A stretch of DNA of 64,000 nt from Isoetes taiwanensis (taxonomy: Eukaryota > Streptophyta > Lycopodiopsida > Isoetales > Isoetaceae): contig JAJEKV010000004.1 in NCBI GenBank assembly GCA_021234155.1, forward strand, positions 10,852,109 through 10,916,108, given 5' to 3'. This document shows, one piece after another, positions 1 through 64,000 of this stretch. A model generated the notes under the pieces. That model ran no database searches and had not been told where the DNA came from. It saw nothing but the letters and a program-made list of their open reading frames with translations. The position numbers were made by a program, and so were the translations under genes. Each line of letters begins with the position of its first letter. The first letter of the stretch is position 1.

Positions 1-185
1 ATTCAGCGCCTTCAGCTTATTGGTTTAACCAATAGGGATCTTATGGAACATGACTTTAGCAAAATTATTGTAACATGTTTACTTTGATGTATCGAGCTTG
101 ACCAGTCCGCATAATTTCTGCTGTATTAATCATGACTGGCCTTTTTTATAATATCTAACGTTTAAGTCTTTTTTAGGAAGGATCA

Positions 186-701
186 ATGACAGTTATACAG
201 CGCAATCTGGCTTCCAGTAACAACATAAGCAATGATGCCGCTAATCAATATGAATGGAGTATGGAACTCAGTGACTGCGGCTACTCTCTAATAGGCAGGC
301 CAGCACCAAATCATGCTGTGCAGACGATTTTAGCATGCATCATCAGAAGAGAATTACATCAGTACATTATCAACATGGAAAATACAGTGACAAATAGCGA
401 CAATTCAGCAATTACGCACATGGGCATGAGCAACTTTCTTACAATGGTATCTGGCTTTGGAAAAGTTGGGTATGATCTCAATTCGTGCAAAAGTATCATT
501 GATAGCAGATATGCAAGGCTACCTTTAGCACAATTCAGTGCCACACAAAAGGAAGCTGCTAATTTAAGGACCTTTGTCAAGGGGCTTACAGCACTCGAAA
601 GAGCGAATGGGGTCAAATTTACATTTCCCGTTAATAGACGTCCAAAAGCAAAGGCACCTGCTGCACAGGTCGTTTCCTATATAGTAGTCATTTCCTATTA
701 G
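186..701 (+). CDS. Hypothetical exon, product not recognised
   Basis: The frame stays open for 171 codons from an ATG. It is preceded by a pyrimidine-rich tract ending in TTTTTTAG at about 175, which reads like a 3' splice acceptor. Bases 1-88 are also open (ending near KII before GTAACA), so this may be an internal or last exon of a gene that begins outside the window. The translation has no motif I recognise. It is moderately polar, and the stretch NRRPKAKAPAAQ near the end looks like a basic linker. The minus-strand frame across the same bases is shorter and shows nothing. The exon could equally be a remnant of a mobile element. I assign no function. Confidence 0.3.
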   Translation: MTVIQRNLASSNNISNDAANQYEWSMELSDCGYSLIGRPAPNHAVQTILACIIRRELHQYIINMENTVTNSDNSAITHMGMSNFLTMVSGFGKVGYDLNSCKSIIDSRYARLPLAQFSATQKEAANLRTFVKGLTALERANGVKFTFPVNRRPKAKAPAAQVVSYIVVISY

Positions 702-1959
702 ACTTCTTGGAACATGTTTTGGCCTGATAGCATAATCAAGTGAGTGGTGCCATTTTGGAAATGTGAATATTACACGTCCTGATTATTACGAGTCTCCCTT
801 TCCTTATCAATTTAGGACTAATTCTCATTTCTTGAATATTGTAGTTTTGCTGGAAATGGCTGCTTGGTGCTATTATACGAGGAACTATATATTGGGATGA
901 ATTTGTCTTTGTGCATCGATGAAGCTAGGAAGTATGAAAGGTTTTGGCTAAAAGATGGAGGAGAAAGATTGTAGGTTTTACAAAAGATAATAACTTGAAC
1001 TTGTCTTTCTTTATTTTTTTAATGAGATTGGAACTTATCTTATTTTATGAAACTCAATAATTGTATCTTCAAAAAGTGATTTAGTAAAAGTTCTCTTTAT
1101 GCAAAATATGACATCTTGCTATATTGTGAAATATTGTCTATTTTATAAGTAACATGCTATTTCGTTTTCATACTTTTGACATGAAATGTATGAATTTTAA
1201 TATGCTACTAAAAACATGCAATCTAAAATTTGTCCCAAAATTAAGACATAATCTTAATTTAATTGAATGATGGTTGAAAAAGCATAGTGGACTATGTAAT
1301 CGCAAACGAGATATCTATTGGGAATATCAAAACAATGACATTGGGGGAATGGCCAACAGGGAGGCGCTAAGGACACAAGGCAATCCATCTAAGTATAGAA
1401 CAGTCAAGTGGGGAACAAAAAATACATGTAGATGAGGCAACAAAGGTGTACGTCAAATTTAGAGAAAGTAAGGCCAAAATCTTCTTACTCAAAATACAGA
1501 AGAAAAATGAGGGAAGCGAATGGGAAGATCAGAATCCAAAGGAAAATGGTAATGGATCTATTGAGATATTAGTTGGGGGGTGTAAAATCGCTACTGGGGT
1601 ACAATTTTTGGCGAAGCGTCTAAGCACTTTAAGTGCTGAAAATCGCGGACGTCGAAGCCCGTCACACCCTTGTCCCTCTTTTTCCCCGGTGCGTGAAAAC
1701 TCAGATCAGTGGAGGACGATTGATGATGGAGGTATGACCGCATATGATTTTCACAACATCAGAGGTCTGTGAAATTCGGGGGTGAAGTCCCATGAGAAAA
1801 AAAGCTGGTTGGAAAATAATATCATGGATCGAGATTGGAATTCTATTTGGACAAGAAAGCTGAACAAGCGAAAGATAAAATGGCACTGTGCAAAGGAGCA
1901 AGACAAAGTTTTGCATCTGGCGAGATATTTTGCACATTGTAAATGCGAATGGGGAGTTT
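702..1959. other. AT-rich intergenic stretch
   Basis: Mostly AT-rich sequence. Short open frames around 1446-1772 and 1782-2000 show no domain and no codon pattern that persuades me. A small palindrome, AAGCACTTTAAGTGCTG, lies near 1621-1637. The right part runs into the retroposon tail that follows and may be the body of that element, but I cannot identify reverse transcriptase or endonuclease motifs. Confidence 0.4.
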
Positions 1960-2118
1960 GTACAGTGATTACTAGAGGTGATTGGAAGTTTACGCACTAG
2001 TTTTTTAGTATGGAGTGCTGAGGTGTCTTTGTCCCTTCGGGGCATTCTTTTTCCTCACTACTCATCTTGTATCATTGCCATTCTTTTAATATAAGTGTCT
2101 CAGTTCTTCAAAAAAAAA
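1960..2118 (+). mobile_element. Retroposon 3' end with poly(A)
   Basis: The segment ends in CATTCTTTTAATATAAG, then CAGTTCTTC and a run of ten A. A second copy with the same order of motifs (gtttgtaca, ggagtg-cgagg, tcctcac, CATTCTTTTAATATA, CAGTTCTTCAAAA) lies at 51960-52116. Two dispersed copies sharing a 3' end and an A-tail are what a LINE or SINE family leaves. No coding part can be assigned. The family is not recognised. Confidence 0.5.
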
Positions 2119-2139
2119 AGGGGGAGCATCTTCAAGAGA

Positions 2140-2797
2140 ATCACTCTGCGGAAAAATCTACAAGAATTATCACAACAAAGAAGTAAGAAAGCAACTGCCC
2201 TTGCTTTTGCGTTTAAAAATTGCACTAGATCAATAGTTAAGCCTGAGGAACACAAAGTAAACTGGGCAGCATTTGCTGTGCAATGCCGAAGATACCACAA
2301 CAATAAACAAGTAAAAATAGAGGCAGATGGTGAAGCACATGTTAGGAAAACTGAAATGAAGGCAAAGACAAAGGTGGCCTGTTCAAGTGAGAACAAAGCA
2401 TGTGATGAAAACATAAGAACCTTAGAGAATGCAGTGCAGGAGAATGAAAAATCAATTTTACTTATCACAAAGAAGTTGGAAGCAATAGGAAGTGAGTTAA
2501 AAGGCAATGAAAAGGCCTCTGAAGTACAGAGAATGATAGTTAGAAGAGGCTGAGAACAGTTTAAGACACGCCAAAAATGATTTGGCTATAAAACAGGAGG
2601 AGTTCAAGCTTAATCTAAACTTTGAGTTGGGGGCACAAATTAAAGATTTAGAGCAAACTGTCCAGATGGAAACATGGCACAGGAACAAGGTAGAAAAAGC
2701 AATGAACCCTACAACTATTAATGAGCATGTCAAAAGTAAAATTCAAATTGACAAGAACTTCGAAAAGAGCAAGAAAAAAGATCGACATACAATCTAA
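2140..2797 (+). other. Lys/Glu-rich open frames, possible coding remnant
   Basis: Two open frames (to 2553 and from 2582 to 2797) encode lysine- and glutamate-rich, coiled-coil-like peptides with heptad-like stretches such as TLENAVQENEKSI. They are in different frames separated by a stop. The composition suggests the remains of a coiled-coil protein, but AT-rich noncoding DNA can also give such translations. No name is justified. Confidence 0.2.
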
Positions 2798-4107
2798 ACC
2801 ATATGTGTTAAAATACAAATGGCTAATGTAACGGTCCTAGCCCATTGGAGGTCAGTATTATACAATATTTGCACATAATGCATTTACATGATAAATGGGA
2901 ATATATACATGACATATATTCATGTATGGCTTCAGAGCCATTGGATAACAACACATCTGGCAACATATTCCCCCAGCACAAATCCAGATCGCCCAATTCA
3001 AGTCTTTCTCGGGTCAAACTGCCCCTTGTTGACCCGATTTTAAAGGGAGCATTATCAAAGCATACAATATTCTGCCATTTATACAGTACAGTATAAAAGC
3101 AATAGAATCGACTACACCATTACAATAAATACAATACTTTATCACTCAAGAACGTCAAGAACATTACACAATTGCATGAGCCTGGGGCATCGAACTCCAG
3201 TTCCAATCCAATGCTCAAGCTTACCTGGAACGCTATTATGAAGACATGTAGCCACATGAAATCCAATTCAATGGTTGTTCATGCTAAGCATAGCCCAAAC
3301 CAATCTCTCCTCGACATAAGAGATCTGTAGCAGTTTCCTAACCCATGACAGAGCCCGGGGAGTTGAACCCCGGGGAGTTGAGCTACAGAACAAGAAGAAA
3401 AGAAAAGGGAACAAGAAAAGAAAAGAAAAGTAAAGCTACAGAACAAGAAGAAAAGAAAAGGGAAACCTGGCCGGACATTCTGCCATTTCCGGATATGGCT
3501 GAATAATTTTGATATGGCAGAAGATCCCGCCGGAAAGGGGAAACAAGAAGACGGCGTTGGTGCTTCGGTGAGAATCCAACCGATTCTACAGATTTTGAAC
3601 AAAAAATACCTGATTTAATTGGAATCTATATGATTCTGGTGCATTGGCATACAGTGAACGAATTGACAAGCTGCATACAGTGAACCCTGGCAAACGAATT
3701 GGGCTAGACGGCCTTGAAATACAAATTTGTAAGCCCCCGGAACAACATGCTTGAGCAAATCGAATGCTGAAGCAGAAGATGATGTGGCCCACACCTTGGC
3801 GCATGCAATTCGTAGTTAAACAGAGAAGATTCTGTTCTTTATTTATATCCTTTCTTTGAAACACCTTGCAGAAGAAGAAGATACAGCCCCCTCCCCGCTC
3901 ATCCTGATTCCTGCTATGGCATTGTGGAGCATCGCTAAAGCTTGGCCTTCCAAAATCGTAAAAAATACTTAGGAGACATTCTGCTGCGTCCGCCAGTAGC
4001 GCCGTGCCACGTGGCACTGTTTCAAACAAAGAAATGTTAGTAAAAAATTTCGATCACGGACCAGAGCTTCTACGGCGGCTGCTCTGCTTCTACTGCTCGT
4101 TTACCTT
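2798..4107. other. Noncoding stretch with GA-rich duplication
   Basis: No convincing gene. A purine-rich block at about 3381-3466 contains a 52-base-period direct duplication beginning AGCTACAGAACAAGAAG. Just before it, CCGGGGAGTTGA occurs twice (about 3355 and 3370). On the minus strand GGTTCAACTCC resembles a tRNA T-arm, but no tRNA body surrounds it. Minus-strand open frames at 3279-4029 lack domains and I do not call them genes. Confidence 0.4.
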
Positions 4108-4189
4108 CATTCCGGAGAGTTTACCATGCATTCCGAAGTATTTACCTGCATTCCGAACTGTTTACCTGCATTCTTAAGCTTTTTACCTG
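4108..4189. repeat. Four tandem copies of a 20-21 bp unit
   Basis: The units begin at 4108, 4129, 4149 and 4169. Each reads approximately CATTCCGAAxTxTTTACCTG, with a few substitutions. They lie directly upstream of the fold-back at 4225-4326 and may be a subterminal repeat of the same small element. Confidence 0.75.
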
Positions 4190-4224
4190 CATCAGAATGT
4201 CTCCTAAGTCTTTTCCACGTTGCA

Positions 4225-4326
4225 AGAATGTCCGTTTAGGGGACATTCCTGAGATGTCAACAGGGCTCCGCGCTCCGCGCGTCGCCCTGTTTCCATCTCA
4301 AGAATGTCCCCTAAACGGACATTCCT
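4225..4326. repeat. Fold-back: 42-43 bp inverted arms around a GC-rich loop
   Basis: The left arm (4225-4266, starting AGAATGTCCGTTTAGGGG) is the reverse complement of the right arm (4284-4326, ending CCTAAACGGACATTCCT) apart from a few mismatches. The arms enclose a 17-base GC-rich loop, TCCGCGCTCCGCGCGTC. Within each arm GAATGTCC/GGACATTC also repeats in inverted order. The DNA or RNA would form a strong hairpin. It is probably a miniature fold-back element or an element terminus. No target duplication was found. Confidence 0.7.
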
Positions 4327-5515
4327 GTATACGGAAGCTCTGCAGCCATCCCTTCCAACACCTGTGCACATGCTCAGACTAGAACAAATCTGAGCGCAAT
4401 CCACTAAGGAATAATGCTTCTATTTCGCATCCACTAATCCAGCATCAGCATTCTACGTCTTCTCATACGAATACATCATAAAACCTTCAAGAATCATATG
4501 TTACAAAAATACCCTTCTACATTGTGGAAACATTATTCATGTAAGCAAAGGGTTCACACAAAAAGGGGAGTTTTTGAAAGAGGCTTTTTGGGAATGTGAC
4601 TAATTTGCCCAAGGGTTTTGGAGCTTTGTGGTGCTGTGGAGACCGTAGCATGAAGAGACTACATCAATCTTCTTATCAGGCGGGGTTTGTACTATGGATT
4701 TATCTGAGATTGCATATGCTGTCAATTGGTGCATGCTTTTGTTTTGTAAGGGCCTGGTAAGGGCCATACTCGGATCTGCAATGATGTATTTTTGCTTGAT
4801 TCATGGCACGTCTAACTTTGAGTAACTGAGGATGTTATCTGGATAAGTAAATCCAATTGATAAGTGCTTGAATCTCTGTAAGAGTTCAGTGGTAAAGCCT
4901 GGATTGGTGCAGACCAGATTTGATCCAGAACACAAGGATGCGTATAATTTGAGCTGCGGGCCATTGGAATAGGGATTGCTGGGCAATAACAGTTGACAAA
5001 AATGGATGGATTCAAGGAATCAAAAGCATGGGGAATCATCGGATTGGCCTCTTATAATTATAAGAAAAGGAAGGAATCGAGTAATCGGTGATTGGACATT
5101 CTGAAACCACTTGAAAAGGGTCGAAACTAGGTCTGGATAGGTTGATTTGCCCTGGGAATTAAAGCACCAGAGACGGTTGCATGGATTTTTGGAGCTAATA
5201 GACTGGGCTTAGATCCATAATAAAGTAGGCCGAAATTGTTTGGAGAGGGCCGAATTGGGCTTTGGAGTGGTCATTTCCCCTGATTACCTCAGGAAAAAGG
5301 AAGATCGATGCACCCGGAAGATGTTACAGACTGCCGAAGTTCTTTTTGTTGATTGAGTTCGATGGTTTTTTGCATTATCCTTGTATCTTTTATTAGCATT
5401 TGTTAACCAAATTACAATTAACATAAAAAGAGTAACGAGATGAGCACGAATGGAATCTGTGCATGCAGAATCGCCTCTGTTGGACACCGCGACGAATGGG
5501 AACGGTCCTTAATAA
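4327..5515. other. Intergenic stretch, nothing recognised
   Basis: No gene, RNA or repeat recognised. It ends at the AATAA target site (5511-5515) into which the copia element inserted. Confidence 0.5.
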
Positions 5516-5913
5516 TGAAATTAAATATGATGCATATGGCAGAAAAACAAGAACCTTATATATTCACACAAGTTGAATATATTATGGAATCATATATTCA
5601 TGTATGAATATTAGAGTACATATCTGTCTTGAGACAGTTGCAGACTGGAAGGCTCCCCCATAGTTGTAGAATGCTTGAGTTGAATGGGTTGGGAATATGG
5701 AAAATAGGACAGTTTATGTAAGCAGGTGAAAGGGCATATGAAAGGTCATGAGGACATGTCTTTTGGGAAAGGACATGGTTATTGGAAAGGATATGACTAT
5801 TGGTCATGGATCAATGAGGTGGACAAGTCTATGTGGCTAAAGGATGACGTGCCGAAGGAGTGCGTTGAATTGAAGGCAGCGGATAACTACTACCAGAATC
5901 CATTCCGTTAACA
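5516..5913 (-). repeat. 3' LTR of the copia element
   Basis: 398 bp, beginning TGAAATTAAATATGATGC and ending CCATTCCGTTAACA on the plus strand. It differs from the other LTR at about 8 positions (for example CCCCCA versus CCCCCG, and GGCTAA versus GGTTAA). Confidence 0.95.
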
Positions 5914-5922
5914 CTCCCCCTT
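5914..5922 (-). other. Polypurine tract of the copia element
   Basis: On the minus strand the sequence immediately before the 3' LTR is AAGGGGGAG, the expected purine-rich primer for plus-strand DNA synthesis. Confidence 0.8.
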
Positions 5923-8900
5923 AGCCGATGCCTGTTGGACTGTCTTTTATGTTGAGGCTTTGTCTGCATAGAATAAATTTGTCTGTTGGTAGAGGTTTTG
6001 TAAGAAAATCTGCTACCATGTCTTCAATGGGGCAATATTGAAGTTGAATCTTCTTCTCAAGGATCTTTTCTCGTACAAAGTGATACTGGATCTCAATATG
6101 TTTTGATCTAGCATTGATTCTTGGTTGTGTTGCCATGCTGATGCAACTTGTGCTATCAGTCTTGATTAACACTGGTCCTTGTGAAGGTATCATGATGTCT
6201 TCAAGTAATCTGCAGAGCCATATAGCTTCTTTTGTTGCTTGGCAAATAGCTATATATTCTGCTTCAACACTTGATAAGGAAATTGTAGGTTGCTTTTTAC
6301 TACACCAGGAGATGGTGCTTTTTCCAAGTTGAAAACAATATCCAGTTGTGGACTTGCGAATTTCAACATCACTTGCATAAGAAACATCACTATATCCTGT
6401 CCACCTTGTAATGTAAGTCCAAAGTTAGGGGTTCCAGAAAGATAGCGAAGAATTCTCTTCACTGCAGCCCAGTGCATAGGTCCTGGATTACTCAAGAATT
6501 GACTTACAAAACTGACTGCGTGAGCAATGTCAGGTCTTGTACATATAGCAGCATACATGAGACTGCCTACTGCACTTGCATAGGGTGTATTCTTCATGAT
6601 CTCTTCTTCTTGAGGGTTTTGAGGACACATATCTTTGGACAATTTTATGTTCATATCCATCGGAGTACTTATGGGCTTACTCTTATCCATCTCAAATTTC
6701 TTCAAGAGGTCTTCAATATATTTTTGTTGACTGAGATGAATTGTCTTCTTTTTCCGATTTCTTAGGACTTGGATTCCTAAGCAGTAAGCAATTTCACCAT
6801 AATCAGTCATTTGAAATTCTTTGGCAAGGATTTGTTTACTCTCGCTCAGAAAATTCAAGTTGTTGCTTATTAATATGGCATCATCCACATACAGAGCTAG
6901 GAGCAAAATATGACAGTTTCGCTTCTTGATGTAGATGTTACTGTCTGCTCCCCCTTGCTCATAGCTATGTGACTTGAGAAAGGTGTCAATCCTTTGATAC
7001 CATGCTCGTGGAGACTGCTTGAGGCCATATAAAGACTTATGTAACTTGCATACCAAAGTCTCTTGTCCAGGTTGAACATAACCTTCGGGTTGTTTCATGA
7101 AGATATCTTCTTCCAAGTTACCATTGAGAAATGCAGTCTTAACATCCATTTGATGGATGTGCATATCTTGAGCAGCAGCAAGTGTGAGGAGAGTTCTGAT
7201 GGATGTCATTTTGACAACAGGAGAGAAGGTATCAAGGTAATCGATCCCTTCAATTTGAGAATATCCTTTTGCTACTAATCTTGCTTTATAACGATCAATA
7301 GATCCATCAGGTTTATATTTGCGTTTAAAGAGCCACTTACAACCAATTGCCTTACGCCCTGGTGGGAGTGGTTGCAAGGTCCATGTTTGATTCTTCATGA
7401 GAGAGTCATATTCAGAAGTCATAGCATCATGCCATTCTTTGGAATTTGGATCCGATAAAGCATCTTTAAGAGTTAGTGGATCACCAACTATGGGCATAGC
7501 AAAATGCTTCTTTAGTGTTTGCATGGAAGACTCTAAAGCCTTCAAAGATGGAGTACGTTTTCGACCATATCGACTTGTACTTGGGGATGCCACTAGAGGA
7601 AGTGGGCTTTCCATAAATTGTTGCACATGATCAGGGGCTTCGTCACTCGAGGTGATCGGTTGATCATCTTGAACATCTTCATCTTGCATAATGTCGGGAG
7701 CAAGATCTTCAAGGTTTGTATTTGCTGGGGCTTCCTCTGGAACTATAACAGGAGCTTGTTGCTCTGCTTGAATAATTGGACTATTGGGTTGCATGTTATC
7801 ATCCTGAGTGAGAGGAGATATGGGAGGATAGAGGACTTGCCAAGGGCCTTGGCACCAAGATGTAGGAGATACATCTTTCAGATTCCAGAAGGTATCTTCA
7901 ACAAATGTAACATCTCGAGAGATGAAAACCTTCTTGGTTAGGGGGTTGTACATACGATATGCCTTGGTAGACATACTATAGCCAACAAAGATACACTTGA
8001 TACTATGGTCCTCCCATTTTCTTCGTTTTTGTTTAGGTACATGCACATATCCAATACAACCAAACACTTTTAGATGGGATAATGTTGGTTGCTTACCAAT
8101 CCAAGCTTCATATGGAGTTTGATCTTGCAATGCTTGTGTGGGCAATCGATTTTGAATATAGGTAGCTGTTGCTAGAGCTTCGGCCCAAAAATAATGAGGA
8201 AGTTGACTCAAATGCAACATACTTCGTGCACTTTCAGCAAGAGTGCGATTCTTTTTCTCGGCTACACCATTTTGTTGAGGAGAGTATGGGGCCGTCAAAT
8301 TTCTGTCAATTCCATGTTGTGCACAGAAACTTGTGAATGCTTTGGAGATATATTCACCACCATTGTCAGATCTGACACATTTGATGGTTCTTCCAAGTTG
8401 GTTCTCAGCTAGAGCTTTGTATTCTTTAAAAGCTTCTAAAGCTGCAGATTTCTTTTTAAGAAAATACACAGTGGTGTATCTAGAGTAATCATCAATAAAC
8501 GTGATGAAATATTTACAGCCATTATCAGAAAGTATTTCGGACTCACCAATGTCAGTGTGTACCAAGTCAAGTGGATGCTCGGCTCTTGAATGACTGACCT
8601 TGGGAAAAGGTAACCGATGATGCTTGCCAATTAAACATGCTTCACATACTGGCAAATTTGTATTTGGCTGAATATTGAAATCTCGATCCATTTTCTTGGA
8701 ATGGAGTTGCTTCAAGGCATGCAGTCCAGCATGTCCCAATCGTAAGTGCCATTGATGAACATCGTTGGGAGTGGTGGTCACTGCATTGACAGAGTGTTGA
8801 GGCACATTAGAAAGCGGGAATCTATAGAGACTTCCTTCGCGTACGCCTTGAGCAAGTTTGCGTCCATGGGAATCTTGAAGTTGGCACTCATTGATGCCAA

Positions 8901-10098
8901 ATTGGACTTTTAATCCAACATCATAAATCTTGCTAACTGAGAGCAAGTTCTTGGTCAAGCGGGGTACATGTAATACTTCATGTATTGTTTTGATCGATCC
9001 ATCGGGCAGTTGCACCGAAACTTTGCCTTGTCCTTCGATACTGAGGGGACTATCGTCTCCTAAGAGAACAGTCTGCCCAGGTGGCATCTTTTGATATGTG
9101 ATGAAAGAATCACGTTGTGGAGTCATATGAGCAGTACATGCTGAATCTAAAAACCAGCCACTAGAATGGTTAGTCACAGAAGAACATGAAACTTGTGAGA
9201 CACATAACCTTTCTTGATGATCATTGATGATCACGTTTGCCTTGTTACGCTCTTTTGCAAGTCGAGTGTGACAATCTTTGGCATAATGGTTTGGTTTGCC
9301 ACAATAATTGCATATTAGTTTGCGATGCATGGGCTTCTTGTTGAAGCCTTTGCTTGCATCATCCTTGTTGAAGGATTGTTGATTGAAGGACGAACCGGAT
9401 CGTGAATTGGGTCGAAACTTGGGCTTGCCTCCATAGTTTGACCGCTTGTTGCTTGAGTATAAAGCAACAACCCCATCACTAGAAGTGTTCAAGGACTTTC
9501 TTCTAGTTTCTTCTTGAAGAAGCATGGCTATGGTGGATTGCAGTGACATGATATTGGCTGCTGCTGATCTGGCGCCTCCCATTGCTTGAGCGCCTATAGA
9601 TTGTATGAAAGTATCATAGGAAGGAGGCAAACTTCCTAGAAGAGTCATCACTGCATCAGAATCTTGAATTGGAGAGCCAACTGCGGCGAGTTGCTCCAAA
9701 AGTGTCTTGAATTCATTGATGAATTCGGCCATGCTTTGATTTTCCACCATTTGGAGAGATTTATAAAATCGTTTTCTTAGAAAAAGTTTGGTGCATGCAT
9801 ATTGAGGTTCATACATACCAACTAGATGTTCCCAAGCTTCTTTGGACGTTTTGGCACTGCTGACATGAGTCACCACATTGTCCTTCAGATTGAGTATGAT
9901 AGCAGCGAGTGCTCTACCATCTCGGGCCTCCCATTTGGCCTTCTCTTCTTGGCCAGTTGGTCGTGCTTCAGAACCATCAACCATCTTCCATAAATCTTTT
10001 TCTAGAAGTAGCATCTTCATTTTAAGTTTCCAGTGATGGAAACCGACGCCGTCAAATCTCTCTATGAGACGATGTGTCTCGGTTAAAGTAGCAGCCAT
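5921..10098 (-). pseudogene. Copia gag-pol polyprotein, one frameshift
   Basis: The main frame runs from an ATG at 10098 for 1,282 codons. Visible parts are: a copia-type gag region (residues about 50-190); a zinc knuckle CxxCxxxxHxxxxC (about 263-276); a protease core DSACTAHM (about 317); an integrase with HHCC finger, TDIGE, SDNGGEY and a downstream E; and a reverse transcriptase with YVDD (near 1095). Around 6400 the frame shifts by one base, so the last roughly 40 residues of the main frame are nonsense. The RNase H sequence continues in another frame (with a KTDSTSCI-like motif and the C-terminal FLTKPL typical of copia) to a stop at about 5921. This copy probably cannot make RNase H. 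The protease has DSAC where DSG is usual. Confidence 0.93.
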
Positions 10099-10343
10099 GA
10101 CTACGATTTTATTAAAAAATCAATCAAGGGGGGTAAAAAAAAAATCAGAGAATTTCTGTCAGCCTCAAGAATGCGCTTCTTCTGCGGAAAACGCCATTTC
10201 TTCGTGCTGCTAATCTCTGATTTACTTTGAATATTGCCTTCCGTATTCTTGATTCTCTTCGTCGTGCGATTCGCTTATTGATGCGAGAAATAGCACGCTG
10301 GATTCTTGATTTCTTGGCCATTGCTTGGATCGTGAGAAACCAA

Positions 10344-10355
10344 GCTCTGATACCA
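10344..10355 (-). other. Primer-binding site (initiator tRNA-Met)
   Basis: Immediately inside the 5' LTR the minus strand reads TGGTATCAGAGC. This is the standard plant copia primer-binding site, complementary to the 3' end of initiator tRNA-Met. The untranslated leader lies between here and the ATG at 10098. Confidence 0.95.
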
Positions 10356-10753
10356 TGAAATTAAATATGATGCATATGGCAGAAAAACAAGAACCTTATA
10401 TATTCACACAAGTTGAATATATTATGGAATCATATATTCATGTATGAATATTAGAGTACATATCTGTCTTGAGACAGTTGCAGACTGGAAGGCTCCCCCG
10501 TAGTTGTAGAATGCTTGAGTTGAATGTGTTGTGAATATGGAAAATAGGACAGTTTATGTAAGCAGGTGAAAGAGCATATGAAAGGTCATGAGGACATGTC
10601 TTTTGGGAAAGGACATGGTTATTGGAAAGGGTATGACTATTGGTCATGGATCAATGAGGTGGACAAGTCTATGTGGTTAAAGGATGACGTGGCGAAGGAG
10701 TGCGTTGAATTGAAGGCAGCGGATAACTACTACCGGAATCCATTCCGTTAACA
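10356..10753 (-). repeat. 5' LTR of the copia element
   Basis: 398-bp copy matching 5516-5913 at about 98 percent. It should carry the element promoter. No TATA box was located with confidence. Confidence 0.95.
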
Positions 10754-10758
10754 AATAA

Positions 10759-12891
10759 TTGGTTAAAATTTTTTATATTAGTTTGCATTTGTTGACGATC
10801 TTGTTTCTAAACCCTTAGATTAAGAATACAAATGTAAATTAACCAATGTCATAAGGGGCACTGGATGGGGAAGTAGCACGAGAAGCCAAAGGAAAGAATC
10901 TGGTTGGGAAGGTTTAGTCCAGAGACATGGATATCGTAAGCAAACATGAATCCTATTATTAAACATGTATTACTTGAAATTATGATTTATTAAGGTGAAA
11001 TTGGTAATTAACAAGGATTCTGTGAGGCATTTGGAATAGCTGTATTGGGGTCTTGGTTGGAGATGAGTTCTCAAGGGTTACAACACCAGCACCAGTGATC
11101 TGAGGATTGTATAAATCCCTAAGCTAGCCGTATGATTTTTAAGAGTCATGTAATTTAAATTGGAAGCTAAAGAAGTAATATTTTAATATTGAAATATTAA
11201 AACCATAGCTAAGGGTGGCTTCCCATTAGCATCAGACCCGAGTTTTATACTTGTTCGGCGTAGCAAACAAAGACCCATTCCTATTTGCAATGGCATTTCT
11301 TACCTGTTGCCTTCCGGTGAGAGAGCAGTGAACCCTAAAAAGCATTGAGATAGCCGGTTTGAATGCACAGGAGAACTGGAAGCCGTTTGGATTCATCCTA
11401 AACGACAAACTCCAATATAAACTCAATTTTTCAGATGCAATGATGGTGCATCTGAAATTTTTTTCGGATATGGTGCCATCTCACCCCATTTGAGTTCCGG
11501 TAGAAGCAATGGGAATGGCAAATCTCGTAGTTGAGATTGCCATGTGGCACATGAACTCTAGTAAAAGACTCTAATGGAGATGGGCCCTAATGGCTATTTG
11601 CAACTATGGAGATGGAGCCATGCTAAGGAATAGCCTCTTACAGATATTGGATATAGACGGTCTCTCAGCATCAAAGGTAACTAAGGTAGTATGTGGATAA
11701 TTTAAACGTTCGAATTACAAAAGAGGTGCTTAACGAGATGCGTAAGTAGTAGGACTTACAGCAGATCTTTGGACAAGCTACTTCAACCTTTCAGGGGAAT
11801 ATCAAGGGATCTAGACACCTGTGTATAGTAAACTCTAATGTCATATGTCTTGGTCTTTGCATTGTTCAACTGCTATCATGGTATTTTGATGTCTATTGGA
11901 TCCTCTGGGGTCGGGCTTCTAGGTCTGGTGGCCTAGGGGTGCTCCAGCATGTTCATGTTCATCTGTGGTATTCTTGTGCTCTGTGACACCGGCTTCCTCA
12001 CAGGCGTAGCTTCCTGATGAGGTTGTGCGTCAACTCTTGTGACTCTATGGTAAGAGGTCCTCCAGCGCTAGACATGGGTTGGGAAGGGTATGTGCATACG
12101 AGGTCTCCCCCACCAACTCTGCGTACAGGGATTGGAATGTGAGCTAGCTGGGCATTTTTCTGCTAACAGGGCCTGCATGTAGGCTGGCTGAGCTTCCCAT
12201 GGTCCCGGAGCTATATTTCTGATGTTTTTTTAATCTCAGCTATGTTTTTCTTTTTTAAGAGTAAGATTAGATTTTTTTTCCATTAACTAGAAAAAGCCAT
12301 TATATGACAATTCTGCTAGACTAAAGAAGCCATATAGGCACATGGAAACATGAAACAAAATAATTGCCCAAGTGTGGCAATCAAGGAATAATGTAAAGAC
12401 TAAATTTAGCTTTTTGACGATTTTTAGCACATTTTAGAAAATGTTGGCTAAAGTAAATGGAAAACATTGGAAAAAAATAATAATTTTAGCTTAACCTTTT
12501 CCACGGCTGCACCAATCTTCGAGCACTTTAGCCAAATGCAAAGTAAGAGAGCGAAAATTGGAAACATTTAGCTAAACTATAGAAAGTTTTGAAATGAGTT
12601 TCGCGTTAGTTTAACTAAAGTAACCCTAGGTTCTAAATGCAAACAATTCGCTAAAAGCATAATAATATTTTCTTAAGGTTTTTCGTGCCCACGCCACAGA
12701 AAGTTTTTGGATGATTTTTGGGTTAGTTTAATTAAATGCTAGAATATATAAGAGGGGAAAGTTATAGAGTTTCGATAAGTCACAGAAAGTTTTGGGATTA
12801 GTTTTCAGCAAGTTTAGTTAAAGCCATTACGCTAATAAAAAATATGTGATTAGTTTTTTATTCCCTAGTGGCAATATCATGTAATAATTCC
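10759..12891. other. Intergenic stretch between two mobile elements
   Basis: No gene recognised. The first part is mixed composition and 12240-12890 is strongly AT-rich. A minus-strand frame at 11232-11426 has no domain. The stretch ends at the TTA target site of the CACTA-like element. Confidence 0.45.
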
Positions 12892-12894
12892 TTA

Positions 12895-12924
12895 CACAAC
12901 AAGAGAATGGACATTTAGCGACGT
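12895..12924 (+). repeat. Left terminal inverted repeat of the CACTA-like element
   Basis: Starts CACAACAAGAGAATGG and ends TTAGCGACGT. It pairs with 24133-24162. Confidence 0.9.
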
Positions 12925-13150
12925 GGGCTTGCGACGTCTGTGCGACGTGACGTCGCAAATAACGTCACCATGCGACGTCACGTCGCAGACACGTCGCATG
13001 CGACGTGTGGTGCGACGTCTGACACCGTGACGTGGCAGATCTGTCACGCCAGGTGCGCCACGTCTACGACCACGTCGCATCGCGTGCGTCACTTTTGTGC
13101 GACGTCACGTCGCACGCGACGTCACGTCGCGCGGGACGTCTGCTGGACGT
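12925..13150. repeat. Left subterminal CGACGT-rich repeats
   Basis: A dense, irregular series of GCGACGT, CGTCGC and related 6-8 bp words on both strands. This is the arrangement expected for transposase-binding subterminal repeats. The open frames seen here arise from the repeats and are not genes. Confidence 0.8.
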
Positions 13151-13169
13151 CTAGTGTACTTTGTTCTTT

Positions 13170-16100
13170 TTGGAGAACAAGGGTGGTCTTCTGGCCACGA
13201 AAGTTGGTCCCCAGGGTAATGTCGATATTCTGAGTCCATTGGAAGAGCCAAATCATGGTTTTGGAGAGGGGAAATTGCTCGTCCATCGCGGCGGCCTTCG
13301 TGAAGAGAACTTTTGTGGCAAAGCACTCCGAAGACTTCTGAGCTATTTCATCGTGCACCAACACCGCATATCCTAGTGAAATATTTTTCTCATGTCCGCA
13401 CCCAAGACGCTGTTGCACCTTTTGAGAATTTTTAGTTATGCGTTCTTTTGCATTCATGCTTCATAAATTGTAATTAATCGTGGTATGGAATTAAATTTCG
13501 ATTTTTGTCGGTTGGCTTCCTAGGTCATCCCCAAAGATGAGGCAAATTTTTAGAATTTCGGATAAAGTTCTGATCAAATAGGTAGCATTGAACGGTCTAG
13601 GCTGTTGTTGGCAAGTAGCAAAGACATTCATAAATTAAGTAATTAATGCATAGTAAGGAATTAAATTCTGATTTTTTGTCACAGCTTCCTAAGTCATCGC
13701 CAACGCATACATGCCAGTTTTCAAAATTTCAGGACAAGGTTTAGATCAAAGTGTTTGCATTAGTGCGGTCAGGGGCAAACTGTTGTTGGCAAATCCAAAC
13801 CGAAGTTGCACACTTGCCCAAGTCAAACAAGGCCAGGACCTTGCAAGGCCGCCTCATTAGAGGGGAGAGTCCTAACCCCAAGAGGCGAGCCACAAAAAGT
13901 TTCCCGAGGCAGCCTTTCCTGGCAGCGCTCCCCCGGAGGGCCGTACGCTAAAGACCACACTCCCGGATCTCGGTTCCCCTATCCGACCGTTGAATCCTTT
14001 GTTCAAGGGCCCTGGCTCGATAAGGTCCAAAAAACTCCAACATCCGTCCGGGAGAACTTATCAAACCATGAAGCGCCCCGCAAGGGTCGAGTGTAGAAAC
14101 CAAAGTGTTTTGTCGTTCGGACATTGCGGAGGCTCCGGAATGGCGATTCGACCGCCACATCGTCGGGAGGCCGAATTACCCTAGAGACCAAGTTGCACGG
14201 TCATTTTGCAAAAAAGAAAGAAACACTTACGCCCTACGTTGCGATTCGACGCCCACCTCCTATGCCAATTGACTACGAGTGTGTTGGACATGAGATAGTT
14301 TGACGCTTTCCTCGAGAAGGGGTGGTCTTCCGCCATGACACTTGGTCCCCTCGGGGCAATGTCGACGTTTGAGTCCATTGGCGTGAGCAATCATGATTAG
14401 AGAGGGAAGTTGCCCGTCCGTCGCCGGGGCTTTCGGAGAGTACTTGCGGGGCAAGCCGCTTGGGGATGGTTTTAGGGTCCCCGCCCGTGTCAACACCCCT
14501 CACGCCAAGACACGGCGCAAGGTCCTACTCGAACCGACAAGGATAGAGCCTCCCTAAACGTAAACCCTATGAGTTGCCGTGTTCTAGCGGTGGTTTGCAT
14601 TTTGGGTGCCGAAGTTTTGGTCTTTGCACTTGGGACTTGGCCGATAAGATGCAGCTTGAGAACGCTGAAGCAAGGGGAACCGGACGGAATGGAGTTTGAT
14701 CCTGTACTCCTCCCGTTGTGGCGCTTAGAAGTAAAGGGCGACTTTTGCAATTAGCAAGACATTCATAAATTAAGTAATGAATGCATAGTACGAAATTAAA
14801 TTCTGATTTTTTGTCACAGGCTTCCTAAGTCATCGCCAATGTACATGCCCGTTTTCAAAATTTCCGGACAAGGTTTAGATCAAAGTGTTTGCATTTAATG
14901 CGGTCCGGGCAGCTGTTGTTGGGCACCGAAATGGGCACACTTGCCCAAGTCAAACAAGGCGAGGACCTTGCAAGGTCGCCTCATTAGAGGGGAGAGTCCT
15001 AACCCCAAGAGGCGAGCCACAAAAGTTTCCCGAGGCAGCCTTTCCCTCGGCGGTAGCCTCGGGAGGGGACGCTAAAGACCACACTCCCGGATCTCGGTTC
15101 CCCTATCCGACCGATTGAATCCTTTTGTTCAAGGGCGGCTCGATAAGGTCCAAAAGTCCAACATCCGTCCGGGAGAACTTATCAAACCGCAAGCGCCCCG
15201 CGGTCTTAACCGCGTAGAAACCAAAGTGTTTTGTCGTTCGGACATTGCGGAGGCTCGAATGGCGATTCGACTTCGCCACATCGTCCGGGAGGTCGAAATT
15301 ACCCTAGGGACCAAGTTGCACGGTCATTTTTGCAAAAGAAAGAAACACTTACGCCCTACGTTAAAAAGATTCGAGGCGAGGACCCACCTCCTATGCCAAT
15401 TGACTACGAAAGTGTGTTGGACATGAGATAGTTTGACGCTTCCTCGAGAAGGGGTGGTCTTCTGGCCATGACACTTGGTCCCCAGGGCAATGTCGACGTT
15501 TCGAGTCCATTGGCAGAGCCGAATCATGATTCCGGAGAGGGAAGTTGCCCGCCCCGCTGTGGCCTTCGGGAGAGTACTTTCGGGGCAAGCCGCTTCGGAT
15601 GGTTTTAGGGTCCCTCGCCGGGTGTCAACACCCCCTCTACGTCCAAGACACGGCGCCAAGGTCCTACTCGAATCTGACAAGGATAGAGCCTCCGAAACGT
15701 AAACCCTATGAGTTGCCAGGTTCTAGCAGGGTTTGCATTTTGGGTGCCGAGTTTTGGTCTTTTGCACTTGGGACTTGGCCGATAAGATGCAGTTGAGAAC
15801 GCGAAGCAAGTGGAACTGACGGAATGGAGTTTGGATCCGTACTCCTCCCGTTGTGGCAGTTAGAAGTAAAGGGCGCTTTTGCCAGTAGCAAGACATTCAT
15901 AAATTCGTAATTAATGCATAGTACGAAATTAAATTCTGATTTTTTGTCAGAGGCTTCCTAAGTCATCGCCAACATCTGATGCCAGTTTTCAAAATTTCCG
16001 GACAAGGTTTAGATCAAAGTGTTTGCATTAGAACTGTCCAGGGCAGCTCGTTGTTGGGCAGCCGAGCCGCACACTTGCCCAAGTCAAACAAGGCCGGACC

Positions 16101-19100
16101 TTGCAAGGCCGTCTCATTAGAGGGGGGAGAGTCTGAACCCCAAGAGGCGAGCCCCAAAAGTTTTCGAGGTAGCCTTTCTCGGCGGGCTCCCGGGGCCGAC
16201 GCTAAAGACCACACTCCGGGATCTCGGTTCCCCTATCCGACCATTGAATCCTTCGTTCAAGGGCCCCGCCCGATAGGGTCCAACAAAATCCAACATCCGG
16301 TCCGAGAACTTATCAAACCGCTGGCTGCGTTCTGGCGGTCGACTTTGTAGAAACCAAAGTGTTTTGTCGTTCGGACATGCGCGGTGGCTCGGAATGGCGA
16401 TTCGACTTTCGCCACATCGTCCCGGGGAGGCGAAATTACCCTAGAGACCAAGTTGCGCGGTCAGTTTTGCAAAAGAAAAAAACACTTACGCCCTACGCTA
16501 AAAGATTCGGCACGCCCACCTCCTAGGCCAATTGACTACGAGTGTGTTGGACATGAGATAGTTTGACGCTTCCTCGAGAAGAGGTGGTCTTCTGGCCACG
16601 AAACTTGGTCCACAGGACATTGTCAACATTCCGAGTCCATTGGCAGAGCCGAATCACGATTCCGGAGAGGGGAAGTTGCCTGTCCGTCGCCAGGGCCTTC
16701 GGGAGAGGACTTTTGGGGCAAGCTGCTTCCGGATGGTTTTTAGGGTCCCTGCTCTGGTGTCAACACCCCCCCTCTACGTCAAGACACGGCGCAAGGTCCT
16801 AGTCGAATCTGACAAGGATAGAGCCTCCGAAACGTAAACCCTATGAGTTGCCAGGTTCTAGCAGGGTTTGCGTTTTGGGTGCCGAGTTTTGGTCTTTTGC
16901 ACTTGGGACTTGGCCGATAAGATGCAGTTGAGAACGCGAAGCAAGGGGAACTGACGGAATGGAGTTTGGATCTGTACTCCTCCCGTTGTGGCAGTTAGAA
17001 GTAAAGGGCAGCTTTTGCAGTAGCAAGACATTCATAAATTCGTAATTAATGCATAGTACGAAATTAAATTCTGATTTTTTGTCAGCAGGCTTCCTAAGTC
17101 ATCGCCAACGTACATGCCAGTTTTCAAAATTTCCAGACAAGGTTTAGATCAAAGTGTTTGCATTAGTACGGTCCGGGCAGCCTGTTGTTGGGCAGCCGAG
17201 CTGGCACACTTGCCCAAGTCAAACAAGGCCAGGACCTTGCAAGGCCGCCTCATTAGAGGGGAGAGTCCTAACCCCAAGAGGCGAGCCACAAAAAGTTTCC
17301 CGAGGCAGCCTTTCCTGGCAGCGCTCCCCCGGAGGGCCGTACGCTAAAGACCACACTCCCGGATCTCGGTTCCCCTATCCGACCGTTGAATCCTTTGTTC
17401 AAGGGCGCTGGCTCGATAAGGTCCAAAAAAGTCCAACATCCGTCCGGGAGAACTTATCAAACCGCGAAGCGTCCTGCGGTCGACCGTGTAGAAACCAAAG
17501 TGTTTTGTCGTTCGGACATTGCGGAGGCTCCGGAATGGCGATTCGACTTCGCCACATCGTCCGGGAGGTCGAAATTACCCTAGGGACCAAGTTGCACGGT
17601 CATTTTTGCAAAAGAAAGAAACACTTACGCCCTACGTTGCAGTATTCGACAGCCACCTCCTAGGCCAATTGACTACGAGTGTGTTGGACATGAGATAGTT
17701 TGACGCTTCCTCGAGAAGGGGTGGTCTTCTGGCCATGAAACTTGGTCCCCAGGGCAATGTCGACGTTTCGAGTCCATTGGCAGAGCCGAATCATGATTCC
17801 GGAGAGGGGAAGTTGCCCGTCCGTCGCCAGGGCCTTCGGGAGAGGACTTTTGGGGCAAGCTGCTTCCGGATGGTTTTTAGGGTCCCTGCTCTGGTGTCAA
17901 CACCCCCCCTCTACGTCAAGACACGGCGCAAGGTCCTAGTCGAATCTGACAAGGATAGAGCCTCCGAAACGTAAACCCTATGAGTTGCCAGGTTCTAGCA
18001 GGGTTTGCGTTTTGGGTGCCGAGTTTTGGTCTTTTGCACTTGGGACTTGGCCGATAAGATGCAGTTGAGAACGCGAAGCAAGGGGAACTGACGGAATGGA
18101 GTTTGGATCTGTACTCCTCCCGTTGTGGCAGTTAGAAGTAAAGGGCAGCTTTTGCAGTAGCAAGACATTCATAAATTCGTAATGAATGCATAGTACGAAA
18201 TTAAATTCTGATTTTTTGTCAGCAGGCTTCCTAAGTCATCGCCAATGTACATGCCAGTTTTCAAAATTTCCAGACAAGGTTTAGATCAAAGTGTTTGCAT
18301 TAGTACGGTCCGGGCAGCCTGTTGTTGGGCAGCCGAGCTGGCACACTTGCCCAAGTCAAACAAGGCCAGGACCTTGCAAGGCCGCCTCATTAGAGGGGAG
18401 AGTCCTAACCCCAAGAGGCGAGCCACAAAAAGTTTCCCGAGGCAGCCTTTCCTGGCAGCGCTCCCCCGGAGGGCCGTACGCTAAAGACCACACTCCCGGA
18501 TCTCGGTTCCCCTATCCGACCGTTGAATCCTTTGTTCAAGGGCCCTGGCTCGATAAGGTCCAAAAAAATCCAACATCCGTCCGGGAGAACTTATCAAACC
18601 GCGAAGCGTCCTGCGGTCGACCGTGTAGAAACCAAAGTGTTTTGTCGTTCGGACATTGCGGAGGCTCCGGAATGGCGATTCGACTTCGCCACATCGTCCG
18701 GGAGGCCGAAATTACCCTAGAGACCAAGTTGCACGGTCATTTTTGCAAAAGAAAGAAACACTTACGCCCTACGTTGCAGTATTCGACAGCCACCTCCTAG
18801 GCCAATTGACTACGAGTGTGTTGGACATGAGATAGTTTGACGCTTCCTCGAGAAGGGGTGGTCTTCTGGCCATGAAACTTGGTCCCTGGGGCAATGTCGG
18901 CGTTCGAGTCCATTGGCAGAGCGAATCATGATTCCGAGAGAGGGAAGTTGTCCGTCCGTGGCGGGGGGAGAGTACTTACGGGGCAAGGCGCTTGGGATGG
19001 TTTTAGGGTCCCTGCGCCGGTGTCAACACCCCCTACGTCAAGACACGGCATAAAGGTCCAAGGTCCTAGACAAGGAATCGACAAGGATTGAGTTGCCGAG

Positions 19101-21980
19101 GTTCTAGTAGGGTTTGCATTTTGGGTGCCGAAGTTTTGGTCTTTTGCACTTGGGACTTGGCCGATAAGATGCGATTGAGAACGCGAAGCAAGGGGGCCCG
19201 ACGGAATAGAGTTTGGATCCTGTACTCCTCCGTTGTGGCGTTAGAAGTAAAGGGCAGCTTTTGCAAGTAGCAAGACATTCATAAATTCGTAATTAATGCA
19301 TAGTACGAAATTAAATTCTGATTTTTTGTCGTGAGGCTTCCTAAGTCATCGCCAACATATCTGAGCCGGTTTTCAAAATTTCGGACAAGGTTTAGATCAA
19401 AGTGTTTGCATTAGAACCGCCCGGGCAGCTTTGTTGTTGGGCAGCCGAAGCTGGCACACTTGCCCAAGTCAAACAAGGCCAGGACCTTGCAAGGCCGTCT
19501 CATTAGAGGGGAGAGTCTGAACCCCAAGAGGCGAGCCCCAAAAGTTTCCGAGGTAGCCTTTCCGGCGCTCCCGGGGGCCGTGACGCTAAAGACCACACTC
19601 CGGATCTCGGTTCCCCTATCCGGACCGTTGAATCCCTTCGTTCAAGGGCCCCGCTCGATAGGGTCCAACAAAATCCAACATCCGTCCGGGAGAACTTACC
19701 AAACCATGGCGTTCTGCGGTCGGCCAGGTGTAGAAACCAAAGTGTTTTGTCGTTCGGACTTTTGCGGTGGCTCGGAATGGCGATTCGACTTCGGCCACAT
19801 CGTCGGGAGGCGAAATTACCCTAGAGACCAAGTTGCACGGTCAATTTTGCAAAAGAAAGAAACACTTACGCCCTACGTTGCAAAAAGATTCGATGTGACC
19901 ACCTCCTAGGCCAATTGACTACGAGTGTGTTGGACATGAGATAGTTTGACGCTTCCTCGAGAAGAGGTGGTCTTCTGGCCACGAAACTTGGTCCCCAGGA
20001 CATTGTCGACATTCCGAGTCCATTGGCGAGCGAATCACGATTGGGAGGAGGGAAGTTGCTGTCCGTCGCCGGGGCCCGGGGAGAGGACTTTTGGGGCAAA
20101 GCCGCTTGTGTGGTTTTAGGTTCCGTGCTCACGGCGTCAACACCACCCCTCTCACGCCAAGACACGCGCAAAGGTCCTAGTCGAATCGACAAGGATAGAG
20201 CCTCCAAACGTAAACCCTATGAGTTGCCGGGTTCTAGTTGGGGTTTTGCGTTTTGGGTGCCGAAGTTTTGGTCTTTTGCACTTGGGACTTGGCCGATAAG
20301 ATGCAGTTGAGAATGCGAAGCAAGGGGAACTGACGGAATGGAGTTTGGATCTGTACTCCTCCCGTTGTGGCAGTTAGAAGTAAAGGGAAGCTTTTGCAGA
20401 AGCAAGACATTCATAAATTCCTAATTAATGCATAGTACGGAATTAAATTCTGATTTTTGTCGTGAGGCTTCTTAAGTCATCGCCAACATGAGGCCATTTT
20501 TCAAAATTTCGGACAAGATTTAGATCAAAGTGTTTGCATTAGAACGGTCCGGGGCAGCTTTGTTGTTGGGCAGCCGAAATGGGCACACTTGCCCAAGTCA
20601 AACAAGGCCAGGACCTTGCAAGGCCAACTCATTAGAGGGGAGAGTCCGGACCCCAGGAGGCGAGCCCCAAAAAGTTTCCCGAGGCAGCCTTTCCTGGCAG
20701 CGCTCCCCCGGGGGGCCGTATGCTAAAGACCACACTCCCGGATCTCGGTTCCCCTATCCGACCATTGAATCCTTCGTTCAAGGGCCCTGTCTCGATAAGT
20801 TCCAAAAAAATCCAACATCCGTCCGTGAGAACTTATCAAACCGCGAAGCGTCCTGCGGTCGACCATGTAGAAACCAAAGTGTTTTGTCGTTCAGACATTG
20901 CGGAGGCTCCGGAATGGCGATTCGACTCCGCCACATCGTCCGGGAGGCCGAAATTACCCTAGAGACCAAGTTGCATGGTCAGTTTTGCAAAAGAAAGAAA
21001 CACCGGCGCCCACGTTGCGATGATTCGGCGGACCACCTCCTAGGCCAATTGACTACGAGTGTGTTGGACATGAGATAGTTTGACGCTACCTCGAGAAGGG
21101 GTGGTCTTTTGGCCATGAAACTTGGTCCCCAGGGCAATGTCGACGTTTCGAGTCCATTGGCAGAGCCGAATCACGATTCCGGAGAGGGGAAATTGCCCGT
21201 CCGTCGCCAGGGCCTTCGGGAGAGGACTTTTGGGGCAAGCTGCTTCCAGGTGGTTTTTAGGGTCCGTGCTTTGGCGTCAACACCCCCCCTCTACGTCAAG
21301 ACACGGCGCAAAGTCCTTGTCGAATCTGACAAGGATAGAGCCTCAAAACGTAAACCCTATGAGTTGCGGGTTCTAGCGGGTTTTTGCGTTTTGGATGCCG
21401 AGTTTTGGTCCTTTGCACTTGGGACTTGGCCGATAAGATGCAGTTGAGAACGCGAAGCAAGGGAACTGACGGAATGGAGTTTGGATCTGTACTCCTCCCG
21501 TTGTGGCAGTTAGAAGTAAAGGGCAGCTTTTGCAGTAGCAAGACATTCATAAATTCGTAATTAATGCATAGTACGAAATTAAATTCTGATTTTTTTGTCG
21601 TGAGGGCTTCCTAAGTCATCGCCAACATACTGAGCCGGTTTTCAAAATTTCCGGACAAGGTTTAGATCAAAGTGTTTGCATTAGAGCGGTCCGGGCAGCC
21701 TGTTGTTGTTGGGCAGCCGTGTGGCACACTTGCCCCAAGTCAAACAAGGCCAGGACCTTGCAAGGCCGTCTCATTAGAGGGGAGAGTCCGAACCCCAAGA
21801 GGCGAGCCCCAAAAAGTTTCCCGAGGCAGCCTTTCCGGTGGCTCCCACCGGGGCCGTGCGCTAAAGACCATATTCCGGATCTCGGTTCCCCTATCCGGAC
21901 CGTTGAATCCCGTTCAAGGGCCCTGTCTCGATAAGGTCCAAAAAAATCCAACATCCGTCCGGGAGAACTTATCAAACCGC
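13170..21980. repeat. Tandem array of a ~1,135-bp unit, about 7.8 copies
   Basis: The landmark GACATTCATAAATT recurs at 13623, 14758, 15892, 17027, 18164, 19274, 20406 and 21542, giving spacings of 1135, 1134, 1135, 1137, 1110, 1132 and 1136. Other landmarks (AAGTCAAACAAGGC, CCTTGCAAGGCC, GATCTCGGTTCCCC, GGTGGTCTTCTGGCC) keep the same register. The first copy is partial (from about 13170) and the last breaks off at about 21980. Units carry many small indels, so no reading frame is conserved across all copies; the longest frames, at 17154 and 18291, appear only where two neighbouring units are nearly identical. The array is noticeably more GC-rich than its surroundings. I know of no matching gene or rRNA. 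Confidence 0.95.
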
Positions 21981-22194
21981 CACCCGGGCTCAAACATGCC
22001 ACCCCTGTGCTCAAACATTCGTAAGTAGTAGCAATAGAAGATTGGTTAAATCCGGAATGCAATTTTTTTTGCATATATATGGCTCGGGAATGTCCAAATT
22101 AGCATAAGGACAAACTTTCATGACCATCGGATGAAAAAAAGGCACCAAAAATTTAAAAAGTGTTAGGCGTCGCTATAACAAAAATATTCAGCGG

Positions 22195-22263
22195 ACACGC
22201 CGCGATGCGACGTTAAACCGTATATATACGATTTCAAAATTACGTCGCATGCGGCGTGCGTGT
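22195..22263. repeat. Inverted repeat of GCGACG-type arms inside the CACTA-like element
   Basis: ACACGCCGCGATGCGACGT (22195-22213) is nearly mirrored by ACGTCGCATGCGGCGTGCGT (from 22242). The arms enclose an AT-rich centre with TATATATA. The words match the subterminal repeats at the element ends, so this may be an internal copy of a terminus or a second protein-binding cluster. Confidence 0.7.
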
Positions 22264-22439
22264 TTTTCTGATCCGCGGGCGTCTTTTTCGGGACCATTCT
22301 AGGCTTCCTTCTATCGACTATTTTGGGCGATCTTGGCATTTCGACCTTGAGCGACTTGCAAGCACTCTTTTTTAAGGTTAGTAGATCATGGTTTTGGATT
22401 GAATGGTTTTTGGATTGAATGATTTAGTGTAGATTTCAA

Positions 22440-22745
22440 ATTTTTTTTTTTCTATCTCTTTTTTTTTTTCTTCTTCTTGTTTCTTCATTCTTCTTCTTTT
22501 TCCTTCTTTCCTCATTTCTTTCTTCGATTGTTCCCTTATTTCACTCTTCCATTCTTCCATTCTTCTATCTTCTTCCATTTCATTCTCTTATTTCTTCCAT
22601 TCTTCTCTTTCTTCCCCTAATTTCTTTTTCTCCTTTTCCCTCCTCTTTCCCCTTCTCTTCTTCTTTGATTCATTCATTTTTTTTTCTTTCTTGTTTTACT
22701 ATTTCTTCATCTTTTTTTTTTTTTTTTTTTTTTTTCTTCTTCGAC
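22440..22745. repeat. Pyrimidine-rich low-complexity tract
   Basis: About 300 bases of almost pure C and T (TTCTTC, TTTTCTTT), including a T run near 22711-22735. No coding meaning. Confidence 0.85.
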
Positions 22746-22900
22746 CTTTTTTTCCGTTGTTCTTATTCTTCTAACTCTTTGTTGCTTTCTATTTCGATTT
22801 GGACCCGTCAGGATCTTGTTACACACGTCCTTCTTTTGGTAAGTTGTTGGCGCTTGCATTTTATTTTTATAATTTTAAGCGGGTTAAAAAATTGATGGAG

Positions 22901-23205
22901 TGGCTTGTTCAAGGGCACGGCGGGTCGGCTCCACCTAGAGTGGGGAGGACCATGTACCCGGGTTCAAGTCCACTTCACACGATCATATATTTTTCCTAGG
23001 TTAAGGAGTGGGTTGTTCAAGGGCACGGGTAGGCTCCACCTAGAGTGGAGAGGGCCACGTGCGGGGTTCAAGTCCACGACCACTTGTTATTTTTTAGGTT
23101 TAAAATAAAATTGTAGTGGCTTGTTCAAGGGCACACGGTAGGGCTCCACTACGAAAGTGGAGACGACCAGGTGTTCGGGTCCAAGTCGACTTTTCTTGTA
23201 ATTCT
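22901..23205 (+). repeat. Three 108-bp tandem repeats with tRNA-like control boxes
   Basis: Units begin at 22901, 23009 and 23117 with TGGCTTGTTCAAGGGCAC or a close variant. They continue through GGCTCCACCTAGAGTGG. The first two contain GGTTCAAGTCC (22961 and 23065), which fits the RNA polymerase III B-box pattern GGTTCRANNCC; the third is degenerate. The start of each unit loosely resembles an A box. The 60-bp spacing is wide for a simple tRNA, and I cannot fold a good cloverleaf. A tRNA-derived SINE head is possible. Confidence 0.55.
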
Positions 23206-23929
23206 TAGGTAGAGGTGGCCAAATCTAGCTTATAACCCTAAAGCGTATGTTAGCCAACTCTAGCTTTTAATCCGACTAATCCAGATTTGGAAGGGGCTCA
23301 TTTCGATGATGGGGGGAGCTGCTTCGAAAAAGAAGGTACATGACCTAGTCATAGTCTTATTTTTATTCTTTTGTTTTGTGTTAATCTATCGATTTATAGA
23401 AAAGGCAAAGAGTGATTACAAAATTGAAGTCGAATGCCAAAAAATTGGGAGGCGATTGGTCAAAGGTCCCTAAACCACTTAATCTGTCCATAAGGAAGAT
23501 ATCAAGGTATTTGTTATTTGTTGCCATTCGTTCAATTCGAAATAAGACATTTAACTTATCATGTTGTATTCCTTGCAATCAGATCACTTTCGAACGTGCA
23601 AAGGATTCCAAGGAAAAACATCTGCCTCACGGACTGCCAAGGCAACTTCAAGCAAACGAATTCCGTCTCACTTGGGTTCTGGCGGCCGAAAAGGCTTTTT
23701 ACATAGATTCGTAAGTGCTATAAACTCTTAGTTCACGTTAACTTTCAATGTCATTGTCTAATATTGGTCGTATTGTTATAGAATTGGCTATACGGGTTTT
23801 CCCCTAACAGGGAACACGTAAAGATAGCCACTACTCGCCTCTTGCCTCTTGTATATGATATTGTAACTAACTATTAAAATTCTTTCCTTTTTTTTTTTTT
23901 TTTTTTTTTTTTTAATTATTTTTTTTCAG
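23206..23929. other. Interior of the CACTA-like element, no gene recognised
   Basis: Open frames at 23412-23714 (up to 100 codons) show no domain. A possible intron ends at the T-rich run and TTTTTTTTCAG at about 23930, so captured host exons are conceivable but not demonstrated. Confidence 0.35.
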
Positions 23930-24132
23930 ACACCACGCCGCGACGCTGACGTCCACGCCCCATGCGACGCCCGAGCGACGCCTCGAGTCACGCCTCGAAG
24001 TCACGTCTGGCGACGTCGAAGCGACGACGCCGCCGACGCCAGATGCGACGACGTCGCGATGCGACATAGTCCGCAACGACGCTCGGCGACGTCTATGCGA
24101 CGCCGTCAGACGTCGCATAGACGTCGCTATAG
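23930..24132. repeat. Right subterminal CGACG-rich repeats
   Basis: Closely packed GCGACG, GACGTCGC and GACGCC words on both strands, matching the left subterminal zone in type and length. Confidence 0.8.
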
Positions 24133-24162
24133 ACGTCGCTAAATGACCCTTTTCTTGTTGTG
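24133..24162 (-). repeat. Right terminal inverted repeat of the CACTA-like element
   Basis: Read on the minus strand it starts CACAACAAGAAAAGGG and matches the left end at 27 of 30 positions. Confidence 0.9.
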
Positions 24163-24185
24163 TTACAGAAAGGAATCAATATAGT

Positions 24186-24414
24186 TTAGGTGGAAAAATT
24201 ATTATGATCAGCAACAGTGGTTAAGTGAGAATAAAAATAAAAAACTGACATTGGATCTCTCAGAATCCATGTGTTTGAAGTGCTGCCATCCCAAGACCAA
24301 GGTAGCCCGAAAAATCTGTCATCACGTGTATAATAGAGTCCTCCACTATATGATAAAAACTGCTTCTGCAAATTGATTATCTCTTTTGTTGGAGCTTTGT
24401 AAAAACCTGCAACA
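24186..24414 (-). other. Possible exon of an unknown gene
   Basis: On the minus strand an open frame follows CTTGTTGCAG, a good 3' splice acceptor, at about 24415. It encodes a peptide containing the well-formed stretch FFGLPWSWDGSTSN. The frame ends at a stop just outside the CACTA-like element, so the insertion may have separated it from the rest of its gene. I do not recognise the family. Confidence 0.25.
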
Positions 24415-24461
24415 AGCAGAACCAAAATAACCGACCAAAATCTAGTTTTGATGGATAGCAT

Positions 24462-25595
24462 ATGGATGGCATAGTAGGATTAAGTTCTTCACCAATACTG
24501 TCACTTTTGTAAAGTGTAAGACCAATTTAGATCTAGCCTTAAGTTAGATAAGATCCCGAGTTGCCAGGGGGGTCAACTCGGGGGGCTCCTCACAGCCAAT
24601 TGTTTTTCTTGTTCAATTTGACTGAAGCAATGAATTGCTTGTGGATTGTGAGGCCAAAATCTGTCATTCCATTTAAAAGAAACATCTTAATGTAACTGAA
24701 GACATGGTTCCTTTAATACATTCCTAAATATAGTATCTTACGTTAGTCGGATTTGGCTTTATGATAAAAACATCTACATTTTGCACTTGTCATGCACATC
24801 TCAAAGGGTTCATTTTGCGTGTCAACAAGACGCAGAATTATTATTGTGTCAATTCTTTAAAAATGTAACAAAAATGTCGTCTAATTATGATGAAGTTATC
24901 AATACTTTCTCTTTTCTTCTTCAGATGTATGGCTTCACCAACTTCATCACTAATTTTTCTTTTCTTCTTCAATTGTATGCTCACCACAACTTATGAAATA
25001 AATCTGCGAACTTCTAGGCTAAGAAAATGAATCCCTATGTTTATACCATTTAAAAGGCTCGATACTAAATGAACAAGATCCCACACGAAACAACAAAACA
25101 AAAAACATGCAAATATACTCTGCACCATTAACTTAACATTCCTTATATTAGTCGCTAACATAACATATTTTGTATATGTGAATTGATGGTTTTATCAAAT
25201 CTATTATCTTGTGCAATTGAAGAAAGGGGGGTAGTCGTATGCCGAAATAGTATTATGCTGATGTCACTAAATGTGTTGTGGATTTTGTAAGGTGTCATTT
25301 ATTTTTCTTTCTATCTTAGGAAAGTGAGTCTCGTGTCAAATTTGTGTATTAAGGTAGGGCCACGTCGGCATGGCGGAGTTCTTCCGATGGGCGGCTGCCT
25401 GGCCATGGGGGAGTTAATCTGCCAGGGTTCAGGGACCATAATCAAATCGATTCCCAGAGCTGCATATGTAGAATCCGACAGGGCACAAATGCAGAATCAC
25501 TTAGGCCGCAGATGCAGAATTCGACAGGAGCTAGCTCCCTTGGTTATTGCAGAAAATCTGGGAGCGAAGACAGATAAGTAGAAAAGGTAAGACAT
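24462..25595. other. Intergenic stretch with a short hairpin
   Basis: No gene recognised. CCCGAGTT at about 24552 and AACTCGGG at about 24572 form an 8-bp inverted repeat. An open frame at 25324-25581 has no domain. It ends at the left terminus of the next element. Confidence 0.4.
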
Positions 25596-25622
25596 CATTA
25601 GGGCGGATTTGGAGTCTCAAAA
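25596..25622 (+). repeat. Left terminal inverted repeat
   Basis: Begins CATTAGGGCGGATTTGG. It is complementary to 30347-30373 at 26 of 27 positions. Confidence 0.85.
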
Positions 25623-26242
25623 CAGCCTCCACGTCATATTTTCGCTTCTTTTTCCCCATGCCACCTAGGATACCAAACTCTCATAATTACAGATTTACTT
25701 GGAATATTCTCCCGGAATAAGGGGGATCGCACATTCATGGTGCCATATGTATTTAATTCTGTTGGTTGTAAGACAGACTGATGCAACACGTGGCGCTTCT
25801 AAAAAGCCACTTGCATTATAGCATACTGGCAACACATGCCAGTGTCTCTTAGTTTGTCAGATACCAAGCGTGCGCGTTATCGATTCTTGTCTTGCGCTAT
25901 TTTCATTTAGAGGCCATGCCATACAAGCTTCCCGCCTTCTACATTTCAAAATTTGAATGTGTAGGTTGAAGCTTTGTATCAGACTTTAATTTCGAGGCGC
26001 TGCGACTGCGCCTTAAAAGTTCGTAAATCGGGGTCTTTACTTCATCCCAATACAGGCTTCCCGCCCCCTACAATTCGAAATTTGAATTTGCTTAATGTAT
26101 AAAAGCATGGATTGTAGGAGAATGGACTTTTTGATTTCCATATGCACGTTGCAAATTTCAAAAACGAGGCTAGTACGGACATTCGGCTCACACGAAGCGA
26201 ATTGGGCTGGGGCATACAAATTGTACACCTTAATTTCGTGTC

Positions 26243-26896
26243 GTGCGATCCACTCAGATCCAACTGACTCACGAATATGCTCCAGTCTTCAATCGCAAAA
26301 AACGAGGTCTAAAAAATAAGAACTTAGACCTCGACGTGTTGCATCTTGCAGGATCAAAAAGTGTCGACATCTGGGCGGATGGCAGTTTATATCCATTGGA
26401 TCCGTTGAGTGGCAAGAAACCGTCATTTTGGGACGTTTCAAGTTTAGTCCGATTTTGTGGTGACGGTAACTCTGGCCTCCTGGGATATTGTGAGAGATTG
26501 AGAGAGGATGAAAGCATCCGGAATCGAATACAGTTCCTTGAGATGAGCTGCTTCCGATTGTCACAAGAGAATTATAACTTAAACCAGCAGCTCTTTTTTC
26601 TCTCGCTTCATTACTCCACTGTAATGAAGGAAAGGAATGACGGCTTGGGGAGGGAAACCTCTTTGAGATACGAAGTGGACAAGTCCAAATTGGTGATAGG
26701 GCAGCTGCAGGAAAAGATCCAAGAGCTCGAAAGAGCAAACTTTGGACTTCAATGTAGGTTAAAGAATTTGAAGAAAACACCCCTTGGCTTGCGAAAAAGG
26801 AAGAAGCACTTTCGACCGATAGAGGAACTGAAGTTTGGATCAGGTGCATTCAGACGCAGGGTCACGATCACAAGGTCCGTTTACAACACTAGCCAT
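26243..26896 (+). pseudogene. N-terminal part of the transposon protein, coiled coil, cut by a MITE
   Basis: About 218 codons are open. The middle (residues about 85-180) is rich in heptad-like Leu, Glu and Lys and looks like a coiled coil (for example QLQEKIQELERANFGLQ). It is followed by a basic patch, GLRKRKKHF. The frame ends in a stop formed exactly at the left border of the inserted repeat at 26897. The next long frame, from 27446, lies in the same phase on the other side, because the insert is 549 bp, a multiple of three. The simplest reading is one protein interrupted by the insert. It may be the DNA-binding or oligomerising part of the transposase. Confidence 0.5.
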
Positions 26897-27445
26897 TAGA
26901 GGAAAAATGAGATCACATTTTGTCCCATTAAGGGATGCTTAAAATGCCATGTCAGCTTTTTAAACTGTCCAATAAGAGAAGAGCTCCAGTATATCTCATT
27001 CCAGTATTATGTGGCAGCCTGTAATTAATGCAGCTGCAACTAACTTCTGTAGTATCATTTTTTCATTATAACTTTTGATCCAGAACTCCGATTCAAAAAC
27101 TTTTTGTAGCAATGGGTTCGTCTTCACAAGATCTATCTAGTGATAACCCATTCATACATCTTTTACGATATAAATATATAAGAAATAAGCAAAAAATCAT
27201 ATTTTTTTAAGGTTAACGCATATGACCATATTGAAATACATCATAACCATATATCATTGGAAAGATCTTTCCATTCCGCATCTAATGCAACAAACGCCGC
27301 AACATTTTGACAAGTGGATCAAAAGTTATTGGGGAATAACAACAACAATGAAGTTGTTGGTGCTGCATTAATTGCAGTTAATAGAGGGTAGCCATTCCAT
27401 TGGAGGATTCTTATGGGGATGAAATGAGATCTCAAATTTCCTCTA
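26897..27445. mobile_element. 549-bp MITE-like insertion with long inverted ends
   Basis: The left end TAGAGGAAAAATGAGATCAC mirrors the right end (rev. comp. TAGAGGAAATTTGAGATCTC). Similarity continues with mismatches deeper into both arms: AATTAATGCAGC near 27017 against GCTGCATTAATT near 27363, and AACTTTTGATCC near 27070 against its complement near 27318. TA borders each side. It carries no coding frame. The central part contains ATTGAAATACAT...ATATCATTGGAAAG, resembling sequence at 38160-38204. Confidence 0.7.
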
Positions 27446-29411
27446 ATGAAAGGCCAATCAAGATTTGGGAAAAGTAGAAGCAATCTTGGTTATGTAGTGA
27501 AGAACCTAGCGACAAACAGAGAGATAGTGGACATGATTTGTCAGCCCTACAACTCTTCTCTCAAGAAGATGGTATTGGAAATGGTACTAGGAGAGATCTA
27601 CAAGAAGCTAGAAGCGACAGATGTACAGACTATTTGTGACGATGTAGGCATCAGTAGGCTTGGTTACTGTTCTCTATTCAAGCCATTCCACGAAGCATTG
27701 AAAAGAATGGGCACAAAAAAACTATTCGCTCCACGTCCACAAATTGTTGAGAATACAAGGGTAATACTAGGACAAAGATGGTGTATGCCATATTAGGAGA
27801 GATGCACCACGTTGAATGTGTTGGTCCTGCCATAGCCATAAAAGATAAGAATGGCAAGGATTGTTGTGATATAGTTGGAATGAATGAACGCAATAATCTT
27901 TGGGTTGACCTGGTTAGTCTCTTACAATTCCAAATATTATGACTTAACAGTTGCAGAAACTAATGGTGAGATTGAAGTTTGCATAAAATTGGATGAAATG
28001 GAACTGACCAAGTTTGAGAAGTATGAGAGGGTATCCGTTGTCATCATGAATAGAGCAATTGAGAATGCAATTGCACATGCTAAATCAAAGAGCAACAAGA
28101 ATAAAAAAAAGATGTAGAGGTGACGGACGAGGAGAAGAAGCGTGCCGAAAAATGGTTCTCGTGTCAATCTGAAGATGACACCTGGTGGTTAGGTCTCTTT
28201 AAAGTTCAGAAAGAAACCCACGAGGTATTGAAATGGGTGTTCAATCAAACTGACATCCCGAGTCTAATATCTAGATTCGAGGGAGGGGAAAAATTGCAAG
28301 TAGATCACTATGGATCTTACAAAGTAATTTTCCACTTGGCGTCTGATTGAAAAACTGAGAAAGCAATGTACATAAGTGGAGGAGGACAAGGAACATGCAA
28401 AAGTTGTCTGTACTGCAATCATGCAAGAAAGTCAAGTACTGGGAAGACTGTTTCAACCTTGTCCCTTCCTCCTAATAGAGGAGAAAAAAATCCCAAGTTC
28501 CATGGCATTTTCCCCATTCCATTAGAGAGGCTTCATATCTGCACTTTGCACGGCTTTGTGAGAATCATCGACAAGATGATATTTTTGAGCTGCAGATTCG
28601 TGTGGAACATTTCAGACAAGAAGAGAAGAGAGGAAGGAATTCGTAGAGTTGAACATGTTTTATCAGAAGCAGGTTTCCATGGTGGCAATGTAAGATTAGA
28701 GCTCGATGAGAAACGGGTAGGAAGAACAAGTGTGCCCTGTAAGGTGTCAATTGGAGGGGTGAAAGCTCGACGCTTCATAAAGAATCATAGAGAGGCTCTG
28801 AACGAAAACCAGATGGGAGAAAAGGTCTATGAATTTGGAAAATTGCTGGTTGATGCGGAGCAGAACCGCATAGATGGCGTTCGTTCGGCATTGAAGAAAA
28901 AAAAGCATGGAATGCATTGTCTGAATTGTTCCCATACATTTAGAGAATGGACCTCACAAGAGAAGATGCAGAAATGTTCGTGCAAGCGAATAACAAATTT
29001 ATTAGGGCTTACATAGACGCATGAGGAGAGAGTGAAGTCACGCACTACTTGCACATCTCTTGGGCTCATGCACCTTGGTTTTTTAGGATGTATGGAAGCC
29101 TAGCAGTGTGGAGTGCACAAGGCATGGAGAAGTCGCATAAACAAGCTAAAATAGCCTTTCATCGTAACACTCAAAGAGGGGATGGAAATGTGGGAACCAA
29201 CCCTCTAAGACAGATGACAGAGTGGTTTTATAGAAGGGCGATGGCTAAATACGACAAGAAGGTCGCTTTAAGGAGCAACCCAGAAGTCGTAAACACCATT
29301 GGCATAATGCTGAAGAGAAAACGGAAACTTGCTTGGCAAAATTCTAGGGCCCCACTAGCATCGCAACAGTGGAGATCTAAGAGACAAAGAATCGGTAAAG
29401 TATACTTGTAA
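27446..29411 (+). pseudogene. Transposase-like protein of unrecognised family, multiply frameshifted
   Basis: At least five overlapping frames in all three phases (27446-27796, 27884-28117, 28120-28350, 28366-29016, 29049-29411) read as one decayed protein. Recognisable pieces are DDTWWLGLFKVQKETHE, then HLASD followed by an in-frame stop and MYISGGGQGTCKSCLYC, and finally HAPWFFRMYGSLAVWSAQG with MEKSH. A pattern of HLxxDxK...CxxC followed by a later GxE is seen in several RNase-H-fold transposases of plants and animals, so I infer a DDE-type enzyme with the final E in GMEKSH. I cannot place it in a named superfamily. Cys pairs such as CLNC...CSC may bind zinc. Confidence 0.6.
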
Positions 29412-29636
29412 TGTGTAGCATGTTCACACGACGCGAAGTACGTGCCTCCAACCTTGTTTACACACGCAAGGTCACGGCATCCATACCTTGAAAAAGGACA
29501 ATTCCGATGTCTATATGATACACGATAAGGACACTACTAATAGTCGGAACGACATCCACGACGTCTGATAAACATAAACCTGCACAATAAATTTGTTTGT
29601 AAATACGTGTCAACGAAAGAAATGAAAAGATAAGGA

Positions 29637-29703
29637 GATCACACGACGCGAAACTGTCTCTACGCAGTTAAGTAGCTGACAGACAGCTTCGCGTCGTGTG
29701 ATC
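29637..29703. repeat. Hairpin with 23-bp arms near the right end of the transposon
   Basis: GATCACACGACGCGAAACTG (from 29637) pairs with the sequence ending CGCGTCGTGTGATC at 29703. There is one mismatch over 23 bp and a 21-base loop. The same CACACGACGCGAA word occurs once more at 29425, and a diverged CGTGTCGTGCGATCC near 26236. It may be a transposase-binding site or a relic of another element terminus. Confidence 0.85.
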
Positions 29704-30346
29704 CGATTAAGGTGATTACCATTTGCGGGCAATTTTGGGAAGCTGTTTTTGGTGGAGATTAGCTCTTTCGCCATATCAGAAGGGGTATATGCATGTTGTA
29801 TTGTTATACCGTCCACTTTTCGGCCGCTAGAATTCAACTTGAACTCTTTTATCCTACCTATCCAATGTGTCCGCACGTCTGATTGCCTTTGTCGCTTAAC
29901 TCTATGCTCGCCCCTCGTTGATGGCAGCATACGGCCACGAACCTATTGAGACAAAACCTCCCACTTCTTCACCTTGGGAGTTCTGTAAATGAGGCAAGAA
30001 CACAGAAATTATAGGAGACATGGATTGCAGATGAGGAGTGAAGGCGGAGAGGATGTGCGTAGAGGCGCCGCAGTGACAGTACAAAAGTTTGGCGCCAAAA
30101 TTTGACAAAGTAGGCGGTCAAAGTCACCATTATTTTGGGTGGCGAAGTGACTCCCGAAAAATACGGGCCATTAAAATGGTTGCAACAAAAGCGCAGACAT
30201 CCCCTATGAAAATACGCCATGTGGATGCCAAGTAAGCCTGCTCATCCTTCTACCTGCCAACTAATACCGACTTTCGTAAAAAAGGCGCAAATCTGATTGG
30301 TCGTGGCGAATCTGACGTGGAAATCTTTAACCCAAGATATGAGCCA

Positions 30347-30373
30347 TTTTGAGACCCCAAATCCGCCCTAATG
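30347..30373 (-). repeat. Right terminal inverted repeat
   Basis: Ends in CCAAATCCGCCCTAATG, the complement of the left end at 25596. Confidence 0.85.
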
Positions 30374-31596
30374 GCATTCTTAGCAGTCATCTTGATGCTC
30401 GATCTGAGGTCTGGCTATAGTGGACGCATTGCCAGATGAGCTCTCGCCCAGACGCCCTCAATCAAAGAAATACGTTGTTCCGAGATAGCTTGCTTTCTAA
30501 GTTAAGTTCGATTTTCGGATGTAACAAGTAAAACCTCTAAAATCTTGGATGGCTCTTGTTGTACAACAATTGATCAGAAAAGCTCTTAAATGCAGCCTAA
30601 TGCTCTTTCCTACTTTGATCTGCTTGACATGGCAAGGCGTTGGTACTGTTGTTTCATGGCGGGGGTTCAAATTCCCAATTGTTTTGGCACTCATAGGCTT
30701 CTCATATTTCTCTTTTGTACGTTATGTTACTATGGCCCACTACTATGTTTCTGTAGCACACTACTTCTACCAGATTTGTTCTTCTAGCTCTGTTTAATTG
30801 ACTGCATCGTTGACTTGGAACCATAGCTGCTCAATCATAGGATGACATGGAAAACGGGGGTTGACCCAATCTTCTTTTTCGATGGCTGGCTGGGGTTGTA
30901 GGATATGGTATATCCCATGGAATACCATGGATGAAAGGCTAGGATTAAATGAGAGATGGAACATAACGAGCATAGTATATCTATTATGTTGATTTTTTAA
31001 TATATGTGAACTGCAAGATAATTTAATCATAACGATAAGTGCTAAAAGTTAAATTTTAATATAACATAACAATGGTAAATATGAACCTACCCTTAGATAA
31101 CGAGGGTGGTAAGTATGAACCTACCCTAGGCTGTGGATAAATACCAGTTCCAATCTCTAAATTTATAAAAAGTTCTCTTGTTAGCCATTAAATTCTTTTC
31201 CTTTGTGGATATACTATAGTATTAATATTTCCCATTATTGCCATTTGCCGCCAAATACCTTCTGCCATACCTAATGCACAAGAAATAGATCAACATAAAG
31301 CAACATCCTCTCCATCTCAATCATCCAAATAGCACATTCAAGAGCATAGTTTATCAACCACATTGTTTAGCAATCCAAAAATATGAGGAATGCAATCCAT
31401 TACAGTACTCTTTAATTTGCAATCTCCTCAATCCATGCCAACCATTCACATCCAGCCATTCAATTTGCGACATCCCTCTTCATAGCAACACCTTCATAAC
31501 AACTTCCCAGACAATCTAAATCTCAAACTCTAAAACCAAAACTTCAAACGACAATCTAAATCTCAAACTCTAAAACCAAAACCTCAAACGACGACA
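30374..31596. other. AT-rich intergenic stretch with a 40-bp tandem duplication
   Basis: No gene recognised. A 40-bp unit starting GACAATCTAAATCTCAAACT is present twice in tandem at 31510-31549 and 31550-31589. A shorter pair, TATGAACCTACCCT, lies at about 31079-31130. Open frames around 30549-30797 have no domain. Confidence 0.5.
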
Positions 31597-31703
31597 TTAG
31601 GCCCTTTTTCCACGGTAGTCTTATCTCAAAACTCACATATTTTATCCAATGATGTTTGGCCACCTATTGTCTTAAAAGTAAATCACTTTTCCATTATAAA
31701 AAT

Positions 31704-32112
31704 AAGACATGTCTTGTTTAAGTTCGGAATAGGTTTGGATACCAAATGGAGTCTTATTTTATTCCGGGGGATTTCCCCCGCCGTAAAATAAGACACCTAG
31801 TCTTATTTGAATATATAACTAAAAATGACTAAAAATAAGACGTGTCTTATTTTTTCATACTTTTCCACTAATATTTTAGTGGGGTCATATTTTACGACTA
31901 CTATACAGTGGAAAAGTAAGGCCCTTTTTCCACGACAGTCTTATTTTATGGCTGTCACATAATTATAAGACACCCTTTTGGGCTCCATATCATACTTAAG
32001 ACATGTCTTAAAAAAGACAGTTTTCCATTACATTATTATAAGACATGTCTTATTGATATAAGACGTGTCTTATATTCACACTTTTCCACTACACAAAAAT
32101 AAGACATGTCTT
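31704..32112. repeat. Repeated 12-bp palindrome AAGACRTGTCTT in both element ends
   Basis: Copies at 31704, 31837, 31998, 32040, 32060 and 32101 read AAGACATGTCTT or AAGACGTGTCTT. A related AAAACATGTCTT lies near 36051 at the other end. Two copies belong to the outer MITE and four to the inner element. Clustered subterminal palindromes are good candidates for binding by the Myb-like partner protein or the transposase. Confidence 0.75.
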
Positions 32113-32170
32113 ATTATTAAAAACAATATTATAAGCAACAAAAACATAAACTCTTTATAAAACAACATTT

Positions 32171-33388
32171 TTAGTCGTCATCTATGTCCGTAGGAGAATG
32201 ATGAGTATTGTATAAAGCTCTTGCCAACGCATCCCTTCTTGCAGTATCTTCTAGAACTAGTTCTTCTTCAACATTTTTCTCATTGCAATTGTCCACTCCA
32301 TTCTCATCAGCCTCCTGAGAGTTCTCATTTGGGTGTGCACTTACTGCACCTAGTTCACGTAATGTCTCCCTTGCACTTGCCTCATTTTCTTCTAACTCTG
32401 CGGCTGCCTCAGTGACCCAATCCTCATCAAATGCCTCGTTATGTATAATGCATAAATTATGCATTACCAAGCAAGCTGCTACAACAATTGGTACATGCTT
32501 TAGATGTGTCTCTGTCTTCTTCAATAGTATGCGGAATCGTGCTTTCAGTATCCCAAAGGCTCGCTCCACAGACATTCTAGTACTTGATTGGATGAAATTC
32601 CAATGTTTTTCATGATCCTTAAATCCAGTACCTTTGTTGATAAATGGTGTCAATAACCAAAGCCTAGGAGTGTATCCAGCATCCCCAAGCAAACAATAGT
32701 TCTTCATTTCACCAGACTCAAATTTAACATAAGCTGTTGTTCTTTGCATTAAAGCCCAATCATGCATGCTTCCAGCCCATCCAATATCATAGTCCCATAT
32801 CAAGCATCTTGAATCTACAATGGCCTGCAGAAGTATAGAATGGAACCCTTTCCTATTGTAATAGTCTGCACCATGGTCAACTGGAGCTGTGATAGGAATA
32901 TGACTGCCATCTACTGCCTCAATTACATTTGGAATGCCTTGTTTTGCCTCATATGCAATAGCGAACTCTTTGCACTGCTTTTCATTTGGCCAATGTAATC
33001 CACAATGCAATTCTCTCATTTTTAGCTTGATAGCTCGACTGAATTCCAAAATACATCTATGCACCGTTGTAGTGCCAACTCCATAAAGTTCTGCTACATA
33101 GTCCAATGTAGATCCAGTGGCTAGGCGTGTCAATTCAATGGCAACCTTTTTTGGCACTTCTATTGCCATACGCATATTGGTATCTCGTTTCAATAGGACA
33201 GGGTGCAAAATATCACAAACCCATTGAAAGGTTGCTCTAGAAACCCTCATTCTTTGTCGAAACATTCTATCTGTGTGGCTCAGTGATAGAATGTTCTCGT
33301 AGAAGCCCTCGACCCGCTTAGGCACCCAACAAATAGGCTTTGCCCTCTTCATGAAAGGCATATAGCTTACTAATTCAATCACATGCAT
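32171..33388 (-). CDS. PIF/Harbinger transposase (DDE superfamily 4)
   Basis: 405 codons from an ATG, a usual length for this family. An N-terminal helical region (about residues 40-130, FRQRMRVSRATFQWVCDILHP onwards) matches the helix-turn-helix part of plant Harbinger transposases. The catalytic residues are visible: D in EAVDGSHIPI (about 165), D in GSMHDW (about 210), GDAGYTPRLWLLTPF (about 235), and E in SVERAFGILKARF (about 280). The acidic C-terminal tail is poorly conserved. It acts in the nucleus, cutting element ends and inserting into TWA sites, together with the Myb-like protein encoded just upstream on the same strand. The frame is intact. Confidence 0.95.
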   Translation of the reverse strand: MHVIELVSYMPFMKRAKPICWVPKRVEGFYENILSLSHTDRMFRQRMRVSRATFQWVCDILHPVLLKRDTNMRMAIEVPKKVAIELTRLATGSTLDYVAELYGVGTTTVHRCILEFSRAIKLKMRELHCGLHWPNEKQCKEFAIAYEAKQGIPNVIEAVDGSHIPITAPVDHGADYYNRKGFHSILLQAIVDSRCLIWDYDIGWAGSMHDWALMQRTTAYVKFESGEMKNYCLLGDAGYTPRLWLLTPFINKGTGFKDHEKHWNFIQSSTRMSVERAFGILKARFRILLKKTETHLKHVPIVVAACLVMHNLCIIHNEAFDEDWVTEAAAELEENEASARETLRELGAVSAHPNENSQEADENGVDNCNEKNVEEELVLEDTARRDALARALYNTHHSPTDIDDD

Positions 33389-33785
33389 ACATGCCCTTCA
33401 TATATCTTGTTGACGGCCGTGCATCACTAGGCCTCAACAACTCTAGCATGATGAAAACATGAAGTGCTTGGCAAATTTGAAGTAGACCCTTCCGCATAGT
33501 CAGATCCATGCCGAAGGATATGACCTGTAAGTGTTGAAGCCAATAAACACATTCAGTGGAAGTAGATCATCGATAAATAGAGAATGGCAAGTGCATATAG
33601 GAATGATACAAAACATTGTAATAACATCTCTTAGTGGAACACTACTTTTCATAATAAACAAGTAGTATTACATTGGAACACAACTAGTGAGAATGATTTG
33701 ACAATTGGAAAACAAAAGTTACTTCATTGAGAACAAAGTTGACAAACATCAAATAGAAGACTAGTTTAACAACTCAAATTGGCAA

Positions 33786-34787
33786 CTACTGCAGTTTCTC
33801 AAAAAGGCCTTGCAAACTCTGAGATATTCCCTTCAGCATATTCAATTTTTCCTTCTCTAGTGCAAGGTTATCATCCTGGACCTTTTCACTTATTTCAGTC
33901 ATTCTTTTTATTGCCAAAGCAACCGCAGATGCTGCTCCTTTTGCTTTTCTCTTTTTCTTTGAATTTACGTTCTTCTTCTCATCTGGTGTCAACCTCTTAC
34001 CCCCATCTTCTTTGTCAATGTTTGTCTTACTACTCTCCCCACCTTTACTACTCTCCCCACCTTCTGTCTCAACATTGTCAACCTCTTCTGCATTTTCAGC
34101 CATAGGCGTATTAGCATCTATGGCGCTATCATGGGCATAACAAACAACGTGAGCACGTTCACTCATGTACTGGTCTATTAGATCAAACCATTTACACTTC
34201 TCAGATCTTTCTGCACCTGAGAGATTATTTTGGGCCTTGTCTTGTTTATAGTCTCCATAGACTGCTTGCCACTTCTTCCTACACCCATCAGCATCTTTGT
34301 CCAAGTCTGGACATCGTGCCACTAACTGCACGTACAATTTTTGCCTGATATCAAAACCCTGTTTTCCAGCTTTGATAATGAACTCCTCGTGCATTTCTCC
34401 ACGTAAATGGATTAAGGCAACCACCCAATTATCTTTCCAGTTTGTGCCTCTTCCCTTCTGCACATCTCCAGCAGGTGCTTTAGAAGGCTCCTTCACTTTT
34501 CTTCCACGAGGTTTTTTCTTTTGAGCCGATTCTTGAACAATTTCAGTAAGGTTTTGGTTTGGCTCATTTACAATAGGGGGGCTAACATAAGGGTATACTT
34601 GAGGGATAGAGGATCGTCTTGCAACTGGACCACGTGAAAATGCATGAAATGAGACAGGATAATTTGGAAGTGGCAAAGCAGGTTGAGATGAAGGTATTTC
34701 TTGAGATTCAGAATCCTCAAGGATTTGTGTAAAAGGGTAGGATGAATATCCTTGAGGCATGTAGGAGTAACCATCAAATCCATCCAT
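33786..34787 (-). CDS. Harbinger Myb/trihelix-like partner protein
   Basis: 333 codons. A trihelix/Myb-like DNA-binding region occupies about residues 110-215 (GTNWKDNWVVALIHLRGEM ... CRKKWQAVYGDYKQDK ... KWFDLIDQYM), with the expected spaced tryptophans. A proline-rich N-terminus precedes it. A lysine-rich nuclear-signal-like stretch, KKNVNSKKKRKAKG, follows at about 270, and then a C-terminal coiled coil. In characterised Harbinger elements the partner protein is needed for nuclear import of the transposase and for DNA binding. It lies about 400 bp upstream of the transposase gene in the same orientation. The frame is intact. Confidence 0.9.
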   Translation of the reverse strand: MDGFDGYSYMPQGYSSYPFTQILEDSESQEIPSSQPALPLPNYPVSFHAFSRGPVARRSSIPQVYPYVSPPIVNEPNQNLTEIVQESAQKKKPRGRKVKEPSKAPAGDVQKGRGTNWKDNWVVALIHLRGEMHEEFIIKAGKQGFDIRQKLYVQLVARCPDLDKDADGCRKKWQAVYGDYKQDKAQNNLSGAERSEKCKWFDLIDQYMSERAHVVCYAHDSAIDANTPMAENAEEVDNVETEGGESSKGGESSKTNIDKEDGGKRLTPDEKKNVNSKKKRKAKGAASAVALAIKRMTEISEKVQDDNLALEKEKLNMLKGISQSLQGLFEKLQ

Positions 34788-34799
34788 GGCAGATATCTG

Positions 34800-35860
34800 G
34801 GAATCTAAAATGGCAAAAAAAGAAAAAAGAAAAATTTTGCAAGTTCAATGCTACATAGTCCAAAGTTCAAAGCAATGATCACAACATTTAGTAGATACAA
34901 ATTGACTACTTGGAAACAATATCTAGTAACAAGACAAAAAATACAAAATACCAATATAAAAAAGATCACACAAAGTTGACATGAATACCATGTACAAAGT
35001 TGACCATGTAGAAACAAAAACAAGCAAAAACAACTTTTGCAAAAGCAAACATGTAGATAGACAACAAGCAAAAACAACTTTGCAAAAATGAACATGTAGA
35101 TACCATGTAGAAACCATGTAGATAGAAACAAAAACAAGCAAAAACAACTTTTGGAAAAACAAACATGTAGATACCAAGTGGATACCATGTAGATAGAAAC
35201 AAAAACAAGCAAAAACAACTTTTGCAAAAACAAACATAGATACCATGTAAAAACCATATGTACAAAACCATAGGAAAAACAGAGATATCTAGAAATCGAA
35301 AAAAAAAATCCAATTTCTCACTATAGAACCATAGGAAAAACAGAGATATGAACGATAGGAAGAACAACACACAAATCCGACCTGTACGCACAAATCTGAC
35401 CTGTTGATCCGACTGTGAAGCCTCTGTAAATCCGAAAGACTGTAAATCCGAGCTGTTGAAAGGACTGAATTGTAAATCCGACTGCAAATCCCGACCTCAG
35501 AGATATGATCCGATATGATCCGACCACAGTTTTATGATTCGACCTGTTGAATAGACTGCTGAGATATGATCCGACCTGAGAGAAATCGAGATGGGAAAAG
35601 ATTACAGACCTGAGAAAGCAGTAGACAGACCAAAATCCGAGCTTTGAACAAAATCCGACCTGAGAATTCGAGCTGTGAACAAAATCCGACCTGAGGCAGA
35701 CCCACTAATGCCGAAATCGAGCTGTGAAATCGAGCCTGCCAAAATCGATCTGAAAGCTTATGAACAGCGGAATCCGACCAAAAGAGATGCCGAAATCGAC
35801 TTGAAGCTTGAAGACTTCTCATATTTGTAGTTGCTGGTGCAGTTGATCGCAATTCCATAC
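34800..35860. repeat. Degenerate tandem repeats in the Harbinger upstream region
   Basis: From about 34980 to 35250 a unit of roughly 60-70 bp containing CAAAAACAACTTTTGCAAAA and CATGTAGATACC recurs three to four times. From about 35340 to 35790 the word AATCCGACCTG and variants recur more than ten times. No coding potential; the leucine/phenylalanine-rich minus-strand frames here come from the repeats. Possible regulatory or binding-site clusters of the element. Confidence 0.7.
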
Positions 35861-36152
35861 CCAATCGATTGTTGTTCCAATTCGAGTCTATTCTAATCGA
35901 TTGCAGTTCCGTCTACTCTTCTTTTTTTTTAAGACAGCCTTGGATTACGGCAAAGGAAGCAGCTGATTGGTTAGGATTGCATACCTTATTTTGTGGCGGG
36001 GGCTTTCCCCCGAAATAAAATGCTCCTCTCAAACTGTACGGAACCAATTTAAAACATGTCTTAAATTGTTCAATGGAAAAGCTATGGTGACTTATTTTCT
36101 TACGTGGCCCAATAAGATTAAGCTAAATATAAGACATGGTGCCATGGAAAAA

Positions 36153-36190
36153 GGGCCTAAGTTTAAATTTAGGGCCTAAGTTTAAATTTG
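36153..36190. repeat. 19-bp tandem duplication at the Harbinger right border
   Basis: GGGCCTAAGTTTAAATTTA (36153-36171) is followed at once by GGGCCTAAGTTTAAATTTG. Each copy carries the element-end GGGCC followed by TAA, so the true border may be 36157 or 36176. It may record an abortive transposition or repair event. Confidence 0.85.
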
Positions 36191-36456
36191 TGTGTCTTAT
36201 TTTTAGCCTTAGAGTCCCAAATGGTGTCGTATATACAATATTGTATATGACAGCCATATTTTGTAACTAGTGTGAAAAAAGGCCTTATTCTAGCATAAGC
36301 GCCAGGGTACCTCCTAGTCTATTCTATTTTATTCTATTCCTAGTGGGATAGCGCCTTGTTTTTTCTAATTCTATCCATCCATCCATTTGAGTGGACAACA
36401 AGGACACAAGACAAAGACACCATAGTTGTTAAGCAACCTCCACAAAAAAGAATTTA

Positions 36457-38135
36457 TTAAATGAGGCTAAAATAGAGGCCGGCCACAGGAGTAAGATTGT
36501 GAGTTGTTGTAAACACTCTTGTAAAGAAGTTCTCTCTACCAGTTGCCATGTCCACTTGCAGCTCTTCCCTTTGCAAATACAACAATAAAACATAACGGTG
36601 TCGCCTCTTGTTGGGAGCTTCATAGCCTTCCACTTCCTTACCTCCCTCAAGATATGTGGCTGCATTTTTCAGCATAATCATTCAGCTATGTAGTATTTGA
36701 AAATAATCCATACTAGAACATTATTTAATCGTTCAATTAAGTAATATTCCATTTTTCAGTGTAATCATTCAGCTAAGTACTTCAAAACAATCCATCAATA
36801 TTAGAAACATTATATAATCGTTCAATTTAGTAATATTTCTAAACTTGTGTAGGATTTCTAATCACTCAATCTAAGAAGTACTCCAGAACATGTGGACTAG
36901 TGCATTCTTACCTGCTGAGTTGAGGTCTCGAGGTCCTGGAACATTGATAAGAAGCCAATGTAAGTGTTCCCTGTTTGATACATCCTCCTTAGTTCTAGCA
37001 TCTGCATCAACCAGTATTACTGTATACAGATTGCCTGGCATCACAAATGCTCCTTTGATCTCCATTTTAGGAGGATTCTTTACTGCTTCTTCATTCAATT
37101 GTTTCCTGTGTTCTACCTAGGAAAGAAAGAAAAATCTACGTAAAAACAAAGCACCGCATAGACATGATTAACAACCCTGAATTAATCCATGATTGACAAC
37201 TAGTTACAAATGAAACTCAGATTGCTTAACAAACAGACAACCAAAAAAACACATATATACACAGTATGCATTTCCTTAAGAACCCCTTAATTGCTGAGAG
37301 CGATTAAATTACTCACCGCAGTGTTGCCAAAAGTAGCCCTAAACCAAGTAGTTTCAGTAAACCTGTCTATAATCTCAGGAATAATCCCTGCCTCTTCCAG
37401 AATATCAGCAGCGGCCTTTCCTTCTTCAGGATGTGGGCCAGAAACAGGCTCAGGAATAAGAGACTGCACCTCCGCAGGAGCAGTTTCTTCAAGTCCGGCA
37501 AATGCAGGATCGCTCAAGCCAGCAGAAACCCTATTTGATACTAAAAAATTAGAAGCCCAATCATCAGAAGCCATGCTTTCTACGGCAGCCGCAGTGCCGT
37601 TTTCAGGATTCACCTCTGAAGCCTCAAGGTTTTCCACTGCAATCTCCCCAAGCTCAGGACTTGCAAATGCCCTAGAATCTCTGGTGAGGATATAATTCCC
37701 CCCTTCTGGATATGCATTATAAGGGATGGTAAAATCCCCAGACTCCGAAGGCAAAATAGGAGCAGATTTCTTGGCAGCAGCTTCGTCCATTGAATGATGC
37801 TTGAGCTCCAGAGGCCGGCGCCGGTAAGATGCCGCTGCAGCGACATCGATAGCCGGTTCTAAATCTTTTGGAATAGAAGCATGGTCTGCTTGTGTGTGTG
37901 TTGGCGCGGAAAGGGGAGGGGTCCGGTGTTGAGCTTGCGCCATAGCTTTCTCGTCTGCATCGGTCCGGTGGAGTTGGGCAGCCATAGCTGAGTGAGTATT
38001 ATGCATGGTCGTGTTGGTGTTATACCATGAAGAACATAACACGCGTCGCCGCCTTGCTCCGCCACGCGTCATCATGATTTCATCACCAAAAGTGTTTCTA
38101 CATTTCACAGGGGAGGAGCGCCATATTTGGCCCAC
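36457..38135 (-). CDS. PEBP-family protein with long N-terminal extension (3 exons)
   Basis: Minus-strand exons are 38135-37317, 37116-36912 and 36659-36457, joined at consensus sites (GCG|GTGAGT, TCCTAG|GTAGAA, GCAG|GTAAGA, TGCAG|CCACAT). They keep one frame of about 408 codons. The PEBP fold begins near residue 240 with EEAGIIPEIIDRFTETTWF. It continues through ILVDADARTKEDVSNREHLH (DADAR replaces the usual DPDxP), then NKRRHRYVLLLY (RxHR replaces GxHR), and ends in TPVAGLYFSLI. The roughly 235-residue N-terminus is Ala/Glu/Pro-rich, without a recognised domain; the start is uncertain because several in-frame ATGs exist. FT/TFL1/MFT-type plant PEBPs are only about 175 residues and have four exons with two very short middle ones. 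This gene has neither feature, so it is not a typical flowering-regulator homologue. Ligand binding may be altered. Confidence 0.8.
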
Positions 38136-39045
38136 TTAAGGTTAAATCATTATAAAAACATTGAAATACACCCTAACTATAGCCATATTGTATATCATTA
38201 GAAACCTTAGATTCTAGGCTTTCTAATGATATCCTCTCCTGGGCCTAGCTCTGGCAATTCCATTTTGAATGAAAGGGGGTCTTTGCACCTAATTGTTGAC
38301 ATAATGTTCCATCATTGGTACACTTGTGTAGGTTATAAGAACTACTTGTTGACCCCGTGTTCTATTAATGCCGCACTAGCCTACCATTGATGGTGCCACA
38401 TATTTCTAGCCTCTTATTAATAGGACTCCACATTTTCCAATTATCCATGCCAAACTTATTGATTTGTGCACAATCAATTATCTTGGTTATCCTTCGATTT
38501 GATCTCTAGCTTTTCATCACTTTGATCTTCCTATTTAGAGCATTATGCAGCAAATACGAAATGAATATCTATCGGCATTATGTGAAATGAATATCTATCG
38601 GCATATTCATTATATCAATGCGCATGTATGTATTTGTTCCTTTTGTGTTTCTATGCAGCATGTTTGAAATTCCAGTCTTACGTAAACACAAAACCGTTCC
38701 TCCTTGATCTCTTTTCAAGTGAGCAAAGTATGACCATTGTAAATGCGTTATTTAAAGGGCTAAAGAGGAAAGGCAAAAAACAATACATAGCAAAAGATCA
38801 AATTATGTTGTCTAACAGTTGTTCTTTTCATTATTGTTATCCCCATGAGACCTTGAGCTTAAAAACTAGAAAAGCATTGCTAAGAAAGCATAATATTCAG
38901 CTTCAGCTATCTCAGAGCCTTTAAAATTAGTTTTTCTGTAATATCTCTACTATTCTTTGTATCGAACGACTGCTGCCACTGTTTAAAGTGCTACACTAGT
39001 TTTAAGTAGAACTTGCATGGTCACCTTTCCACCATTATCTTGCAG
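38136..39045. other. Intergenic stretch with a 13-bp hairpin
   Basis: ATATCATTAGAAA (38192-38204) pairs perfectly with TTTCTAATGATAT (38220-38232). The preceding TTGAAATACACCCTAACTAT resembles part of the MITE at 27230-27270. A plus-strand open frame at 38628-38924 has no domain. Confidence 0.5.
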
Positions 39046-39965
39046 GCAATTGGACAGGTCTCATATATCAAACTATACGCAGACGACTTCAGCATTGGTT
39101 GGGTGATAGCCTCAGTTTCTGCTCTCACCTTAGGTGCAGTCGCAACAACATACATCGGTGAAAAAAATTTCAGATATCAAACTTGGGAATGGAACTTCAC
39201 TCTTAATATTTACAAACATCTTGTCTCCTTACCGGCATCCCTTGGAGGACAATACAGCAGGCGATATCTGATAGCAACTATGCGGGACTGGCTGCAATTT
39301 TGCTTTCATTTTTTTTGCTGTTCTGGGAATCGTATACATACAGGTGAATAAGCTTGCAGCTAGTTTGTCCTTTTCGATTTTTGTTTTTCAGTTTCATATG
39401 TATGTTACCATCTTACCCAAGCAGGAATCTGAAAGGAAAATTCCCATCAATTATGCATCAAGGTATAGTGGAGGACTTCAAAGATCAGCATATCTTCCCT
39501 TTAAGGTATACTCATACTTGAGGGTATACTCATAATTTAGTGGAATAGAAACAAATTTAAAATTATGGAAAATGATCTTGAGCAGGCACATGGAGTGTCA
39601 TGGACATGCTATAGGATGCATCAGCATTCAGTTCGGGCTAGTTTCTCTTCTTAGTCATGGAGAATGCTTTTAATTGTCACATTGCCATTGTACAAGTAGT
39701 ATAGATAGACATTACTTGCAACTCTCCCATTTTCATAATTAGCTACTCCATGGTGGGAATGCTTTTTTTTAATGCAAGGTCATACTGAACTAGTTCTCAG
39801 TGGACTTAATGAGCTTCTTACTTTGTATCCTCATGGGATAGATAAACAGCTCAGGAGTGATGGCAATAATATTCTCAACGTCTGCATTAGCCCTCACGTC
39901 ATCTGTGGCCCGGTTCACTGATGCTCTGACTGTAAAAAATGTTCTTGCTGCATTAAACCCTGGAG
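39046..39965 (+). pseudogene. SCY2: Decayed fragment of plastid SecY2 translocase gene
   Basis: Three exons with good borders: 39046-39343 (CTTGCAG|GCAATT, CATACAG|GTGAAT), 39425-39505 (CAAGCAG|GAATCT, TTTAAG|GTATAC) and 39842-39965 (GGGATAG|ATAAAC, GGAG|GTATAT). They encode a middle SecY region: VASVSALTLGAVATTYIGE, then ERKIPINYASRYSGGLQRSA, then IIFSTSALAL...VKNVLAALNPGG. This matches SCY2, the inner-envelope paralogue of the thylakoid SecY channel, better than cytosolic Sec61. Exons 2 and 3 are intact. Exon 1 has at least two single-base frameshifts after IGEK. The exons for both termini are not found nearby. Retained introns mean it came by DNA duplication or transposon capture, not by reverse transcription. 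Confidence 0.8.
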
Positions 39966-40785
39966 GTATATCTGGAGGTATGTCTGCTCTGATACCAATT
40001 ATGCCGTCCAGCATAAATGGCACTATATTCAGCTTCAGGATCTCCAGAAATATGCTTGATTGAGCTTTCAAAAGCTTGAAGGTGTTAAGGAATATCTGAG
40101 AAATAATGCGGGAAATGGATTGTTTGGATCTTTAAGAACTCCAATTCAACCTTCTAAGCCATTTGGCAAGCATACAGATTACATCAAATTGCATAGAGAA
40201 AGTAAGTCTACAGATCTAGCATACAAGAAACAGACATCTTACCTCTGGCAACATGTGGAACCGCCATTCCGACGCCCACTCCTCTCAAATCTCTATGTTC
40301 CGACAACGCTTCTCGCTGGAGCTGCGCCACACACAAATCACGTCTGCGTTAAATGTCGGCACAGTTATCGTCGAAAATGGCCCTGTTTCGCGTTAAAACT
40401 AGTGAAAAAAATGCGTTAAAATTAGGTCGTGCGTCAATGTTGGGGACCCTCCCCTATAACCTTTTTTTCTAAATAGGAAAAAAGCCTTAAGTTCACAAAA
40501 CCATTAGGAATATATTAATTTGAACCGAATTGGCCCTTCTGTTACAAAATTCAGTAGGATTTCCTGAGTGTAAAATGTTTGCGTGTAATTTCAACATGTG
40601 CAAAGTGTTTTTTTTTATTTGTTAAGTTGTATATAACAAATAAAAAGAGATTTCAACCCTTTGGCTGCCTATGGAGAGAATTACCTACAATACAATGAGA
40701 ACATATTTTCATTAATAAATGAAATGAAGGTCACAACTAGAAATTGATGATGATCAACTAGAAATCATCAATTCTCAGCCAATAA
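39966..40785. other. Stretch downstream of the SCY2 fragment
   Basis: An open frame at 40060-40419 has no recognised domain. Between 40340 and 40440 the word GCGTTAAA occurs three times, followed by a GC-richer GGGGACCCTCCCC. This could be an element terminus, but I found no inverted partner. The rest is AT-rich and leads into the 3' end of the transposase gene. Confidence 0.4.
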
Positions 40786-43700
40786 TTAATCGGGCAAGAT
40801 TCTAAGTAAAACATCCTCGAACAATATTGGTTGTATCATAGCAACATCTGTCGTAGGATCCACACCAAGCTCTTTATGCATGATGTAGAACAAGTGTTTG
40901 CAAGGAATGTACCTATGTTTCCTTTCACTGTTCATGAAGTCTTCACAAGTACAACTAGGCTCTCTTCTGATAGAGACTTTATAGCTATTGTTGTCTTTTC
41001 CAATAAAGAAGTCCACATGGCTTTTATTTAGCACAACCTGCTGAGTCACAACATAGCCTTGCATCTGGTAGCTTGAATTTAAACGGATCTCACTATCTCT
41101 ATTTAGTTTATTCCTCATATGCACAACTCTTCCACATCTTCTTAGCTGGGCTTTACCACTATCTCTATGCCTTTGGCTGCTAGCCAAAGTTGTTGGGACA
41201 ACCTCTTCTACATGTCTACCCAAGCCCTCAATGTTAAAACCTGCATCCTGTAACTTGCTAATTTCAGATTGTGTTAAGTTCACCCCTTTTGCTACAGGCC
41301 ACATAACAGGACGCACAGGCGTTGACAATAACATTTTCGAAGGGAACCAAGTATGTTTAACATCATCAGAACAAAACCAAAAGAACTGAGATTGAGTACC
41401 TCCAGAATACTTTCGGACACCATAGTAACAAGGGGCTACAGCAGAGGAAGTACCTTTGTTTATAAGCTTGTCACATTTTTGTGCTCCAGGTTTAGTTTGT
41501 CCTTGGCATCTAACTTTGCTACCTGGTTCTGTCCTTCTTAGAGCCCAAAATGAGTCATGTAGGATCTTCTCTTGCACAAGGATGTCTGTTGTGTTCTTGA
41601 ATAGGTTCTTAACAACAGGATCTGAATGTGGAATTCTAGATGTATTTCTCATTTGCTTGTCTGGCCTATGTGAACCATTCTCATCTGTCAGATCTATAGT
41701 TTCTGTCATTCTAGCTCTTTTATGGACAGTCTGTTCATTGCCTCCTGCTCCACTATCATGGATCGGCAAATCCATCTTGCTGGTGGTCTGATTTATAATA
41801 TTGACAGCTTCTACAGGCTTGACAGAACTGGCCATTCTTTGTTCAAATCTTTGTATTAAAGAGCTGATGCCAGGTCCTGCTCCAACATAATTGTGGTCTA
41901 AATGTGATCTGTATTTTGTACTTTGAAGAACAGCCTCAGTAAGATAAAAAATGCAAGCATCATACAAGCTCATGGTTTTTTTGTAACCATTTGCAGCTAG
42001 CCAACTGCCATGTCTTCATTCAGATAAATTTGTATTGGGAACATGTATAGCTGCTTCTAATCCTCTATTATTTAGCATGAAATTACTCCATCGGCTAGCA
42101 CGATGGTGCCACCATGACAACCAGGTTGTGAGAGCTCTGATGTCATTGGGAGCTGCTTTACCCTCCCACCAGCTCATAATTTTGTAATAGCATTTATCTG
42201 CATCCTCTTTTGTACGGCTTCTTTGCCATTGTCTACATAATTCCTTGTGCTCTTCTCTGTGTTGTTGGTATATATACTTCTTTGTGTGCCTTTGCATGCA
42301 TTGTTCAAAGTGAAAGACACAAGAACGTTCTTTGTCAGGCAAATGTTTCCCATTGAAGAAGACCTCCCTTATGGCATTCCAATTTGCCTGGGCCTCATCG
42401 GCCATAAATCCATGAAAGTTGGCAAGAGGGTAATTCTTGGAAATCATGACCTCATTTAGCAATTCCCAAAAGAGTCTTTGAGATTCAAGATCTTCTGTCT
42501 TCATATCACATATAGCTATTGTGAGAAGAGACTGTAGGCTGAAAACAACAGATGGATCGTAGAATGCCATTAGTTAGATAGTCTAAATAGATACAATTGA
42601 AAACATCACATACCTTGGGTCATACACATGGCAGGCAATGGTTGTCCAATCACTAATCCTTTTAACATGGTCAAAGTGAACCCAAGACTTATCAAGATCA
42701 CCTCCAGGTCGCATTCTATTCACCAAATCAACACCTGATCCTGGACCTACTGTTGACATCTTAAACACAAAGCACTTATCCTTCTCTATATGGTTTTGAT
42801 AAGGGAATCTTGAACCATGAAAATACTCGTATTTTAAACGTCTCTTCAAATGCACAATACTAGATTGGTCATCAATACATTGCTTATTCCTCTTACGACA
42901 ATCATCCAGCCATTTTCGCAATCTACGTGAGAAACAACATTAGTAAACAATGAATGAAGAACATTTAAAAGGATGCTTGATTACCTTCTTTGATTGCATA
43001 ATGGCTCGAGTCTCTTAAGAAGCTCATCCAATTGTTCAGAATTAAGCATTTGAACATCATCAATAGACTCACTATCAAGCAAATTGTTGCAAATAGCATC
43101 CATAGCAAGCAAATGTTGAGATTTTCTTGTGCCATTAGAACTTGATCCTTTTCTGGCTGAGATACTTATCAACTGCTTGTACTTAGCTATTTCTTCTCTA
43201 CTTTCAGCCATTCTTATCGGATGTCTATGTACACCATGCAAACGGATTGTTCCAAAAAAATGGGTGTATGTGCTATTGTTGGGATGGGTCCAAACATGGG
43301 GATCCATGTTTTGCTGCATTCCCTCCATACTACTACCAGCTTCCGCTTGCGATGGCAATTCAAATACTATAGTATCATTGTAAAATGGGGGGAGACAATT
43401 TACCTTTCGAGCCTCTCCAACATGTTGTAGTATCTTCTGGATCTTGTTCTTGTTGGGATTTTGATAATGTTGTAGAACGTTGAATTGTTATTCCTCCTTA
43501 AATATTTGGAGATGTAGAGGACTCAACAGGTATTGGATATTGAGGGGAACTTCCTAACAATGTTGTGCCATACACCGTTATTGAATGCCCATTTTTCTCT
43601 TCCACTTCAAATGTTGGCTCTCCAGCCTCATCAACATTTGGCAACAAATTCTGTGTCCTTTGTACATCCTCATCCTCTCCATCCATTTGAACAACAAGGA

Positions 43701-43800
43701 CGGAACTATTAGTAAATCCAAAGATTTGGCAAAGATAGCTCTGCTTGACAAGTGCAATGCCATTTCGGAAAGGAATATTTATGTACTGCTCCTTCAGAAA
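40786..43800 (-). pseudogene. MULE-like transposase with C-terminal SWIM zinc finger, spliced, one nonsense codon
   Basis: Minus-strand exons: upstream exon(s) between about 43800 and 43407 (ending GAAAG|GTAAAT), one from about 43355 to 42985 (AGAAG|GTAATC), 42922-42614 (CACGTAG|ATTGCG to CCAAG|GTATGT) and 42538-40786 (TTTTCAG|CCTAC to the stop). The core, ANFHGFMADEAQANWNAIRE followed by SCVFHFEQCMQRH, follows the MULE transposase pattern of a catalytic-D segment and then a C/H helix. The C-terminus, PSCTCEDFMNSERKHRYIPC then KHLFYIMH, is a SWIM finger (CxCx(n)CxH), common in MULEs and FAR1-type proteins. An in-frame TGA at 42016-42018 separates NTNLSE from RHGSWLAANGYKK; otherwise the frame is good. 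The gene lies head-to-head with the methyltransferase gene. Confidence 0.75.
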
Positions 43801-44349
43801 TAGTCAAGAACGTCGCCATTAGCAAGATAACAGTTCACAAAATGAAACATTGAGGTCTTTTTAAGTTAATCCTAGGTACTTCATGCTATAATTACAAATG
43901 ACGTTTTATTTGGTGAACGTTTAAATAATCATTTATAGTAGTGTTTTAATTTTAAGGTCATACCTACCCGTATATCCTCTCGATTATAGAAAATTTAAAA
44001 CGGTAATTATTTTTGGACGAATCCCATAAAACGAATTTATGGAACAAATTAAGTAGACTTTAACGGTAATCTTTCTTTAGATTAGACCCTTTCTAATCCG
44101 TTAAAATGACTACAAAACGTTCTTTACGTTTAAAAAAAAACGTAAAGAACAATTAGAAAATTAACGTTTTAAAAAAATTAACAATTAGACACACACAAAT
44201 GAAATTAGAAACTTATTATAGTAAGCTTCTTCATAATCGAACCCTAAAGTCTTCCTCGAACCCTAAACTTCTGTGCATTTTGAGCTAAATTCTAGTTCAG
44301 TTGGGCTCCTGTTTGAATCCGATTCAGAGTGAACGGCGCCGTTTATGGT
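43801..44349. promoter_or_regulatory. AT-rich divergent promoter region with a perfect 13-bp inverted repeat
   Basis: This roughly 550-bp space separates the 5' ends of the transposase and ParB-methyltransferase genes, so both promoters must lie here or within first introns. GTTCTTTACGTTT (44119-44131) and AAACGTAAAGAAC (44138-44150) form a perfect hairpin with an A6 loop. AACGTTT-like words are scattered around it (about 43915, 44116 and 44164). It is a plausible operator or binding site for the ParB-like domain, which is inference. Confidence 0.5.
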
Positions 44350-47300
44350 ATGTCATATGGATTTGGTATGTCTCTATTTCACACTCCCCCTAGAAGGTCT
44401 AGGAAGTCTAAGCTTTTTCATACTGAATTGCAAGAAAAGGCTATGGCACAGGAAGACATGGAACAAAATACTGAATGCACTGAGCCAGACTCCATAGAGC
44501 CATGTACACTTGAGGATGCAATTGCTGATGATCAGAAGGAGGGTTTGGGAGGTAGTCCATCAAAGAATCCCAGTCTTGCAAAAGGAAAAAAGAAGAAAAA
44601 GGAAACCGAGGATACTGAGACAGATGAATTTTCTAGAAAGTTCACAGTTCAACAGATTTCTGAAATTTTGCAAGAGATCAGAGTAGTCAAACTGAGCCCT
44701 CCACCACCTATTCCTCTATGCAGAATTTTGATTAATGAAGCAGTTCGTCTTGTCTCCAAAGGCTCTAAAGCAATGAGGGATACTTTGCGAAATGATGGGT
44801 ATGTGCAAGAGAAGGGAAGTTTCATATTATCTTTATCAGGCACAGGAGGCAATTGCATACCAGTAACTGACAATATCAAATCTACGTGGGACCCTCTGTG
44901 GGTAGAAGAGAATGATAAGTTTGAAGATGAATTAGTCAGCCATCCGGATTGGCAAGAACTTAGTGGCAGAATGTTCTTGTGTTGGGACGGCAATCATCGC
45001 ACAGATGTTTGAATGCAGGAGATAAGGGAGAGGCATCAACACGTTAGATCTATGCATTTCTCTGTGCATGCCACTTTTGTAGAAGTAGATCACCAACATG
45101 AGACACAACTTATTGCAGCTATGCAGCGTATCAATCAGTAAGTGTCAGTTTGATTTTTCTCATGCCACTTTAGAAGAGGTTTATAACTTGTACAATGTTT
45201 GTTTTGCATTCCAGATTAAATGAGACAGGTGTGGTGCGGATCAAACTGAAAGATATTTTGTATGGTGTCCACCGATTAACTACTTCTGATCTTACAACAT
45301 ATACTTCACATTTATCTGTGGACGAACTCAGATTGAGCATAGAGCGGGAGAAACAGGTTCTTGGCGAAGAGCCATGGTTTCCTCTTACGAGATATTTGCT
45401 TGCAAAAATTATGTACCAGGTATCAAAGTTAGTTGAATTTATAATTGCACATAATATTGAACTTTTTATATACATGCTGAATGCTTAATCTTATAACAGT
45501 CCACAATAGAAGCTGAAATTGAGGAGGCTATAAACTTGATGGAAGAGCCTCTGTTTAAAGAGGACAGAGTTGCTAAAGCTGAAAGGGAAGTAAGACGTAA
45601 GTGGCAAAACAAATTTCAAAAATATTTGGCAATTGTAAATCCTATGCTAGAATCCGATTGGCTGAAGAATGTTACAAGTAGAGATTTGGATAATAAGAAA
45701 ATGGCACTAACATTAGAGAAGTTATTCGCCTTATCTAAATCCACAGTGAGTAACCAGCAAAGGAATAAGTGGCTAAATATTATGGCATCTGGCACAGCGA
45801 TGATAGACACATATGGGATACTAAACAATGATAAACAATTCCGTGAGTGGGTTAAAAAGGAGACATGGATGGAGCACATGTTGAAGAAAGCTACTCAGCA
45901 AATGGAGTCTGTATGTTTGGCAAGTGATATCACTATTAGCCACAATGATGACGATTTGGACTCTTGGTTTAGAGAATTTTGGTTGCAACATCGCTCTATT
46001 CTTTTCCATATGATGGAAAAAAAACTGTCCTACACAGCCTCAACTGAGGAAGCATTCGACATCAACAAGGTCTCTATGCGTGTCACATATAGGTAATCCA
46101 TTTTCCTATTATTTTTGCGCTGAAATTTTATGTTTTTCAGTTACTTCTATTCTCGACTAACTAAAATGTATATCAGGTACTTCAAGTATGCTCTTGCAAA
46201 GAAATATATTTTAAAATTTCCAGCAGTCTTAAAGTCATGGACAGTAACTGGTAGTGAATCCTGCATGTATTCTGGACCGGGCCAGTTGGATCGTGAACCA
46301 CCCATGACCAGATGGGAGCTAGAGAATTGCCCTTGGTGGCTCGATTTTAAAAAAGGATGTATGCCTGAAGAAGAAAAGCATGTAAGGGCTGCTAGATTCA
46401 ATACAGATTCTAAGAACAAAAAGAGTCCTAGTGTTGCTTCTATGCAAACAGGTTACAGTGATGATGCCAGAGATGTGGATAAAAGAACGGAAAAGAAGAC
46501 ACATTCAATTGTCTGATGAATCAAACCATGTGCAAACACCTGCCATGTATACAGGAGGGAACTTGCGAGAGACACAGGAAGTAAGTAGCCAGGCACCTAG
46601 CCATATGGCTCTTGACATGGAAGTTGGTCCAACTTATAAAAATGTGGCTTTACGGCTAATAACAGAAGATGTTAGAAATGTTTCTGCAACTTTGACATGC
46701 AAGAACCCCGATACACCATTTAAAGGCATTCGTGATTTTGGTAAGTCCGTAAAGATTGCATCGAAAAGATGCAGTAGAAATGGTGAGATCAGAGATTGGG
46801 GTGTTGATCTTTTGCTGATTGATCTTCCCACCAATCAATATCCTACTATTGGACATCCACATATCCCTGATTGGAACAGATGTGACAGTCAGCTTATAGA
46901 TGATTGTTTTTCTATTGGTAACCTCTGATTAGACGATAGGGGCTATCTTGTTTGTATCTGCACAGTAGAACAATTTAAAAATGTTGAAGTTATTGCAAAG
47001 AAACGGAACTTGGAAAGGAGAAGAACATACACGCTGATTAGTGATGTCCCTTTCTCTTATGGAAGTGATATGTTAGGTCTTATTGACACGAGCACTTTGT
47101 GTGTGACGTTGTATGGCAGAATTGGTTATCAGGGTAATTTAGTTCACCCTATGGCCTTTGTTGAAGGAAAGCTAAATCACATGTCAAGCATTATAAAGCA
47201 TGAATGTATACAATCAGAGAAGCTGATATCAGATGGTTCTGGAGGATGTAGATACAATCTTCAAAAGAGTATTGCTTTCATGCAATTTTTATTGCACTCG

Positions 47301-47543
47301 TTTTGTGTCCCAAGTGGATTTGTATTGGAACTATTTGCTGGTATGGGCTCTATGATGGAGGCAGCTGCTATATGGGGTGCTAATTACTATGGAATGGAGA
47401 AGGATAAAAAGTTATGTCAGATTGTCATGGAATTGCAGGGCTATAATAGGCCAAGACCATTTCACATTTCTGGTGCCATGAAGAATATTGAAGATGAAGA
47501 AGATGAGGTGACAACTGCAGACTTGGTGGAACCAGAGGACTAG
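44350..47543 (+). pseudogene. ParB-like domain fused to a permuted DNA amino-methyltransferase, spliced, decayed
   Basis: The first ATG in frame is at 44350. Exons 44350-45137, 45215-45419, 45500-46092 and from 46177 join at GT/AG sites in consistent phase. Residues about 200-260 hold MFLCWDGNHRTDV...MQEIRERH and HATFVEVDHQHETQLIAAMQ, the DGNHR signature and following strands of ParB/sulfiredoxin-like domains. The C-terminal third has DLLLIDLPTNQYP (46806-46841) in the place of motif IV (DPPY-type) and, later, LELFAGMGSMMEAA (about 47325-47362), the AdoMet-binding motif I, then GANYYGMEKD. Motif IV before motif I is the beta-class order of N4-cytosine/N6-adenine methyltransferases. Damage: in-frame TGA at 45010 and 46926, and one frameshift between about 46440 and 46510. 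DLPT departs from the active DPPY/SPPY. Confidence 0.75.
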
Positions 47544-49383
47544 TGGGTAACAAAACTTTCTTTTAACTTAATAGGAAATTCATGTTCCATTTTCTTAATG
47601 TCATTGACTAACAAATAATCTCCGTAGTTGCTTGCCCATCTATGCAGAACAATTGGCATCATTCATGGCTGCCTGCCATTCTCCAATTTTGCAAACAACC
47701 AAGTACAAATCATGTTGCTACATAGATGATGAGGCAGCAGAAGATTTTTTATGGGACGCAATCTATATTGAAGCAGGTTTTATGTGCAGCCAGGTCAATC
47801 AATTGTTTGCCATTTAAATGCGTCATAGAAGAATGCTTCTGTCACTACTTCTGTCACTGGATACTTAAGATGTGCAACCAAGTTTAAGTTCTTCAATTAT
47901 TTGTCATTTGAATGCTTTATAATGCTTCTGTCATTGGATATTTATGTAAGTCTGAGATAATGGTTGTATGAAATATTTATCTTTAGTTTTATGATGCTGA
48001 CATATGACAGTGTTGTTGCTCATCCCAGTTTAGCAGTCAGACATTGCAGAAATCAATCTAATTCCAGGCAGGCAAGCTCTAATTCCAGGAGCACGTGTTC
48101 CTTTTTTCTTTGTTAAATATGTTCTGTTGTGCTTGTTCATTTTAAAATGCTTAAGAGGCTTCTACCATGCTGCTAAATATGTTGCAAAATATCAGTTGTA
48201 TTCCATAATAATGATTTTTCCATGGTACAATGATCTGCTTTATCTTTCTTTCAATAAGTATACATTCATTCTGCTAAGACAAGCTTACATGTTACTGTTA
48301 TTCAGTGCTTCTCCTTGTCCCATGTTTGCATCTTCAGCTGGAAATAGAGACTTTAATTGCAGAGACAGACAATTGTTGAGCAGGCCAAAAAACTAGTGGG
48401 TAAGCAACACAAAGAGTTTGACGAATAAATAAGCTAGAAGAGGTTGATCAATTGAATGTGTCTTGTCATTATTAAGGTTATCATCCAGATTTATGAAGTT
48501 GTTCTACCATCGATTCAGCAAGGTTTTTCCTAGCATCGTGGAGTTATCTTCCCCAGTTTTGAAAGGAAAATGAAGTACATATATTATCTCTGCGACAGTC
48601 TGTTGTTGAATCTTCAGTGCATGATGGCGAAGTTGTCTACACAGTGCATTTCTTCAGTGCGTGATGGCGAAGTTGCCATGGGGCATATACAATCCTCTTC
48701 AGATCGTTATCCTGCGAGTGTTTTTTCTATATGAGTGTAATATCGCTTTCTTCAATTGATACAGTTCAATTGCTACAATGTTTTGTCCCTTAGCTACAGT
48801 GATATTCCGTTCAGTCCTCAACTGCCAAACCTTTCTCAGGTTGATTGACCTGGTTGCACATTCCTCTGCGAGATCGGCTTAAAATTCAAGGATAAAATTG
48901 CCTTCCGGGATATAATTTGCTTAAACTATGTAGTATCGCATATTGCCGCATGAATTAGGATTGGCGTTAGGCTAGAATGGTCCAAGGTTGGCTTGGATGT
49001 ATTCAAGCGAACCTATATTTTGATACACTAAGATCTTTTTTTTCCTGTGTACACAACTATATTTAAGCGAACTTGCAAACTGCAACAACATCCAAACGTT
49101 TTAACATGTTATATAACACTTTATAGACTACTTCCTTGCCGATTTTGAATTCAGAACATACCAGAAATTTATGGGCACACAAATTGCGAGACAAGACCTA
49201 TATCGAAGTGAAGATAAAAAATCGAGATTGGGAAGTGATAATATAAGGTGAAAGTTTGATATTTGTCATCGAAATCAATGTGCGATATTGAAGATAAGGA
49301 TTAAATTGAAATTGAATGGTTGAAGAATTTGTTATGATTGGCTATGTCTAGATAATTTTAGAAGCATAAATTTACCACTAACA
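47544..49383. other. Downstream of the methyltransferase, mostly noncoding
   Basis: After a possible acceptor (TCTCCGTAG) an open frame at 47632-47817 encodes a 62-residue peptide with CYIDDEAAEDFLWDAIY. It might be a last exon of the methyltransferase gene if the TAG at 47541 is spliced out, but I cannot show this. ACTAGTGGGTAA occurs at about 47539 and again at about 48392. TTCAGTGCRTGATGGCGAAGTTG is duplicated at about 48614 and 48654. No terminal inverted repeat was found. Confidence 0.35.
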
Positions 49384-49485
49384 TTAGGATTAGGATTAGG
49401 ATTAGGATTAGGATTAGGATTAGGATTAGGATTAGGATTAGGATTAGGATTAGGATTAGGATTAGGATTAGGATTAGGATTAGGA
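49384..49485 (+). repeat. (TTAGGA)17 perfect hexanucleotide array
   Basis: Seventeen uninterrupted copies of TTAGGA. It differs by one base from the TTAGGG and TTTAGGG telomere types, so it is best treated as a microsatellite. It ends about 15 bp before the LINE 3' tail that follows. Confidence 0.95.
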
Positions 49486-49499
49486 TTCTTGGTTATTGT

Positions 49500-49622
49500 G
49501 TTTGGTGATGGGGCCTAGTCCCCAGGTTTTAGATGGGCTGTTGCCCTTGCATGTGCCGTCCCATAACCCGTTGGGTTCCCGTGGACGTAAAAATTCATCT
49601 TATCTTATCTTATCTTATCTTA
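49500..49622 (+). mobile_element. LINE 3' end with (TCTTA)5 tail
   Basis: CCCGTGGACGTAAAAATTCA followed by five TCTTA units matches the 3' ends of the fragments at 58186 and 60171, which carry GTGGACGATAAAAA before their own short tail repeats. Only about 120 bp remain and no coding part. Confidence 0.6.
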
Positions 49623-50411
49623 ATAACATATTTGTTTGGGCACTCCATTGTTGGTGCAAACTATTTTGTTTGGGCATCTCTCTACTAATGCAAGCTATTT
49701 TGTTGAACTTTATTGAGCAGTTTACATTTTTTAATTGGGTGCTTATTGAGTGTTTTCTCAAGTGTCGTATTTTTCTCTATAACTGAATAAAGGCAACCTT
49801 GATTTTCTCTAGAGGTTTTGCATCGAGTAACATCAAATTTGCCATACTAAGTTCTTTGAGTTCCCAAGTTGTTGGTCTTGCTTTGGAACAGTGTTCTGGG
49901 AACAACACCTTATGCCTTTAGATGTTCATGATTATCCTGATTATGATTGTGATATATATAAGTGAACAAACGACTTAATGGTAATGGGGTCAACACAATT
50001 AATTGTGAAGTTGCAAAATGTGCAGAATATGGTAAAGTTTGCGGTAAAATACAATAAATAGTTTTGGGACAAGCTACGCCAGCTGATCGTTGAAGGCAAA
50101 TGTAAATATAATGTTCCTTAACCCCCCCAGGTTCCTCCCTTAACGTTACATTAATATAATGTTCCTCGAAGACACATTACAATCTCTTCCACTAGACATA
50201 ATGGTTGTATGATTTTGCCAAGCAAGAAAAACACTTTGCACACAATAAAAACACTTATAACAAAGATTTTCCCGGAATTCCTTTAACAAGGATTTGCAAA
50301 AGGATCATCAAAACGTTACTTTTAAAAATAAAAAAGTTACTTTGTACTGCATGCATTATATTATGATGAAATCAAATGTTTAGGAGTTGACTGTTGCAAG
50401 TAATTAAATAA
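49623..50411. other. Intergenic stretch, nothing recognised
   Basis: AT-rich. No gene or clear repeat beyond a partial duplication of TATTTTGTT(T/G) around 49660-49700. Confidence 0.4.
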
Positions 50412-50760
50412 TGTTTTTCTTTTTTTTGAAAAACGACAAACTTTATTGAAACTCCAAGCCAAAAGCAAAATACAAATGCAGAGGCGGGAACAAAGTCTCA
50501 GAGGATAATCATGATCCACTGAGTAGAACCACCAGCCTATGCATAAGACAACACACTCAAATAGGACTCAAATATCAACTGTCGCTTGGCAGGAGCAAGC
50601 GAAGAATAGAGCAATGGTAGGCCTTAGTGATTCTAGCTTGTGCGTCATGGAGGACAACTGCAAGAGGAATATCCAAACCCTGAAAGATACACAGTCTTCT
50701 GCGCTTCCAGATGGACCACAACAACCATCCTATGCTAAATGAAATGCTTAGCTCCGCAAC
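50412..50760 (-). mobile_element. 5'-truncated LINE, zf-RVT-like 3' end
   Basis: The plus strand starts with a T-run (poly(A) on the minus strand) next to CTTTATTGAAACTCC. Read on the minus strand, one frame gives WLLWSIWKRRRLCIFQG and then further residues. This resembles the LW-IWK-RN-xxF segment that follows the reverse-transcriptase zinc-binding domain of plant L1-type LINEs. Only the last few hundred bases are present. Confidence 0.5.
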
Positions 50761-51959
50761 TTATTCCAAGTATCCGGATAAATAGCCAGAAGCACTTGCT
50801 GACTTGTCAATGTCACATGAAAAAGAGAAAGCAGCCAAGACCAAACAGGCTGGAGATGATCACATAAAAAGAAACAATGCTCAATGGTCATTTAATAATG
50901 TATGTAGGTGCATAATCATAAATATATTATTGGCATTCCCAATATACATAAGTCGCTTAATAAAAAAATCCTACCAGTGCAATAAATAACAGGAAAAAAT
51001 CCTAGGACTTATGGCTTCAACCGGCCCAAATCCTTGCCATTTTTTGGACCGGCCATATATCCTAGAGTATTTCATGTAGACTGGAACTTTTTAATTTGAA
51101 CCGGATTTTTTTATTCAATCCCAGGACTTTGTTGCACACTGCTTCCAAGCATCACCACTACCGTGCCCTGTTTTGCCTCGAGAAACTTGATGGTGGTGGC
51201 GGTCGCGAATAATAGGCCGCCTTTTTCCGTGGATGACTCTCCTCAATGGCACATGTAGGTCGCGTTTTAGTGTCATCTCGTGCCTTGATGCCTTGTGGCA
51301 CCTTCATTTGGCGACATGTCGGGTTTTAGTGTCGTCTCGTGCCTTGATGCCTTGTGGCACCTTCGTTTGGCGACATGTCGGATTTGCATTACCGTGTCGT
51401 TAGGTCCACATTTATGCCCCTATTTTGCTCGAGTTTTCAATGGATGATGTGGATGCTTTTATTTTCTTTTCTTTATCTTTTCCTTCCTATCTAATTCAGT
51501 TGGTTTATGTTTGCATTTTCATTTCTTTCTTATTAACTGGCGATGACACGTGTTTGGGTTTCCTTATGGCGGCCATTTTTCCTTATCTGATTCGTGGCAG
51601 GTCTGTGCAGCAAATCGAATCTGGCTTGCAATGGGATCTGGCTGCAATCGAAGGGATTTCTGTGGAGATTTTCAGTGGATGCATGCATATTTGAGCCAAG
51701 GGGGGTGCACTCATATATACGGGGGATATGCCATCTACGTGCATGGGGTTACCAAAACCCCCCTCGTATACAACTCTTTACTGTAGCTAAGGGATTGGTT
51801 GATTCACTGTAGCAACCATTTCAAAACACTATATATCATTTCAAAAAATTCTTGCATGTTGATTAGCTCAATCCAATGACCTCAAATCTCATTGGTGTTC
51901 CCGGGATTAGTAGAGCGGAAGTTTTCCATTTGGCGGGACTTCTTGGGTGTGGTAGATGG
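50761..51959. other. Intergenic stretch with a ~60-bp tandem duplication
   Basis: TTTTAGTGTCrTCTCGTGCC and its following bases, up to GGCGACATGTCG, are present twice in tandem between about 51251 and 51380. Three overlapping plus-strand frames at 51425-51812 have no domain. Confidence 0.5.
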
Positions 51960-52116
51960 TGATGGTCAGTTTGTACAGCAGTAGAGTTGCAGTTGTTGTG
52001 GAGTGTCGAGGTATCACTGTCTCTTTGGGGCAGTTCTCCTTCCTCCTCACTTGCTTTGTAACATTACCATTCTTTTAATATATTGCTGACACAGTTCTTC
52101 AAAAAAAAAAAAAAAA
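51960..52116 (+). mobile_element. Retroposon 3' end with poly(A), second copy
   Basis: It shares the order GTTTGTACA, GGAGTGTCGAGG, TCCTCAC, CATTCTTTTAATATA and CAGTTCTTC, then 17 or so A, with the copy at 1960-2118. Confidence 0.55.
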
Positions 52117-54569
52117 ATCTCAGATCGAATTTGGAGAATTATAACAAATGAAGATCCGTCCATTTCGGTTGCAGGATTAGAATCGACTGCACCAAACCCA
52201 AGCTCTCAAAAATTGTCTCCATTCTCTCAAAGTCAAAACCTTAGAATCTAAGTTCTTGAATATGCACAATTACACTTTCAACAAAGCATTTATTATCTAT
52301 TTCTACCTATGATTCTGCAATTGGTCGATTCATTCGACCCCAATTTACAGATAAGTAATGCTTTATATATATTAGCTAGGCCTTGTAACCTAGTAAATAG
52401 TTCAACCTTTAAACAGAACAAATAGAATCAGGTGAAATGCCAACCTGTTTAGCAACTTTATGCGCTCCAGAACCAAATGTAGCTCAACCTGCTATAGCTG
52501 CAATTACATGACTTTGGAAAGGAACTATGGAAATGAAAATAGATAAAGTTTTATATTACGCAAATGCCAGTTATGCAATATAGATCTCATAACTTGAATC
52601 TTATATTAACAAAAAGGCTCTTCAACCAAAGAGTCAGCAACAGGCCTCACAAAAAAGTTTCAGCAGCTCAACAGTCTCCCTCATCAGTTTCAGCAGTCTC
52701 CCTCATCCAACTTGGATGTTGATGCAACAATATGACAATATCATCAAACATTAAGAAAACATTAATGGAAAGAAATGAGCACATAACCTAGACAACTTGA
52801 AGGCTGAAAATTGTTAAGGAAGTCCATCATTATTAAGGCATCAAACTGCTATTGCACTTGCTATTGCAGGGGGCAGCCCAATTACCATACAAGTAAATTC
52901 GATAGGAAGGTCAAGTAATCTTATGTTTCCCTTTCTTTTCTGTACTACTACAGTTTGGGGTTGAAAACGTCACAGTAAGGATAGGGTCAGGTGTGCTAAT
53001 TCCTTTTCACAAAATTTAATGGATTTACCAAATGATTCTTATGAATTGCCTGCACTAATTCGAAGCTGAGACATATGGGTTCACTTTTTTAGGAGCTGAA
53101 GGTATATTCTTTTTTCCAAACAAAACATTGGGCTATGTCTAGAATGTTGTGCAATCTAGCTAGAGATAGAGATTATGCGTATCGATAAATATTTATATTA
53201 TTTTGTCTTGAAGCTTTTCTTTTGAACAAGCCATAAGGGCAACATGAACAGGTCAACTCCTTTATGGCAAGTTGTTCAATTTATGACATGTGCATTGATC
53301 CGCCAAGGGCAGAACCATGGTTGCGCCGTCTGAGATATTCTATATGAAAAGCCCTATAGGTAGGCAAAGCTTTTGCTGGCATAATCCGGGGCCACCGGAT
53401 GTAGCATAACCTTGGCCCTACATCCGTTGCCTCCTCTTTTTGTGGGGAATATCATCCTCTCTGTTGTCTTTAAATCTAGCCTTGTTTATGACACCAGCAA
53501 CAGAAATTCATAAGGTATTATCCAACATTTCTCATGTATGTGAAATGTTGCTTCTTCTATTGTTACTGTCTTTGGGTAAAGTATCCGTATATAAATATGC
53601 ATGCTTCTTTGTACAGGCCGCTTCAATTCGTGCTTTAGCTGGAGCGCTTGTCAAAGGATTTCCTCCATTAACTAGAACCATTCCAACTCAGACGGATCAA
53701 TAAAATCAGCTGCAGACCCAAGTTCAAATGGAATAGGAAAATAAAATGGAGGCACAAAAATTCTGTGTGACGATGTACATATAAAAATATAAAATAAAAT
53801 GTTTGGGCTGACCTAATAGAAATATATGGATCTTTAGGTTTTAAGAAGAGCATGATTTTTTTGTAGGATAAATGGAATGGGGGGGGTACTTGGACGCCCC
53901 ATCAGTAAGCTACATTTCAGTGTTCAAAGCTATATGGAAAGAAGTGTGACTTTAACCCCAACATCTTGGTTGAAAAAACATTCCCTTGCATATGCATATA
54001 TACATACATTATGTGCACTACATCATGGAATACAATGCTTATAACTGTTGACTTCAATTAAAAGAAAATACAATTAACCTGCACTAAAGTAAAAGATAAT
54101 CACACCAAACCTTGCTGCACGCTGCATTGTTTCCACCACACCTATCGCGCATAGGTGACAAAAAAATGTAGCAAAAAAAATAACAGTCTAGAGCATCACC
54201 CATATTAGTACAACAAAGTAGCTTAGATTTCAGATGACAGAACAACAAAGGAGGAGTATCATAATTCATCCTAGAAATAGGAAACAGATATTGTAAGCTG
54301 CAACAACAAATACAAATCCCCAACATTTAGAGATGAAGCCCTGCCTCAGACGGAATTGGATGCCTTGCTATTGATAAGGATGTCAACACGTGGGAAGAAG
54401 GTAATTTTGATGAGACATCTTCCATGACAACTTGACATTGCTTACGAGTATCTTTAAGATAGGGTGTCTTTTGCACCAAATCGCAAAAGAAATGTTTGTG
54501 GCGCCTTGCCGCAATAAATTTCTTGTAATATATAAAAATGTTCACAAATGCAAAAGCAGATAAGGTTAG
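52117..54569. other. Gene-poor stretch
   Basis: No gene recognised. The plus-strand frame 53440-53703, with a leucine run, and the minus-strand frame ending at 54327 (rich in Ser and Lys) have no domain I know. The latter could be an exon remnant. Confidence 0.35.
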
Positions 54570-54593
54570 TTTTTTTTTTTTTTTTTTTTTTTT
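54570..54593 (-). repeat. T24 run, possible poly(A) of a minus-strand retroposon
   Basis: A 24-base T run. Read on the minus strand it could be the tail of an insertion whose body lies to the right. No family is visible there. Confidence 0.5.
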
Positions 54594-57500
54594 GTGGCGA
54601 AACTGCATAAAAACAATGTTGGGCATAAATTAAGAGACGTCAAGGAAATTGTTGTCTTAGAACAAAAGTACTTCTTATTAAACCGACATTTGTGCAAACC
54701 CATAGATGACTTAAATTTCTCATTCAATGGGTTGATGCGTCACAATAAAGATCCAAATGTTTATCTGCGAACAATTTATAGTAGCATGCAAATAGGATCA
54801 AGACAACACATGGACTTGGATCGTTTATTTGAGAAGAACTATGCCATAATGATTAGGCCCAAAATTAGCAAACAAAAATTGTCAGCATCAAGGTGCCTAG
54901 CTCACTATAAGGAACCCCCAATAGCCAACCCAGCAAGGTCATGTCTCCATAATTTCATTGTCCCCATTGTCTGGTGCTCAATCACAATATAGTATGCACA
55001 TCCAGGTGGGCTTTTATGCACAGTCTGAGTCTAATGGGATTTAAGAGAAATCTAGCTAGAATCATCTATACATCTGCAAGCCTGTAGGTCTCCACTCCCC
55101 TTTCCCAAGCACAAGGGGTGTGATTAATAATAACATACAACCAGCTAATATAACATAAATGGAGAATCAACACAACATTCTAACGTCCATCTAATAATAC
55201 AAGGTTCATACCTTACAATCAATGACCTTAGCTAACTCTCCTACTTATTTATAAGCTTGAGGTATTCTTACTGGGTGTCTCCATCTTCATAGACTATTAG
55301 TGTTGCTCCTTAGGTTCAGGATCTGTCCAGTTTCAAATTAGAGTTTAGGGTTAATATTAGGTTGATCAGGCTATATATGGCCAAGTGGCACCCTACAGAA
55401 AAATAATCAATTCATTAATCAAATGTCTGGTGCCAAGGTTTATGTAGAACCATGCTAGGTTGTTCCTTAGCTTAAGCCCCATCTCTAGAAAGTAAGGATG
55501 CCATTATCCCTTCTAAATTCCCCATAAAAATATTGATCAAGCCAATATTAATTAAATTCATTAAGTTGTGCATGTTTATTATTAAAACTACTGCCCTTGT
55601 TTCCACCAAAATCTTCTGCAAGTGGGCTGCCCTCAATCCAAGAGCAGCCTCTTTTTATTTTGGTAAGTTAATTAACAAGTATAGAAAGATACAACATGCT
55701 ACCAAGAATATTATGAAAAAAAAATGACGCTCCAAGGAATTCACCCATATATCTCCCGAGGCAATTAACCACTCCAAGAATCTTATTGCACAATTTGGTG
55801 ACTTTCGAACTCTATCTGCTATTGTCGTGCAATTCGACCTAGTGGAATTTAAGTTTAAGCTTCTTTGCACAATCAATTTCTACCTTCTTCTAGATGACCA
55901 TAGCTTCTCAAATATACATTAGCCATGAACGTCCTACCAAAGCATACATGAATAGTCATGGCAGCCCATGGATTTCAAACTGAATCAAAGGAAAAACTTT
56001 GCCTGAGAATTTCTTTATCTATGGACCTCTGAACTCCTTGCAATTGCTTGTGCCTCAAAGGACTGGCTTCTAGCTCCAAGAATCAAACTGCCAAAGAAGG
56101 CACAGTGCAGTCAATTCTACCCCAGCATTATAATTTCCGTCATAGCTCTCCCATACAGATGAATTCGGCCTGCTTAGACCCAATCCGAAAATGTTATTCA
56201 AAAATCTTTCCAGCAAAGTAAAGATCATCAATAAAAGTCATTCAATGCAATTCAATTCTTAAAAGAATATCTGCTTCAAAATTCGATCAACAAAAGAGCC
56301 CAGAAATTGCTCCTTCTGCCCCCTTCCAAAAACCCTCATAGAGACTTATGCTCTTTTCTTTTATCATGAACTTTGCATAAATTTCACCCATACTATATAT
56401 GTATTATCGGTATAGCATTCCAAAGTACATATAATGCATAACACAACCAAGCTATTGGGACTGTTACATATGATGCTAGTACCATTGCAGGCTTCTACGA
56501 AAGCACATGTAGTGGCCAGCATATTCTGTTGTGATAATGGCAAGCGCTGGACATATTTGAAGAGTATGTTTTCCATCTTCCATCACTCCCATCTAACGCC
56601 GCCGGTAGATCCTATTCTTACATGGCTCACGATCCCATCATCTTGTTTCAATCCTGACATGTGCAGATAGACGCAATTGTTCTATGCTTCCTCATGGAGA
56701 GTCGTGCAACAGTTATCCCTGTGGTCTATCGCTAGCGTAGGATTAATTTGTGTGTTACAATGTCCTATTTTAACCATCTGCAAAACAACGTGTCCCAAAA
56801 GCTTATTGAAAAGGGTTGAGAAAGCTTGCATCTAAGTACTTCAATAAGCAATCTAAGTTTGCATCATTATTTACTTGTACAAATATTGTAATTATAGAGA
56901 TGAGAAATGGGATGAAGTTTGTCGGCCTTCCAAGTAAAGTGAAGCTATTAAAGGAAATAATATATAAAAAAACAACCAAAACATTCCCACCTCTTGTATT
57001 ACAACTATTCGCATCTCTGAGTAAGTTAAGAGCAAGGCACATGTTTAAACCACCTGTGTGTTACCGAATGAAACAAACAATTTTAGTTTAGTCATAGAGA
57101 TGAGAAATGGGATGAAGTTTGTAGCCTTCCAAGCAAAGCGAAGCTATTGAAGAAAATAATATATGAAGAAACAGCCGAAACAACCCTACCTCTTGTATTA
57201 CAACTATTTGGCAACTTTGGGTAGGTTAAGAACAAGATACATGTTCAAACCACATGTGTGTTACCCCTATATCTTCCCATTGCATCTACACCTTCATGTT
57301 GGATCTATTTAAGCAATTTCAAGGGGCATAAGTCAAAACACTTAGCCTTTTATTGCCAGGTTACCCATTGCCCATGTAGTTCATCCGTAGTTCTTATTTT
57401 GGAGCAATTTCTCAAGCATTATGCCCGATATGTTGTATCTATTTAAGCAATTCCAGGGGGCATGGTCAAAATTCTTGGAATACAAATAGTCAAACAGGGT

Positions 57501-58185
57501 TACTGTAAGCCCATTTTAAACTTAGAAGCTTGTGCTAATGGACACTGCAAAACTTCATATTTCAAATGCATTATTTGTACAGTATGCAAGGTGGCATCTT
57601 AGAGGTGGCAACTAATTGTAGCAAACAAAATCTTTATTACCTCCATGATTGGTCTGATATCTATTACATGGAAAAGCAATTAGGGGAATCAAACACATAA
57701 ATCCCTGATCTTTCACTCATTAAGTTATTTACATAATGTTAGTCTAAATGGTAACTCTACTGGTCAAAAAATAAAATGTTTGCATGTTGCAAACGATCAA
57801 CATCAGAACTAGATTCCTACGATTGTCTGGTGCCAACAATCTTGGTCTAGGAGTTGATCCATAGAATATAGTTCAACATGCTCAAAATAACTCAAAATAG
57901 TATGTATTACCTTTAAGTATTCATCATTTCTTGAAGTTTTATAAAGTAGTGCTACATAGGACAAAAGCTTGTTGATGCAAAGAACAAAGATTGAATACGT
58001 GTTCCGCATAAATATGTTTTTGTTCAATGCAAAGCACAAAGATTGAATATCTGTTTACCCATAAATTGTTATAAGGACAAACTTACTTTCTCTTCTACGC
58101 TTGCATATACTGCATATACAGTTGGGATGCAATATCATGTTCGCGCAATTCCATCTCAGGCTAAAGCATCAAAAAAGTAGTTAAA
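54594..58185. other. Gene-poor stretch with a 200-bp direct duplication
   Basis: No gene recognised; the frame 54594-54992 (132 codons) lacks a known domain. Bases 56894-57067 and 57094-57268 are diverged direct copies with a 200-bp offset (ATAGAGATGAGAAATGGGAT ... CCTCTTGTATTACAACTATT). ATCTATTTAAGCAATT also recurs at about 57303 and 57437. Confidence 0.45.
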
Positions 58186-59063
58186 ATAGAATAGAATAGA
58201 GTTTTTATCGTCCACGGAGACCAAGGCCTATCGGACCCAAACAGGAGGCCCATCACACATATTACTGTCTGAGTAAAAAAAAAACCCTCCCCGCACTAAA
58301 GGGTTCTTTGGGGAAACTGGCCAAGACGGACCAGCTCAGCATAGCGTATCCGAATATCATCGTATGCCGGACAGGTCTATAGGGTGTGGCATTCGTCTTC
58401 CACAGCGCCAACCGGGCAATGTTGACAAAGTCTCTCCTGATGCAGCTCTCCAATCCATCTCCCTGTCTCAATCCATAGATGATGTGCACCTGTGCGGATA
58501 GAGGCAATGGATCTGCGCTTTTTCATGGGTAGATGAGTGCGCAGTAGCATTACGGGCCCCACTCCAACATGGGATTTATGTGGCATTGATAATGTGCCGT
58601 CTTGACCTGTTCAAGGGTGCTGGCATCCCATAGTTTACTGAGGAAGCATGCATCAAGGTATTGTCTGAGACTGCGGTGATCTGCCTCCGTTTGCACTTGG
58701 ATGCATCTGTGCTCCTATACATTCCATCTGGCCAGCCACTGAGCTGTCTTTTCCCGCCAGCATGCTTTTAGTCGTTGAGGCCCCATTGCCATAGTGTAAA
58801 CAAGGCTAGGGAGACGAGTATCGCCCATGCTTACTACCTTCTGGAAGTAGACGATGTGTCTGTCAAGGGCCCCTCTTTGAAGAGGCAAGAAACCTGTTTC
58901 CTGCAACAGTATCTGGTATGGGACTGTGGACTTCACCCTCAGGGCTCGTGCCAAAAAAGCTTTCTGCACCTGCTCCAAGTCATTCCAAGTGGCGAGGGAA
59001 ATCACCGGGCCCCAGACCTCGACCCCATACAAAAGCACAGGTTCTACTAGCACCTTGAATAGG
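58186..59063 (-). mobile_element. 5'-truncated LINE, reverse-transcriptase C-terminal region
   Basis: On the minus strand 59053-58715 encodes YGVEVWGPVIS followed by VQKAFLARALRVKSTVPYQI and LLQETGFLPLQ, the thumb/connection region of non-LTR reverse transcriptases. A second frame (about 58586-58377) has RTGAHHLWIETGRW and CQHC...ECHTL, the terminal zinc-binding region. The frames are shifted relative to each other, so it is dead. The 3' UTR ends GTGGACGATAAAAA, then a short TTCTA repeat at 58186-58202. Confidence 0.85.
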
Positions 59064-60170
59064 TGAGGGTATATCCCATCTTCATAAAGTAAAATGCTAC
59101 TATATCTCGGCTAGTTTTCCTTGTTTTGAGATCTCATTGTTAAGCTTTTAGTAAAAACAAAATGTCTAATATATTGTTAAATGTATTGGAAAACTCAGTG
59201 TGAAAGCTCAATTTGCCTAATAGAATTCATGGAACTGCAATTCTTCAATAGTGGTATGATGAAACATTAAGACCTATAAATTATTGGATTCTTGTTTCTC
59301 AAGTTTATTATGTATGATACAAAGAATATTCTAGCCAAGAACGGTACCTACCTAAACAATCCAAGGAACAAACACAATTACCTAAAATGTCTTTCGAAAT
59401 CCAAGATTCAACTGCCTACAGCAAATCGAGCTTAATCAACAAACTATTTTGCTGGAACAAGATAATTAGTTTAATCACACATGCATTTTTAAATACCATA
59501 GATTGATCATGAACAAATGATCGTCGCATAATTACTTCCTTTCTATTTTATCTATACATCAAGTGTGGATCCAAAAAGCTTAATGGATAGCAAAGACAAA
59601 TCTTTTGCTGCACCATAGAATAATCAAGCAAAAGAAAAAAAAATACATGGTCAGCACACATAATGAATTCATGAGTCTAAAACCTAAACGTGGCTCGTCA
59701 ACAAAAGATAGAAGGAAACCCTACAAACAATGATACATTGGTGGTAGAGAAGGAAATGGCTAGCTCACCTGGAAGCTGATGTAACCCTTGTCATAGTCTT
59801 CTAATAGCCCGAAATGTTCCAATATGTGGAGGTAAACCACAAAAGATCTAGAAGATTCGTTCTACGTAAACATTAATTGGGAGCTCTCAACTCTATCGAT
59901 CACGACTTCTTCCACTATTTGTATTATTATCATGTAAATACCTCAAACCATAGACCAAACAACTATGCTTGGCATTTGGGAGAGCTCACGTATCCAAATC
60001 GGCTCTCTATATGCTATAATCATCAAAATCATCTCCACCAGAAATTAAAACCATGCAAATTTATATCATAAACACAATATCTTGATGGATAACAGAAAAA
60101 CCTTGATTATCTTCGTCGCCGACATGCCGACGATAAGGAATCCGCCAAAATGCCAATTTTCAAATCATAG
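59064..60170. other. Intergenic stretch, nothing recognised
   Basis: AT-rich. No gene or repeat recognised. Confidence 0.4.
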
Positions 60171-60866
60171 AATGAGAATGAGAATGAGAATGAGAATGAG
60201 AATGAGAATGATTTTTTATCGTCCACTGAGGCCAATCGACCTATGGGACCCATAAGGAGCGCATCAAACTTATTACTGTCCGGGTTAAAAAACCCCCGCC
60301 CCAAAGGGTTTTTGAGGGAAAAACCATGGCAGTAATAAGAATGCTGTCAAACTGTACAAGTATACATCAATGTATATATACATGTCAAGTGTGTGCCCGA
60401 GGACATAGCTGATCTCGCATGTCCATAACCTCCTGAAGGTATGATCCCAGCACCCGTACGGATGCTGTGCTCAATGTCACATGTAACGGCTGGCCAGGCC
60501 TGACCAACTCAGCATAGCGCGTCCGAATTTGATCATATGCTGGGCAACTTTGAAGGGTATGAGATTCATCCTCAATGACTCCCATTTGGCAGCATTGACA
60601 GAGCCTGTCCTGGCGTGGCTCACCAATCCATCTGCCCGTCTCAATTCGAAGATGATGTGCCCCTGTGCGAATGGAGGCAATGAGTCTGCACCTTTTCATG
60701 GGCAAGTGGGTACGCAGGTAGCATTGTGGGCCTCGTTCCAATGTGGGATTTATGTGGCGCTGGTAGTGTTCAAGGGCATTGGCATCCCAAAGCTTGCTGA
60801 GGAAGCAAGCGTCAAGATATTGCCTCAAGCTATGGCGATCTGCCTCTGTTTGCCAGAGACCCGATT
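60171..60866 (-). mobile_element. 5'-truncated LINE, second copy, with (ATTCTC)n tail
   Basis: The minus-strand frame 60828-60385 has RTGAHHLRIETGRWIG and CQCCQMGVIEDESHTLQSCP, close to the neighbouring copy at 58.2-59.1 kb. It starts further downstream and ends with the same GTGGACGATAAAAAA 3' end, followed by about seven ATTCTC units. The flanks TTTTCAAATCATAGAA (about 60156) and TTTTTGAAATACTAGAA (about 60866) may be a diverged target duplication. Confidence 0.85.
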
Positions 60867-60967
60867 TTTGAAATACTAGAAATATGTTTCGGCAACTGAA
60901 AGCTTTAAAACCTAGGAAAACAACTTAAAAAGAAAATATTGCCAGGAAAATCAAATTTAAATATAGA

Positions 60968-61150
60968 CTAGTAACGGGTGCCCGGCGTTGCCGGGCATAG
61001 GTATGACTATAAGTTAATGCGGAACAAATTAGATATTGAAAGGTACATGATGTGGTTGAAATAGGAAGTTACCAGATGATACTGCCTAAAACCTATTGGA
61101 GATTAAATTTTAAGTTGAGATTTACTACGGATGCCCGGCGTTGCCGGGCA
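60968..61150 (-). mobile_element. Helitron-like 3' end with two GC hairpins
   Basis: On the minus strand the hairpin TGCCCGGCAACGCCGGGCA (60979-60997) is followed 7 bases later by CTAG and then T. This is the arrangement of a Helitron 3' terminus (short hairpin, then CTRR, inserted next to T). An identical 19-bp hairpin lies at 61132-61150 without a following CTAG. I found no 5' TC terminus and no Rep/helicase frame. Confidence 0.5.
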
Positions 61151-61389
61151 TAAATACAATTCTATCTAGACACGATTCTATACAATCGCTAGCTTTATTT
61201 GAGAGGAATTAAGAGAGGAAAGGAAGTAGCAATGCACAAAGATGCTCTTAATAATCAACATATGGATGTGCTGGCTTTCACAATGCAGTGGCTTCAAACT
61301 AACAAACTAACACAATGGAGAAAGCATAGTGAGGAGAAATTGTGGTTGTTTCAAAGTATTCATTTGTTGCGGAGATGTGATTGCTCCTA

Positions 61390-62215
61390 GCTAACCCCAG
61401 GCACAGGACTTAGTCTCCGTATATCCTACATCCAAAATATGGTAATTAGAGAAAGGAGTAACACGTAGAAAAAAAACCAAGAAGTTCAAAAAAGCTAGGG
61501 CCATATTAAGCTACACATATACAAATGTGGAAGTCAAAACCTCAAGCTCGTTCATCTAGTGGTGAATGTGCAAGTAAAACCTCAAGCTGGTTCATTGAGT
61601 GGTGATATCGATATTGGGATCTCATCCCTCTTGTGATAAGACGATAACACAGTGGTTTACTCACTGCAAGTCAGATCGTCCTATGGATAAGAGTTATAGT
61701 GATGAGAGTTCTAATATATTGAAAGAACGCAAAGTTTATCCCAACGTAGACTCAAAATGTGATGAGTGCATTTTACGATTGTTGTTATTGGTCCCAATTA
61801 ACCCCAGTCACAGGACTCACCTCTCCGTACCAAAATTAGGAGCAATTATCCTACACCCAAAATATGGTAATTAGAGAAAGAAGTAATACGCAGAAAAAAA
61901 ACCAAAAAGTTCAAAAAAGCTAGGGCCATATCAAGCTACACATATACATATGTGGAAGTCAAAACCTCAAGCTCGTTCATCTAGTTGTGAATGTGCAAGT
62001 CAAATCTTAAGCTGATTCATCAAGTGGTGATATCGATATTGGGATGTCATCCCTCTTGTCTTGTGATAAGACGATAACATAGTGGTTAAATCACTGGAAG
62101 TCAGATCGTCCTATGGATAAGAGTTATAGTGATGAAAGTTCTGGAATACATTGGGAGAACACAAAGTTTATCCCAATGTAGATTCAAAATGTGATGAGTG
62201 CATTTTACAATATCT
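61390..62215. repeat. Two direct copies of a ~425-bp unit
   Basis: AAAATATGGTAATTAGAGAA (61434 and 61859), AAGTTCAAAAAAGCTAGGGC, AAGCTCGTTCATCTAGT and CAGATCGTCCTATGGATAAG all recur with an offset of 425-431 bp. Copies have diverged by substitutions and small indels. Noncoding. Confidence 0.85.
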
Positions 62216-62369
62216 GTCAAATTTGATAACAAAGCCAGTCATTTTTCTTACAGATTTAATTGTCAAAAAGATGTCATGCATGAATTAAATGCCAAAAATA
62301 TGTGAATGTCATAAGAGTGACACAAATTATTTTTGCATGATTGTCGGAAGGAAATACACCTGGGAAACA

Positions 62370-62437
62370 ATGTGATAAAGAATACATAGATGAACGTTGC
62401 CAAATGTGATAAAGAATACATAGATGAACGTTGCCAA
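62370..62437. repeat. Perfect 34-bp tandem duplication
   Basis: ATGTGATAAAGAATACATAG and its next 14 bases are present twice in a row without change (62370-62403, 62404-62437), so the duplication is recent. Confidence 0.95.
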
Positions 62438-64000
62438 AAGATTCATGGCACTGATATAACATTTGCTGTAAAAAACAGAGAAAACCATATATGGGCTTTG
62501 AACTAACCAAAATCATGGGTAGAGGAAACGAAGACCCATTTGATAACATGTAATCTTTCTTCGTATTCTATTAGGATCCTGCATTTCTAGTAATAAAGAG
62601 ACTTCAATGCAATGTGATGTGCGATCTGTTCTTGATAAAAGTAATGTGCAACCAACATGAAGAAGAAAATGTGATAGCAGACAACGACAATTGATGCCTT
62701 CAAAACCTAGTCCATAATAGTATGGCAATATAAAAGCAACTGGTAAACGGACAATCTTTTGATACTATGAAAAACGAAAAATGCAATAATGAGTCTTCCT
62801 TACTACTGCTGAAAGTTTTGGCTGCAGTTGTTGCAAGCACACGTTGCAAATGGGACAATATATTTCTACAGCAAAACAACAGAACTGGAATTACCCATAA
62901 TGATGCACTCTTATTGAAGGAGAGGTAGAAGTTGCTGAAAGTTTGTAATTACTTCAACCTGCAGATAGATCCAAAGTAAGCACATGCGTTTACTCGAGCT
63001 GCAATAGGCCGACAACAACATAAACAAATTATGCTATTTTACTCATCAAAATGTCTTGCAAAAATAAAAGCACAGAAATATATTGCTCTTCTGCATGCCA
63101 AATAGCATGCAAATAGAACTTTAAGGCAAGCTTGCTCGCAATTAGCAAGTGAGACTCTTAGAAAGTAGGCAGGCTATAGCTTACAAAGGTTGGAACTAAG
63201 ATGGTGATTTATACTTTATACATGAAAGTTGGAACTAAGATGGTGATTTATACATGAAATAACTCAATGCATTGACATGCCAGAGTGATTGAAATAAATA
63301 AATAAACCTAACGACTTACCAGGGCTTTGATGGTGAGTGCACATATGAAGATGGCTGGCAGATATAGTAATCCAGGTATGCAGGCTTTCACACAGATGTG
63401 TCTCCATTTGTTAACAGAAATAAAAGAGGTCAGACAATGCAACCAACAAATAGTAAAGGGCTTGAAACATCCATTCAAATAGTCATTGACACGTCCATTC
63501 AATCATCATCTAAGAAAAAGAAAGAGCATTCAATAGATTGACTTGAATAATATATCACATTTGTTTGATAATTGCTGAGAAAATTTGGGAAGGCACTTGC
63601 GTCATCATCACCTGCTACAAAAGACTATTTATGTGGTTGGCATATTCAGTCTGAACCATGATAAACTATGATCAACATTCAAAATATATGCATGCATCAG
63701 TCCCTTGTCACTTCGGTGCTTCCTAAACAGAGTCTTCAACATGTAACTTGGCTAGCACCTGCCACATCCTGGGTTGTTCCTAGATGAAGTGTTCTGGAAG
63801 CAGGTAGAGAAGCAAGCCACGGTTTTAATGGCAGTGCATGTGGGTGGCTATAGTACAGTCAAATTTGATAGACACTAAACATATCCTAAATTCAAGCAGA
63901 ATGCAGCACATGTATATTAAATACATGAAATTGCCCAAGAACAAATTGAACAAACCAAAGCAAAGCTTACTCGAAAATGCCTGCATATGGTACCAACTTG
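62438..64000. other. Gene-poor end of the window
   Basis: No gene recognised. GTTGGAACTAAGATGGTGAT is duplicated with a period of about 39 bp around 63189-63254. Confidence 0.4.

Follow-up and report, generated by a model that had tools for sequence, protein, structure and literature searches.

A decayed copy of a two-gene Mutator-like transposon in Isoetes taiwanensis, probably with a DNA-acting accessory gene that contains a methyltransferase domain

The gene pair and its transposase

In a 64,000-nucleotide stretch of DNA from Isoetes taiwanensis (the window), a transposase gene on the minus strand lies head to head with a gene for a methyltransferase-domain protein on the plus strand, the two being 530 bp apart (Table 1). 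A preliminary description of the sequence had reported a divergent, spliced pair across about 550 bp; positions and strands were as given there, but the coding regions are not intact, since both genes are broken in the window. The transposase gene has a stop at 42016-42018, a frameshift near 43490-43500 and probably a second frameshift near its start, and the second gene has in-frame stops at 45010-45012 and 46926-46928 (codons 221 and 745). A frameshift in the second gene near 46.5 kb was also considered and is ruled out, because the fourth intron (46452-46554) keeps the frame. The longest stop-free stretch comprises 409 codons, as compared with a maximum of 174 among 100 simulated sequences. 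An Rfam search and a bacterial promoter scan of the locus yielded nothing useful.

Table 1. Features of the locus (positions are those of the window)
Feature	Position	Strand	Basis or remark
Probable whole transposon copy, about 9.7 kb	40566..50273		decayed; read by eye from the ends of relatives
Left target site duplication GGATTTCCT, probable	40557..40565		8 of 9 letters as in 50274-50282, by eye
Left terminal inverted repeat, imperfect	40566..40615	+	inner TGTGCAAAGTGTTTTT common to the right end
Transposase gene, MULE-like with SWIM finger	40786..43819	-	introns about 42923-42984 and 42539-42613
SWIM zinc finger, CTC...CKH	40894..40983	-	Pfam E 0.62 in the window copy
DDE-type core exons (D, D, C-x2-H, E in NLSE directly before the stop)	42016..42922	-	alignment of relatives
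Interval between both start codons	43820..44349		CpG-rich (o/e 1.54), AACG/CGTT-rich
Second gene, 950-codon model, 5 exons	44350..47543	+	introns 45138-45214, 45420-45499, 46093-46176, 46452-46554
Conserved N-terminal domain with DGNHR	44626..45136	+	alignment A6: 10 copies, 64 invariant columns
DGNHR motif	44986..45000	+	15/17 rows
N6_N4_Mtase domain, beta-class order	46632..47474	+	Pfam, hhalign, copy alignment
Motif IV, DLPT	46821..46832	+	copy alignment, placed by eye
Motif I, FAGMGS (AdoMet binding)	47334..47351	+	copy alignment
Right terminal inverted repeat, imperfect	50224..50273	-	no better than shuffles when taken alone
Right target site duplication GGAATTCCT, probable	50274..50282		8 of 9 letters as in 40557-40565, by eye

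Database searches gave 13 relatives of the transposase, the best with E 6e-141. In their alignment, D434 is present in 11 of 11 covering rows, D500, C528 and H531 each in 12 of 12, and E627 in 7 of 7, the window being included in each case; the C-x2-H between the second D and the E is found in all covering rows. We take the D, D, C-x2-H and E residues of the window transposase to be the MULE triad. The four SWIM ligands are kept in 6 of 6 covering rows, and the C-x-C...C-x-H pattern is seen in the window copy as well; the SWIM profile matched 4 of the 13 relatives (E 6.8e-5 in P0003). These residues, the ligands and the relatives agree with the SWIM-type, MULE-like transposase of the preliminary description. 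The Pfam MULE transposase profile matched none of the 13 relatives, and the predicted structure, which is of low confidence (pLDDT 48.8), gave no fold match. A Cys-rich N-terminal segment is present in 10 of 12 rows; the two rows that lack it are the window copy and the partial P0004. The dN/dS ratio was 0.05-0.19 in 9 of 9 pairs, which share copies and are not independent.

We infer the interval between the genes to be a promoter common to both. Its CpG o/e of 1.54 contrasts with 0.27 and 0.35 in the gene bodies, and across the 64 kb 12 windows out of 1270 exceed the intergenic score; elsewhere in this comparison the outer flanks of a Harbinger element reached 0.73 and 0.81 and the sides of a Copia LTR 0.70. 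The contrast is reversed in one of eight related copies (L032). AACG/CGTT occurs 16 times between the genes, a number reached in 0 of 698 windows and in 0.2% of 5000 sequences simulated from the interval's own dinucleotides; the motif was picked after looking and is a lead only.

The second protein

The last exon of the second gene matches Pfam N6_N4_Mtase (PF01555) with E 2e-7 and 31.7 bits (cut-off 26.7), the match spanning the half from motif X to motif I only. The C-terminus, which might have belonged to a non-methyltransferase family, is thereby placed among the amino-methyltransferases, as the preliminary description had expected. By hhalign the stretch from motif X to I aligns with seven plasmid and phage enzymes (probability 96.9), DNA methyltransferase families of PHROG were matched with E down to 5e-6, and a PDB sequence search gave methyltransferases with a best E of 0.023; further PDB sequence searches returned nothing relevant. 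The order of the motifs, IV (DLPT) before I (FAGMGS), is that of the beta class and is as first described. Motif I reads GxGS in 19 of 21 rows. Motif IV reads D[LF]PT in 18 of 20 rows and DLPN in one and is gapped in one; its first-position D and third-position P are kept in 20 of 20. The canonical form (D/N/S)PP(Y/F/W) was not found, DPPY occurring in 0 of 20 rows as compared with 7 of 7 comparator enzymes. Decay as the cause of DLPT is ruled out, because D[LF]PT is conserved across subfamilies.

In the N-terminal domain a DGxHR-type motif follows a hydrophobic strand and reads DGNHR in 15 of 17 rows. Such a motif is presumably a mark of ParB. The preliminary description had spoken of a ParB-like domain, and of this claim the conserved motif stands, but a ParB profile or structure match was not obtained: the ten-row alignment A6, searched against Pfam and PDB, gave no ParB/Srx match, profile searches with the window-copy domain gave no ParB match, and a single-sequence model of that copy (pLDDT 44) gave no fold match. 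A ParB match was also sought in four phage methylases and found in none of the four. The domain may be called ParB-like by motif only.

As far as codon comparisons go, the second protein is shown to be under purifying selection. In the methyltransferase region dN/dS was 0.08-0.72, below 1 in 18 of 18 chosen pairs, which share copies and are not independent; in the DGNHR region it was 0.08-0.67 in those 11 of 14 pairs whose dS was unsaturated, and these pairs likewise share copies.

Copies of the element and their ends

Within its own genome the last exon of the methyltransferase gene is matched 154 times, a number that includes the window itself and several pieces of single places. The best eight are 81-100% identical, self included, and most others about 30-45%. 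The pair, which the preliminary description proposed might travel together and which could have been adjacent in no other copy, was sought in stretches taken at 20 genomic loci, and a transposase was found at 12 of them, in each case 5' of the methyltransferase gene and on the opposite strand; these loci include methyltransferases merely 36-40% identical to that of the window. At the other eight, among them six of the eight closest copies, the stretch taken contained no transposase. Among 6452 and 4454 word-sharing candidates, selected from 5.8 billion proteins, the second protein had no relative outside its own genome, and searches of viral contigs and prokaryote contigs gave nothing useful.

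Terminal inverted repeats with an 8-11 bp target duplication, for which a search had been proposed at the outset, were found in 3 of 3 relatives tested. L037 is an element of 6665 bp with the duplication GACCAGAGA, L040 one of 6726 bp with CCCAGTGAC and L034 one of about 5257 bp with AGTTTCTAT; in each the inverted ends are imperfect and the 9-bp duplication is exact. L037 and L040 are 97-99% alike across the element, yet have different duplications. A complete two-gene element with both ends was not among these three copies, because the transposase is incomplete in all of them: L037 retains the SWIM part only, L040 the two ends only, and L034 lacks the N-terminal part.

For the window copy the probable extent is 40566-50273, and 8 of the 9 letters of its duplication agree. 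Its left end, GAGTGTAA..., is as in L037 and L040, and its right end, ...GATTTTCCC, as in L022. The terminal inverted repeat scores of six sequences were 54 (L034), 45 (L037), 45 (L040), 43 (L030), 33 (window) and 25 (L032), and 20 shuffles of the window flanks reached 37, the window repeats alone not rising above shuffles in unaided TIR/TSD scans; the alignment of the left repeat was drawn from a neighbouring start. An exact-repeat scan at the ends of the window copy found none longer than 7, and that one elsewhere.

Because the genes are paired, relatives are bounded by inverted ends and 9-bp duplications, and dN/dS is below 1, the copies form a Mutator-like transposon family with two genes, as the preliminary description had suspected.

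Role of the second gene and known systems

We consider it fairly probable that the locus represents one decayed member of a repetitive Mutator-like DNA transposon with two genes, the second of them encoding a DNA-acting accessory. In such an element one gene encodes the transposase and the divergent gene a protein of about 950 residues, in which the conserved DGNHR domain is followed at the C-terminus by a beta-class amino-methyltransferase fold with its AdoMet loop preserved. The protein would act on the element's non-coding DNA, namely the shared promoter and the ends, by base modification or, should motif IV lack activity, through binding, and silencing might be countered or transposition helped, as by VANC for VANDAL elements. 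The second protein is most likely an accessory that the element encodes and that acts on DNA, either in the manner of VANC or by true methylation, and the second gene may mark or protect the element's own DNA.

That a host methyltransferase gene merely lies beside an unrelated transposon is extremely improbable: in the stretches taken around six of the eight closest methyltransferase copies there is no transposase, but the identical head-to-head order at 12 of 20 loci across deep divergence, the parts of both genes enclosed by common ends and 9-bp duplications, and the 154 genomic matches stand against it, and the paired loci together with the shared ends rule out chance adjacency at the loci examined. 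It is unlikely that the methyltransferase gene can in addition be mobilized on its own, in a non-autonomous unit or otherwise. Five copies (L021-L025), with last exons 94-97% identical, have no transposase match in the stretch taken, which would fit such units; but of these 10-kb stretches only 0.2 kb lies upstream in L024 and about 3.5-5.5 kb in the other four, and alignments with the window contain large gaps, for example in L024.

As to what the accessory does, it is quite possible that the fold and the AdoMet pocket were kept while methylation was lost, and that the protein is a sequence-specific DNA binder recruiting or displacing host factors. The replacement of DPPY by D[LF]PT in 18 of 20 rows, including subfamilies 36-40% identical to the window, points this way, as does VANC, which the available text of PMC5735166 describes as a DNA binder and does not term a methyltransferase; the GxGS loop in 19 of 21 rows and the D and P of motif IV in 20 of 20 argue against it. 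Possible too, and held tentatively, is a fixed, selected amino-methyltransferase of bacterial type that combines a novel motif IV (D[LF]PTN) with the DGNHR domain and would methylate the element's own promoter and ends with a mark unread by 5mC silencing, the CpG-rich divergent promoter staying open. A 4mC- or 6mA-type enzyme, perhaps protecting or marking the ends, had been suggested in the preliminary description; with D[LF]PT as motif IV and DPPY in none of 20 rows, this part of it is no more than possible. Quite improbable is a nuclease or nicking partner, in which the DGNHR domain would be a ParB/Srx-type DNase and the methyltransferase would shield the donor as in phage ParB-methylases, serving excision or replication, not silencing. 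The ParB-methylase BCE_0392, stated in the accessible parts of PMC3459991 and PMC5512222 to yield m6A and to nick, and DGNHR in 15 of 17 rows favor such a partner, but neither the ten-row alignment nor the window copy gave a ParB profile or structure match.

If the accessory, the DNA-acting protein we favor, is active, a cut-and-paste transposon would supply its own non-5mC DNA mark, and self-marking against host silencing would be directly testable; if it is enzymatically inactive, it would be a conserved instance of a methyltransferase fold recruited as a transposon accessory. Active or not, it would be a new kind of partner gene for MULEs, and open-frame copies in the I. taiwanensis genome provide test material.

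The comparisons that follow rest on the available portions of the sources cited. Phage BCE_0392 and the plasmid enzymes M.EcoGIX and M.BceJIII, to which the window protein is likened by description, are DNA methyltransferases of mobile elements, one of the set having ParB and two belonging to the beta family (PMC3459991, PMC5512222, PMC7736820); they differ in being prokaryotic and, in M.EcoGIX and M.BceJIII, in having DPPY. DIRS, LINE and other retroelements also encode DNA methyltransferases, those of DIRS being adenine methyltransferases (PMC5890265), but they are retrotransposons with Dam-like or C5 enzymes, whereas the window element is of the cut-and-paste type with a beta-class fold. 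The bdelloid rotifer N4CMT is a eukaryotic, intron-bearing PF01555 amino-methyltransferase gene associated with 4mC at transposons, but it is a host gene with a chromodomain, outside any transposon (PMC8885841).

Among MULEs with second genes (mudrB, PMD, SET, OTU), MuDR and others have a DDE transposase as here, often with SWIM, 8-11 bp duplications and a second ORF that is often antisense (PMC6446971). The accessible text of that survey does not mention a methyltransferase among the second genes, and our literature search found no methyltransferase-type MULE partner. VANDAL elements differ in that inverted repeats are absent or short and degenerate, though present in some relatives (PMC6446971), and VANC, likened here by description, is not termed a methyltransferase, whereas the window partner has an N6_N4_Mtase domain. 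VANDAL21 of Arabidopsis resembles the window element in its MULE-type transposase with an extra gene, in the repeated short motifs of its non-coding DNA and in an extra protein linked to the DNA methylation state (PMC5735166, PMC10398659), VANC acting on motifs in the non-coding DNA of VANDAL MULEs (PMC5735166).

Pairing of the two genes in the genome

The preliminary description had proposed that a SWIM-type MULE transposase gene and a gene combining a ParB-like domain with a DNA amino-methyltransferase travel together as one transposon. A search of the 1.66-Gb assembly (1110 contigs) with the 204-residue last exon of the second gene gave 154 matches (601 first-look candidates, 150 scored), a number that counts the window itself and several places split into two or three pieces. 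We fetched 20 loci (L021–L040) as 10-kb stretches, namely the top eight apart from self, plus twelve at 34–38% identity; the choice favoured open frames and the sample is not random. The transposase was present at 12 of the 20, each time on the opposite strand and 5′ of the methyltransferase gene, and by this head-to-head pairing the joint travel of the two genes was upheld within the plant's own genome. It was found at ten of the twelve distant loci (L030, L032–L040) and at two of the eight closest (L026, L028). At the other eight (L021–L025, L027, L029 and L031) the fetched stretch held no transposase match; there the transposase may lie beyond the stretch, have been lost or have diverged, and the upstream part fetched was small at some of them (0.2 kb in L024). 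In L021–L025 the methyltransferase gene is 94–97% identical to that of the window. Alignments of the copies contain large gaps. We consider the two-gene transposon family real; that it is a transposon is well supported.

Features of the window, with positions, strands and observations
Feature	Position	Strand	Observations
Transposase gene	40786–43819	minus	divergent from second gene
Second gene	44350–47543	plus	five-exon model, 950-codon frame, two internal stops; GT-AG introns of 77, 80, 84 and 103 bp
Region between the genes	43804–44349		post hoc counts: AACG/CGTT 16 times (698 windows across the 64 kb each have fewer); AACGG/CCGTT 5 times; AACCCTA twice
Copia retrotransposon	5515–10753		399-bp terminal repeats 98% identical; one open 1289-codon frame; young insertion
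Tandem array	13608–21980		~1136-bp unit, about 7 copies, 86–91% alike; G+C about 0.52 vs about 0.40 around
CpG-rich patches	near 12.5–13.1 and 23.5–24.0 kb		flank the tandem array
Open frames of about 120–220 codons	26234–29408		none of the three scanned matches Pfam; may be a further unclassified transposon
PIF/Harbinger-type transposase	32174–34844		DDE_Tnp_4, E 4e-30; second open frame adjoining

A neighbouring transposon in the window matches Plant_tran, in keeping with the plant origin given in the preliminary description.

Ends of the elements

The elements at L037 and L040, which are 97–99% alike, start with GAGTGTAATTTTTTT and finish with AAAAAAAATTCCTCC, and have an exact repeat of 9 bp on either side (GACCAGAGA and CCCAGTGAC, respectively). 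That at L034 starts with GAGTGCAAC, finishes with ATTCCCCC and has the flanking repeat AGTTTCTAT, a duplication of 9 bp, or 10 if one letter is counted outside. Exact duplications were thus present at all three loci tested; in the control, 42 out of 2000 grids of 70 by 70, placed at random in the window, had a shared 9-mer. The elements measure 6665 bp (L037), 6726 bp (L040) and about 5257 bp (L034), and contain the second gene with parts of the transposase gene: the SWIM part only in L037, its two ends in L040 and all except the N-terminal part in L034. A complete element, with ends and full transposase, was not seen among the fetched stretches because, where the transposase gene is fuller, these mostly stop short of its far end.

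Inverted-end scores of the six sequences tried were 54 (L034), 45 (L037), 45 (L040), 43 (L030), 33 (window) and 25 (L032); 20 shuffles of the window flanks scored up to 37. Judged by eye, the window copy starts on the left, at 40566, as L037 and L040 do, and ends in a terminal motif that it shares with L022 and nearly with L023; its flanks, GGATTTCCT and GGAATTCCT, agree at 8 of 9 letters. The exact duplication scan of this copy returned only an unrelated 7-bp repeat, and unaided end scans of the window gave no ends above shuffles. Inverted ends with a duplication in the suggested 8–11 bp range were found at L034, L037 and L040, and not in exact form in the window copy.

The two proteins and their conservation

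With the read-through protein (residues 200–917) as query and an E cut-off up to 1, 13 relatives of the window transposase were found (best E 6e-141, 36% identity), the longer ones of about 1050 amino acids. The residues D, D, C-x2-H and E, which we take to be the MULE residue anatomy, are kept in every alignment row covering those positions. The SWIM ligands are present in 6/6 covering rows, and Pfam SWIM is significant in the relative P0003 (E 6.8e-5). The Pfam MULE profile matched none of the 13 relatives, so the label MULE is based on the residue anatomy together with the element ends. The window copy is broken; like P0004, a partial protein, it lacks a Cys-rich stretch seen in 10 of 12 rows.

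Over motifs X to I, the last exon of the second gene scores above the curated N6_N4_Mtase cut-off, and hhalign against five plasmid and two phage enzymes gave a probability of 96.9 over 59 columns. A tblastn search of phages (E up to 10) returned 270 records, a good part of them at E above 1. The 60 listed mostly match residues 165–290; 54 of these carry the annotation methylase or methyltransferase, and the other 6 are labelled hypothetical. The GxGS of motif I is retained in 19/21 rows; a third subfamily (L034, L035, L037, L039, L040) has LLTGTGS in place of LFAGTGS. Motif IV, placed by eye, is D[LF]PT in 18 of 20 rows (L026 has DLPN, L028 a gap following DLP), so the DLPT named earlier is conserved; the canonical DPPY, found in all seven comparator enzymes, occurs in none of the 20. 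The aromatic residue of motif IV normally stacks on the flipped base; as it is missing here, methyltransferase activity cannot be assumed. In the N-terminal domain DGNHR is present in 15/17 rows, and 64 columns are invariant across 10 copies picked as stop-free in that domain. Because Pfam (10 members scanned) and PDB sequences gave no match, ParB denotes motif resemblance, not membership.

Using the Nei-Gojobori method on hand-chosen pairs with copies in common, dS above 1 being unsure, we found dN/dS of the methyltransferase part below 1 in 18/18 pairs (0.08–0.72), with 0.09–0.23 in the seven pairs of dS 0.33–2.5 and 0.15 in the single pair above 2.5. The highest values came from close pairs (L037-L040 0.72, L032-L033 0.59, L033-L036 0.57). 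Of the 14 DGNHR-region pairs, 11 were below 1 and the other three were saturated; the transposase gave 0.05–0.19 in 9/9. The second gene has therefore been kept while the elements multiplied, less tightly than the transposase.

The putative shared promoter region and known systems

The 530 bp separating the start codons have a CpG o/e of 1.54 vs 0.27 and 0.35 in the gene bodies; other such patches exist, with 12 out of 1270 windows across the 64 kb being higher. In the Harbinger-type transposon the inter-ORF value is 0.40 and the outer ones are 0.73 and 0.81; for the Copia element the LTR sides give 0.70. Of the twelve pair loci, eight have an N-terminal transposase match; with stretches set roughly, seven of these eight have a higher value between the genes (0.56–1.08) than in either body (0.27–0.60), the exception being L032 (0.09, lower than the bodies). 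Many active promoters escape germline CpG methylation, and the CpG-rich region suggests a promoter that has done so; the second protein might be the cause of this escape.

The partner gene is under selection, has a predicted methyltransferase fold and is without report in the literature searched: among the literature matches listed, with subscription papers mostly outside coverage, none reports a methyltransferase partner of a MULE. Adenine methyltransferase genes occur in DIRS retroelements, and C5 enzymes in some retroelements (PMC5890265), the bdelloid N4CMT is a PF01555 enzyme of the host (PMC8885841), a 4mC enzyme is mentioned for Marchantia (PMC12344493), and the ParB-methylase BCE_0392 shows nicking as well as m6A activity (PMC3459991, PMC5512222). 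VANDAL MULEs encode VANC, which removes silencing via binding of repeated motifs in the elements' non-coding DNA (PMC5735166, PMC10398659, PMC13317346). The available text of a MULE survey, in which the word methyltransferase is absent, names second genes including mudrB, PMD, SET and OTU (PMC6446971).
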